Part shown: positions 1-64,000 of the stretch, piece by piece
How positions within the stretch are numbered: the first letter of the stretch is position 1
How the letters are laid out: each line of letters begins with the position of its first letter
From: Ceratodon purpureus
Taxonomy: Eukaryota; Streptophyta; Bryopsida; Pseudoditrichales; Ditrichaceae
DNA: 64,000 nucleotides
Assembly: GCA_014871385.1 (NCBI GenBank)
Contig: CM026426.1
Coordinates: 17,174,183 to 17,238,182 of the forward strand
Reading direction: 5' to 3'
Notes under the pieces: model-generated
Seen by the model: only the letters and a program-made list of their open reading frames with translations
Database searches by the model: none
Told to the model about the DNA's origin: nothing
Position numbers and translations under genes: made by a program

Positions 1-896
1 TCCGTTACGGTAGCCATGGACAAACTCTGCCTGCATCTTCCTGATATCCATCTCGAGCGCTGGGCGTAGTACCTGCAATTTCCTCATTCTGCAGAGAGGT
101 ATGTCAATGTGCGATTTACCCCCTTCGAACATCTCAAGGTGCTTCAGGATTTGGATTGAGTTCACCCTAGTTTGGCGATGTGCAACGATAAACTCGTACT
201 CTTGCACAGAATCTAATGCTGGTCCAGTCATCTCCGGTTCATCCTCATTAATTCCTCCATCGCCATCCTCCTCGTCGCGGTTTGGAACCTCGACTCTATC
301 AGGTGCATCATCCTCTTGAAGGTCCTCTTCTATCATCTCATTAAACTCATCACCTCCCTCAGGATCACAATCGCCATCTATGTCAGAGTCATTGCCGCCA
401 GCTAGTATCACAGCAGATCACAAAGATTTGTTAGTTCGTAAAATACTAAGTAGAGGAGGTTAATTAAAATGTACCCACACTTGTTGTTTCTAATGAATCT
501 AAATAAGCATCGGTGAAATAGAAGATTTATATTACCTTTTTCATCAGCTGTCGGATTGTTGTCACCTTGATCATTACTAATGCTTATTTGAGTTGGCTCC
601 ACTGTGATGGGGTCCTCGTGCATGTCTGTAACATCTGGAAGAAAACACGAAAAGATAACGTCATAATTTACCTTATGCATGCATTCGGTGCAGAACGCAT
701 CATAATACATTCAATTCATTTCACTATGACCTACTCTATTAATGAACTTTAAATTAATTCTCATACCAATTTCTCCAGGGACGAATTCCGCAGCCATCTC
801 ACTCCCCTGTTGCTGAGAGAGCTGATCTTCAAATACAATCTGACACCAAAATGCGAGGTCAGTGAACCGTTCGTCACAGAACATGGTGAACAACAT
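1..896 (-). CDS. Partial three-exon gene, acidic protein of unknown function
   Basis: Three minus-strand exons join with consistent phase: 896-767 (ATG at 896, donor GTATGA), 634-536 (acceptor CCAG, donor GTAATA) and 401 to the window edge (acceptor ACTAG). The first exon gives about 43 residues and the second about 33. The third starts with a strongly acidic D/E-rich stretch, then a basic helical tail ending near EMDIRKMQAEFVHGYRNG, still open at base 1. I do not recognise the family. The tail resembles N-terminal parts of bryophyte transposon-associated proteins, but that is an impression only. The intron between exons 1 and 2 carries a copy of the dyad motif at 681-700. Exon choice rests on splice sites and phase alone. 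Confidence 0.5.
681..700. repeat. Copy of dispersed dyad motif (TTCGGTGCAGAAC)
   Basis: The sequence GCATTCGGTGCAGAACGCAT lies in a predicted intron. It matches the dyad-symmetric motif that clusters at 20.8-27.6 kb. Confidence 0.5.
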
Positions 897-1020
897 GCAC
901 AGTACTACCTAAACTGCCCTAAATGTAGTAACATACGACATACTCCACAAATTTTGTGACTAACGTTGCTAAAATCATAAGAATTTGAAAAAAAATGGCC
1001 ATTTTATCACCACAAAATAC

Positions 1021-1052
1021 CATTAGAGACCATTTCGGGTCATTGGAAGGCC
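1021..1052 (+). repeat. Left terminal inverted repeat, 32 bp
   Basis: It begins CATTAGAGACCATTTCGGGT and ends TTGGAAGGCC. All 32 bases match the reverse complement of 20814-20845. I saw no other copy in the window. Confidence 0.75.
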
Positions 1053-1469
1053 TTTTAAGGGAGGCTTCGGCAGTACTCTCAAGCAAATTTTCACCTCGGG
1101 CACGGTGCCCCTGTGAGGCACAATTGAGTTCGGGCAGCCCTTTAGCGTCGCTGTCAGTCCCTGCGTGGGTACAAGAGAGCCTCGAACGTGGCCTGAGTGT
1201 CATCGTAGGCCCGCACCTTGCTAAACCCATCCTGCTAAATCAATGATGAATGTGGAATTGGAGTGGTACCCCAGCAGATCATTTTATACTATTTCAGATC
1301 ATTTTATACTATTTTGAGGTAGATCAAGTTGGCGCGAAACACTGCCAACGCAGCGAGATGTGGCGGGAGAGCTTGTGCGAAAATATCGACTAGGAACTTT
1401 GTGTAGTTTGAGGCAATTGACTTAGATTCACGGAGGTTAGAGATTGCAGCGGGGTTTAGGTGCTACAGC
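1053..1469. other. 5' flank of the transposase gene, with a 2 x 20-bp tandem repeat
   Basis: No coding sequence is supported here. A perfect tandem repeat (CAGATCATTTTATACTATTT twice) occupies 1275-1314. It could be part of the promoter or a subterminal transposase-binding region; neither is shown by the sequence. Confidence 0.5.
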
Positions 1470-4400
1470 ATGGCGTTGAGAGATGTTACAAACTGTGTTG
1501 CTACTCCGTATGTCCCGCAAATCAAACTGCACCCGAGGTTTGCTCCGTTGATTAGAAGAGGACAAAGGTTAGAAGATCAGCCTACACCGGAGAGCTTTGT
1601 AGAGAGGAGAGCAGCAAATGAGACACATATCGACCTCTGGATCGATGGCAGAATCTACCCATTAGATCCGGCGACGAAGCAACCACCTCTATTTCGGACA
1701 ACCAAGCAATACATCGAATATTGCTGTGAAGGAGAGAATGGTATGTTAGGATACACCAAGCGGTTGAGCTACGGCCACACTGAGGAAGGACAGTTGAATT
1801 TGGTAAATCGGCTGCAGCAGGAGGTGAACAGTCACGAGCGTTGCATCATGCAACTACGTGCGCAGTGTGAGGATTTGCAAGTGAAATTGGACAATATGAC
1901 CCATGATGAAAACCGGCACATAGAGGAGCGACTAAAGCTAGAAGGGGACATTAGGACTTTGGAGATATCGTGTGCGGAATTGAGGGTGCTAGTGGCCCAA
2001 TCTGATGTCGCGAGGGGTGAGTTCAGGGAACGCGAGGAGCAATTTAGTGCTTTAGAGGCCGAATTGAGAAATCAGAGAGAGGCTTGTGAGAAGCTCCAAG
2101 AGAAGATGAAGAGAATGGTGAAAACGCCGCTTGGATTTAGGGAGCGTGTCCACAGTCGTAAAATGAAGTGTCTGGATGAGCTTGCTCCTGGCTCCGGCCA
2201 CGCAAAGCGAAGGAGAACTACGCTACGATATCAGATTCAGCCATCGACAGTGTCACAAGTGCAGGAATTCAACAAGCGACAAGGAAGGAAGAGGAGGCTC
2301 GGGGGTGATGGAACGTTGCACAACAAAACAGCTTCAGTTCTTGCTAGTGTATTGTCTGCACGTGAGGCTCGCAAGCTTGCGGAGCAACCACGAATGAGTC
2401 AAGCAACTACAGCGGCCGCAGTGTGTATTTTCAAGAAAATTAAGAAATCGATAACAGAGGAAGTGATGTTGGGGACTTGTGATGCATCTGGCGTGAGTAA
2501 TAGAGGATATGTGGCGATGTGTAATGCCGTAAAACATCGGGTTCAGTTAGTTGCTCCAGAACTAAAGGGTGGTCTTTTGCCATCGAAGCACCGCCTAGCG
2601 CTGTTGCGAAAGCAGATGAATGAGAAGCTTCCTCAATTTATAGGAGACTACTATCAAATAAAAGGTCGCCGAATAATTCCCGAGGTCAGGGTTGGGAAGA
2701 AGATTGTGCGAGGAGCAAAAGAAGTTATTCTTGATGACAAGAACAATCTCTTTGCGGAGCTGGAGGTTGTGCAGCGGTCGATGGTGCTGTTCTACGACAT
2801 GACTATGGAAGGTAACGTCGTTCATTGTCACCTAAATTTTCAAGGTCTGTGAACTACTATGGGACATTGTGAAGTAAACTGTAGTGAAGTTCGAATGCAC
2901 CACGAGTTATCGTGAAGAATTACATTGAAACTCAGAAATTGATGGGAAATGCTGAAGCAAGATTAACTTGGCTGGCTCCATAATTGCCTTTGTAAGAAGA
3001 ACAAATGAATAGAGAATTTGTCAACAATAGGTAACTTGACATGATGCACCGTCCATGGATAATACCAACTGTCAGAATAGTGGTGCATCAACAATTCACG
3101 GTGTGGTTTTCCAGTGGCATTGCTGAAGTTGCTGGATGCTTGTGAAAAAACTCTAAGGGGATCATTGTCTCATAGTGGAACGTGAAACACAAATTTGTGG
3201 AAGTGCTGTGCGGTCAAGGCGTTGATTCATTGTGCAGCTGCGAACAGTCGCTTAATTAATGCCTCATACCGATTATGACCAAAATATTTCAAAATTAATA
3301 ATTGTGGAACCTGGTTGCTGTACTACAAACTGGAGTCTGTTCTAATAAGTACACTGTAGATTAATTTGGGGCAACATAGTATTACTTTGTGCTGGGTCTT
3401 ATTATAAATTCGTATTGTGCAGAGTGCAATGGCCGGCCATTGGTCTTCGTGCTAAAATTGGACAAAGCAGAGGTGTTGCGGGAGAAGAAGTTTGAACGTG
3501 TGAGCCTGACTCTGATGAATAGGGCCCTCGATCCCGAGATTCAACGCAATGATGAGAGATATTTTTCGGTCCAGAGTGAACAGGAGATTTGGCCCATTGG
3601 GTGCTTCCAAGTGGAGAAGGAGTCTCACGAAATCTTGAATTGGGTATTTGAGCAGACAAGATTCCCTGAGGTAATTGCGGCTCAGAATGCAAGCCAGTTG
3701 CTGGAGGTACCGGGCCGTGGATCTTTCACGGTTGAGTGGCACTTGTCAGCGGACATGAAGACAATTAAGTGTATGAACGGGCTGTAGCATGGACCTAGCT
3801 GTAAAATGAACTGCATTTACTGCGAGCAGAAGCATGAGAGAGCCAAGACCGTGACAGCTGCTGACGCCGAACGTACTGCCACGACTAGAGAGAAGGGTGA
3901 ATGGCAAGGAGGCTTGTTCGCATCAAGGATTTGAGCTGAACCAGTTGATGCAGCCACGCACCCACGTTGGAAGCAGGTGCTACCTATCCCTCTATCACGG
4001 ACCCACATGTGCACATTACATGCTCTGGTCCGAATCTGTGAAAAAATATTGCATTTGCATTTTATGTTTATTTGGAACATGCAAGACAACGCTAGGAAAA
4101 CGGAAGCTATAGATCTCATGGAGAAGTCACTATCTGCCATTGGCGTGGAATCGGGAAACTGTGTGCTAAAGCAAGATGTGAAAAAATCTGGGAAGTCTGG
4201 TAATGTGGTTATGAAACCCAGCTTGCGTGGTGGAGTGGCCATAAAGTTATTTGGTCCTAGTTCATGGTCGACTCATACCAGAGTGTGGAAAGACGTCACT
4301 ATGTCCGAGATGAATAATCTAGAGAATGGTCAAGCGAAAATCAAACGACAGAGAGTGTGGGAAACGCTAGAGGACCTGGTGCCGTACTTCACTCGATTAG

Positions 4401-5214
4401 TGTTGTCACTAGATCAGAGACGGGATTGCAAACATCGGATGGATGCTTTCGGAGCAGCATATATCAAGGCATTCGGGGAAGGCCACGTCACGCACTACAT
4501 TGTGAGTTTTTGGTGCCATGTCCATTGTTAATGAAGTTTTCAAGTAGTTGTGATTGAGATCACGGTACATGTAAATACTGCTGCACAATTGTAATTCGGA
4601 GGTGTCGAAGGCTTCGTTGGGATCCATTTGAAATGTGCATGTAGCTATTCTTCATTCATGCTGAAGCTCGAATCTGGACATTGCAGCATGCTCTTATAAA
4701 GCACGGCCCTTGGTTCGTCGAAAAGTATGGTAGCCTTTCTGTGTGGAGCTGCCAGGGGATGGAGAAATCGCACCACGTGGCCAAATCGTCAAGTCAGGCA
4801 CATTCTCAGCATGGGGGGACAAAGGATCGAACTAGTGTAGTTGTTCAACAATATGAATTTTGGTATCGAAACATACAACATAGGTACGATGCAAAGTTGA
4901 AGAAGAGGATTGCTGATGCAGAGTTAGGCCTTCCCGACGTAGAGGTGCAGGCTGCAGGATCGAGACGGCGGGATGCTTGGCATGCTTCCAATGCTGCGGC
5001 AGCATGTCGTGAGTGGCGAGCGGCGCGCACACGAGAAGGTAGGCGTTATGTGATTGCTTCAACTGAAGGAGAGGCCGTTCAGGCAGAGGATGAAACTTCA
5101 CCGGGTTCTGGCAACAGCAACGACATGGATGAAGAACTGACGGAGTCGTCGCAATGTCGAGATGAGACACAGGATTCTACTCAATCAGATTACGGTGTCA
5201 CTGATATCACATAG
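1470..5214 (+). CDS. RAG1/Transib-like DDE transposase, four exons, one in-frame TAG
   Basis: Predicted exons are 1470-2844, 3423-3896, 3954-4501 and 4687-5214, with introns 2845-3422 (578 bp), 3897-3953 (57 bp, doubtful because so short) and 4502-4686 (GTGAGT...TTGCAG). All phases agree and total 975 codons. If the 57-bp intron is not real, a TGA at 3932 is also in frame. Residues ~105-215 are coiled coil, followed by a basic patch. The catalytic part shows D472 (VLKLDKAEVL), D569 (LSADMKTIK), C589-x2-C592, an LHALVRI motif, H800-x4-H805 and E825 (GSLSVWSCQGMEK). RAG1 has D600, D708, C727/C730, H937/H942 and E962. The D-D and D-E gaps are 97 and 256 here against 108 and 254. The two His-to-Glu distances (25 and 20) are identical. 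A TAG at 3785 (codon 580), between D569 and the CxxC pair, is not at a plausible splice site, so this copy may be dead or need read-through. The tail is acidic and Ser/Thr-rich. Transposase assignment is inference from motif spacing. Confidence 0.75.
2845..3422 (+). other. Predicted intron 1 of the RAG1-like gene
   Basis: Donor AAG|GTCTGT and acceptor TTGTGCAG|AGTGC leave one base plus two bases that complete a codon. The catalytic frame is joined directly to the N-terminal coiled-coil exon. Confidence 0.65.
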
Positions 5215-5458
5215 GTACATGGTGCTTGTCAGTATACACTTAGTTGAAAGAGGTAAAGATGAACGGCCACAATTATCATCTCTTCAAAAACGTGATTTAA
5301 CTGTTGTATAAATTGAATCTGTGTAATTTGATATCTTGACGCAGCACATGTTATCATTCACCCTAGTGAATGCAATTGTCAAAAACTTCAGAAACTTCCA
5401 AGCTGAGTTCTCCCTAACATATGTGTACGCATGTTGGGCCATCAATGCTGAGGGTGAT
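5160..5458 (+). repeat. ~300-bp direct repeat, copy 1 (3' end of transposase gene)
   Basis: It contains the last ~17 codons (DETQDSTQSDYGVTDIT, stop) and about 240 bp of 3' flank. It is repeated with few changes at 8340-8630. The two copies flank the minus-strand RING gene. Confidence 0.9.
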
Positions 5459-5746
5459 GGATGAGTTGTATTATAGCTTACTGAAGTACATTAAAAAAAT
5501 GGTTACATGCAGGTGTGATGCCGCATTCCTCAACAAAAATGAACAATGACTTTACCACGAAGCAACATTCAAATTGTAATCAATCAAAGCTGAGGCAAGA
5601 GTGGGTTTTTGTATGTCATTGTTGACATTTTATGTGAATAAAAAAATTGGGATTCATGCTGAAGCAATAACATGGCAAATGTGTTTATCCTGGCAGTGTA
5701 GTATACTAAATCCAATTTGACTACAAGGAATATCTGAAGAACTAAT

Positions 5747-7786
5747 CTACCCGTCATTGGTCTCGTCGTCCTCAACCTCTGCGGCCGCATCCTTTGCAAT
5801 CGCCAACAGTTCCATGACAAGTTCGTCGTTGGAACTTGACAAGGTAAGTTCCCTTGGTGATTTCGTTCCGATCTGCGAACGGCACGGACTTTCATACAGG
5901 TTCGGCATGGCTTCATCATCGATGTCCCCTTGTATGTCGCTGCTAGCGTCCGAACTGACTACACGCTTTGGAGAGACATCATAGGTTTCATATGGGCGCT
6001 CCACCTTGTCTACGGTAGTCTCCGAGAGCGTAAAGTCGGAAACTGCGTGGGCACGTTTGGAAGGTCCACGTACTGCTTCAACATTGCAATCTAGGGCAGT
6101 ACGCTTCCGCACCTTCAGTCCAGCCTGAACTGCGGCTCCAGGCTTTGCAATCTGCCTGACCAAGTCCTGTGCCTCCTTACGAGAGAGCGGTGGTGCGCAT
6201 CCCTCCGCGGACATGCATGCACGCCATGCTTCGATACTTGCCTGCATAGTTGCATCATTCGAAACAAGGCCCCACTGCCCCATCCAAACCCCGCTTGGAA
6301 CCTCATCACAACAAGGACATTTTGGATTTCTACCGAGCACAATCTTGAACATGCAACAAGGATGAAATAAGCAACCGCATGGGAGATTGACCAGAGCCAT
6401 GTCTGCCCAAAAGCGGCCGCACATCCCACAGGGGAGGTCTCCTTTGAGTCTTCTCATTCCTGTCGGTGCAACAGGGAAAGACGAGAAGAATTGCTGTGGG
6501 CGAACACAGCTCTCTTCTATAATAATGACATCGACTTGGCGCTCTATGTCTTGAAGTAAATTAAACAAGGTACGAACCTGCTCACCTAACGACTTTACTC
6601 TCTCGCTCTTTTCTACCAGTGCCGCCCGGTTCTCCTCAACAGCTGCGCTAGCCTTACCGCATGCGGATGATACAGCTCGCACCTCGTTCTGCGCCGCAAC
6701 TCTTGCGGAAGCATCACAACCAACGCCTTTTTTAGCTGATTGTAGCATGGCAAACTTGTCCCAAAGCTCCTCCTCTGCCCTCACGAGCGTCTGTCCATGC
6801 ACCTGCTCGTCCTTAAGCTCCAGCTGCCTCCGCTCCAGCTCAACGGTCAGTTTGTCGTGCTCCGCCTGAACATGTGATTTTCTGCGTAGTAAACCTGAGA
6901 CCTTCGATCCCTCTCCGTGCTGACCTGATCCGTTTGCTTTCATGGATCTGCGCTGGCGTGGTGTGGTAACCTGCGTCAATAGAACGTCGACATATGCTGC
7001 GGCCGGAACCATGCTCAGTTGCTGCCGTAGAGCTTGCTGAGAATGAAGAACTCCCGACAATGCGTGATCTATATGAGCCTCTGGGTCCACGCTGACTTTA
7101 GCGGCCTGCAGCTGCCGAATCGCTGTCGCATGGGCCAACTGCAAACGACCAACAAGATGCTGAAAAAAATCTAACAAAGCTTGGATTTGTTCCCGTATGC
7201 AGGGCGGCGTCATCTTCTGCGTGGAGTGGCGCATTGATGTCTTCATACGGTGTGAAGCCAACTCCGCAGCCCCCTCAGCCCAATTCACCTTAAGGTCCCG
7301 CGATTCAAGTTCCACTCCACGCAGGAACGCAGTCCCATACTCACCATTATCTGGACCACATCCACCATGCACCTTCTGATGCATGCGTTGTATCTTCCAA
7401 ATGTCAAGTACATTCTCCATCAGTCGCATGGGGTGACGGTTCCCGGTTCGATTCAGCGGATACTTGCGAGATAGCTCCAGCGTGGTGAGCCCGTGGTCGT
7501 TCTTGAGCTTACGAAACGGAATTCCTTCGTTACAAAGCCCTCCAACTTCTGCAAAAAAAGAACAGGTATACTCAGCCTGCTCGCTACCCATGAGGAATGG
7601 TGCACGGCGTGTCATTGCTTTACGCATCGCCGGGAGGAAATGGTCAATGCTGAAGGCCTCTCTCCAAACAGTCAGGTCCGTTGCAAGTAGCTCTGGATTC
7701 TCTCCGTCGCCGCCTGAGTCAACAGGAGAACCACAATGCGAAGCAGGTCTCACTTTAACACGCGCCATGTCAGGAAAAGAGCGCAC
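5747..7786 (-). CDS. Coiled-coil RING-type zinc-finger protein (RING-1), 679 aa
   Basis: An intact single-exon frame. ATG at 7786 gives 679 residues; an in-frame ATG at 7768 (MARVKVRP) is an alternative start. The N-terminal domain (~75-215) contains SFFAEVGGLCNEG and VNWAEGAAEL, both shared with RING-2 at 12.4 kb. Residues ~290-425 are predicted coiled coil. The zinc finger at ~450-495 reads CGMC-x13-CGCLFHPCC-x11-CPCC. This has RING spacing, but the fourth ligand is Cys and the fifth His, the reverse of a classical RING-HC. An acidic, serine-rich, lysine/arginine-patched tail follows, suggesting a nuclear protein. It is probably a ubiquitin ligase-like or structural RING protein; substrates are unknown. 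It is transcribed convergently with the RAG1-like gene, about 530 bp away, and lies between two ~300-bp direct repeats. Confidence 0.8.
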   Translation of the reverse strand: MRSFPDMARVKVRPASHCGSPVDSGGDGENPELLATDLTVWREAFSIDHFLPAMRKAMTRRAPFLMGSEQAEYTCSFFAEVGGLCNEGIPFRKLKNDHGLTTLELSRKYPLNRTGNRHPMRLMENVLDIWKIQRMHQKVHGGCGPDNGEYGTAFLRGVELESRDLKVNWAEGAAELASHRMKTSMRHSTQKMTPPCIREQIQALLDFFQHLVGRLQLAHATAIRQLQAAKVSVDPEAHIDHALSGVLHSQQALRQQLSMVPAAAYVDVLLTQVTTPRQRRSMKANGSGQHGEGSKVSGLLRRKSHVQAEHDKLTVELERRQLELKDEQVHGQTLVRAEEELWDKFAMLQSAKKGVGCDASARVAAQNEVRAVSSACGKASAAVEENRAALVEKSERVKSLGEQVRTLFNLLQDIERQVDVIIIEESCVRPQQFFSSFPVAPTGMRRLKGDLPCGMCGRFWADMALVNLPCGCLFHPCCMFKIVLGRNPKCPCCDEVPSGVWMGQWGLVSNDATMQASIEAWRACMSAEGCAPPLSRKEAQDLVRQIAKPGAAVQAGLKVRKRTALDCNVEAVRGPSKRAHAVSDFTLSETTVDKVERPYETYDVSPKRVVSSDASSDIQGDIDDEAMPNLYESPCRSQIGTKSPRELTLSSSNDELVMELLAIAKDAAAEVEDDETNDG

Positions 7787-8339
7787 TGGTTAGGAAGAGG
7801 AGAATGTGTATAGGGTCAATAGATAGAATGTTGAAGCAACTGAAGACTACTGAAGACTACAGTAGCAAGAAGTGCAACGGAGTTGGCTGCCTAAGCAAGA
7901 TAAGCTTCAAGCCTGCTTTGGGAGGTAAGTGCGACGCCGTGGTGATGTTTGCTGCAGTCCACTTCTTGGTTACTGCCTTTGGTTGCAAACATGATTTGAT
8001 TGAAACACTTCGTTTACGGCAACTGTACATGGTACTAGTGTAGTTATATTTTAAGGAATTGACTTGCTGAATTCTGTATGGCGCGATGATTTAACGGTGG
8101 ATACTCTGAAGTCAAAGGGTAAGCATCGCCGGCTTTAGCCGCCACGCATTCTCGTAAGTTAGTTAGTGGGGATGTTGTATAGGATGAATTGAGAGAACCT
8201 TTATAATTTTGTATTTGAAACCACATGTCGGGAAACTAGAACTACCAATGAGATGGAATCCGAGGTCGCAGTTGTACATTAGAGGGACATCGGCGGGCCG
8301 ACTTGTTTAAGTGTACACAGCATTGTAAAATGATGAACC
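7787..8339. other. Spacer upstream of RING-1
   Basis: Probably holds the RING-1 promoter. I see only short open frames without recognisable content. Confidence 0.4.
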
Positions 8340-8630
8340 AGATGAGACACAGGACTCTACTCAATCAGATTACAGTGTCACTGATATCACATAGGTACAT
8401 GGTGCTTGTTGGTATACACTTCGTTGAAAGAGGTAAAGATGAACGGCCACAATTATCATCTCTTCAAAAATCTGATTTAACTGTTGTATAAATTGAAGGA
8501 AGGATTATTTGATATCTTGACGCTGCACATGTTATCATTCACCCTAGTGAATGCAATTGTCAAAAACTTCCAAGCTGAGTTCTCCCTAACATATGTGTAC
8601 GCATGTTGGGCCATCAATGCTGAGGGTGAT
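8340..8630 (+). repeat. ~300-bp direct repeat, copy 2 (orphan transposase 3' end)
   Basis: It matches 5160-5458, including the last transposase codons and stop (DETQDSTQSDYSVTDIT) and the 3' flank. It lacks the upstream coding exons. An 8-bp difference and a few substitutions separate the copies, and similarity stops abruptly after GAGGGTGAT. Confidence 0.9.
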
Positions 8631-9479
8631 TTTTTAGGACAGTAGTTTAATGAAATAATATGAATTCCTTTGTTTCCAAGTCAACGGCCTTCCGGTACCC
8701 ATGTCTGAGCTATTAACGTTGAATAGAGATTAGTGTACTTTATATTAATTCTAGAATTTCATACTTGTAATATCTTCGGCTCTTCTCAATTGTCAAAGAA
8801 ATGCTGCTTATATTGCCCATTGTGAATAACATATATCCCAGGATGAACATTGGTATTGCAAGGTAAGTAGAATCATGTGCAAAAACAATCTTGAGATTTG
8901 AGAGCATATTCACTAAAATATCAATGTTGGAACTGGTTAGCTTACAAATGTTTAATTTAGAATAAACTATACATTTTTATGATATTTGATCCAAAAGTTG
9001 TTTGAAGAAGTAATTTTTCAGAATTCAAATGGTTTAATATATCTTAATATTGATATTCATATCTTTATAAATTTAATTATTTGATCACTTCTATGAAATA
9101 ATGAAATGAACGTATAATTATTGGTGAATACTGTACATTTCCTTCCTCAGATTGTACGAATTCATAAAAAATTGGAAGATTTATAATAAAAACCTTGTTC
9201 ACTTTGGTTATATCTGGCAGTACAGCATTTGTGTGAAAGTAACGTTTCATTTGGTGTCCACTACTTAGGATAATGGATGGGGGGTGGACGCCTATTGCCA
9301 TTTTGGAGCCTTTATTTAAGTCAATTGGTGATAAATAACGACATATGAAAAAAACGGAAAGTAGCCATAAAATATAAAACAAAAGGCAAAAAAGTAAATA
9401 ATAAATGAAAGAACAAAAATTGAAGCCCAAGAAGGGTAAAAACATAATTCCAGAACAGCAAATGAAGAGATCATTAGGG
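8631..9479. other. AT-rich spacer
   Basis: No gene or named repeat recognised. The degenerate start of the satellite array follows. Confidence 0.5.
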
Positions 9480-11430
9480 AAGAATTAGTTATTATTCACG
9501 TTTCACTGAAACTTCATTTCTCATTCATCTATTTTTCATCCACTCATAAAAGATAAGTTCACTTCAATGTTTCCTTCAATTTTCTATCATTGTGAATATT
9601 GTTTTCAACTCTTGCCATGCTGCTTAGATGCTTTAATTTTTAATATGGTTCTAATTGGGGTTAGTTTTGTGCACAATGATTAAAGAAGAATTAGTTCTTA
9701 TTCATGTTTCACAGAAAATTCATTTGTCATTCATCCATTTTTCATCCGCAAAAGATAAGTTCTCTTCCATGTTGCTTTCAAATTTCATATTTACGGATAC
9801 CATTTCACCCTTGTCATGCTTCAGTGCCTTTTTCTGTTATTTTGCTCTAATTGAGGAGCTATATCTCGCACGGTGATTAAGGTGGAATTAGTTCTAATCC
9901 AAGTTCTACTGAAACTCGATTTTTCATTCATCTATTTTTCATCCACCCATCAATGATAACATATGAATGTTTCCTTTAAAATTCAAGAATCACAAAAACT
10001 GTTTTGACCCTTGCAATGCTTCAGCGTCTTATGGTTTAGATGCTTCAAATTGGATTGAGTTCTATGCAACCCAATTAAGGAGGGATTAATTCTCATTCAT
10101 GTTTCATTGAAACTTCAATTTTCAGTCATCTGGTTTTCATCCATCCACAAATGATGCACGTGGACTTCAATGTTTCCTTCAAATTTCAGCAATTACAAAA
10201 ACTGTTTTAACACTTGCCATGCTTCAGTGTTTTTTTTTTTTTTCTAGTTCTTCTAATTGGATTGAGTTCTGTGCAAACCGATTGAAGGAAGGATTTGTTC
10301 TGATTCATGTTTCACATAACTTCATTTGTCATTCTTTTGTTTTACCTCCATCCATAAAAGAAAAGGTCACTGTTATGTTTCTTACAAATTTGGTAATAAG
10401 GGACTCCCGTTCTCACCCTTGCCATGCTTCAATGCCTTTTTCTTTTATTTGGTTCTAATTGGGGAGCTATATCTTGCACAGTGATTAAGGAGGAACTAGT
10501 TCGTATTCATGTTCAACTGAAACTCCAATTTCCATTCATCTATTTTTCATCCACCCTTAAAAGATAACATATAAATGTTTCCTTCAAATTTCAGTAATTA
10601 CGAAAACTGTTTTGACCGAGCCTCCATGCTTCAATGCTTTATTTTTTATTTTTATTTGGTTCAAATTGGGTTCAGTTCCATTCATACTGATTAGGGGTGT
10701 GTTCTTTCTTATTCATATTTCACCGAATCTGGCTTCTTCCGAATGTTTCCTTCAAATTTCAGCAATTACAAAAACTGTTTTAACACTTGCCATGCTTCAG
10801 TGTTTTTTTTTTTTTTCTAGTTCTTCTAATTGGATTGAGTTCTATGGAAACCGATTCAAGAAGGATTAGTTTTCATTCATGTTTCATTGAAACTTCAATT
10901 TTCAATCATCTAATTTTCATCCATCCACAAATGATGCACGTGGACTTCAATGTTCCCTTCAAATTTCAGCAATTATGAAAATTCTTTTGACCCTTGCCAT
11001 GCTTCAGTGTTTTTTTTTTCTTTTCTAGTTCTTCTAATTGGATTGAGTTCTATGGATACCGATTAAGGAAGGATTAGTTTTCATTCATGTATCATTGAAA
11101 TTTCAACTTTGAGTCATCTAATTTTAATCCATCCACAAATGATGCACGTGGACTTCAATGTTCCCTTCAAATTTCAGCAATTATGAAAATTCTTTTGACC
11201 CTTGCCATGCTTCAGTGTTTTTTTTTTTTTTCTAGTTCTTCTAATTGGATTGAGTTCTATGGAGACCGATTGAAGGAAAAATTTGTTCTGATTCATGTTT
11301 CATTGAAACTTCAATTTTCAGTCATCTAATTTTCATCCATCCACAAATGATGCACGTGGACTTCAATGTTTCCTTCAAATTTCAGCAATTACAAAAAACT
11401 GTTTTGACACTTGCCGTGCTTCAATGTTTT
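9480..11430 (+). repeat. Left satellite array, ~205-bp units (about 10)
   Basis: Each unit contains GCCATGCTTCAGTG, a poly(T) run, TTGGATTGAGTTCTATGG, a CATTCATG segment and ATGATGCACGTGGACTTCAA. The GCTTCAGTG anchor recurs near 9815, 10012, 10216, 10420, 10625, 10787, 10997, 11206 and 11414, mostly 197-210 bp apart. Outer units (9.5-10.6 kb) are much more diverged than inner ones. Open frames here are low-complexity artefacts. Confidence 0.9.
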
Positions 11431-11477
11431 TTTTTTTTTTTTCCCAAAAAGAAGAAAAAACAAAAAAATTATATTTT

Positions 11478-11613
11478 GGCACTCCAACTGTGCACTAGAA
11501 AGCGTGGTGGGGTGGGTGTCGGAGGGTGGATTCGAACCCGGCACCAGCACCCTGGGGCTGCCACGACAGTACGAACCCGAAGCCTCGGATCACCAAGCCA
11601 CCAAGGCTTTGAC
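11478..11613 (-). mobile_element. tRNA-derived SINE, copy 1
   Basis: On the minus strand it reads GTCAAAGCCTTGGTGGCTTG and later GGGTTCGAATCC, an exact RNA polymerase III B-box core. It ends GTTGGAGTGCC next to a T-rich tail. A 50-bp leader with GGAACTCAGGTTCC lies 5' of it (to ~11670). Confidence 0.75.
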
Positions 11614-11690
11614 GAAGAAAATGTACATCATAAGCATACTTATATGGAACCTGAGTTCCTAAAAATTGATAAAAAAAATAAAAAATAAAC

Positions 11691-11977
11691 ATCTCCTTGA
11701 AGCAAGTTCCTGAATTTGTTATTTTCAGTGTCGACTGCTTTTAACCAGTCACTTTTTTGATTATGTGCACCGCTACTTGAACATGCTTCAGTGGTGTTAT
11801 GCTTTACTGTGTTTATGCTTGACCCAGGCTTCTTTGTTGTATGCTTAGGCAAGGAACAATACTACTATAGCATTCAAGTGGGGCTAAAACTCTAGTTTAA
11901 TTCTGTAATTATGAAACGTCCCTGAAGTACCCCTGAACATCGACATCTTAAATACAAGTTAACTAAAATAATCAATG
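11691..11977 (-). repeat. ~287-bp inverted segment, left copy
   Basis: Nearly identical in opposite orientation to 15839-16125. With the SINE and array outside it, it forms the left arm of a multi-kb inverted repeat around RING-2. Confidence 0.9.
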
Positions 11978-12368
11978 GAATGTGACGTGCTAAGCTCTTG
12001 CTTACCTCCAAATTGAATCATAGCTCATTTTTATTGGCAGTTCTCAATTCTCGCCCAGACGATCACTTCACCTTGATGATCTGTACCTTCCACTCTGAAT
12101 GTTTGAGCTCTTAAACCCGGGCTGCTTCACCACTTGGCAGTCAACGTTCACAAGCTCACTTTTAAGCTTTGCACAAACAGTATCTGGAAGCTCCTTGTTG
12201 CAGCTCGTTGAGCTTCAGGTCTCGTTTTCTGCTTGTGCCTTTTGTCGTTGACGTTGTGCTGCCCCAGAAGTCTTGATTACTGCACATTGTTTTAGCATTT
12301 CACTTATGTTGTGTTCTGACAGTGTGATATCAATGTGTTTAGGAGCTGCGTAGTTCGGTGTTGTCAAC
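11978..12368. other. 5' flank of RING-2
   Basis: Unique sequence between the inverted-repeat arm and the RING-2 start; a promoter is likely here but no specific element can be named. Confidence 0.4.
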
Positions 12369-13835
12369 ATGGTGTACCACAAGAAGCGGAAGTCCGGACA
12401 GGGTAGCCCTTCAACGCCAAAGCTCCGAAACACGCCCACTGTCGAAGACGACGAAGATGCCAGAAGTGGCGACGACGAAGTGGAGGGTCTTGCTGCCGCG
12501 TATGACTGGGCCAGCTCCGAATTTGATGCTCCTTTTGACCTCACGGGAATTCCGGATGCTGTGCAGGAGAAGCTGCTGGCGGCGGCGCCAGTGCTACGTG
12601 GCAGAAACGCAGTGTATGAACACAGCTTCTTCCGCGACGTTGTTGGCCTATGCGACCGGGGACCATTGGTGGACGACGTCGGTAAAGCGTACCCGCAAAT
12701 CACGGAGGCGTCGGTGAAGCAGGTCTGGAGGATTGGTGCGCAGCCGAACCGATTCGAGGTCGCAAACTGCGCAGACAAGGACCAAGCACACCTTTTCCTC
12801 CAGTTCAACTATAAGGTGTATGGAAATCGGCCCGACAACTTCTACTTCGCAATGCGATTTCTGAAGGCGGCCTTTGCAACCTTCGTCCACGGTTTTGACG
12901 TCAATTGGGTTGCTGAAGCAGAGAGACGTCGTTCGAAGCGCCTGGCAACAGCAACGAAGAACCCAATGAAGCTCGGTCCCGTTGCTCTACGCCGTCAAAT
13001 TGAGGGACTCTGTGGCATTCTGAAGGAGGTGACCACCGGAGCTCCAGCGCATCGGTCGGTGCCCGCCTCCGTTGTAGCAGCGCAGAAGATGGTGGACGAT
13101 GCTGTGGAGTGTGAGGCCAAAGCATCGGTTGTTCTTCAGGAGATCTCACGCCGATAGGATGACGCCACGCGGAGCTTGATGAAGATCACCATCGACGACA
13201 TTGGCAGAGTTGAAGCAGAGCATACCGACGCCGTGAAGGAGCTCCAGCGTGTCTTCCGAACTGGGATGTCGGTGCAGTACAAGGAGCAGGCTGATGCAGC
13301 ACGTGTCCTGTCGGTGAAACTGACGCAGATGCAGGAAGAGCACATGTTGGCTCGTGACACCGTCAACGCCCTCACTCAAGCCAATGGACCTGTGGAGCAC
13401 GCCAAAGCAGAGCATTCGAAGGCGCAGGACATGGTGAAAGAAGCACAGGTGGAGTTGTGGAGCGCTAAGCGAGAGAATCTCATACTACGTCCTCGACCTG
13501 TGTTTAAATTCCCCTTCAATCAGTCTGTTCCACCAATCGCCTCGCCGATCCTCCCCGAAATCTGCCCACTCTGCGACAGAGGGTTTGTTGCAAAAGCTGC
13601 AATCCTGGGGCCTTGCAACTGCCTCTTCCATGCAGTTTGCATTGCGGAGATGGTCGATGCTGCTCCAGCTTACATCTGTCCCACGTGTGAAGTGAGGATG
13701 GATCCAGCTTGGATAGCACAATTCAACGGCAAGGTCACTGAAATTGAAGATGACGAAATTGAAGCCACTCATCGGAAGTTAGAGGATGTCGCAATGTACA
13801 CATTCGGCTGCTATGCTTCCGCACACGCAACCTGA
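12369..13835 (+). CDS. RING-type zinc-finger protein (RING-2), paralogue of RING-1, one in-frame TAG
   Basis: From ATG 12369 the frame is open to 13835 except for a TAG at 13155-13157, giving about 488 codons. It shares with RING-1 the SFFRDVVGLCDRG motif, the VNWVAEAERRRSKR region, a following R-x-QIEGL helix, a coiled coil (~265-375), and the finger CPLC-x13-CNCLFHAVC-x12-CPTC at ~398-442 with the same 13-residue C2-C3 spacing. The N terminus is an acidic, low-complexity leader. The TAG either truncates the protein before the coiled coil and RING, or is removed: an in-frame 130-bp intron, 13028-13157 (GTGACC...GATAG), would end exactly at the TAG and keep phase. cDNA would decide. The gene is enclosed by inverted satellite/SINE arms. 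Confidence 0.7.
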
Positions 13836-14205
13836 TCTGCTCTGTTCCACAAACTCTAGGACAAGTTTACTATAAACACTCTTGATGTGCACTCACTTCT
13901 GAACTTCACATTTGCTTGTAAATGTTGCTTCGACCGTTGGTTTCCGTCGCTTGAACTTATTGAAGCCACATTTTGAAAACCACGGTTGTTGCATTCTGAA
14001 CTTCCAGTTACCGTACTCTTAATGTCTTTAAAAACCTTCTGAATTTCACTACTTTTGTATTCCAAGTTTATGTGTTGATAGACATCGATGTTTACAAGAT
14101 GAAATATGCTTCATAGTTCCTCAATTTGCCTTGCTACAAGTGCTTACGCATGGTGTCCACTTTGATGAAGCTACCAAATTTTAAATTTCTCTTTTTTTTT
14201 TTTTT
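13836..14205. other. 3' flank of RING-2
   Basis: No feature recognised beyond the probable 3' UTR. Confidence 0.4.
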
Positions 14206-14261
14206 TCAATTTTTAAGAACTCAGGTTCCATATAAGTATGCTCATGATGTACGTTCTCTTC

Positions 14262-14398
14262 GTCAAAGCCTTGGTGGCTTGGTGATCCGAGGCTTCGGGT
14301 TCGTACTGTCGTGGCAGCCCCAGGGTGCTGGTGCCGGGTTCGAATCCACCCTCCGACACCCACCCCACCACGCTTTCTCGTGCACAGTTGGAGTGCCA
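14262..14398 (+). mobile_element. tRNA-derived SINE, copy 2
   Basis: Same layout as copy 1: GTCAAAGCC start, two tRNA-like blocks each with a GGGTTCG element, GGGTTCGAATCC B box, GTTGGAGTGCC end, T-rich tail. The GGAACTCAGGTTCC-type leader lies just upstream. Confidence 0.75.
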
Positions 14399-14484
14399 TA
14401 TTTAAAATTTTTCTTTTTTCTTTTTTTTTATATTTTAAGGAACTCAGGTTCCATATAAGTATGCTTATGATGTACATTATCTTC

Positions 14485-14620
14485 GTCAAAGCCTTGGTGG
14501 CTTGGTGATCCGAGGCTTCGGGTTCGAACTGTCGTGGCAGCCCAGGGTGCTGGTGCCGGGTTCAAATCCACCCTCCGACACCCACCCCACCACGCTTTCA
14601 AGTGCATAGTTGGAGTGCCA
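14485..14620 (+). mobile_element. tRNA-derived SINE, copy 3
   Basis: Tandem to copy 2 in the same orientation. The first block keeps GGGTTCGAAC; the second has GGGTTCAAATCC, one change in the B box. Confidence 0.75.
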
Positions 14621-14639
14621 AAATATTATTTTTTTGTTT

Positions 14640-15730
14640 TTTCCTCTTTTTGGGAAAAAAAAAAAAAAAAAAAAAAAACATTGAAGCACGGCAAGTGTCA
14701 AAACAGTTTTTTGTAATTGCTGAAATTTGAAGGAAACATTGAAGTCCACGTGCATCATTTGTGGATGGATGAAAATTAGATGACTGAAAATTGAAGTTTC
14801 AATGAAAAATGAATGAGTACTAATCCTTCTTGAATCGGTCTCCATAGAACTCAATCCAAAAAGAAGAACTAAGAAAAAAAAAAAAAAAAACTGAAGCATG
14901 GCAAGAGTCAAAAGAATTTTCATACTTGCAGAAATTTGAAGGAAACATTGAAGTCCACGTGCATCATTTGTGGATGGATGAAAACCAGATGACTGAAAAT
15001 TGAAGTTTCAATGAAACATGAATGAAAACTAATCCTTCTTGAATCGGTTTCCATAGAACTCAATCCAATTAGAAGAACTAAGAAAAAAAAAAAAAAAACA
15101 TTGAAGCATGGCAAGGGTCAAAAGAATTTTCATATTTGCTGAAATTTGAAGGAAACATTGAAGTCCACGTGCATCATTTGTGGATGGATGAAAACCAGAT
15201 GACTGAAAATTGAAGTTTCAATGAAACATGAATGAAAACTAATCCTTCTTGAATCGGTTTCCATAGAACTCAATCCAATTAGAACAACTAGAAAAGAAAA
15301 AAAAACAGTGAAGCATGGCAAGGGTCAAAAGAATTTTCATATTTGCTGAAATTTGAAGGAAACATTGAAGTCCACGTGCATCATTTGTGGATGGATGAAA
15401 ATTAGATGACTGAAAAATTGAAGTTTCAATGAAACATGAATGAAAACTAATCCTTCCTTAATCGGTATCCATAGAACTCAATCCAATTAGAAGAACTAGA
15501 AAAGAAAAAAAAACAGTGAAGCATGGCAATTGTTAAAACAATTTTTGTAATTTCTGAAACTTTGAAGGAAACATTGAAGTCCACGTGCATCATTTGTGGA
15601 TGGATGGTGACCAGATGACTGAAAATTGAAGTTTCAATGAAACATGAATGAGAACTAATCCTTCTTGAATCGCTATCCATAGAACTCAATCCAATTTGAA
15701 GCATCTAAACCATAGGACGCTGAAGCATGG
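14640..15730 (-). repeat. Right satellite array, inner block (~208-bp units)
   Basis: Reverse-complement orientation of the left array. The anchor GAAGCAYGGCAA recurs near 14680, 14891, 15099, 15307, 15513 and 15720, spaced 206-211 bp. Units are very similar to one another. Confidence 0.9.
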
Positions 15731-15838
15731 CAAGGATGATGAAACATTAAAATGGAAAACCAGGTTTCAGATTGTCATCAAACTGAACTAATCTTGACCC
15801 TCAGATACTGTGCATCTCGGACTAAGCCAAAAAAATTC

Positions 15839-16125
15839 GATTGATTATTTCAGTTAACTTGTATTTAAGATGTTGATGTTCAGGGGTACTTCAGGGACGT
15901 TTCATAATTACAGAATTAAACTAGAGTTTTAGCCCCACTTGAATGCTATAGTAGTATTGTTCCTTGCCTAAGCATACAACAAAGAAGCCTGGGTCAAGCA
16001 TAAACACAGTAAAGCATAACACCACTGAAGCATGTTCAAGTAGCGGTGCACATAATCAAAAAAGTGACTGGTTAAAAGCGGTCGACACTGAAAATAACAA
16101 ATTCAAGAACTTGCTTCAAGGAGAT
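15839..16125 (+). repeat. ~287-bp inverted segment, right copy
   Basis: Inverted counterpart of 11691-11977. The same 70-residue non-genic open frame appears in both copies, differing by one residue inside the segment. Confidence 0.9.
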
Positions 16126-16202
16126 GTTTATTTATTTTTTTTTTTTTCAATTTTTAGGAACTCAGGTTCCATATAAGTATGCTCATGATGTACGTTCTCT
16201 TC

Positions 16203-16339
16203 GTCAAAGCCTTGGTGGCTTGGTGATCCGAGGCTTCGGGTTCGTACTGTCGTGGCAGCCCCAGGGTGCTGGTGCCGGGTTCGAATCCATCCTCCGACAC
16301 TCACCCCACCACGCTTTCTCGTGCACACTTGGAGTGCCA
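16203..16339 (+). mobile_element. tRNA-derived SINE, copy 4
   Basis: As copy 2, with CATCC instead of CACCC after the B box. Confidence 0.75.
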
Positions 16340-16425
16340 TATTTAAAATTTTTCTTTTTTCTTTTTTTTTCGATTTTTAGGAACTCAGGTTCCATATAAG
16401 TATGCTTATGACGTACATTATCTTC

Positions 16426-16557
16426 GTCAAAGCCTTGGTGGCTTGGTGATCCGAGGCTTCGGGTTCGAACTGTCGTTCCCTAGGGTGCTGGTGCCGGGTT
16501 CGAATCCACCCTCCGACACCCACCCCACCACGGCTTTAGTGCACAGTTGGAGTGCCA
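16426..16557 (+). mobile_element. tRNA-derived SINE, copy 5
   Basis: As copy 3, with a small deletion between the two tRNA-like blocks (CTGTCGTTCCCTAGGG). It is followed by a poly(T)/poly(A) stretch and then the outer array. Confidence 0.75.
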
Positions 16558-16617
16558 AAATATTTTTTTTTTTGTTTTTTCTTCTTTTTGGGAAAAAAAA
16601 AAAAAAAAAAAAAAAAC

Positions 16618-17830
16618 ATTGAAGCACGGCAAGTGTCAAAACAGTTTTTTGTAATTGCTGAAATTTGAAGGAAACATTGAAGTCCACGTGCATCATTTGT
16701 GGATGGATGAAAATTAGATGACTGACAAATTGAAGTTTCAATGAAACATGAATGAAAACTAATCCTTCCTTAATCGGTATCCATAGAACTCAATCCAATT
16801 AGAAGAACTAGAAAAGAAAAAAAAACAGTGAAGCATGGCAATTGTTAAAACAATTTTTGTAATTTCTGAAACTTTGAAGGAAACATTGAAGTCCACGTGC
16901 ATCATTTGTGGATGGATGATGACTTCTTTACTGAAAATTGAAGTTTCAATGAAACATGAATGAGAACTAATCCTTCTTGAATCGGTATCCATAGAACTCA
17001 ATCCAATTTGAAGCATCTAAACTATAGGACGCTGAAGAATGGGAAGGATGATGAAACATTAAAATGGAAAACCAGGTTTCAGATTGTCATCAGACTGAAC
17101 TAATCTTGACCCTCAGATACTGTGCATCCCGGACTAAGCCAAAAAAAATTTTAAATTTTTTTTAAAAAAAAGTAAAAAAAAAGTAAAAAAATGAAATCCT
17201 GAAGTAAAGTTTCACGTTCACATAAAAGCAAACCAATCCTGATCCTCAAATAGTGTGCACGGAACTGAATTCAAAAAAATTCAAATAAAATAAAGAAAAT
17301 GAAGCAAGGCAAGGTGAAAAACAATATCTATAATTATTGAAATTTAAATTAAGGTGAAGTGGTCAATCAAAGGATGGATGATAAATGGATGGCTGGCAAA
17401 TTGAGTTATATGTTCACTTCAAAGTGAACTACTCTTGACCCTCAAATAGTGTGCACCAAACGAAATCTAAAAATTATCAAGTTATAGAAAACATTGAAGC
17501 AAGGGAAGGCGGTAAAGAATATCTAAAATCATTGAAATTTAAAAAGAACTTCAAAGTGAACTTAAGGAAGGATGAGAAACGGATGGATGAAAAATATTCT
17601 TTAAGTGAAACATCTGGATGTACACTCTTCTGTCAAATACTCAGAGCACAAAACTAAATCCAATTAAAATCATTTTAATAAAAAAATTGAAGCAAGGGAA
17701 GGGGAATAACAATATGTATAATTATCAAAATTACTAGAAACTTCAAAGCCTTTGGTAGATGGATGAGAAATGAATGGATGAAAATTACAGTTTGAGGTTC
17801 TCATGAAACTAAATTTCTCATCCGTGGATG
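16618..17830 (-). repeat. Right satellite array, outer and decayed block
   Basis: Units anchored near 16618, 16827 and 17030 are clear. From 17210 outward the same unit persists only as fragments such as GAAGCAAGGGAAGG and GGATGGATGA at roughly 190-bp spacing (17309, 17495, 17690). Confidence 0.85.
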
Positions 17831-18069
17831 CATTCGTAATGATGGATTGTTTGCCAAATAGACTTTAATAATTGAAACATCAAAATGAACCAATTTTTCC
17901 TGAAAGGGTACAAAGTTATTTAAAAAAGAACATTGAATAACAGTGAGTAGGATTCAATCAAGGGTGGAATAATAAAAAATCCATAAAATTTAACTTCACG
18001 TAACCAACCTCAAATATATCATGTTCTCAATCTACACTAAGATGTACCCTGACTGGTACACTTCTGTAG

Positions 18070-18155
18070 AATCTCCGCTACAGCATGTGTAATCTTTGGT
18101 TTGGGCACCTGCTAAAGCAATAAAATCTCCGCTACAGCATGTGTAACCTTTGGTT
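18070..18155. repeat. 54-bp tandem duplication
   Basis: AATCTCCGCTACAGCATGTG occurs at 18070 and again at 18124, each followed by TAAYCTTTGGTT. Confidence 0.8.
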
Positions 18156-18457
18156 CATGTCCATCTAAAAGCAACAGCCGTGGCTTTGAAGTAATTTCTT
18201 GGTAGTAGATTTCCATGTTATCACGTACTTTATATAAAATTTATAGCCGAAATTTGTGATAGATACAAGGAAATCCTTGCCTTCTTCATACAAACAGTAG
18301 CATGCATAATCCATATGTTTTTTTTGCACCGACATTCCTCTAAAAGCACCTCTACATGCTGCACGGTCACCAAGCCAACTAAGCACGGCTACTATCAACA
18401 TTAGTGCCGTTTTTGCTGCTCTACTCAAGATGTGAAGAAGTTGCTGAAGCACGATTC

Positions 18458-19806
18458 CTAAACCACCATCTTGAACCTCGCTCCCAACGGCATGACAGCC
18501 TGGATCTCGGTGCTTCGTTCCAGCCGCTGGTTTATCTGCATAAACACGATATTCAAAATTGAGCAAGCATATTTGGATCACTTTATACATCTTTCAGTGC
18601 AATTCCTCTCCGATGCTAGAAATGAACTACCTTTCTGTCGGGTCGACCTGGCCACTCGATAACAAGGTCATAGAAGTCCGGGATGTCTTCTCGCGATAAG
18701 AGAATTGCAATCTCGTTCCTAATTTGGGACACTGGCCATGACTTCCCAACCTCAAATGCCGGCAACACTTCACCCCTGAAAACAACCTCTGCCTTGACCA
18801 TGTCTGGAATCACAACCTGATCCATTGCCACCAATCGCTGCCCTTCCAGCCGGAATCTTACGTAGCAGAAGGTCATATATAGAGTCTGTCGTGCTAGGTG
18901 GTAACGGAAACCCACGGTCCCTTCACTGACTACACATTTGATAATGTCTTGACCACTCTGCCACTTGACATTCCAGCCAGGGTCCATTAAGCTAGCCAAA
19001 AGCAAGGAAGATGGAGATCCGAAGGTGTACATTGCTGGAGTCCGTCGAATGTCATCTGCGACCGCAAATAAATCCGCCATTATATGGACTGGCAGAAACC
19101 AGTGCACGTGGGCAACCTTACTCCCTGTGCTACCCTTCATTGCGGTCGTAACATCCTGTGCCATCTTCAAGCGGAAGGCCTCCGACGTATGCATGTCCGG
19201 AATTGGCCAAAACGGATCAGAGAGCTCTGGGAGCGGCAACGCCTCCAAACTCCCATAAAGCTCGGTACCAGACCGAGGTACATACACCGCTCGGAGAAAA
19301 AAAGTTCCATTCTGAAGCAGCTGCCTATGGCTTCTCCCTTGCCGTCCCGATTCTCCAATCTCATGGTGTAGCACCAAAATCACATCGAGAATAGAGGAAG
19401 GTGGAACCAAGTCCTCCCAGTAGGAGGCGTACAGGAAATTGCAAGTTCGAGGCTCTGTGGCCCCTACAGCAGGATCAAGGTCCAATTGGTGACGCTGGTA
19501 AGCGTGTCGCACTTTCACTGCGACAAGCTTTTGGACAACCTTGCCGCGTACCAAGCTCTCAGTGAACTTAAACCTCACCACTTGTGCCTTCCACGCACCG
19601 GCAAAGGATTCCACACCATGTACACGCGCATCCTTTGCCCAAGGTCCGCGCGTTGCTGGTTTGAGTGTAATCCACGAATCTATCTCAATTCTCAATGGTA
19701 TCCACCTCCCTGTCGTAGCATCCTTGTCGTTGAATATGACAACGCTCTGCACCTCACTTGCGGGAGATTCCTCTGTTGCCATGATCTTCAGCCTGAAGAC
19801 ACGCAC
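18458..19806 (-). CDS. Unidentified two-exon gene inside the right end of the candidate transposon, 417 aa
   Basis: Exon 1 runs from ATG 19806 to 18631, where a donor (AAAG|GTAGTT) follows codon 392. Exon 2 starts at 18535 after TTTATGCAG and ends at TAG 18458, adding 25 residues; the 95-bp intron keeps phase 0. Reading on without splicing would give 396 residues. A second ATG at codon 9 (MATEESPASE) could be the start. The protein is rich in predicted beta segments, with many W, F and V residues, and no zinc ligands or transmembrane span. The region near residue 340 (AEVVFRGEVLPAFEVG... then IRNEIAILLSREDIP) faintly recalls a ubiquitin-like fold, which is weak. Function unknown. Its GC-balanced, intron-poor character matches the RING genes. 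Confidence 0.65.
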
Positions 19807-20813
19807 ACCGCTTGCTTCAGCTCTAAATCATAGCTACAGCATGATATCCACCGGTCATGTTCAAAAACACACGTACCTTATCCACCTCTTCAGCACTGCC
19901 GATTCCCGAAGTCACTGCGTGGGGACCGTTGGTGACACGCACACTCATTGCGTCAGCTCTGAACAACAATCTCATTATGCAGTTCAGTTATTCCCGATGG
20001 GTGTACAATTATCAACGTGAAGTTTACACCTGCAGAATAATGTCAACAAGTCATGCTAAGAAACTAACTTACCTTGTCCACTTCTTCAGCACCGCCGATG
20101 TATAGTAGGCGCCGTTGGTGAACCTGCACAGCAATCAATTTGCAAGGTGAAAAATCAGCTTTATGCTCAAGCACTGCTACGCCAATTTTGAACGGCAAAT
20201 ACACATTCCTCGGAACCCTGCTCATCACCTATCTACAATACTGTCAATTCGAAGGTCCAAGATTTCTAATAGAGTCAAAGCAGAAATCTAAAGTGCAAAC
20301 CTCCTCTCGAGCTTGCATCGGCTCTAAACAACAGCAAACTTTCAAACAATTGTTCATGAAAATCACCTTGAAGCACGTTACGACCACCTACTGCAGGAGC
20401 ATCTGCGGCCGCGACAGATGGTTAGCCTCCCCGATTTGCAAGCCGTTGGTTGCAGGTGCTGAGTAAGCATCTCTCCCGCCATCGAGATGTCTCTCTCAGC
20501 GGCTTGGCAAATTATATTCTAATCAAGCTAGGAGATAAAAAAATTCTCCTCTCAAATAGGCCGAGTACCATCGCATGCTTCCGAAGTCACAGTCAGTTAC
20601 AGCCATGAAGTGGAAAATAAAATTATCTATTCCAGTTTTGCAAGTGCACACTTGAGACACAAGTGCAGGGATTCCAACTGGATACAATCTTCAACGACGC
20701 TCATTGGCCTGGACAGTAAAACATCTGATGTGTTTCGCCAAATGGCATCACTGGTAACAAGTCACAGAGCCCAGTGTCGATGTCCTATGCTTGAGTTCTC
20801 ACTGCCCGGGAAG
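19807..20813. other. Upstream region of the 417-aa gene with degenerate internal repeats
   Basis: Short related segments recur, for example ACCTTATCCACCTCTTCAGC near 19870 and ACCTTGTCCACTTCTTCAGC near 20070, and CAGCTCTRAA motifs near 19820, 19955 and 20315. No coding sequence is supported. Confidence 0.5.
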
Positions 20814-20845
20814 GGCCTTCCAATGACCCGAAATGGTCTCTAATG
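20814..20845 (-). repeat. Right terminal inverted repeat, 32 bp
   Basis: Perfect reverse complement of 1021-1052. Directly outside it lies CATGTTCTGTGCAAAAC, a copy of the dispersed dyad motif. Confidence 0.75.
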
Positions 20846-20848
20846 CAT

Positions 20849-21600
20849 GTTCTGTGCAAAACAACACTTAGGTGTAAACAAGTAATCAAATCCAAGGCAA
20901 TTAAGCTCCAAAGAGTAAATATACATAATTTCAAAAAGTTCCTTAATATACGATATACATTGCATTATGGACCCCTACTCGGTGCATCGCAACAGCGAAT
21001 CAAAAAGAAGATGGCATTCAGATCACATCATCAATATTCAAAACCCCTATTCGGCACAGAACAGCAAATTATCATCACAGACATTCAGAATTAAGGTTAC
21101 ATTATAATCCTATGATGCCCCTGTTGAGCGCAGAATAGCAATGTAACATCATAAAACACATCACAACACCTCACAAGGTTTCCCCTGTTCGGCGCAGAAC
21201 AACACTTTTGGGGATAAAAGGCAATTGATGCATATTATCATTTCTACCTCTAACCTGACTGTTCGGCACATCATGCCAAATTGACTGCGACCAAGACATA
21301 TGCATGTCATACATACTTTCATATAAATTCCCAAGGTTGGCACAGAACATACTCATCTCTCCTAAAAATTGGTGCAAGATCCGTGCACAAAACGAGACCT
21401 TTTCGATATATTAATCAACCAGAGTGACTAACTCGACTACCGTGAAACTAGAGAGAGATCATCAAATATCTCAAAATATAAACTTAATGAACTCCTAATC
21501 TAGCTACAAGTCCCCTGTTTGGCACTCTCATCTAATCTCTCAATAAATAGAACCCTGGGTGCATAGCATGAGTGAACGTTTGGTGCAACAACTAAGCTCA
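20849..21600. repeat. Array of dyad motifs at ~73-bp spacing
   Basis: Related 20-25 bp blocks of the type CCCCTGTTCGGCACAGAACA start near 20971, 21044, 21118, 21182, 21256, 21331, 21512 and 21578, with an opposite-strand copy at 20849. Gaps are mostly 64-75 bp. The sequence between motifs is unrelated from unit to unit, so this is a spaced-site array and not a simple satellite. Confidence 0.65.
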
Positions 21601-22933
21601 AATACAGCGAGAAATACATGAGAACGAGATAGGTATTTATGAATCTCTACCTCTTCGAAATACAATATGATGATGAACTTGACCTTGAGAAACAATATAT
21701 TGGACATTATTTATCGATAATATCGCAGACCCATGTCTGCCATTCTAGATCAAATACAACAATCCTATAAGCTGGCCCGCGTTTTCGTGACTGTCACATG
21801 TTTTGCACATACTATAACGAATCGAATCCAAAGTGTTAATGAAACATCACATGAAGGTCAACTTTAAACATTCAATATATCAATGTCACTTGCAGAAACT
21901 CGCATCATCTAAACCGTGTTCTGTGCCGAACAGTTCATATTCATCAGGTCTCAACAAACGATAATCTCAACAAACATACCCTGATCTGCTTATAAGATTG
22001 AACAGACTGCTAAAACACATCTGAACCTACGGTTTTATTTCTGGAACTTTGCTATACAGACCATATCTCGTTAGCGCAAACTAGAATCCAAGTAGGCTAC
22101 ATTTTCGTAAACTTACAGATCAGAGAGCAAGCATCTGTGAAGTCGGAATATGAAACGAGAATCACTTGACATGGACAAAGAGATACCCACCTCACGATAT
22201 CATCAACACACATAGGATGGACTTAGGCTAACAGAACCAATGCATAGACATAGATTGCATATGAACGACCTTCTGGAGATGATCGTACCCTAGCTTGGTG
22301 AACCCTAAGTGTGCTCAAGTCCACGAGATTGCATTAACTATAAAGTGCAACATGGTAACGCGCCATTCCGTTGGAATTACATTCATCAATGGCAACTTAA
22401 ATGTCCCAATTCACTTTGCACACTAGATTAGCTCGATCGTAATTCTGAAATAGCCGATCACATTATGCAGTACCAGTAGGTCTAATTTGAGAACTATTAC
22501 TGTGATGATACGTTCTGGACTACCTTACATTTCAATAAGAAAACGCAAGCTGGTTGAAAATGTGAAGAACTTCCGGAATCTGAAAATCAATAATTGCAAT
22601 ATCATAAATAGGCCTTCATGGTTAGATAAGCACGTACCCACTTTAAGACTGCAACCACCTCCCACCAATTTGACCCCACCTCCAATCAAATGCATCCCAA
22701 TATGACTCACTCACGCAGATTAGAGAAGACTTAAGCTGTAAACAAACTTCTTAATGAACCCTAGAGCGAGCTACCCAAACAGTTTGGTTTCATCCACCAG
22801 ATCGCATTTACACGATAGTGTATTAAATAAAGAATTGATTGTATTAAAAATAGCTACAATAAAAAGTCTAAGTTTGCGTAGATCTACTCATAGGCTCATC
22901 CTAATATTGTAATTACTCTTACCCTATGTAATT
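21601..22933. other. AT-rich non-coding stretch
   Basis: One strong dyad motif (GTGTTCTGTGCCGAACAG, 21916-21933). Nothing else recognised. Confidence 0.5.
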
Positions 22934-23269
22934 CTACTCCATCATATTCTCTAAATTGTGAAGCGCTTTATCGCTTAGTCCTTCATAGAATTCACCGTAC
23001 ATGTGATATGATTTCTCATGAGTCCATACCTCACCAGCTTCTCTAAAGTGATCTTCATCATTTTCACTACCATTGCTACTATCCAAAGAGACATCTGATG
23101 GAACTGTCGCTCTCGTGTCAAGTCCTATATTCTGTCTCTCTCTAGGAACGTCCCAAGTCTGGACCATGAAATAGGTGACAATAACAGTAGTGATCGCAAC
23201 TAATATAATTGTCTCGATTGGCATCTCTAGTAAAATGTTTAAAGTGAATGCTGTCTCAGGCGTCATCAT
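22934..23269 (-). CDS. Hypothetical small protein with one membrane segment
   Basis: 111 codons starting MMTPETAFTL. A hydrophobic stretch of about 20 residues (IETIILVAITTVIVTYFMV) is followed by an acidic, polar C terminus. It may be one exon of a minus-strand gene, since an AG acceptor precedes it and a good donor (CAG|GTAACA) lies near 23383. No family recognised. Confidence 0.3.
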   Translation of the reverse strand: MMTPETAFTLNILLEMPIETIILVAITTVIVTYFMVQTWDVPRERQNIGLDTRATVPSDVSLDSSNGSENDEDHFREAGEVWTHEKSYHMYGEFYEGLSDKALHNLENMME

Positions 23270-23654
23270 ACTCTAAAAAGGCAAATTTGCAAGTGAGTGT
23301 CATGTTCGTATTAAACTGAAACAAACAAATCCCTATATGCATAATCTAGAAGTTAGAAAGTGAGCATATGGAAGTATGTTACCTGATGATTTCGTGGCTC
23401 CGAGGTAGCTTATACACGTCTCGAGTATGTCCTTGAGTAGTAGTCACTTTCTGGTCCACCCGCCTTTGGAAGGGTCCTCTCCTTACTCAAAGATCTCTCC
23501 ACAGACTCTAGTAATGCCTTTGCTCTCCTAACAGCTCTCGTCTCAACCATAACTCAGGAACTCATCACAAGAACTTCTTGAAATGATTGTGACTAGTACG
23601 TGACTTGACCAACCTTATAATGATTTGGCAGCGTCTAAGGACCGTCTGATTCTT

Positions 23655-23951
23655 CTAATTGTATCCCTTTGAATTTAAATAGGTCACACGTTCCATCCTA
23701 AGTGTTCGCTGAAAAGTGATGAGCATATAGGCTATTGTAATACTCTCACATTGGATCTCAAACGCATAAGCGGCTGGAGTGCTATTTAGATATCTATCAA
23801 TATTAAATAAGAATACGTAGCCGTCAGAAACGTTTTCCACTCTAACACTAACAATTTTGCTTTCTCTCAATTCTTGCTGGCGCACTAAACATTGAAATGC
23901 ACTTTCGGCCATTACTATATAATTATACAGTCTGCCATGTCTATAATACAA
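23655..23951 (-). CDS. Hypothetical protein, 98 aa
   Basis: An open frame with balanced composition (MAESAFQCLVRQQELRES from the second Met). It could be an upstream exon of the same gene as 22934-23269. Function unknown; it may be spurious. Confidence 0.25.
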   Translation of the reverse strand: MYYRHGRLYNYIVMAESAFQCLVRQQELRESKIVSVRVENVSDGYVFLFNIDRYLNSTPAAYAFEIQCESITIAYMLITFQRTLRMERVTYLNSKGYN

Positions 23952-24008
23952 ATTACCCTAATCATGACCAATATAAGCCACATTATGTATTCTTAGCAAT
24001 TTTATCTT

Positions 24009-24228
24009 AATTGTAATAAGTGAATGTATTACTTAGATGTAAATTGTTATAAGTTAAAGAATTCAGATTTACTTGAATCAAAATTGTAATAAGTGAATGT
24101 ATTACGTAGATGTAAATTGTTATAAGTTAAAGAATTCAGATTTACTTGAATCAAAATTCTAATAAGTGAATGTATTAAGTAGGTGTAAATTGTTATAAGT
24201 TAAAGAATTCACATTTACTTGAATCAAG
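24009..24228. repeat. Three 73-bp tandem repeats
   Basis: Units begin at 24009, 24082 and 24155 (AATTSTAATAAGTGAATGTA) and end TTTACTTGAATCAA. They differ at only a few positions. Confidence 0.9.
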
Positions 24229-24523
24229 ACAAGTGTAAGTCACATTAAGACATTTCCCTCGTCGGTGAATTCTCATTATGAATATAATTTAAAATTTGTT
24301 ATTATATTATTTGAATTGAGAATTTCCTAGTCATTAAAGTAAAACTTAATAATTTCATTATGACACATTATTTGAATTAAGAATAGCCTAGACTTATATA
24401 ATAATTAGAACTGTCAAATTAGTGCTAGTTATTACGTTTCATGATATCTAGTACCTAGTGTTCCATTGTCCAAGCATGTGAATTTCAGGTAACATTTTGT
24501 GTTTCACGCATGTAAGTGAAGGT

Positions 24524-24740
24524 CGTTCTGTACAGAATACTATATTTCAGGAGACCTTACATTTTGCATAACGCACTAGTGTTGGCTTTCTTGTTCACAT
24601 CATCAGTGCCTTAAGCAATACTGAAGGGCCGCATTGATTGGATATGTCAGCCGTTCTGTGCCGAACGACCCTACTGGCTCTATTTTCGCAACACAACTCT
24701 CCTACAAAAATACATGTCAGCCGTTTTGTGCCGAACAAGT
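24524..24740. repeat. Three dyad-motif copies upstream of the MULE gene
   Basis: CGTTCTGTACAGAATAC (24524-24540) contains a perfect 12-bp palindrome. ATGTCAGCCGTTCTGTGCCG starts at 24643 and ATGTCAGCCGTTTTGTGCCG at 24713, sharing a longer block 70 bp apart. Confidence 0.7.
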
Positions 24741-25096
24741 TGTATTTTTGATAAAGGTAATGTAACACGTATTTTCTTTTACGTGGCCAGATCCAAAAAA
24801 GGAGTGTTTCCAGATGTTTTAAACTGGATCTAAGTACATAAGTATTTAAATGGATTTAAGTGTTTCGAGATGTTTTAATATGGACCTAAGCACATATAGG
24901 GTACTAAGTACATAAGAGATTAGTTCTAGTTCATTATACCACTCCTTCTGAATCAACCATGGCTAGCCAAGTAGTGTCGTTCAGGCTCTTAACTTCTTCG
25001 ATTCCTTTCATTCTTCTTGTCGATGACATAGGCTTTGTTAGTGTTGATGAGAGATTGTTATGTCTTAAGTTTTAGTTACATGAGAGCTCTTTAATA

Positions 25097-28000
25097 GTGG
25101 AGAAGGAGAAGTTGGGAGTTGATGGGATGGTTCTTAGAACTATCTATGAGAAACCAAATCTTACAGATGGCCGTAGAGTTTATACCCTCTGTGCAGGTAG
25201 CTATACTATCATAGGAGGCTTTCCCAATCTTGATATGTCTCAGTCATCTACTCTCACTCCTCGGTCTATAGCTACGTTGGAGCGACGAGGTCGTGATTAT
25301 CTCAAGAGGACGTTACCAACCGTTAAAGAGTCTCTCAAGCATAGTATCAACTTGTTGAGTTCTGATGATGAAGATGATGATGATGACATAACGATGGAGA
25401 CATTTCATTTCAATGCAGATGGACCAAGTGATCAGGCAAACCTCATTAGTGAATCCTCTGACGCTATTGCTGACGACTCTTTCGTGGTTTCTGAGACGCC
25501 AACACGGAATATAGTTTCAGAGTCCTTCTCTATCGACACACCATGCTCGGCATCTGTACAACGTGGTGCTAGTTGTCTAGTAGAGTCTCAGACCTCCATG
25601 CCAGTGAAGTTGGAATCTATTGAAGTGATTGCTTCAGTTGAGATCAAGTCTTCAAAACTTTCTGTGGCAGATACCACAGAGACATCCACAATAAGCATCT
25701 ATGACTTGATTGTTGCTCTTGGTAATCAGGGATCGTCCAAGAGTATTTTGAAATCTGCGGATATGTCATCCTTTTCCCATTTGAAGGTAAAGTATTTACC
25801 TGTTCAATACAATGGAAATGTCATTTTTGAGTTGCCACCTCTACCTTGTGTCAAGGAAGGAGGAGCAGGACTGCTTGAAGGTATAGATCGAAGAAGTGAT
25901 GGACACGCTTGGACCGAGACTGCAACAACGAACATCTCAGATCGAAATTCAGAGCTCTCATTCAAGTACGTCAAGTGTTTAGGACATCTTTGATGTTTAA
26001 ATCCTACATGTCCTCATCTGGTCCATAATGGCGACTATAACGACATGTACTGGGAAGGATCCACCCCTGAGATTTTGACACCTGGACCAACACCTCTTCT
26101 ACCAAAGAGGTGTTTTGTCCTTTGCCGATTCTGTAAGGTTGCCCAGCTTGTCTCAAGTTGTGCACGTGTAGGATGTTCTATATTGTTTCTAAGAATCCTT
26201 GCATGTCGAGGGCTGCTGTTCACATAGGAACACATGATCATCCAGTTGCTAATGGAGAATGTAGAGAGGCTTTGGATCTTATCAACGAGGAGATTTTGAC
26301 CCAGGTGGCGCGGACACCAGCTGCTAAGGTTTCTGCGATAGAAATGGCAGTAGGCCGTGAGCTTCTCCTCAAAGGCCTGGTTGATGTAAGTGGCGACGGC
26401 AAGAAGCTCACGGAGGCAGAAATATCTCAGGTGTTTGACAAATGGACAAAGCTTAGCACTCCAAGCATCTGTAACATGATAGCAGAGGCTAGGCGCTTCT
26501 GTGGCGAGGGCGGATTCATTGACAACATTCTGAAGTTGAAGAAGGCTTCAACTTACGATTATATACATGTAGTGTTTTTCCCGGACAAGGTAGTGACTTA
26601 GTGTATCTTTTCAAGATGTTGACTTGTGGCGTAGGCAGCGGTGTTGGTCTTGTGAAGAGAATGCAACCTGGAGGAGACCTTGAAAACAAGTGGGTCATGT
26701 TTGACCACGTCAAGAGAGTTAAGGAGTGGACAACCCTGGGAATCCATGTCTATGACCCTGATTATTGGAAGGTTATGACCATAGCAGTTTGTGGCATGAG
26801 GTCTGAGACAACAGAGGCGCAAAAGCAAATGTGGTTGTCAATGCCGAACGTCCTTGAAAAGCATGGGGTCACGAATGTGAACTTTAAAGGCTTTATGGCG
26901 GATTCGGCTCAAGCCAACTTCAATGCTGTGAGATCCTTATTTGGATCGGGGACCCGAAAGAGCCGATGGAAGGTAGGGAATGTACATGCCAATTCCATTG
27001 GACAATGGCGTTAGATCGTCACACAAAGCAGCTTATCAAGCCAGAGCTGCAACAAGTCCACTTGAAGTTGTGCCAAGATTATCAAAAGTCTCGAACCAAA
27101 TCGGATGCTGATACCGCTTTGGCAGCCATCAAGGCTTGGTGGTTTTCATCTGGTGCGGTTGCTAAGAGCTCTTTAAAAAAGCTCTACGGCTGGATAAATT
27201 TTTGGTACTTTTGGTACCATCAATGGGGCTCACACATCTCAGAGGTAAAACTCCGAAATACGAAAGTCATTTCAAATTATAAATTTGCTTCTATATTGAT
27301 GTAGTAGTGGGCTATGTGCATATAAAAGTTGTCACGGGATCTTCGATCTGCAAGGGTGTTATGTGCAGAACACCCTAAACCGTCCATTTTGGTTTTCCAG
27401 TTTTCGACCCCTAGGGGGTATTCTGTGCAGAACGCCATGTTCTCATTCCTTAACTCTAAGTCGCCTCGGTACCAAAGTGGTCATTCTGCACAGAACGCCC
27501 TTACTATTGCACAGTGGCTCCGAGTATCCGGTATACGATGGTGTTCTGTACAGATCACAATATTCTTCTGCAGTCTATATTTTCATTATACTATTTACAG
27601 AATATGCACTAATTTCTAGTTGACATGTTGAAATCTTTTCTTAGTGAATATATGTCAGAGGTATATCCTTCTTTATAATGAAGAGCATCTATGCTTGTTA
27701 AATAATTCTGACTCTTACATTTTATCATCACTTCTGACCTTTATATTCTTTCCATTTTAATATCAATGCTTTTACATACTGTGATATTAACATTTGTAAC
27801 ATTGTTATTGATTGCAGTTTCTCTCTTTTGAAGAAGAGACATCCATGCCAACTTGCAATTTGTCTGAGACAGTACATAACAAATGGCTGCAAGCATCTGG
27901 GAATGATATGGTGGATCTTTACAACGCCACACTTGATGACTATCGCAGAGCCGCATTACAGTCAATACAATATCACAACTTCCTCAAGGGGCGTATTGGT

Positions 28001-29215
28001 AGACAAGGGCCATGTCGGAATGTGTTGGCGCTTCGTCTCGCTACTCTTAAGGGTAACCCTGTAAAAGTGGCTCAGATTGTTAGTCAAATTTCAAGCAAGG
28101 CCGGTTTGAATTCGAGGTTGCCTCATCTTGAAGGTGAGAACCATTTTGATTCAGCGAAGAAGAAGCTAGATTTGGCTCCTGGTGATGATGATGATTCACA
28201 TCGTCATGACCGAGTGAATTTCACTCTTCCTAAGCTAGGGAAGAATATGACGCCTGGACAGAGTCGCTCGTTGAATCAGAATTCCACCACAAGCAATCCT
28301 TCACTCACTAAAGGCTCTGTGGAAAGACGTGTGGTAACCTGCAATGGCCTTCCAATCCGTGAGACTCCTTGTTACAATCCCATGGACTGGCGGATTGAAC
28401 GAATTTCACGTCAATCCAAGGACCAATGCAACGGCTATAACAGCAATGGCAAGAGATGCAATGCGGTGATGGCAAAGTATCGAAGGGCTACAGCTGCTCC
28501 AACATTTACTGGCCTTCAAAGGAAATACAAATCTCAAGATTCAGAGCAGAAGCAGTTCTGGCCTATTATGCTTGGGACTAATTTGTCACAAGCAGAGGTC
28601 GACAGATTGGAATCTGCAGGTTTTATACTGGAAGAAGATCACCTTGCCCCATCTAAGGAGATTGAAGGTGAGAAGCAAAATGTTCATCCGGCCATGACAG
28701 AAAAAGGAAAGTCTACTGATGCCTTTCATTGGAGCAATCCTATCTACACTCCATCTGAGCCTGTTGATGGTCCAAGACCCGCGAAGTCATCAGGAGATTA
28801 CCGTCCCACCATGAGAGATGGTAAGAAATTCAAAAATGTGTCTGAACCTTCACCTGAGCATGTTGCCAAGTTTGTCAAATCAATTACCACCGACTGCTCT
28901 GTGGTGAAATATGTGAAGGTTCTGTATCCAAGATATGGAGTAGTTTACACTATCCACACTCCTGGTTCCATTGCCAAGAATCAACTTTATGAGGTTACCA
29001 TTGGAGATTTTCCTGCCTGTACGTGCCTTGATTTTATTACTATGAAGACCACAACCCTTGGTCGTGGGCAGAAAAAGTGGATCCTTTGCAAGCACCTCTA
29101 CTGTCTTCTACAGCAATACATGGGATGTACGGTGGACGATAAGTTTATTCACCGTCCAGCTTGGACATTCAATGAAGTTGGCATGCTTTTAGACAGATGT
29201 TCAAGGGAGATCTAA
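25097..29215 (+). pseudogene. Mutator-like (MULE) SWIM-domain transposase, frameshifted
   Basis: Homologous segments lie in several frames: 25097-25993 (acidic N-terminal part), 26045-26601, 26601-27014, 26966-27245 and 27818-29215. The last is joined by a clean intron (27246-27817, TCAGAG|GTAAAA to GATTGCAG). The catalytic region has VMFDHVKRVKEW and GFMADSAQANFNAV, the latter in the position of the second MULE Asp, followed by CQFHW. The C terminus has a SWIM zinc finger, CTC...CKH (LCKHLYCLLQQ). Frame changes near 26155, 26590 and 26950 cannot be repaired by obvious introns, so this copy is probably dead. The reading frame near the start uses GTG; an upstream ATG (24959) is separated from it by an in-frame TAG. 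The intron carries four dyad motifs. No terminal inverted repeats or target duplication were found. Confidence 0.75.
27354..27558. repeat. Four dyad motifs in the MULE intron
   Basis: GGGTGTTATGTGCAGAACAC (27354, part of a 7-bp-arm inverted repeat), TTCTGTGCAGAACGCC (27421), CATTCTGCACAGAACGCCC (27483) and GTGTTCTGTACAGATCAC (27541). Spacing is 58-69 bp. Confidence 0.7.
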
Positions 29216-30262
29216 TTGTTTTTTTTTTAGAGTAACTTTTATCTTGAGAGTACTCTAAGGATGCCTTAGTGCTATAACTATAGTCTTAGAATGTCTTAAA
29301 GAATGATGCGTATGTTTCATTTTCCATTCTAGTATTCATTGGCAAGTAGTTTGGATTAGATTGGATTTGTTCCAATTAAATAAGCATCCTTCACTGTTTA
29401 TTGTAAGCCTTTTATAATCTATATATCTCCTTATTTACTGTTAGCCTCTTATAATCTATGTATCTTCTTATTTTTTGTAAGCCTTTTATAATCAATGTAT
29501 CTTATTTTATGTCCTGTAAATTCATACCTACTACCTTTTATGTCTACACTTGGAAACGTGGCCCTTGAAATATTGGATGAACATCATTCGTCGCAAGTTT
29601 TCAGTCATCACTGATGCAAATTTTCATTAGGTCGTACTTACTATAATTAAATAAATTACATGAGCCATGAGCATAAAAAGTACGCTCATGGCTTACAGCT
29701 CATTGCTCACTGCTCATGTCATAGCCTCCCTCCATCCCCCAACTACAAAATGTTTCGTAATACACAGTCGCAGATACTTCTTTTTTCATCTGCACACAAG
29801 AGAGCACTTCATTATCAGAGGGGAGCGACAATATTGTCTCAAGAATGACGAATAGATTTACTGTCTTAAAAACAGTGTAAACAACTTTTACATGTACAAA
29901 GATGTTACACACAAATAGTGCAACATTCGCCAAATAGATGATGTCAGATTAAATTGTATATAAAACACTACCACATCAACGAACTCTTTCTGGTGCCGAG
30001 CAATGGTCACCATTTTACCCTTCTCATGTGGAACTTCTTCTTCATGACTATTAGTTAAAACTTCCTAACTAATACTACATTCTTTTATTTAGGAATGTAT
30101 TGAAACGTATGAGCCTCTCCGTTTGGGTTAAAAGAAAAAGTTGAAGAAAAACAGAGCATAAAAAATATGAGCAAAAACTTGTAACATTAATTACCACCTC
30201 GACGATGCAGATATCTCAAATCAGTGCTTGTCACGTTCTTTATCTTCTGCTCGTTTTTTTTT
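29216..30262. other. Non-coding, with three 37-bp repeats
   Basis: TWAGCCTYTTATAATCTATR units start at 29404, 29441 and 29478. A degenerate dyad motif may lie near 29986. Otherwise nothing recognised. Confidence 0.5.
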
Positions 30263-30859
30263 TCATTCTCTGCACTTCGACATAACGATTATTAATCTTG
30301 ACTTAAACATCTTTTCTCTCTCACACCATGGGTACGCAGTATCGTAACACTCCCGCCGAATAGTCTCCAAGGTATCTGAGGGTCCAAATTCTGTTTCGTC
30401 AGGGTCAGTTTGACAGAGAAACTCCTCTTCCGTCAGCTTGTACAAACCGGATTCCGGATCCGCGTCCACCTCCGCACAATGCTTCTTGTACCTTTTCGTC
30501 GTCTCCGAGAGATACTCCTCCAACGGCTCTCCTTCCTCAATATCTTGAACAGAGTGCTTCCTAAAAATTAACAAGGATGCGCCTCTACACCGTTTCCTCT
30601 CTTCTGCTTCCTGCTCGTAACGTTTTGAAGCATCGTCCAGTTCGTCTTCGCTTGTCTTTATCTGAACTGCAACCTCAGAAATCTCCTCCTCCCGACCTCG
30701 TTTTTGCTCACCACGATCATCCCGTCTCTTCGCCTTCGTTTCCTCATCAGTCTTCGGACTAGTCTTGTCCACCACGTTGTCCTCCTTTGCGTCTGACGAG
30801 CCAGATACGATATTCTCTTCAGTGTGCTCCATGTCTTCTTCTCTAACTACATAATCCAA
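30263..30859 (-). CDS. Highly charged protein of unknown function, 198 aa (tandem copy A)
   Basis: Starts MDYVVREEDMEHTEENI. Very rich in E, D, K and R, with a segment (EETKAKRRDDRGEQKRGREE) shared with the gene at 31802-32308. The C-terminal half differs completely from that copy. Probably a coiled or disordered nuclear protein. It lies in a tandem duplication whose non-coding flanks are also repeated. Confidence 0.5.
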   Translation of the reverse strand: MDYVVREEDMEHTEENIVSGSSDAKEDNVVDKTSPKTDEETKAKRRDDRGEQKRGREEEISEVAVQIKTSEDELDDASKRYEQEAEERKRCRGASLLIFRKHSVQDIEEGEPLEEYLSETTKRYKKHCAEVDADPESGLYKLTEEEFLCQTDPDETEFGPSDTLETIRRECYDTAYPWCEREKMFKSRLIIVMSKCRE

Positions 30860-31801
30860 ACTACTTCAGAATTACCTACACTGCATCTCTTATAACCTGA
30901 GCCACTCACTGTAAACAGTGCCTCATGTCACTTTTCCTTCTGAGAACACTTAGACATTTCAAGATGTTTATAAGTTAACAGGATGGATCACTCCAACAAA
31001 TGCAAAATGACTTACAGTGCACACTGCCTCTAAACCATAGTTGTAGTCTTTTCCACCTAGCGACGCTCAGATTTTTCCATAGTGCAATTCTTTCCATCAG
31101 TTAAAGTCCAGTGACCACACTTTAAATGAAGTTAACGAAACAATTCACTCAGTGTAAGATGTACTAAACTCTGCGTAATCAATACTTAACTTAAGAACTG
31201 CTAGCTAACCACCACAAATTAGCACATGCGTATGTCACAGTAAACATCTTCCAGAATATCATAACCGTGCCTTTTCAAAAAAATATCGGAATTGTAGTAC
31301 CCTAAGTGATAGTGCACATTGAGTAATGAAGTGGCATAAACGACTTGGAATTCGCACCGGTCCATTTGAAGTTAACGGCTGTCGAGTTAGAAAGCATCCT
31401 CGATCGGCAGTTGAATGTAAAAACATATTTGAAACGTCAAACATCTTCCACAAAGTTATTCCATCCAAGGCATTAAACATGTGTGTATCAAACTAACTTA
31501 CAGTGCTTTATTAGACAAAAAAAGCGTGGGATGAGTCCTGTGAATATGAAAGAAAGAAGCGGCTCATTCTCATTCGTGCCATGTATGTAATACTTCCAAT
31601 ACTGTCAACAAATTAATGTTCTATTGATTGAGTAAAATATGTACTACATTTCAAGTATATTTCTCCAACAAGTAAATGATAATTTCACAGTAACGTCTTT
31701 ATTATTAATCTCCAAACCAGTCGGTAATCACAAACCACAAAACATTGACTATGTAATTTGATCGCTATATGTTTTACCGAGTTGCCAAAATCGATATGAA
31801 C
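30860..31801. other. Non-coding flank of duplication unit A
   Basis: Recurs with moderate divergence at about 32310-33240; TTTAAATGAAGTTAACGAAA and CATTTGAAGTTAACGGCTGT mark the correspondence. No gene seen. Confidence 0.7.
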
Positions 31802-32308
31802 TTATCGTTTGAGCTTATTGCTTTCTCTGTCACAACGCATTATCCTGGATAATGAGGGATTTTTGTAGTACCTTTGCAGACGAGGAATGACGGGAAAATA
31901 GCTCAGCACCTTGAGCGGTCTAGTCTTCTGGAGCATTTCTTCATACCTAGGAGAGTCGCATTTTGGACATCTGTCCAGTTCTTTTTTATCAGCATCGTTG
32001 AATACAACGCACCCATTGGGACAGCCGTCAATGGTAGTGAAAATCACCGAGAATGCGTCACAACACACAGTCTCCTTGTATGCTTCCTGCTTGTAACGTT
32101 TTGAACCATTGTCTGCTTCTTCATCGCTTTTCTTTATCTGAGCTGCAAGCTCAGAAATCTCCTCCTCCCGACCTCGTTTTTGCTCACCAGGATCATCCAC
32201 TCTCTTGGCCTTCGTTTCCTCTTGAGACATCCATCCAGTCTTGTTCACAGCTTTGTCTTCTCTTGCGTCTGACAAATCAGTAACGGTATCCTCCACAGTG
32301 GACTCCAT
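31802..32308 (-). CDS. Charged N-terminal domain fused to a TNP2-type zinc-ribbon fragment (tandem copy B), 168 aa
   Basis: The first ~80 residues match copy A (EETKAKRVDDPGEQKRGREE). From about residue 93 the sequence changes to CPNGCVVFNDADKKELDRCP followed by KCDSPRYEEM and KVLSYFPVIPRLQRYYK. That is the conserved CPxC...CPxC-x-PRY region seen before the catalytic part of CACTA/TNP2-like transposases. The frame ends soon after (SNKLKR, stop), so the catalytic domain is missing. It could be a gene fusion by transposon capture or a chance chimera after rearrangement. Confidence 0.6.
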   Translation of the reverse strand: MESTVEDTVTDLSDAREDKAVNKTGWMSQEETKAKRVDDPGEQKRGREEEISELAAQIKKSDEEADNGSKRYKQEAYKETVCCDAFSVIFTTIDGCPNGCVVFNDADKKELDRCPKCDSPRYEEMLQKTRPLKVLSYFPVIPRLQRYYKNPSLSRIMRCDRESNKLKR

Positions 32309-33240
32309 GTTTCCTTCTCTATCTACGTAATCTAGAACACTTCAGAATTCACAGCACAACGTCTTGTATAACCAGAACCACTCACCATAAACACAGCCTC
32401 ATGTCACTTTACTTTCCCAAAACGCGATCACATTTCATGATGTTCATAAGTGAACGAGATTTATCTCTACAACAAATGCAAAATGACTTACCGCACACAC
32501 TGCCTTTGAAGCATAGTTGTTGTCTTTTCCACCTTGCGATGATCAGATTTTTATACACTGCATGTCTTTCCATCAATTAAAGTCCACTGACCACACTTTA
32601 AATGAAGTTAACGAAACAGTTCACTCACTGTAAGCTGTTTTAAACTCTGAGTAATCAATACTTAACTAAAGAACTGTTAGCTAACCACCACAAATTAGCA
32701 CATGCGAATGTCCTAGTTATCATCTTCAGAATATCAGAACAATGTCTTTTCAAACAAATATCGTCATTGTAGTACTCGAAGTGATAGCGCACACTGAGTA
32801 CTGAAGTGACATAAACCTAGGTGGAACTCGCACCGAGTCATTTGAAGTTAACGGCTGTCGACTTTTAAAGCATCCTCGATCGGCAGTTGCATTAAAAAAA
32901 CGCATTTGAAATGTCAAACATTTTCCAACAAATTTTTAAATACAAATCATTGAACATGTCTGCATCAAACAAACTTACAGTACTTTATCAGCCAAGAAAA
33001 GCAGTGAAATAGGACTGTGAAAATCAAAGACAGAAGCGTCTCATTCTCACATGTGCCATGTATGTACTAATTCTAATACTAACCAAAAATTAATGTCGTA
33101 CTATTTGAGTAAACTATGTACTACATTTGAAGTAGGTTTCCTCAACTCGTAATTAACAGTTTCATAGTAACGTGTTTATCACCAATCTTCAAAACAGCCG
33201 GGAATCAAAAACCACTACACATTCATTGTATACTTCAAGA
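32309..33240. repeat. Non-coding flank of duplication unit B
   Basis: Corresponds to 30860-31740. Together with the coding parts it shows a ~1.45-kb direct tandem duplication. Confidence 0.75.
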
Positions 33241-35040
33241 ATTTTTTTTAACTGAGATGCCAATATCGTTTCTTTTATATTACAATGTTTACAATGTCAT
33301 ATTTTGCACAGTTTGCAGCCTCTGGAAAGCAGTCTTTGCGGAAGTTATTGTAAACGGCATATTCATTGAAATGGCCAGTCCACGTTATCTTGTGCATCAT
33401 ATTATTTGGCTATTTTGTTAAAGGTAATGGAAATTGAGGTCCTCATTAGTGGGGGCATGGAAATTAGTCATACCGTTGGCCATAGGTAGGCTTGAAAATT
33501 TATCTCATGGAAAAGAAACATAAAATCCTAACAAAAGTGAGAAATCTAGAAAGAAAATACATTTCAGTAAAAGAAATGGAGTCATCATTAAAGATATGAT
33601 GGGAGGTTAAAAGAAAAGTACATTTTATTTAAGAAAGTACTAGTTGTAAGAGAAAAACATATTAAACGAAGAAAATTTTCAATAATAAAAGAAAGTAAAT
33701 TTAATAAAGAAAAGTTTTGAGAATGAACAAAAAGTATAAACAATGAAGGAAAAGTATATTTTCAGAAAAGAAGGTATTTACTATAAAAGAAATGTATCCT
33801 TAACGTTTCTTGACTATGTTTCACCAAAAAACATTCCAAAACTGCCATTTCCAATGTAAAAAGCATAAATGACTTAAAAATCATTATTTTCTGATTCTAA
33901 GCATAAGATCTTCAATTATATTATTGTAGTAGATAGCTCAATAAATTTCATCATACGTTCCAGCGATTAGAAGATTACAGCAATTAGAAGTTAGAAGATT
34001 ACAGCGATTAGAAGATTACAGCGATTGAGAATTGTAAACAAATTTCTTTGACACGATTTTTTACTAAGTTGACATAGTCTAAGTTTTTTTGCTTGGGTTT
34101 TTTCCATTTTGAATTTTGAGATTTGTAGGGAATGATAAAGAAACTAAGCTAGCTATGTTTATAAAAAAAATTACAAACAAAAACAAGTGTGTCATGTCAA
34201 AAATAGTATTTTTATTGAGTTGAATGCAATAAAATGCTAATTCACATTTCTTTCCTAGAAATTCTATTATTTCATATAATTCCGATCCAAAAGGTGAAAG
34301 GAAAGATTGATGTCCATCTTTTAAGTGAAAAAAAGATAACTTCTAAGAATACAAATTTTCTAACTTTAAGTCTTTAATTTGCATTATAATCATTTGATGC
34401 AACTGCTAAGTTTTTTTTGTATTTTTTCTAAAGCGCTAATTACATACATAAGGTGTAAAAGGTGTAAAAGGAGTTGAACCTACATTGCCTTTGTTTTTAA
34501 TTTATATATAAATGTAAAATTTATGTCCTTAATTGAGCTTCTAGAAGAAAAGAATCTTCGAAACATTGATCATGTGCAGTGGAACGTTTGCCAACAACCT
34601 ACACTCCATTGATGTTGGTTTTTTTATTTTTTTATTTTTTTATTTAATAATTTTTAAAAGTTTTAAAATATTTTTAAACCTATGAAATACAAAACCATAT
34701 TTGCATCCATTTTCCACTGATATATGAGCTTTTGCACCTGACTAGACTTATAATCTTCCCATCTGATAAAAAAAAGACTTATAATCTTCCCATCTGATTT
34801 CTTAACGAGAAAAAAGAACTTGTACATTGTTAGGAGGTATAGGTGATAATTAGTCGTCATACATATCTTTTAATTCCAAGCAATTCAAATCATGACATCA
34901 AATCTTCATATGCCATATTGACAATAATCACAGAATGATAATTTATTATCCAATCATAAATTAGAACTAAAACCAAAGAAATAACTATAAAAATACTCAG
35001 TAATTGCTATGAGAATCCCACAATATAAAACGACATTGTA
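33241..35040. other. AT-rich intergenic region
   Basis: Contains a short tandem repeat of AGAAGATTACAGCGATT-like units at about 33960-34030 and T-rich runs near 34620-34640. No gene recognised. Confidence 0.6.
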
Positions 35041-35581
35041 TCAACGACAAGACCTATAGTTTTTGTTGCTCTCCTCCCAACTTATTACTAAATCATCAAC
35101 ATCACCGTCTTGAATTTGCTTTTTAACAGCATCATGGCATCTAAAAAAAGATGTCTTTTGATATAATGCAATGCCAAGTTGTCTTGGATTACCAACCGTT
35201 TTGGTGCAGTGCTGGATGTCCTTTTCCTTGAACAAGATAATATCACCAACATTCGGCCCTAAAAAGAAACTGAAAAGATAAAACTTCACCACATTCCCAT
35301 GAGAATCCATCGCTCCTAAAAGAAACCATGCCACATACAAATATAAAATGAAAAAAAAAGAAAAAAAAAAGAAAAAAAATGAATAAAAGAAACATCACTT
35401 AAAGAATGACTTAAAAAAGAAGTCAATGAAAAAAAGTTTACCACTTCTTCCTGCCCAGAGGAAGAATCCGTAGCTGTAATTGTCTTTGTTCACGTAAATG
35501 TAACAATCATAGTTCTTGGTGATGGACATACCCGTGAATGGCGTAATACTAATGCAACCGATGCCGACTTCCATTTCTTCT
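35041..35581 (-). pseudogene. 3' part of host gene split by the retrotransposon
   Basis: Last exon 35315-35041 (91 residues, stop) and the distal half of the preceding exon (35581-35442, donor GTG|GTAAAC). It starts EEMEVGIGCISITPF and ends NKNYRSCR. It joins in frame to 54315-54191 once one copy of the 5-bp target duplication is counted. See the entry at 54191-55012. Confidence 0.7.
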
Positions 35582-37618
35582 TGTGAGGTGGAAATTCGCT
35601 AAACACACCCAAGCCTAATAAAATCTAGATTCGTTCCACGGGAGGGTCAAGTTCGTCTAAGTTTGGTGTATGTCTAAGGTTGAGTAGGTAGATGAAGGTT
35701 TTTAAGGGAAAATGTCTTAAGGATAACTCTTATCTTTGAGTTTGTGTGGCATTCTGCCAATTAAGTCTTAAGGTACCAACCCCAAGAAATCATACTAAGC
35801 CTTAAGCTTCAAATGATACAAGTCTACGGTCCTTGACCATTTAAGTAGACTTTATCATTGCCATCTTGGCTATGGAGTTCCTCCATATAACTTCCTTCTT
35901 TACTTCTTATCTATTCATCAAATAACTTGAATTATCAACACACAAGTTACCTCAAGCAAAGATGATACTTCAATCTCCTTTACTCCAAGCCATTCCTTCT
36001 TTAACTTAAGAAAACACACTTAAGTTAGTAAATAATGTATTCATGATACAATTGAATTAAAGCTTCTATCACAATTGAATTACATGAATGCTTTAAACAA
36101 ACATTAATTCAATATTCAATTCCTTCATCTTATTCAATTTACACCATATAAGAATTCACTCAATTCTCATTACAAATCTTTAATTCCTTCACAAATTAAG
36201 TACTTCTTGACTTCCAATTTCAACTCAAGTACTTAAGGGGGGAAGCACAATAAAGTGTACCAAAAAAGTGCTTAACTATTTCTCAATTTCAGCCCCTTCC
36301 GTAAACACTAGAGAAAGTGGGATCTACGTTATGTCGATGCAAGATTAAGTTGGGATATGGAAAGTAAACTTGATCTTCTTCGACTTCCGAAAGTTGCGGG
36401 AGGAGACATTGAGTTTACAATGGAAAACGGAGACGTCGAACTCGAGCAAAGTGAATGGCCTCATTTGGAAAAGTGAACATATCGGTTTAGGGTTTTGTCT
36501 GAAATCACTTTTAATTTTGCGGGGCCCTCCGTATGTTTAAGAGGTATTCTAAAATAGTCAATTCACATACTCATTGATTGATTTAGGGTTCCAAAAGTAT
36601 CGCAAGGATGCTTTTTAAGAGGGTCTTTTCCGCGAGACTTTTTGTCACTTTTTTTTCACCGAACATTGTTTTTAAAATTGAAAAAAACATCTTCTAAAGA
36701 CAATAGAGGGCTCCAAATGAGGAAATCAAGACTTTGGAAAAGTTCATTTTCATGATTTAGAACTAGTGGTCAAATTTAGTTTCAATTTAGGATGTTCTTT
36801 TTTTGAAGATGTGTCTAAGATACCTTATGACACCTTAGAAAGTGACTAAAATGCTCAAAAACTACACCAAAATCCTCAAAATCAGCTTTGAGCCTTCAAA
36901 AACAGCACACTTCATATTCACTTGTTAGTGGTCACATGTTGCACTTTGTGGTACACTTTATTGTGCTTCCCCCCTTAAATCACTCTTTCAACTTCCAATC
37001 TTTTTACAATTCAATAATTTGCCAACACTCTTTAAACAATTAAGGTAATTCCTTAATTCTCATGAAGTATTATTTAATTTTTAAGTAATACAATGCTAAA
37101 ACATTACTTCTCTCAAGTCAATGTTCCAAGCATTTAACTCACAACACACACATTCATCATTTTCTACACAATTCCTTGTACAATCTTTAAAGAATTCACT
37201 CATTCTTTTATTGCAAAAGACTAGCTCCAAGCTAGGACACACATAATTCACAATGTGGTGATCTCCACTTTGGAGAAGATGGTGATATACTTGAATCCTT
37301 AAGGGGTGCACCCTTTCCCAATGGGTGTGCCTTTAAGATAGCATCTATTCTTAAGGTCGTGACTCTCTATAAAGGTGCACTCCTTAACATCTCTTAGCTA
37401 GGGGTGTGCCTCTTACTACATTCACCTAACCTTTCTCCTTAAGGCTTATTCTTTAACTATTTGCTTATTCTAATGTGAACTAGGTTTCTTTTAAGACCTT
37501 TTCACATTCTAATGATTCTATCCTACTTAAAGCACTTGATTTTTTATTTTTAAAGTTTTTATTGCTCTTTTTTCTTATTTTAAAGAATTTGGGCTTAAAT
37601 CTAAAAAGTAGCTGTACA
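35582..37618 (-). repeat. 3' LTR, 2,037 bp
   Basis: Differs from the other LTR at two places found by eye (37445 C versus 54017 T; 37614 G versus 54186 C). Contains a nested TTAA-ended element at 36233-36978. Confidence 0.95.
36233..36978. mobile_element. ~746-bp TTAA-bounded DNA element nested in the 3' LTR
   Basis: A perfect 30-bp terminal inverted repeat starts TTAAGGGGGGAAGCACAATA at the left and returns as its complement at 36949-36978; imperfect pairing extends to ~44 bp. TTAA at both ends suits a piggyBac-like target duplication. No coding capacity. Confidence 0.75.
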
Positions 37619-37632
37619 TAGCCCCCTTCTTT
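37619..37632 (-). promoter_or_regulatory. Polypurine tract of the retrotransposon
   Basis: Minus strand AAAGAAGGGGGCTA directly abuts the TGTACA start of the 3' LTR. Confidence 0.8.
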
Positions 37633-39937
37633 AGCTTGAAGACGCCCTCATCGAATAAATGTCTTCAATGTTATTTGTATATCTCTTACTCCTTTTTTGA
37701 AAGATCTTTGACTTGACACTTCCATTCTTTAAAGCAGATTCCATTTTGATTTCTTTGATTGTTTCACAAATTGTCCAACTTGGTTTGAAACTTTCTTTTT
37801 GATCTCTTATTTCTTGATTGTGGTCTTGTACTTGTCTTTATTATCTTGAACATTGAATTTTGATTCATTAAAGTACAATTTTATCAACTATCAACTTAAA
37901 GACTCGACTTAACAACTCTCATCAATAAGACCTATGACCACAACTTTTCTGAATTCTTTCAACTATTTCTCAAGATTCTCTTATTCTCTCGAGAATTTTT
38001 CAATGAACTCTCATATTTATTAACTTAATTTTCTCTCTTAATTTTTTTATCATGTTTTTTGACTCTATTATGAAATCTCTCATTTTCTCTTATACTCTCA
38101 TTTTTTCTTGAAATCCTCTCTCTTTTCATTCATTTCACTCATGTTCTTCCATTTCTACTCATTTTCTCTCGAAACTTGTATCTTCTCCTAAAAACTCTTA
38201 AATGCTCATTTTTTCTCAAGACCTTCTAAACATTATTCTTTATTATTATTATTATTATTTTATTTAAGAAGTTACAAGGTGCTAATTGTTCTTCTCTCAA
38301 ACAATTTTCTTGCAAGTTTTCACTCACTCCATTATCATGTTCTCTCTTATTTTTCCCTTTCCGCATACTAAAAGTTTTGTATAGTTTTAACTGATTACTT
38401 ATCTTTCCTTTATTTTATTCACTCGGCAATTGGCTTCCTTAAACTTTACATCTTTTCTTCTTCTTTAATCAATCTTTAATTCTGGAAAGTCTAATTTCAC
38501 TATTCAGTTGAATTTCCTCTCGAAAAGGAATTAATTACTATATAAATTTGGATTTTATAATCTCTGCATTATTTATTAGACTCTTCAAATCTTATATTCA
38601 ATTCACTCTTGGTAGGAATTTTCATTCTACAGACACCCCTATCAAAACAGAATTAGGTGCTACAACTCAGCAGAGAGACAATTTGCAAGATCCTAGCCAG
38701 GCACTATTATCTTAGTGTGATTACTGTAATTGATAATTCCAAGTTTCCAGCTCGTGTTTGTCACCCAAATCTCCCTTTTCATAGCTGGTCTCACTTCTAT
38801 AACCGCGTTCAGTTCACGGTTCCGCGGAAACTTATCCCACATTGTTTGCAAAAGGATCTCAGGTTTGGTATAAATACGTTCACAATTTCTATATCCTCAG
38901 TCAAAGCCTTGGTGGCTTGGTGATCCGAGGCTTCGGGTTCGAACTGCCGTGGCAGCCCCAGGGTGCTAGTGCCGGGTTTGAATCCTCCCTCCGACACCCA
39001 CCTCACCACGCTTTCTGATGCGCACAGTTGGAGTGCTAATTTTTATTTTTTCTTTCTTTTTTCAATGGAAATTGATACACCTTTTTATAGTGGCAACACT
39101 TATATAATTGATTTGGCAATTCATGTTTTCCTAAAATTTCTTCACAAACAGCTTTCTACGTGTTAACATTATCATAAGAGCTGAATTCCTCTTAAAATTT
39201 CAAACTGTTGTACTTCCGTTTTCTCATCTTCCATCAGCTTAGCTCAACTTTTCTTTATTTCTCTAATTTTCTTTGAAAGGGTATCAACCACTATACAAGT
39301 TTTTTCAAATTCCACTGTTCTGTGAGAGACTTTGATTATACTCTTCAGGTTTTTAACTAATTATTCTCGGCAAACTACGTGAACAGATATATCTGATTAT
39401 CCTCTTAGACTAATTGGCTCAGCAGGACATAGCTAGACATGTACAACGTATTCACAACTCGGAATCCTTAACCACTTCGACTCTTCTTAAATTCTCGTTC
39501 TGCTTTTGTTAATTCACAATTCCTTTCTATCAAATTTCTACAAACAACGGATCCATCAAATGAGCATCACAATATCTTCTCAACACATGGTTTCACCTGC
39601 TATCTGTAATCCAATTCTGGAACGTATGATATCAAACTTAAAAACATATTGATATTCCTGTTGATGGTATCTGATCATCAACCATACAAACTTCAAAACA
39701 TAACCATCATTTACAGATGATACTTCTTAGTTTTCAAAGGTCTGCTCAAGTTCCGAGCCTTAGATCATCCGAGTCTTTACAACTTCTCAACACCATAACT
39801 GTTCAACCGTAGCTTTTCACTCAAAAACTACTTCAACTTCCACACGTTGCGTTATCACAGAGTTAAGGTCTCAAACTACGAACAACCTCACTCTCCAAGT
39901 TCTTACTTTTGCCCAGCTCTTTAGATCTTCAAATCTG
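37633..39937. other. Retrotransposon 3' non-coding region
   Basis: AT- and pyrimidine-rich. Apart from an inserted SINE at 38900-39038 I see no gene. Confidence 0.6.
38900..39038 (+). mobile_element. tRNA-derived SINE, copy 6, inside the retrotransposon
   Basis: Same SINE as at 11-16 kb: GTCAAAGCCTTGGTGGCTTG start and GTTGGAGTGC end, with GGGTTTGAATCC (one change) as B box. Here the 50-bp leader seen in other copies is absent, supporting GTCAAAGCC as the true 5' end. Confidence 0.75.
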
Positions 39938-42900
39938 TTACCTTCTCTTGATTTCTAGTCTCGGCTTGCGATGCTTGAACTCGTCCTCTGAGGACAATTC
40001 ATAATTCACCTGTTGCATCTCCAGATGGTCTAAGTTTCGACTAACATCCTCATCGTGGGTGAGTAAATAAGTATCATGAGTCTTCTGATAGTTCAACCAG
40101 AACTCAATCTGCTCCTGTCGGGTAGGTGAAAACTCCAAAGTGAACACAGAACTTGGTCCATTCTGAAAGTTAGTAACAGCCATACATTCTATCATACGAA
40201 TCCACCAAGCAGGCTTTTGTTGTAGCTTCATCCACAGATAAAATTCAGGCTTAGTCTCATTGTAGCGATTGACGTTGATCACCAGTTTAAACATGTTGCA
40301 AACATATGCAAGGAAGTTGCAAAATACCGCAGCTCGGAAACAGACAGGGTCTGTGTGCATCCGATGAAGCTCGAAAAGTTGCGATACGCCTCTGCACATT
40401 CCTGATAAGTGCTGAAATACCCGGGAATGATGGGCCAATTGTACTGAAGAGAGTCGATCTTTGCCCACGGTGCCCACTTGTATCTTCGGGGACCTCTCAC
40501 AGGACACATGCGGATGTGAAGCCACGGCAAGAGGAATTACCGGCGACCAGGTTTGAGATATCTTGGAATATACCTTGTCCCATTGCCTCCACTGTTTTCG
40601 CGACATGCCACAGTCTTCTAACAACCATTCGATAGCTCTCCAAGTAGGAAATGGAATTTCATCCTTGGTATCAAACATCTGATCATAATTTCCTATAAAC
40701 CTTTGCTTCAGAATCGAACCTGTCACTGGTGTCGAAGTCGTCATCCAGGTCGGTGATCGAAAATCGTCTGGAGGAAGAGGTAGGTGCACTTGCACACTAA
40801 ATTCCTCTATGTCGAGCACTTTTTTCCCAAGAGCTTCCATTGACTTGGCAATTCTCTGCTGAGCTCGAATCTTACCATAGATGTAGTGTGATGTTGTAAG
40901 CTCTCCTCGCTGAGCCACATCCTCCCGACTTCGAGTGTTAGTCAAAGTTTCCAAGAACTCGTGCTCTAATTGTAATTTTTGTTTTAGATTCTCTAGCACC
41001 TGCCCCCACTGTGATAGAGTCTCATAGGACAGGGGAAGCTTCGTGTCGACTTTGTACTGCTCCGTAGCTCGCACATAGCGGTAGGGCTCGGTAGCTAAGT
41101 CTAACTGTCTTTTATATCCCAGCTCGATCTCCAGTTGAAAATAGTACATGAGCACTCTTGCTCCAATATCCCCGATAGGAATCAACAACTTAGAACTTGT
41201 AGCCAAAACCACCTCCCCCCGAGCTATCATCTCACATAGCAGATTCTGCATATTGTGATATATCTCGGCATTGAGCCATAGCTTATCAAAGTCTTCGTCA
41301 CTCAATGTAGCTCCTCTGGTCAGATTAGTAATTCTGTAGAAAGTATCACGCTGAAGCTCATAGCTTCGGAACAAGGAAAAAGAAGGTGGAGCATTCAGCT
41401 CTTGCCACCATAGAGTCTCTTGCAAGTATAGCTTATGTCCTTGCTCAGCTACAATCTGATTTTGTAATTTTGCATTCTGCTCCGTCAAGGTCTGAACTGT
41501 CTGTTCTAGTTTCGGTACAGTAGACGGATCAGAGTGCAGAATCAAACATGGAATAGGTCGACTGCTCTTGACTTCGTGAAGCTCTCTCGCATGGTGCTGA
41601 TTCTTGGCTGCCATTTCTTTTGCTAATTTTTCACTCTTCTCTTTCTCATGCTTCAAAGCTTCTCCCTGATCTTTCAATTGCTGTCTTGCAATATTCAGCT
41701 CTCGGGCCAGTTTACTTGCCTGTGGTTCGCAAGCCTGGTGTTTAGTTACCAATTCTTCATGTTTCGTCTTCCATTGGTCTCGGTTGCTGGTGATATTCTT
41801 AAGTTCAGTCTGCATAGCAATTCTCTCTAGCTCGAACTTCTTCTCCATCTCATCTTTAGCTCGCAGTATCTCCTCATTATTTGATTGATACTGCAGCACC
41901 AAGTCCTCCTTCTGAGTCACCAACAACTCCAAACCTTCTTTCTCCTTCTCCTGCTTGTGAGTCTGCTCCTGCTGCTCAGGTAACTGCGTCGTTGAAGGAG
42001 ATTTAGACCTTGACTGGTTCGGTTCAGTTCCTGATCGGCTCTTGACAGACTCCTCATGGGCAGTTGATGGCAACGCTAAAATTAATGCTGATGTGCTCTC
42101 CTTCGCCACCTGCTGCTGCGGTATCATAATGGTCTGCTTCTTTTCTTGAGCTCCTACCGGTTCAACCTTACGAATGATCGACTTTTTCTTCAACAGCGGC
42201 TCCTCGTTCCTACTCGAAATTGGCTCGGGAGTGACTACTACTCGTGTCCACAGATTGTCAGGGGATTTATTATCCATCACCTCCATCCCCTCGTCCAGGT
42301 CACATTCTTCTTGGGAGGAACTTACGTATCTTCGTTTACTGCCACGTGATGAATCTCCCTTCTTCTCAGTGCTTCTCGAAGTCCGCTTCTCCAAGTCGGG
42401 GCAGAATGCCGAAAGGTAAGTGGTGCTATAGAAGAATAATTTATTTCTCGTAGCCTTCCCTGCAATCTTCTGCCTGATCTGGTTGTACATGGTTTTACTC
42501 CAATTAATCCTCTATCCATACCAGCTTCTGTAGGCTGCAGCCAAACCTCCTTTTTTGATGACATCTACCCCTTCCGGAGCCATCAACATTCGCACGTTAA
42601 TGAAGGATAACCATTCTCTCCAATTTTTCTTTGCTTTGTTAATTGAATATCCTCCCTCAACCTGTGCTGCAACTGGTTTGTCAAAAACTTCAAGCAGTTC
42701 TTGTTTGCTTAGGGTGTGGACGTTGAGCAATGTTGGTCCAACGGTTGGGAGCAAACAAGCTTCTGCCACTGTGTTAGAGTCGAAGGTAACCATCTTTCCC
42801 TCTATCTCAAACTCCTCCTGAGTTCCTCGGCATGATCCCAGCAAATAAGCCAAGACTTTCTCGGAGTCTGCACACGGCCACTCCTTGCAAATGAAACGCC

Positions 42901-43117
42901 ACAATCCAGCCTTCTCCAACAATACTTGATTCGAATCTACCACCTCAGTGGGAGCAATCATCAGAGGTGAAGGCTCTATAATAAAATCAGTCTTCTTTTT
43001 CTTGAGTACCATCGTATCTCCTTTTCCTGTGCACAGTAGGTTAGTTTCCAAATCGGAACTTGTTTTGGTCTCCCTTCTTTTCGAAATAGTCCATTTACTC
43101 ATACTGTTCTTTCTCAA
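39938..43117 (-). CDS. Extra 3' reading frame of the retrotransposon (~1,059 codons, one in-frame TAG)
   Basis: ATG at 43117 opens 201 codons to a TAG at 42514-42512. The same frame continues through ATG 42490 for a further 850 codons to 39938. Residues 1-200 form a compact globular-looking region (WRFICKEWPCADSEK, GGLAAAYRSWYG). Then come a basic S/P/Q-rich linker, a long heptad-rich coiled coil (about minus-strand positions 41980-41430), and a large C-terminal region rich in W, Y and L ending in a charged tail. No reverse-transcriptase, envelope-like or membrane features are visible. Extra 3' frames are known in Athila/Tat elements, but I do not recognise this family. The TAG may be a mutation, or the two parts may be separate proteins. 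Confidence 0.6.
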
Positions 43118-44327
43118 TCCTTACAGGGAGTTCCTTCTTTGGTCCTTTTACTCACTTTTCTCAATGGTAATCAGCAACCAACTCGATACTTCTCATTAAA
43201 AAATAGCAAGAACAATATTCCAAACTACTCAAAACATTCTGTCCACTGTTCTTTCTTAGGGTTTCAAGAGATACTATCTCTCTTTACTCACTCAATCAGC
43301 AACAACAGTCTCTTCCTTCTGTTCTTAAACTATCTCTCTTATCAAGAACTTAATTTCACCAAAGCAAAAACAAATGTACAGTTCTTCTCACCACTGATAC
43401 AGCAGATGCGATGCAGGGTATATGCAAGAAGGGATAAGAGAAATCAGCTGACTTTGCCTGTACACAAATTTCAACGTTGATCAGCTCAGCTATTCACAAA
43501 AAGTAATGTAACCCTAAAGCTATACATCTCGAAAAAATCCAAGTTTCAATGTATATCTCAGCTAAACACTCTCACATCTCTCGGCAGTTGGTTCTCTTTC
43601 GCACCCTAAACGATCTGCACAAACCCTATCAAATTATTCTATAACACAATTTCTCAACCCGTTTAGTAACATAACACAATGCTTAGACAGTATTTCGACT
43701 ATCGTACTTACCCACTTGGTTCGCAGCTTGAAGTAACAAAGTCTCTCGTTACTCCACCGTTTCTTACAAATCGATCACCCTTGTGCACACAAGTAACACT
43801 CAGCTTCTTCCCCTTCTGTTCAGCTCTTCATACCTACAGCTCCCTCACGTACTGGATCAACTCAATCCACAAATTCTTTGCTGAGCTAATATCGACTACT
43901 TGCTTCTTACTCAGACTCCCTTAGGGTTTTCTCGCAGAGTTCCAAAAATTCCGCACTCTTAAAATCAGCTCGAGACTTCTTGAGCAAGAAGATGCAGTCT
44001 GTTGCAATTGCTGCAACGTTCTTCCTCGACTCATCATTACGTAGTGACTAGTGGCTGCATGGACACGAGTCCAAAATCCGAGCCTAGTCTTGAAGCAGCC
44101 TTACTAAGTCACTGTTTACTTACTTTGTGATTTTGTCTTCCTAATTGTATTCCATTACAAGGTGGTTCTTTACTACTCGTAATTCTATTTGAAGCAAATC
44201 TTAACTGGTTTATAACTAAAGTTTCTTCACGGTTTTTACTAAAAAATTAAAATTTGATGATTTCCAATTACTTTGAAATAGTTCAATTTTTTAATAAGAT
44301 TAAGAAGGGTATATATAACTATACATC
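43118..44327. other. Spacer between pol and the extra reading frame
   Basis: No coding frame on the element's sense strand. It may contain a promoter or splice acceptor for the extra frame; nothing specific can be identified. Confidence 0.5.
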
Positions 44328-44346
44328 TCTGCCCCCCTCTTTAAAA
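44328..44346 (-). promoter_or_regulatory. Second (internal) polypurine tract
   Basis: Minus strand TTTTAAAGAGGGGGGCAGAG, just after the integrase stop region, resembles the terminal tract. Both are preceded by GAGGGCG and followed within a few bases by TGTA. Confidence 0.5.
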
Positions 44347-44358
44347 CCTAACTCGCCC

Positions 44359-45777
44359 TCAAGTTAGATATTTTTTAAGACGATAACCATTATATCGAGT
44401 ATTATGTATATTACCTTCAAAATCTTGAATTTCAATTGAACCATTGGGGTAAGCATTCAAAACTCGATATGGTCCAAACCATCTCATTTTGAACCTACCG
44501 GGAAATTTTTGAAAGCGACTATCGTACAACAATACATAATCATTCCGTTTGAATTCCTTTGGTTGCAACTTATTGTCATAGTAAGTTTTACGATGTCGTT
44601 GAATGGCTTCCATATTAAGATATGCTTGACCTCGAACTTCATCTAATCTTTCTAACATATCATAACGAGCTCGTAAGGAATCCACATCTCCTAAACGCTC
44701 CAAAATAGCCACTCTTAAAGAAGGTAATTCAACCTCTATGGGTAGCATTGCTTCTAACCCATAAACAAGTTGAAAGGGAGTTGCCTTAGTTGTAGTTTTA
44801 ACGGTACATCGATATGCCCATAATGCATTGTTTAGCTCGTAATCCCAATTTGAGGGATTTCCTGCTAACGTTTTGGTAATAATTTTACAAAGAATTCCAT
44901 TTGTTTTCTCAGTTTGGCCATTTGCCCTAGGATGATAGGGTGTAGATTTCCGGTGTTTTATAAAGTAATCTTTCAACATTTTTTCTATAGTTTCATTTAT
45001 GAAATGAGTACCTCTATCACTTACTATTTCCTTATGACATCCAAATCTAGTAATGATATTCTCATAAATGAATTTAGCAACTGTCTGTGCATCATCTCTT
45101 TTAGTTGCTACTGCTTCAACCCATTTTGTAACATACTCTGTAGCAACCAAAATATATCGTTTTTGTCCCTGACGACTCGGTGGTTTAATTGGTCCCACAA
45201 AGTCAATTCCCCACTTTTCAAAAGGGATTTGGGCTAATATTGGAGTTAAGGGCATAGCCTTACTTGGGGTAGGTTTTCCTACTCTCTGACACGGGTCACA
45301 TTTCCTAACATAAAGGGTAGCATCAGAAAAGAGAGTAGGCCACCAGTAGCCAGTTCTTAAGGCTTTTTGAGCTGTGGCCCATCCCGCAAAGTGCCCTCCA
45401 CATACTTCATCGTGACATCCTTTTAAAACCATCGGTACTTCACTAGGATTTACACATCTTCTTAAGACATCATCATGCCCCCGTTTATAAAGAACGCCCC
45501 CAATCATAGTAAAAGGTTGTGCTCTATGAGCTAGCATAGTTTTTTCCTTTGGAGTGTAATTAGGAGGAAAAGTTCTTTTGGTTAAGTAATAAATGATGTC
45601 GGCATATTCCGCCGGAATTATGTCCATAACATCAACTCCATCCTTAATGCTAAAGATATGTGCATCTGGGAAACTGTCATCTACAGATTCAGGGTTTATA
45701 GTGTCATTGATACGAGAGAGAAAGTCAGCATTTTGATGGCTTTTGCCAGGTCTTACATTCACAGTAAAATCAAATTC
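44359..45777 (-). CDS. Retrotransposon integrase
   Basis: Begins directly after an in-frame TAA (45780-45778) that separates it from the RNase H part; the five codons after the stop are in the same frame. The zinc-binding HHCC region ends CDPCQRVG. The catalytic core shows D in WGIDFVGP, D in VSDRGTHF and E in NGQTEKTNG. The C terminus has a GPY/F-type motif (RWFGPYRVL), with no chromodomain. It inserts cDNA into host DNA; the 5-bp target duplication here is its product. Confidence 0.9.
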   Translation of the reverse strand, partial: EFDFTVNVRPGKSHQNADFLSRINDTINPESVDDSFPDAHIFSIKDGVDVMDIIPAEYADIIYYLTKRTFPPNYTPKEKTMLAHRAQPFTMIGGVLYKRGHDDVLRRCVNPSEVPMVLKGCHDEVCGGHFAGWATAQKALRTGYWWPTLFSDATLYVRKCDPCQRVGKPTPSKAMPLTPILAQIPFEKWGIDFVGPIKPPSRQGQKRYILVATEYVTKWVEAVATKRDDAQTVAKFIYENIITRFGCHKEIVSDRGTHFINETIEKMLKDYFIKHRKSTPYHPRANGQTEKTNGILCKIITKTLAGNPSNWDYELNNALWAYRCTVKTTTKATPFQLVYGLEAMLPIEVELPSLRVAILERLGDVDSLRARYDMLERLDEVRGQAYLNMEAIQRHRKTYYDNKLQPKEFKRNDYVLLYDSRFQKFPGRFKMRWFGPYRVLNAYPNGSIEIQDFEGNIHNTRYNGYRLKKYLT

Positions 45778-46782
45778 TTATAGTAATAAGACCCATCTGG
45801 CTACCCTCCCACTAAGTTGGGGTTTATTGATCATATACTTTAAAGCATCATGATCAATATGAAAGGTAAACTTATACCCCAACAAATAATGTCTAAATTT
45901 TTGGACAGAAAATATCATGCCCAATCCTTCCCTTTCTGTAACTGAATAATTCCTTTCAAGGGCACTCAATTGACGACTTGCAAAATAAATAGGTCTATCA
46001 TGACCTTTGCTATTCTTTTGGCTTAAGACACTACCAATAGCCACATTTGAAGCATCAACATACACTTCAAATGGTTTGTCCCAATTTGGGGGGATTAAAA
46101 TAGGTGCTTTACTTAAGCGTCTTTTTAACTTGTTAAAGGCTTTGGTACATTCATCAGTCCATATACCCGCAGTATCGGTTTGTTTGGTTAATAATGTTAA
46201 AGGTGCAGCTATAAAGGGAAAATTATAGATAAACCTCCTATAATATCCAACAGCACCTAAGAATGCTTTTAAAGCAGTCAAATGTTCAGGTATTCCTATA
46301 CTGAGTATAACTGCCACTTTATCAGGATCTACTGAAATGCCATCCTTAGAAACTACATGACCTAAAAGTTTCCCACAGACAGTAGCAAATTCAGACTTCG
46401 CTGCGTTAATAGAAATTCCATATTTCCGACATTGTCTAAAACATTGCTTTAAGGAGTTAGGGTGATCTTTCTTAGACCCAAAGACACAAAAATCATCTAA
46501 AAAGATCTCCATAAATTTTCTTAAGTATTTAGTAAAGGCTCTTGTCATTACTCTTTGGAATGTTGCGGGGGCATTGCATAATCCGAAGGGCATAACATTA
46601 TATGCAAAGGTTCCCCAGTCCGTGGTAAAAGTAGTTAGAGGTCTATCTTCAGGTACAATTTGCACTTGGTTATAACCAGAAAACCCATCTAAAAAAGAAT
46701 AACACTCATGGCCAGCTACCCCATTTAGAACTGCATCTGAAAAGGGTAGAGGGAAAAAATCCTTTTTAGTGGCACTATTCAA
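45778..46782 (-). CDS. Retrotransposon reverse transcriptase (3' part) and RNase H
   Basis: Contains YSFLDGFSGYNQV, FGLCNAPATFQRVM and the active site IFLDDFCVFG. RNase H follows, with EVYVDASNVAIG and FTFHIDHDAL. A one-base frameshift near 46785 separates it from the upstream RT segment (…RICQDFRSL, stop), and a TAA interrupts it after WVLLL. Confidence 0.9.
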   Translation of the reverse strand: MNSATKKDFFPLPFSDAVLNGVAGHECYSFLDGFSGYNQVQIVPEDRPLTTFTTDWGTFAYNVMPFGLCNAPATFQRVMTRAFTKYLRKFMEIFLDDFCVFGSKKDHPNSLKQCFRQCRKYGISINAAKSEFATVCGKLLGHVVSKDGISVDPDKVAVILSIGIPEHLTALKAFLGAVGYYRRFIYNFPFIAAPLTLLTKQTDTAGIWTDECTKAFNKLKRRLSKAPILIPPNWDKPFEVYVDASNVAIGSVLSQKNSKGHDRPIYFASRQLSALERNYSVTEREGLGMIFSVQKFRHYLLGYKFTFHIDHDALKYMINKPQLSGRVARWVLLL

Positions 46783-48677
46783 AGACTTCTAAAATCTTGA
46801 CATATACGGATTTTTCCGTTCTTTTTAGGTACTATGACTATAGGTGAAACCCATTCACTATATGGTACAGGGTATATGAATTTACATTCTAAAAGTTTAT
46901 CAATTTCTTCCTTGACCATTAAGGAATATTTAGGGTTCATCCTATATTGCCTCTGTCTAACTGGCTTAACATTAGGTTCTAACACAATATGATGTTGACA
47001 AACATCAGGTGGAATTCCTTTTAAGTCTTTATAAGTCCAAGCAAATGCGTCTTTTTCACTCATAAAGAACTTATACCACTCATCATATTCTTGAGGACTT
47101 AATCCATCATAAATTTTAATGGGTTTAGGATCTTCCTTTGTCCCAAGATTCATTTCTATGGTATTTTTAAGTGGAAGTCTACTTGTAAAAGGATTTTCCT
47201 CTTTAAACTCTCCTAATGCTTCTTCTGAATTGGATACATATGGTGATTCCTCTTCTGATTCTTTATCAATGGTTATGGTAAAGACAGAAGAATTTTGCCA
47301 AGCTTCTATGGCTGCATCTGAATCTATTGCTTGCTCAGGTGATACCAAATATTCTCCTGACCCTAAACATTTAAAGGTAGGCATCTCTTGGGTCACATAA
47401 TTTGTATTCTCAGAATCTGACTCAGAAGATACCTCTGTGGTATACTCTGAATCTTTGTCTTGGGTCTCACCATGATATTTTGCAGGAAACATAGGTAGAA
47501 CAACTTTATTTCTACCTCTCCCAATAGTTAAAGTTCCTTTTCCCCAATCATCCTTAACTCTCGCAGATTTAAGCCAAGGACGACCTAACAATATAGGATA
47601 AGTTGAAATAGATTCACTTACTTTAAAGACTATGTAATTAATCTTAAATCTAAGTCCTCCAATATTGGTTATGATCCCTTTTAAGATACTTAAAGGTATT
47701 ACACGACTTTGATCAGCCATTCTTAAGATAATGGGAGTTGAAGTCATGTTGGTTAAACCCAACTCTTCCATAGTATCTACATTCATTAGGTTTACACTAG
47801 ACCCACTATCCACTTGGGCTCCTTCGATTAATGCCCCATCTATCATGACATCAACTGTTGGTGCCCCGGGATCTACGGATATATCATGAACATCTACAAT
47901 TCTGGGGGTTTTGTTCTTTAGAAATTTATCCTTTTTGGTTTTAACATTAACTTCTTCAGTTGTCTTAGGTCGTTTCCTTACTAAAGAAGACGTTAATTTG
48001 TTTTTACAAAGGGGAGACAAAGCAAGTAATTGTCTTAAAGAGATTTGAGGTTGCATTTTGTCTAAATCGTTAAGTATATCATAAGGAGGCATTCCTACTG
48101 TTAACTTCATTATACGGTTGTGTTTCCTCTTCTTAACACTTACAGGTGTCTCTTTCTTTATTTTCTTTGGTGGTCTATAAAAGGTGGGTTGTACCAAAGG
48201 TGTAGAGGGTATATTAGGTTGCTCCGGCATTAAGGAATTAGAGGAATCAGGTTTTTCCAAAGTTGGGGTTTTTAGTATAGAATCATCTTCTTTATCAACC
48301 TCCTTATCTGAGGACTCTTTAGAACTTGACTCCCTTAAGGGTAAAGGAGGTGGTGAATCTAGAATTATTGGAGTTGTTGGTGTTGGTTTAATTTTCAGTG
48401 ACCTCTCTTTCACTTTTGGTAGTTGAAAATCACTATTGGAACTGTCTGCTTGATCACTTTCTACAATAGCTTTCTGAGCTTGTGCTCGAGTTATAAAAAC
48501 ATCAGAAGGTTCAGATACTGCTAAGTAATACACATTTCGTGAATTATTAGACTGAGGTCCTTCTTGAATTTGGACTTGTTTTCTTTGAGGATAACTTCTA
48601 TTGGAGGGAGGAAACTCTGTTATAATGGCTGTACATACTGTGGAAATGTGACCTGATTGCCCACATCTTCCACACAA
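46779..48677 (-). CDS. Retrotransposon protease and N-terminal reverse transcriptase
   Basis: The first residues (CGRCGQSGHISTVC) are the last gag zinc knuckle, in a frame shifted from the main gag frame. The aspartic protease active site is AQVDSGSSVNLMN. RT begins near WTYKDLKGIPPDV and runs to KKNGKIRICQDF, where the frame breaks. A long S/T/P/E-rich segment lies between knuckle and protease. Confidence 0.88.
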   Translation of the reverse strand: MCGRCGQSGHISTVCTAIITEFPPSNRSYPQRKQVQIQEGPQSNNSRNVYYLAVSEPSDVFITRAQAQKAIVESDQADSSNSDFQLPKVKERSLKIKPTPTTPIILDSPPPLPLRESSSKESSDKEVDKEDDSILKTPTLEKPDSSNSLMPEQPNIPSTPLVQPTFYRPPKKIKKETPVSVKKRKHNRIMKLTVGMPPYDILNDLDKMQPQISLRQLLALSPLCKNKLTSSLVRKRPKTTEEVNVKTKKDKFLKNKTPRIVDVHDISVDPGAPTVDVMIDGALIEGAQVDSGSSVNLMNVDTMEELGLTNMTSTPIILRMADQSRVIPLSILKGIITNIGGLRFKINYIVFKVSESISTYPILLGRPWLKSARVKDDWGKGTLTIGRGRNKVVLPMFPAKYHGETQDKDSEYTTEVSSESDSENTNYVTQEMPTFKCLGSGEYLVSPEQAIDSDAAIEAWQNSSVFTITIDKESEEESPYVSNSEEALGEFKEENPFTSRLPLKNTIEMNLGTKEDPKPIKIYDGLSPQEYDEWYKFFMSEKDAFAWTYKDLKGIPPDVCQHHIVLEPNVKPVRQRQYRMNPKYSLMVKEEIDKLLECKFIYPVPYSEWVSPIVIVPKKNGKIRICQDFRSL

Positions 48678-50983
48678 AGGTACATAATCCTCTGGTTTCC
48701 TAGTATTAGGACAATCTCTCGCATAATGCCCTGACTCTCCACATCTATAACATGTTGAGATTTTACCCTTCTCAGGTGGTCCATATTGATGAGTGTTAGG
48801 ATTAGTTGGTGGTCCATTCCAAATAGGGTATTTATTATATTCGTCGTTCCATCTAGGTCGGCCATCCCTGGCACATAAGGTGGTCCCTTATTTGGCCTTG
48901 TAAACGGACGCTTAGATGTAACATGATAAGGTGTTTTTGGTGGTGGTGGTTGTTCATTAACTAATGCTACCACTCCTTTGACTTCCTTGATATTTCTACA
49001 AGTGGTTATATTATGACCTTTAGCCCCACAATAAGTACAACGAAGATTAATGGTGCTTCCTATTGGGGAAGTACACTCATTGGATAAATGCCCATGACCC
49101 TTACAATTACTACACCAAATGTTAGTTCTTTGGTTACTAGGTTTTGGACGTTTATTCTTACCTTCGGCAAGTTGAACTGACAATTCCTTAAGTTGCTTTT
49201 GCAATGCTTGTATTTGGGATTCTTCCTCAGTTACTGGCACTAAAGCAAGTTGATCCTGACGTTCTGAGGGAGCTCTCATAGCTAAAAGAGTCAGATTGAC
49301 AATGGATTTAGGGTAATAATCCCTACCCCTACTATCCATCCCAGGTTGACTTGCTATAGGTGGAGGATAACTTAAAGGAAGCATATAAGGGTTATGGTAT
49401 GAAGATGTTTTATTTTGATTCAACATGTTTGACCTTTGCATGGCTTCTTCCCAAGTACTTGCAGCTTCATAAGCTGCCGTTAAGGTTTGAGGATCATAAA
49501 GTTTTACTTGGTAAATGCACATGGGATCTAATAGACCTCTTATAAAAGTATTGGTTATCCACATATTTGGAAGTTCATGATTATGCCATTTACGAAGTAA
49601 AGTCTTAAGTCTGGTATAATAACTTGCTATACTTTCATCAGGGTACATTTGAAAACCTTGAAGTTGGTCTTGTAAAGCATTATGATATGCTTTAGGTCTA
49701 AAGTAATTAAGGAAAGCATTCCTTAAGTCATCCCAATCCTGGGGTCTAGGGTTTAAGGAAGCATACCATCTTTGAGCTTCCCCTAACAAATTTCCTGGAA
49801 AACTTGTTGCCCACTTTCGCTCAGGTAAGTCATTTGCTATAGCTACTACTTGGAACCTTTCTAAATAAGCATCAGGATCTTCACCAGGCTCACCATAAAA
49901 AATAGGGAATGGAGCAATATTCATCATTCTAGGTTGTGCCATTCTATATGAGTAAGTTATGGGAGTTGGAAGTGGTGGAGGAGGAGGTGGTGATGGTGGT
50001 TGAGGTGGTAGTGGTGGTGGTGGTGGTGGTGGTGGTTGAGGGTAACGCCTTAAAGGTTCGTCCTCACTCTCACTTGACTCACTACTTTCACTACTACTAC
50101 TCTCTGATGGACTCTCTGAAGGATGTCCCCAATGACTTATGTCTTCATTATTCCACCCACTTGGTTGATCATAAGGATTAGTAAAAGGTTGTATAGTTGG
50201 AAGAGTATCTGGTAGAGAAAGTTGATAAGTTAATTCTTTATCTACCCATCTTCTTCCAATGCCTTCAAATGAAACTTCTGGTATGAAATTACTAATAGGG
50301 GTACTTCTTTCTACTTCAGTAATATCTTCAATGTCATTAACCCAACTTTCTAGTCCTGTAACAAAGGTTTGTACAGCCTCATCTAAATAGGTTATAGGTG
50401 TTTCAAAGTTAAGTTGATTATCAATAGAAAATTCCGGTGGGTTAGATGATTCTCCAACCTCGGTTATAGATGGACCTTTAAAAGGACTTCCTAAGTCTGA
50501 AGAGGAAGGTGAGATAGGTTCTACTACCTTCTTATCCTTTTCAAGCTTAGTTCTAATTGGATTAACTTCACTTGAAGATCCCCAAGTTAATCTTCTAAAG
50601 GCAGGTGATTGACAACAAATATAACGTGACTTTCCCTTTTCTACTAAATCCTCGTCCTGTAATTCTAATTCTTCCTTTAAAGGATCATTTTGTTGTTCCT
50701 TTAAAGAAGATTCATTTAAAATTACTTCTTGACTTTCACCTGACTCAGTTAAATTATCAGGATTCAAGTTGGATGGATTAGATTCGTCTTTACTTATAGG
50801 AGAAGGGGTTGAGTTATAAACAGGATTTGCAGTTACTAAGGTTATGACTTGTACTTCTTTTCTTTCTAACCTTCTTTTAAGACGTTCATTTCTTGCAATA
50901 TTCTGTTGCTCTCTCAATTCCTTCTCTTTCCCAGACATTGGTGACTGCCATTTAGACTTTAAGCATTGAAGCTTAAATCTCAA
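48620..50983 (-). CDS. Retrotransposon gag
   Basis: A frame of 787 codons. ATG 50938 (MSGKEKELRE) is a likely start. The first ~340 residues are acidic and Ser-rich with a proline run (about 49970-50045). The gag core starts near MAQPRMMNIAPFPIFYGEPG and includes WATSFPGNLLGEAQRWYASL. Two zinc knuckles follow (CSNCKGHGHLSNEC, CTYCGAKGHNITTC). A one-base shift near 48880 moves the third (CYRCGESGHYARDC) and fourth knuckles into the next frame, so the last ~85 residues of this frame are not native. Confidence 0.88.
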   Translation of the reverse strand: MRFKLQCLKSKWQSPMSGKEKELREQQNIARNERLKRRLERKEVQVITLVTANPVYNSTPSPISKDESNPSNLNPDNLTESGESQEVILNESSLKEQQNDPLKEELELQDEDLVEKGKSRYICCQSPAFRRLTWGSSSEVNPIRTKLEKDKKVVEPISPSSSDLGSPFKGPSITEVGESSNPPEFSIDNQLNFETPITYLDEAVQTFVTGLESWVNDIEDITEVERSTPISNFIPEVSFEGIGRRWVDKELTYQLSLPDTLPTIQPFTNPYDQPSGWNNEDISHWGHPSESPSESSSSESSESSESEDEPLRRYPQPPPPPPPPLPPQPPSPPPPPPLPTPITYSYRMAQPRMMNIAPFPIFYGEPGEDPDAYLERFQVVAIANDLPERKWATSFPGNLLGEAQRWYASLNPRPQDWDDLRNAFLNYFRPKAYHNALQDQLQGFQMYPDESIASYYTRLKTLLRKWHNHELPNMWITNTFIRGLLDPMCIYQVKLYDPQTLTAAYEAASTWEEAMQRSNMLNQNKTSSYHNPYMLPLSYPPPIASQPGMDSRGRDYYPKSIVNLTLLAMRAPSERQDQLALVPVTEEESQIQALQKQLKELSVQLAEGKNKRPKPSNQRTNIWCSNCKGHGHLSNECTSPIGSTINLRCTYCGAKGHNITTCRNIKEVKGVVALVNEQPPPPKTPYHVTSKRPFTRPNKGPPYVPGMADLDGTTNIINTLFGMDHQLILTLINMDHLRRVKSQHVIDVESQGIMREIVLILGNQRIMYLCVEDVGNQVTFPQYVQPL

Positions 50984-51089
50984 TGAATTCTTGTCCCCAG
51001 TTTTAACACAAGAAGAAGACTTAAAGTTTCACTATTTTTGTCATACACTTCACCTTTTCCAAAGTTTTCTTTATTCCATAGAATAAAGC

Positions 51090-51389
51090 CTAACTCCTAT
51101 TGGTTTCAAACCAAGAAATTATCCAAGTGTTTAAAGTAAAGGGTTCTACTTCAAATATCTCTTCAATTTCTTCTTCTTGAAAATTCCTTGGATAATTGTA
51201 CTCACTAATCAATTGCTCTATTAAAGAATTCTTTTCAGAATCAAATTCACCTTCTTTACTAATTTGATCTATCTCCTTAGCTAAAAGATGAATTAGAGCT
51301 TCCTCATTTCTTTGTACACCCTCGTATATTATCAACAGTCGTCTTAACCTTACCAATTGTTCAATAATAGGCTCATTAGGACTTACCAT
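51090..51389 (-). CDS. Leader reading frame 2, upstream of gag, 99 aa
   Basis: MVSPNEPIIEQLVRLRRLLI, acidic and helical, ending before gag. It follows leader frame 1 in the same frame after a TAA and two codons. Unidentified; may be a small upstream ORF or part of a decayed larger leader protein. Confidence 0.35.
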   Translation of the reverse strand: MVSPNEPIIEQLVRLRRLLIIYEGVQRNEEALIHLLAKEIDQISKEGEFDSEKNSLIEQLISEYNYPRNFQEEEIEEIFEVEPFTLNTWIISWFETNRS

Positions 51390-51392
51390 GTT

Positions 51393-51650
51393 TTAAAGAC
51401 ATAGCAATCCAAATGAAACTGAAATTAGACAATTTGAATCTTTAACTAGGAAATCCGGGATTAAGACTTGACTATCTAATTTTTGAGGCCCATACTTAAA
51501 AACATAAGTTTTTAAATCTATCTTATACCCATTCCATGCTCCACACCCTCTAGAGATTAAAGGTGAGGTTATATTTTTTAACCTTCCGTATTGGGCAAAC
51601 AAAAAGTGTAAATTGCTTTGCAAAAATAATTCACCTTTAAAAACTATCAA
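51393..51650 (-). CDS. Leader reading frame 1, 85 aa
   Basis: MIVFKGELFLQSNLHFLFAQ. No recognised domain. Low confidence that it is translated. Confidence 0.25.
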   Translation of the reverse strand: MIVFKGELFLQSNLHFLFAQYGRLKNITSPLISRGCGAWNGYKIDLKTYVFKYGPQKLDSQVLIPDFLVKDSNCLISVSFGLLCL

Positions 51651-52129
51651 AGCATTAAACCTTTTGCCACTATCCCAAATTTTTGATAGTATTATCTTTT
51701 TGATATCAATAGGTAATTAATCAAATTTGCTTTGTAGGTTTAAGTCAAATCTAGAATGTGATCCACAAATTTGAAAGCCTTGCCCATAATACGCACCTCT
51801 ATAAACTCTATATAAGGCTGCAAACAAATAGGAATCTTCAAAGTATAAATTTATATTTTCTTGGTTTACTTCCCAATGAAATATTGACATTTCGTTACAT
51901 CATCTATTGATTGTTAAACTCAACATTCACAATCGATACTCTACTTACTTCACTTTTTACTAGATAAGTTAGCTTTAAAGGAATTCACATATAAAATGTT
52001 TCTTAAGTTCTATTGCCTTAAGAACCATATATGCCTAGGCTTTAAGACCAAGAATCCCCTGCTAATACTTAAGACATTATTTCTTAAAGGATTCTTACAC
52101 TACTCTATAGACACCTTATGACGGAACCC
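51651..52129. other. Retrotransposon 5' leader
   Basis: Non-coding, AT-rich. Confidence 0.5.
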
Positions 52130-52147
52130 TCCCCAGCATGGTGGCCA
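52130..52147 (-). promoter_or_regulatory. Probable primer-binding site
   Basis: Minus strand TGGCCACCATGCTGGGGA starts six bases inside the 5' LTR end. Its general shape (TGGC...GC.GGGGA) recalls the tRNA-Asp-type site of Athila/Tat elements, with several mismatches. Confidence 0.5.
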
Positions 52148-52153
52148 AAAAAA

Positions 52154-54190
52154 TGTGAGGTGGAAATTCGCTAAACACACCCAAGCCTAATAAAATCTAG
52201 ATTCGTTCCACGGGAGGGTCAAGTTCGTCTAAGTTTGGTGTATGTCTAAGGTTGAGTAGGTAGATGAAGGTTTTTAAGGGAAAATGTCTTAAGGATAACT
52301 CTTATCTTTGAGTTTGTGTGGCATTCTGCCAATTAAGTCTTAAGGTACCAACCCCAAGAAATCATACTAAGCCTTAAGCTTCAAATGATACAAGTCTACG
52401 GTCCTTGACCATTTAAGTAGACTTTATCATTGCCATCTTGGCTATGGAGTTCCTCCATATAACTTCCTTCTTTACTTCTTATCTATTCATCAAATAACTT
52501 GAATTATCAACACACAAGTTACCTCAAGCAAAGATGATACTTCAATCTCCTTTACTCCAAGCCATTCCTTCTTTAACTTAAGAAAACACACTTAAGTTAG
52601 TAAATAATGTATTCATGATACAATTGAATTAAAGCTTCTATCACAATTGAATTACATGAATGCTTTAAACAAACATTAATTCAATATTCAATTCCTTCAT
52701 CTTATTCAATTTACACCATATAAGAATTCACTCAATTCTCATTACAAATCTTTAATTCCTTCACAAATTAAGTACTTCTTGACTTCCAATTTCAACTCAA
52801 GTACTTAAGGGGGGAAGCACAATAAAGTGTACCAAAAAAGTGCTTAACTATTTCTCAATTTCAGCCCCTTCCGTAAACACTAGAGAAAGTGGGATCTACG
52901 TTATGTCGATGCAAGATTAAGTTGGGATATGGAAAGTAAACTTGATCTTCTTCGACTTCCGAAAGTTGCGGGAGGAGACATTGAGTTTACAATGGAAAAC
53001 GGAGACGTCGAACTCGAGCAAAGTGAATGGCCTCATTTGGAAAAGTGAACATATCGGTTTAGGGTTTTGTCTGAAATCACTTTTAATTTTGCGGGGCCCT
53101 CCGTATGTTTAAGAGGTATTCTAAAATAGTCAATTCACATACTCATTGATTGATTTAGGGTTCCAAAAGTATCGCAAGGATGCTTTTTAAGAGGGTCTTT
53201 TCCGCGAGACTTTTTGTCACTTTTTTTTCACCGAACATTGTTTTTAAAATTGAAAAAAACATCTTCTAAAGACAATAGAGGGCTCCAAATGAGGAAATCA
53301 AGACTTTGGAAAAGTTCATTTTCATGATTTAGAACTAGTGGTCAAATTTAGTTTCAATTTAGGATGTTCTTTTTTTGAAGATGTGTCTAAGATACCTTAT
53401 GACACCTTAGAAAGTGACTAAAATGCTCAAAAACTACACCAAAATCCTCAAAATCAGCTTTGAGCCTTCAAAAACAGCACACTTCATATTCACTTGTTAG
53501 TGGTCACATGTTGCACTTTGTGGTACACTTTATTGTGCTTCCCCCCTTAAATCACTCTTTCAACTTCCAATCTTTTTACAATTCAATAATTTGCCAACAC
53601 TCTTTAAACAATTAAGGTAATTCCTTAATTCTCATGAAGTATTATTTAATTTTTAAGTAATACAATGCTAAAACATTACTTCTCTCAAGTCAATGTTCCA
53701 AGCATTTAACTCACAACACACACATTCATCATTTTCTACACAATTCCTTGTACAATCTTTAAAGAATTCACTCATTCTTTTATTGCAAAAGACTAGCTCC
53801 AAGCTAGGACACACATAATTCACAATGTGGTGATCTCCACTTTGGAGAAGATGGTGATATACTTGAATCCTTAAGGGGTGCACCCTTTCCCAATGGGTGT
53901 GCCTTTAAGATAGCATCTATTCTTAAGGTCGTGACTCTCTATAAAGGTGCACTCCTTAACATCTCTTAGCTAGGGGTGTGCCTCTTACTACATTCACCTA
54001 ACCTTTCTCCTTAAGGTTTATTCTTTAACTATTTGCTTATTCTAATGTGAACTAGGTTTCTTTTAAGACCTTTTCACATTCTAATGATTCTATCCTACTT
54101 AAAGCACTTGATTTTTTATTTTTAAAGTTTTTATTGCTCTTTTTTCTTATTTTAAAGAATTTGGGCTTAAATCTAAAAAGTAGCTCTACA
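52154..54190 (-). repeat. 5' LTR, 2,037 bp
   Basis: Exact counterpart of 35582-37618 at an offset of 16,572 bp. Should contain the element's promoter and polyadenylation signals. Confidence 0.95.
52805..53550. mobile_element. TTAA-bounded DNA element nested in the 5' LTR
   Basis: Same element as 36233-36978, at the equivalent LTR position. It was therefore already in the LTR before this retrotransposon copy integrated. Confidence 0.75.
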
Positions 54191-55012
54191 CTTCTATATC
54201 CCTTATTTTCTCAAAATGTAAGAAAACTTCAAGAAAAAGTTGTTTCAAATGACCAGAGATTGTAGTAGCTAGGGTTTTTGAGCGACGATAGCAATCCCAG
54301 TTGCCAAGCACAAACCTGCCATTACAAAGGTATAAAATTAAAATAATAATTATAATATTGAAATCAAAAACCATATGATAACTCTAAAAATTTGCTGTAA
54401 AATGAATTGTACATACCAGCCCAGTTTCCCATACGCGAAATGAATTCCAAATGAGCACATGCTGGTTCCAGCTTTTATTTCCCCTCGCTTCGTGGGATTT
54501 TCTTTCCGCTCTAGAAAGGTCGCTCTTTTCGTCATGTCATCCAATTCTTTCCTTTGAAATTCACGATTGACAACTGTCAAAAGCATTGTCCTTGGATTAT
54601 CCCGTTCCACCATCGTAGTAGCCCGTGCGATGAGTTTGACAAATGTTGAGGCCATTATGTAAAATTGAAACTCATTCACCCAAAATTCCTTAGGTTGAAT
54701 GAGATGTATTGCAAAGATCATTTTCAACAAGACCGGGCCGGTATAAACTGTGGGGCCTAGAAGTGGCTAGTGTCTTCGACTGGGTAAAACTTCACTGTGG
54801 AACTTATTAAGATTCCTTTCCAAATTTTTTAAATCTCCTAACAAGTTTTTCATCGTTGGAATGCATACCACACATTTGAATTGCTTCTGCTTTACCATCC
54901 AAATCATTCCTAATTTGGCTAAAGAGCTTTGATATAGGAATAAAGCTTGAAGCCACCGGTGCCGTTTGCCAAAGAAGTGTTCATCAAGTGCTTCTGGATT
55001 GGACGCCACCAT
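54191..55012 (-). pseudogene. 5' part of host gene split by the retrotransposon
   Basis: ATG at 55012 (context ATCATGG). Exon 1 is 55012-54417 (198 codons plus 2 bases, donor TG|GTATGT) and exon 2 starts at 54315 (acceptor GGCAG). It is cut at 54191 and resumes at 35576. Counting one target duplication, exon 2 is 260 bp and all phases agree across three exons, 376 codons in total. A TAG at 54769 (codon 82) also interrupts it. The protein has basic and hydrophobic helical stretches (IMASTFVKLIARATTMVERD, SFGIHFAYGKLGW) and is of unknown family. The gene was probably inactivated by the insertion, though the TAG may be older. Confidence 0.7.
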
Positions 55013-56976
55013 GATTTTACAAGGGAGGCACAGTTGCCCCTTAGAGCCTCCACGCTTACGTTCACCACGTGTTTGCCATGCTGATCAGTTGTATGGAGGA
55101 TTTAGGATCAGTCCTAAATGGAATAAATTAAATGGTTCGATGCACCTGAAGATGGTTTTATACAGTCACCTCCGTTCACAGCTAAACTGAAACTCCCTAT
55201 GTGAGGGACCCAAGCGAGCCTGGAGCCACGCCCTTAAAACCTCCCAACCAAGCAATAATATTATCTCAGGGTCGATTGGTCAAGTTCCTAGCTCCTATGT
55301 AATTTTAATATTCAAAACACCCTGATCAAGCAATCAAACACAGATCACAAGGCCAATCGACTGAGGTTCCAAAGAACATCAGATGCAATTATTACATCCG
55401 TGACCCATTCTTCTCCATCCTGAGTGCATCCTGAGATTGACATAGCTGGGCATCAGATTTTCCTCGTCCCTCTCCAACCCCCGCCATTGAACCAATCTAG
55501 GAGCCAAGAGCTGGAATAATCCACAGTTTCTCCTGGGCATCCCACACAACATGCCACTCCAATTCACGGAAACCTGTTGGAAATCTGCATAATAAATCAA
55601 ACCACTGGTCACCCGGCAGGAATCAAAACAGCTGTTAGATAAGCAACCCGTCGACACCCCATCCGTGGATCGGGCAGGGACTCGCTAACTTGTCGAATGC
55701 CCCAACCTACCAAACAATTATCTGCAACCACCTTCAAACCCTTAGTCTCAATAAGAGTTGCAACTGAACTCCGAACCTCACTCGATGGTAAGACGAATCA
55801 TAGATAGAACGGAACCACTTACGCATTCAAATAAACCATCCATGACGAAAGTGCAAAGCCTGTATTTCCTAAACAATCCCAGCCATCACAATCAACGCTC
55901 AGTCAAAACCTGCAATCAAGTGGCTTCCTCAAGAGAGAATACTCACGGGGACTATGAGCATGAGTCAAACAAAAGCAATGCAAGTGAATTCTGGAACCTG
56001 AATCATCAGTGATTAAACAACGCTCCTCAGACAATGAGCAACCTCGATCGGCCAAACCCAAAAACCTTAAAAACTCAATCCAGGTGAACAATCCGCAACA
56101 AAGACACATCACACAACTAGCAAGTAAAAATCTCAGGTGGGTTAATCTCCCGAACGTTCCTGACTCACCGGAGAGTACGCCCTGAAGCTCCTGAATGTGC
56201 TGCAACAATTGAAAACCCTCGTCGACCTAAATTAATTTCCTCCTGTGTGAGTTGCAGATTGCAAATACTAGCTCATACTCGAGTTCGATCAACGAACTCA
56301 ACGCGAGTTGAATGATCTGCGCAGAATCATCGGCAATTGCTGCACATCCTGGGTTTCATATGCAATCGCAAACACTCACAAGTCTGTTCCCTGCGCGTTC
56401 CCGGGGAGAGTAGATTGGACTCCACCATACAAAGGTTGATGGTTTTCATTCAAGTGATTGGTGATTGTGCACCAAAACGAGTTAGATCGAGAACCGTGAC
56501 CCATCGGAAAACCTTCTGTCGCCATTCCATGAGAACGTCACTTTTAAACCTACATTGCAAGAACTGTAACCCGCTGCATCACATCATCGCCTACTCCCAC
56601 TCTCCGAAACACTTACAAACCACCAGTTTCCTTGCATCATCATTATCTCATCCTCTAACACCAGATTCGCGCCGCCACATTATTATCACTGATCGTTCAT
56701 TCTCACGACGTCATTGTTGAATTCAGTGAAAGTCTAAGATCTCTCCACGACTCGGCTCTCCACCACATTCCCACATTTCCAAACTTACAATTTAAGAACG
56801 GATCACCCGACGATCGGCAAACTCCAGACCGCCAGGACCAACATCAGAAACACAAATCTAGCTAGTCTGATCAACTACTATCTAGTGCAGTTCACTGACC
56901 TGATGAAGGGCTTCTAGCGCAAAAGCCCTACGAAGTTCCCGGATCGCGGCGCCAGGTAACCGATTTGATTCAGAAC
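55013..56976. other. Non-coding region
   Basis: GC-moderate, with many short frames on both strands but no recognised domain or convincing splice-joined gene. It may hold 5' sequence of the split host gene and remains of another retroelement. Confidence 0.4.
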
Positions 56977-57296
56977 GTAAGGTAGGAGCACCCATAAGAT
57001 TGACTGTCCCCATAACCGTCCCATCTAAAATCTAGGAAAATCTTGAAAAATGAATAGATATGATCACAAGTATGTACCATATCTGAACATCAGACCCTAG
57101 GGTCGGTTTTAAGTGCATGAAAGGTAGACACTTTAAAAATTCATAACTTATTCATACAGTGTCCAAATAATACATTCTAAAGGGCATTGGAATTATTTTT
57201 CTCTTGCTAACAGAATCTTGTAGTTTTTTGGATGTTTATAAATAGTGAGCATGTTCAAAACCCTTAAACGCATGCTTATAGGTGCTCCTACCTTAC
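56977..57296. mobile_element. 320-bp MITE-like element
   Basis: Ends GTAAGGTAGGAGCACCCATA and its complement from TATAGGTGCTCCTACCTTAC, with one mismatch in ~22 bp. AT-rich interior without coding capacity. No obvious target duplication. Confidence 0.6.
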
Positions 57297-59540
57297 TCTG
57301 ATTCCAGTCCGGCTCAGGTGAAGTTGTAGAGACTGCCTTGGTAATGATGATCGGGCGCTGCCTAGACCTCCGAGTTCCCCTGCCCTCGCTCGCTGTTCCC
57401 TTTGCTCCCTCTCTTCCATTTCCTTTGTTCCCATCCTCTCTTAAATAGTTCTATCATTTCCCATGTTCCATTTCCTACTTCCGTGTTTTGTGGGCTATTC
57501 TGCACAAAATTCAAGACTCAACGACTCCAACCCAACTGACAGTGCCGCCAAACCAACTCTCATCGCCGCCAGAACACAGAGTCGAGACGAAACGACAACT
57601 TCACTCATCAATGCCTCGTTGATCTCAACGCAAAATTCCCCTTCAAGTTCCCCTACAATAAGATACTGACAATAAGTGGATGAAATTTTTCAATGCAGTT
57701 GGAGTTGATCTCAAATTTCTATAATTTTATTAAGTGTAAATTGTATATTTCCCTTTTATTTCAAAGGGTAGTTTTGGTAAAAGGGGGTCCTATGGATGGA
57801 CCCTTTGCCACGTAATAGGTACTCGATGAAAAATTTGGATTGGATTAAAATTATACGTGGATGAAAATAGATATTGAGAGAAAATTAAACTTTGGATGAA
57901 AAAATCAGCAACCTCTTTAGATGGAAATAGTTAGTTAGATGAAAAAAATCTTGGATGAAAATCGTCATGAATGTGTATGGATGAAAAAATATTGGGTTCA
58001 TCATTTTGCAAGTGCCCATCCTTTGAAAATTTGTCTTGTCACTTTCTGCCCTATTAAATGACGGGCAACTTGGGCAGGAAATGGGAGATTTTGATTGGTT
58101 ATTGGCTGCCCGGATTTTAGACAGATTCTTCTAAAATTCATAACTTTTGCATTGTAACTCCAAATGCTTTGAAATTTGCGCCATTAGAAAGCTACTGTTG
58201 AGAGCTATACAAAGTAAAAATTTCAGAAAATAGTGAATTTTTGAAACCTTAGAATAGCCTGCCCAAAAGGGTTATGACTCGAATTGGGTCTCAAGGGACT
58301 TTAGGGATTAAACAAATATTATAATGAAAGAAATATATATATATATATTCTAATCAATATGTATTCATTCAAATATATATTGATTATAAAATTTGTGATA
58401 CATGAAATATATGCCCCCCTTACATTCAATAGTAACTTCAACAAGATTTTATTTTGGATTTCAAATTAGACTTATTTACAAGAGTAAGTAAAGAGTAAAA
58501 GTATGCATTAAATTAAAGAATATAAGGGTATGTACTAAATTTTTAAAAATATAAAAGGGTGTATTATATTTAACCCCTAAAGTTTTCAGGGTATTTTTCA
58601 TCAAAACTGCCTCAAAACAGCCCCTCTTCAAAGGAAGGTGGATTCTACAAACTTGGGGTCTTTTTAAGTACACCGAACCGTAAGATCTTGTAGCTAACTT
58701 GTATTTCTACATGTCCACAAAATCTCACGCACTCATTCCTCACCAATTGCAAGATTGTAACATTCAAAGTTGATAAACATGTTTTTTTTCCCTACAAAAA
58801 AAGGAGACAGCAAAGTTTTGAAGGCCCAAAAAACCATTTTTAAAGTAGATATGGGATGAGTTAGGTCTCTCCATATTCTTGTTCCTAAGTGAATTATATA
58901 CATGTCCAAAAAACATCATATTCAAAAACGTTTTAGAATGTTGCCATAAAAATCATTTTCTGCTAGGGGTATAATGAAATTCACAAACAAAGGCCCTTTT
59001 TTGACAATAAAAATAGCATATGAAAAATTCTTGAATTTAAATCCGATTAGTGGTAACATGCTCTACTGCCTTCTCTATACAAAGAAATTTTTATTTTCAA
59101 AAATAAATATGTTTGTCAAATGACATCACACAATGCTTACTTTCAACAAAAGATAACGTCTGCATTACAGCTGACAGTGACTTGAATTGTTCTTGTATAT
59201 CAAAGAGCACTTCGACATAATGGAAGAAGACACGGAAAGCCGCAAAAACTTATGACTTCAAACAATGTTTAGTTATTAGATTGTTCAGATTTCTGTTCAA
59301 ACAAAATATGAAATTCGATAGTACTTTGAGAACCAAAAAAAGTATGCCGAGAAGAGAATACGGCCAGTTCTGCCGATAGCACTGGAGATGAACTAATCGA
59401 TAAGATGATCCGAAAATATATGTCTTACGCACGTCAAGTTCAAAAACTAATTGAAAACGTTTGCACGCACAGTTGAACTGATATGAACTCTTCGGATTCT
59501 TCATATAACCAACTGCTTCAGGTCTCTGTAGGAAGTAAAT
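57297..59540. other. AT-rich intergenic region
   Basis: Repeated TGGATGAAAA phrases at 57860-58000 and an (AT)n tract near 58330-58350. A 99-codon minus-strand frame (59549-59250) has no recognisable content. Confidence 0.45.
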
Positions 59541-59685
59541 ACACCACATTGTTTTTTTTTATTTATTTTTTTATTTTTTATTTATTTTTTATTTTTTTTT
59601 AAACAAGGGTGTTAACACTTCATTTAAAATAAAAAGGAAAACAACCTGCCAACCGAGCAGGCCCGACCTGCACACCACATTGTTT
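59541..59685 (-). mobile_element. 5'-truncated LINE-type retroposon tail
   Basis: The 14-bp repeat ACACCACATTGTTT at 59541-59554 and 59672-59685 flanks a segment. On the minus strand it is ~70 bp of unique sequence followed by an A-rich tail with T interruptions. Target duplication plus 3' A tail indicates target-primed reverse transcription. Confidence 0.75.
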
Positions 59686-62309
59686 AAGATGCTTAAACAG
59701 TTGGATTTTTTTAGCGTACAATAAGTAAAACAATTAAACAGATGGAGAGAAACTTATGTGAAACCTTCATCTAACCTCATGGAGAATAAACGCCGTTTCA
59801 TTCAATTTTTTTTTCCCTTTCCCTTTGCGATCATATTCGTTGACATCATCTGTAGCTGCTGCATTCTCTTCCTCTCGCACTGGGAGGAAACCTGACGTTT
59901 TGAACTCCGTTTCTGACCATGGCTGTCGTTTTGGAGCGCGGTGCGCAATCGTAGGGGGGTTTCGGAACAAAGTGACAGTGAGCAGGAGTGACGAGCAGGA
60001 TCGGCCAATGGCGAGTGGCTACAAAATCAAGATAGTGTAAACATAGTGCGGTGGGGCCATGACCTTACATAGTAAGGGAAAGTAGTGTAATATTTCAATG
60101 ACATTTTTTTTGACTGCCTTCAATTCTCCGGAACCGAGGTGTTTAGGTGAAACTGGGAGAATGAGACCTCGTCAAAGAGGAGGTTGTTTTGGAGATCTCA
60201 GTTCATTACGGATGAAAGACTGAAATGACGTACAGAGAATAACAAACCGGACATAATAGTAGAATGTACAAGTCGTGGTACTCGGTGAAAAAAGTTTTGC
60301 ATTGACAGTCAGATGTGCTTGTCTTTCATATTAAGAAAAGTAACACATTACAATGTCCGTGAATCCGCGCTTGCAATCTAAAATGCCTAGAGTGTAAGCG
60401 TTCTGCGATTAACATATAATAGAAGTGTGTTGTATCTATGTTGAACCTTTGAGTCATTAAAGAGCTCCTAATTTTTTTAAAATGCACTTCCTACTCAGAG
60501 ATGTCTAATTCTGAATTGTCGAGAGGTAACAGATGTCTAGCAAGGTGAAAGGTGTCCAGGTAAGAGCACCTTCGAAACTAACGTGCATTCCTATTGTATA
60601 CCAAAAACAAAAAAATGAAGTCGACGGTTTGTCTGCACTGTCATCTGAGTTGGAGCTCCTCGTAGTAGATACATCGCAATTTGAAAACCCGGACATTCAC
60701 GTAGGTTTAGGGTTCTGCGTCACCTGGATTAAAAGGAGAACAAACTCTCAGTATCTGGATACATGGCAGGCCAATTTATAAAGCAATCTTTGTTCTCTAT
60801 ACTCGAAGACAAAGAGCAAAATTTAAGATATGTCACAGTTGTGGAGAGGAAATACTTTTGAATAAGCATGGACTACATAGGAGATAATGAGCGGGTATGT
60901 TTGGAAACAAGCAGAGAAAAGAAAGGGTTAGTTCAATTATTATCACCAACTCCTCTAGGTCGCAGTGATTAATATGATGAATCGGATGTTGATCCATCTT
61001 CCACTTTGACACTACCAATGGCCGTATACTATGGCGATCCAGCATCCACAACTTCGCTTGATATACCTGATCAGATAACGGTATTATTACCAGTGCTTGT
61101 AAGTGCAACATCTGAAGAAATAGATTGCAGGTTCTCTTAACAGGGCTTTGAAAAATTTGATTCATGATATATAAAAAATATCACATATGACTTGGGTATA
61201 TGGACGAGCTATTCCAGCCAACCATTGTGTGTATCCGCTGTAACGAATTCGAAGTCCCCTCGAATTGAGGTGCGTTAAAAGCAATCAAGGTTAGTACAAG
61301 TCACCTTGTGCTTTGCGTCAGAGACGGCGGCCAATTCCATGGGAATTTTTATTCTTCCGTTTCCACCCTCCTCTAGGACAATCAATTGTCAAGGAATTGA
61401 TCGTGTTAGGGGCTCCCACTTCATCTTCGTATGGGGACAGGAGGAGTTCGTGGCCCTTGTCTTTCTAGGTGGGTTCGGAAGTGCTTCCTTGGTGTCCCAG
61501 ACCTCCATTTATTGGGACAATTGTGTTAGTTTGTACTGGGTTACTGCCTTCCATCACTTCTGAGTTAAGATCGGCAGCCCCTGAGCACTGTCCTTGTTTC
61601 TGATGCGTTCCTATTTCCGAGTCTACACGAAGTCAAGAATGAAACACACAGGTCACATCTCACATCACTTAAAGTGTTTATAACAAAAGGAACATCTAAT
61701 TTTCTTGTCTGTTCATTTAGAATCGAAAGCCAACATAGCACCGGGCAATGCCAAAACTGCTGATGGAATATGATGACAAACTCAGAAGTATATATCATAC
61801 AATGCTACTTGAAGCCCTTCATAAACAGGGCCATGAAATTCACCGAAGGTGGTAAGGAAATAGACCTTGCTGCGCTATGCAGATCTCCTGTGAGGCAGTG
61901 CTTTCGATAGAAATTGCCTTGGGATCCGCATTAGAGATTCTTGCATAGGAAAGATCATCACGATAAATCAAAAATGGCCATTACGTGAATTTAACAGACA
62001 TTGAATCTCCAATGAAGCAAATGACGTCTCCCTCACAAAACAACGTTAAGTACATGAGGCTCAGACTTGGGGAATTACTAATGATGAAACTCATGCAGTG
62101 ACTGTTTGTGTTCTACCTTGCCACAGTAGACCTTGTTTATAAAGGGGGCATCCGATGACTTCTGAGGTGTAATTTTGGAGCAGAGAAGAATAAACACTTT
62201 TCCCAGATTCTGCAAGTGCGGACCGCGTTACTCTCGTTGAGTTCAGATCCCAGTCGTCCACAGCTCCCTCGTAGTCGAACTTCAATGTCTTAGATTCTTC
62301 GTCGAAGAC
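59686..62309. other. Intergenic region with a GC-richer patch at 59.8-60.0 kb
   Basis: The patch near 59820-60010 could be the 5' end of a gene, but the strands give competing short frames. A plus-strand frame at 60533-60781 (MSSKVKGVQVRAPSKLTCIP) is plausible but unidentified. Nothing else is supported. Confidence 0.35.
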
Positions 62310-62798
62310 CTAGTACTTGTGGAATTTGTGTCCTGCGCGGCTCTTGAAAGCTCGCGGTACAATTGATGTATCAGACTTCTTCCTCCGGGTGGTCTGTTTA
62401 GTGGCAAACTCCGCCCAGTTAACAGGCAGACCCTTCTTCTCTGCCAGAAGTCCCCGTGCAAATGATAAACCAATGGCCTTGGTCCGTCCCATGTCGCGCT
62501 AATGTGTGATAAGAAAAAGATCCTCTATCCGAACCTGCATACGAGGGCTTTCCGAGCTGCCTAGCGAAGCATACCGAAACCCAGACGCGTCTCTGTTCCA
62601 CCGTGCAATACAGTCGCCCTCTGAAACCAATGATGTTAGGAGATGTAGCGGGTTCGTGCGTGGGAAGCCATGTAGAAATCCTACGTCGTTCAGTCCGTAC
62701 TCTTGGTGGAACCAAGCGGGAGTCCGAGGCACGGGATGCGCAACTTCCTTGCTTTGTGAATGCATCGTGATAGCCCACTTCGTTGTTGGGACCTGCAT
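62310..62798 (-). CDS. Fragment of an unidentified multi-exon gene
   Basis: Exon 62798 (or ~62792) to 62575, then a 76-bp intron (62574-62499, GTATGC...CATTAG), then 62498 to TAG 62310. Splicing restores phase and removes an in-frame TAG at the acceptor. Text such as WNRDASGF and MGRTKAIGLSFARG looks coding. The motif LPVNWAEFATKQTTRRKKSD resembles the VNWAE region of RING-1 and RING-2, weakly. The frame continues coherently beyond the TAG (VFDEESKTLKFDYEGAVDDW), so a further splice or a mutated stop is possible. More exons probably lie upstream toward 63.4 kb (ATVEDLKKAIL near 63330). Confidence 0.4.
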
Positions 62799-64000
62799 GT
62801 ATGACGGTGTCGAACATCGGTTAGTTATGAGCAGATGCTTCGTATTGCCGAGTGAGAAGAAGGCACAGACGCATTAAATACTGGAAACATAACAGGGGAT
62901 ACATATCAGTGACATTTGTGACCGGCCATTACTCTGTTCAAGCGAGAATCAGCCAGGAACCTGAATTGCAAACTTGCAGAAACTTCTTTAAGGAAGGCAC
63001 AAGTCCCTGAATACCACTTGAGGAGTGTCAGAGGCAAGGGAGTCTTTCAAATCCTTGGTTGCATTTGCTGGCAAAAAGGTTGGTCTGGCAGGGTTGTAGT
63101 GGCAGTGCGAGTCGGCTCCTTTCCGGATAATACTTGCGGTCTGCAAGGCCATAATCACATGAGACTGCGGTATGGGAAACATAAAACCATATGACCATTT
63201 ACAATGAGAAACCAATCAGTATAAGCAGGATATCGGATCTGCAGATGAGAGATGTAGGGACAGTGCACAAACGCAGGTTCTCGTCGAAGATGGAAATAAT
63301 ACTTACTCTTACTTAGAATAGCCTTCTTCAAATCCTCGACTGTTGCCTGTGGTAAATTCAATTCATAACAAGGAATTAGAACTGCCCTGCAGGCAATCAG
63401 AAAGCCAAATTTTCACAACTCAAGAAATGGAATACTCTTGCTCCCACAACAGCTAAAGTCCATACATTATTCTTGCAAGATGTTGCAGACGCAGCAATAG
63501 ATAAGATGATTTCATAAAAAACATTTTACTCCCAGGATCCGATCAAATACTGGGTACATATTAACCACATACCCAAAGCCACCCTGCTCCAGAAGAAAAA
63601 AAACGCTCACTTCAAAACAACCACAAGTCACACGGCCTAGGAAAATATAAACACAATAACATGTGCATTGCTACAACCCTGACACTCTGTTCCATAAACG
63701 CTTCTATCCCTCCTCCCACACCAACGAACACCCATTCCCAATCGCCCAAGCACAGACCCACATATCACCAACAATTGTAATATACCATCATAAACTGAAA
63801 ACCACCAACCCAAAATTAAAAGTCACTTATGCACGCAAAGTACATAACATGTCTCAGAGTGACAGTGTACACTCCTCTCTCACAACAACGACCATCGCAA
63901 GCTCAGGTAACCAGCTAACGGACTCCTGTTTCGAATACAGCTTAACAAGTCTCTGATGCAAACTCTAATAAAATGTATGGGGGAGCTGCAGACAGAAGAT
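62799..64000. other. Possible upstream exons; otherwise non-coding
   Basis: Minus-strand pieces near 63350-63310 and 63175-62988 (ANATKDLKDSLASDTPQVVF) have coding-like text and nearby splice signals, but I could not join them with consistent phase. From 63.4 to 64.0 kb I see nothing. Confidence 0.3.

Follow-up and report, generated by a model that had tools for sequence, protein, structure and literature searches.

Does a moss genome carry a transposase of the RAG1 type? RAG1 is the enzyme which cuts vertebrate antibody genes. The question is raised by a stretch of 64,000 nucleotides from Ceratodon purpureus (the window), in which an earlier note had described a frame joined across introns with a D-D-CxxC-H4H-E residue layout and interpreted it as a RAG1-type transposase. 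The predicted folds of two relatives match RAG1 and Transib and support this interpretation. Very probably, a 20-kb cut-and-paste DNA transposon that was active until recently lies in the window as a decayed copy; its transposase would possess a RAG1/Transib core. This conclusion is based on the layout and conservation of residues, the fold predicted for relatives, the two ends of the element, its young multicopy state and the absence of target duplications.

Transposase gene and its relatives

The features of the element are collected in Table 1. The three exons, spliced in phase with the stops counted through, encode 982 residues, not 974 as had been claimed. The exon structure proposed in the earlier note, with its phase-consistent introns, is sound: in relative P0002 both exon joins are uninterrupted (FYDMTVAECNG and ITPYMHILLVHGPYY), and P0007 reads through them in the same manner. 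Many other relatives run out after THYM, at what looks like the second intron of the window gene. All seven residues of the putative catalytic and zinc-binding layout exist. They had been misnumbered and are counted here as D461, D558, C578, C581, H808, H813 and E833. The Cys pair follows the second Asp (D558) by 20 and 23 residues and the two His precede the Glu by 25 and 20 residues, exactly as claimed. The distance from D558 to E833 is 275 residues; the claimed value of 256, set against 254 in RAG1, was wrong and with it the agreement on this gap falls. The two in-frame stops inside exon 2 had been overlooked. Because of these stops the window copy is broken.

Table 1. The transposable element and its parts (positions in the window)
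Feature	Position	Strand	Remarks
Whole transposable element	1021..20845	+ (by transposase gene)	19,825 bp; ends common to other copies
Left terminal inverted repeat	1021..1052	+	32 bp, CATTAGAGACC...; exact inverse of 20814-20845
Transposase exon 1	1470..2811	+	N-terminal region with likely coiled coil; core begins
Intron 1 of transposase gene	2812..3422	+	GT..AG, 611 bp; relatives read through
Transposase exon 2	3423..4501	+	D461, D558, C578, C581; in-frame TAG and TGA at 3785-3787 and 3932-3934
Intron 2 of transposase gene	4502..4686	+	GT..AG, 185 bp; frames of many relatives likewise end after THYM
Transposase exon 3	4687..5214	+	H808, H813, E833; stop codon 5212-5214
Direct repeat, first copy	5160..5458	+	92% to 8340-8630; transposase gene end and downstream sequence
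RING-like gene A	5747..7768	-	673 residues; convergent with transposase; open in 7/10 other copies examined
Direct repeat, second copy	8340..8630	+	
~208-bp tandem repeats	9434..11442	+	Length varies among copies
RING-like gene B	12369..13835	+	Related to gene A; in-frame stop 13155-13157 in window copy
Second block of ~208-bp tandem repeats, inverted	14174..17013	-	
Gene D	18616..19782	-	388 residues; no known family; open in 6/7 other copies examined
Right terminal inverted repeat	20814..20845	-	32 bp; perfect match to left

A first search for relatives returned 6 proteins. A profile search with 7,994 scored candidates yielded at least 100 at E ≤ 1, and both searches together gave a set of 103 different proteins, none of which is annotated as a transposase. 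Of the sources with a name, Klebsormidium nitens contributes one protein and Adiantum nelumboides five gene models; some of the latter carry unrelated Pfam domains and are probably chimeric. No bacterial or viral relatives were found in viral_contigs or genome_contigs, each searched by two short conserved peptides.

Of the 103 relatives, 86 have a recognisable block around the second Asp, and the Asp is kept in every one of them. In 81 of these 86 the Cys pair has the usual spacing; in P0026 the spacing is shorter by one residue, P0097 is truncated, and P0013, P0033 and P0034 are without one Cys. The first-Asp motif is present in at least 42 and the neighbouring LMNRA-type block in at least 60 of the 103, many rows being fragments and the motifs strict. 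A pattern requiring the residues of the H4H..E block retrieved five relatives (P0002, P0007, P0071, P0085, P0103), a count which cannot show loss since many relatives end at the second intron.

The element, its copies and their insertion sites

In 100 shuffles of the sequence no inverted repeat like that of the ends was produced. The left end ATTAGAGACC lies at the edge of the shared sequence in 15 of the 17 other copies displayed (the sequence at this point is altered in L018 and L026), and the right end was recovered in 8 other copies. Between these ends, gene A has weak RING matches (zf-RING_2 at E 0.43, BRE1 RING at E 0.051). Gene B matches zf-RING_2 at 4e-4 and shares 25 and 29% identity with gene A over two stretches; of the other copies, one displayed a part of it. 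The RING-like proteins and gene D would be passengers or helpers. The direct repeats, 3.2 kb apart, flank gene A and are also found in L009-L017; this pair may record the acquisition of gene A.

Outside the element, two repeats of 2,037 bp with 99.9% identity (35582-37618 and 52154-54190) surround minus-strand zinc-knuckle, H2C2 and integrase frames and probably delimit a very young, Gypsy-like LTR retrotransposon of about 18.6 kb, Gypsy-like being our own reading. A minus-strand frame of 857 residues at 39941-42511 has no Pfam family. A tandem duplication (30564-31793 and 32040-33268, 80% identity) contains two similar-looking minus-strand frames, and a plus-strand cluster of frames at 25076-29212, of which the four scanned have no Pfam family, may be another multi-exon gene. 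A 73-bp unit occurs in three tandem copies, 93-97% identical, at 24009-24227. Ahead of the element a minus-strand frame with an acidic stretch (1-417) is cut by the window start. RNA genes and tRNAs were not found within the window.

When exon 2 was compared with the genome (362,488,568 bp in 151 contigs) 542 candidates emerged; 40 of them were scored, and every one of these matched. Sixteen other copies share 95-99% identity over all or most of the query. Compared with one another, six copies reach 99.67-99.87% identity over about 7.6 kb, with unrelated flanks. An ordinary host gene was rejected on account of copy number and element ends. The contig of the window, C6, comprises 110,524,308 bp, i.e., 30.5% of the bases, and carries 29 of the 40 scored matches and 17 of the 20 best (binomial 5.5e-8 and 7e-7, respectively, copies treated as independent). 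C6 is probably the V sex chromosome of male Ceratodon purpureus. Three of the six youngest copies, L009, L011 and L016, are sited on other contigs.

Four of 20 copies (L009, L013, L014, L015) retain a complete transposase frame free of internal stops. L011, L016 and L017 have one internal stop each, and the remaining 13 display more stops, length changes or missing exons. Differences in exon 2 at the three codon positions amount to 63/41/169 against the diverged L028, 74/52/105 against L027 and 36/28/61 against L026; no codon-position pattern was seen against the youngest copies. The pattern with L028 hints that the protein was under selection at an earlier time.

Nine complete copies, the window copy and L009-L016, could be examined with their flanks on either side. 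None of the nine shows a target duplication of at least 2 bp. By eye, the single bases before and after the element agree, as a 1-bp duplication would require, in four of the nine, which we take as chance. L009 has a 13-bp repeat, one unit of which stops 7 bp short of the left end while the other begins at the right end; we take it as target sequence. Exact removal of the element rejoins open frames of 370 (L010), 365 (L011) and 575 residues (L015). Removing 5 bases more, as would be needed for a 5-bp duplication, shortens the smaller side from 171 to 29, from 100 to 17 and from 75 to 37 residues, respectively; removing 3 or 6 more bases keeps the frame. At the other six joints no frame extends for at least 50 residues to each side, and these joints are uninformative. 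In L015 the joint is spanned by the Pfam domain Pol_BBD (77 residues, all 81 profile positions), in L011 by LRR domains. A reading of L011 by eye, in which CG is the target and ATTAG..CTAAT are the true ends, was rejected because it would break the LRR frame; the terminal C and G are therefore assigned to the element. Of 15 left flanks, 11 have A at -5 and 13 have C or T at -1, numbers too small for a target motif to be claimed.

We propose that the transposase core is an RNase H-like DDE nuclease whose zinc site is formed by the CxxC and HxxxxH pairs. The transposase would bind the 32-bp ends and excise the element by means of its three acidic residues, perhaps through a nick and a hairpin as in RAG1 and Transib. 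The two ends would be joined to target phosphates directly opposite each other, leaving no gap to fill and no duplication.

Predicted fold and rival explanations

Pfam identified no family in the transposase, and no RING in it. Sequence searches with P0002 or the profiles A2 and A4 gave no RAG1/Transib match; phmmer matched 14 RAG1 sequences at borderline E of 0.015-0.14. The structure comparison used predicted models of the uninterrupted relatives P0002 and P0007 in place of the window copy. Both models resemble RAG1, lancelet RAGL and HzTransib far more closely than any other fold in the PDB. By sequence and profile alone the outcome is borderline or negative. The argument of the earlier note that the layout exceeds chance holds, and a chance layout was rejected: the residues are kept in relatives and the predicted fold matches RAG1.

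P element and hAT (Hermes) transposases likewise have an RNase H core with an insertion. Membership in such a superfamily (P element, hAT, CACTA, KDZ or others), with zinc residues acquired by convergence, is highly improbable. For the two models the best RAG1-type chain leads the next family by 5.5 to 8.6 Z units, with 398-454 residues aligned to the best RAG1 and HzTransib chains, the Foldseek E jumps from 1.6e-5 or 4.0e-6 to 0.23 or 0.32, and CxxC, H4H and Glu follow in the same order and spacing as in RAG1-type transposases. Another rival is an ordinary member of the Transib superfamily which has lost its duplications and terminal heptamer through decay or divergence, and this we consider unlikely. 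Transib and RAGL are characterised by 5-bp duplications and RSS-like CAC ends (PMC7204232; PMC9435367), and Transib by one gene (PMC7204232). The element of the window carries several, A and D being open in most copies examined and B partly. The six youngest copies differ by only 0.13-0.33%, therefore a 5-bp duplication as in HzTransib should still show; none of the nine complete copies has one. The left ends tabulated read CATTAG in 14 of 15 copies and TATTAG in one, and CATTAGAGACC does not begin with CAC. Further, unlike HzTransib, the transposase gene has two introns and its product gave no sequence profile match. What is shared with RAG1 and Transib is the core fold, as predicted for P0002 and P0007, and, at the level of sequence, the DDE triad and the putative CxxC and HxxxxH zinc ligands in the same order.

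Could the absent duplications be due to end joining into existing breaks, or to later rearrangement between copies, without any blunt strand transfer? The chromosome with most scored copies may not recombine, and the insertion sites compared were all occupied ones. On the other hand, both ends are present in all nine copies and three frames rejoin unshifted, whereas bases would often be lost or gained in end joining, and a rearrangement would place unrelated sequences side by side. We regard this explanation as improbable, too, and retain blunt strand transfer by a RAG1-type transposase as the preferred reading. A separate matter is whether the element already has a name in print, e.g., in the 2021 paper on the Ceratodon purpureus genome, which reportedly introduced Lanisha for a new cut-and-paste superfamily. 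This may be an earlier description of the element; that paper is not known to make a link to RAG1, and we give prior naming somewhat less than an even chance.

Place among RAG1-type transposons and implications

Vertebrate RAG1 carries a RING; set against RAG1 and RAGL, the window transposase is without one by Pfam. An RSS-like heptamer and a 5-bp duplication, as known from RAG1 and RAGL, are absent as well. RAGL elements (ProtoRAG, BbRAGL) contain a kelch/PHD RAG2-like gene; Pfam recognised none in frames A, B and D. The order of RAG1 and RAG2 is echoed by the convergent transposase and gene A, but gene A is RING-like and no RAG2 feature was recognised in it. The element looks like a new lineage of RAG1-fold transposases, neither Transib nor RAGL.

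Tao et al. (2022; PMC9435367) have already reported 39 potential Transib-like proteins in plants. The plants in its figure legend (Juglans, Capsicum, Corrigiola, Hordeum, Silene) belong to the angiosperms; no moss, fern or charophyte is named in the main text. Literature searches on RAG1/Transib in plants, on algae and ferns, and on transposase superfamilies gave no matching title among the papers listed, from which we do not claim absence. In our estimation the chances are evenly balanced that a RAG1-fold lineage, missed by sequence searches, exists in charophyte algae, ferns and probably mosses as large multigene elements with blunt integration.

If this is true, a 5-bp stagger would not be a necessary part of RAG1-type chemistry, and the arrival of RING proteins in a RAG1-type transposon would be an event separate from the RING of vertebrate RAG1. 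Duplication-free insertion can be tested at the bench because near-identical copies with an open frame exist. The origin of RAG1 is a long-standing question, and the answers draw on relatives which were detected through similar sequences. A lineage linked by its fold, from charophytes, ferns and probably mosses, would provide an outside reference for the RAG recombinase. By such a reference the core fold and the zinc site would be old features of RAG; the CAC ends, the 5-bp stagger and RAG2 would not.
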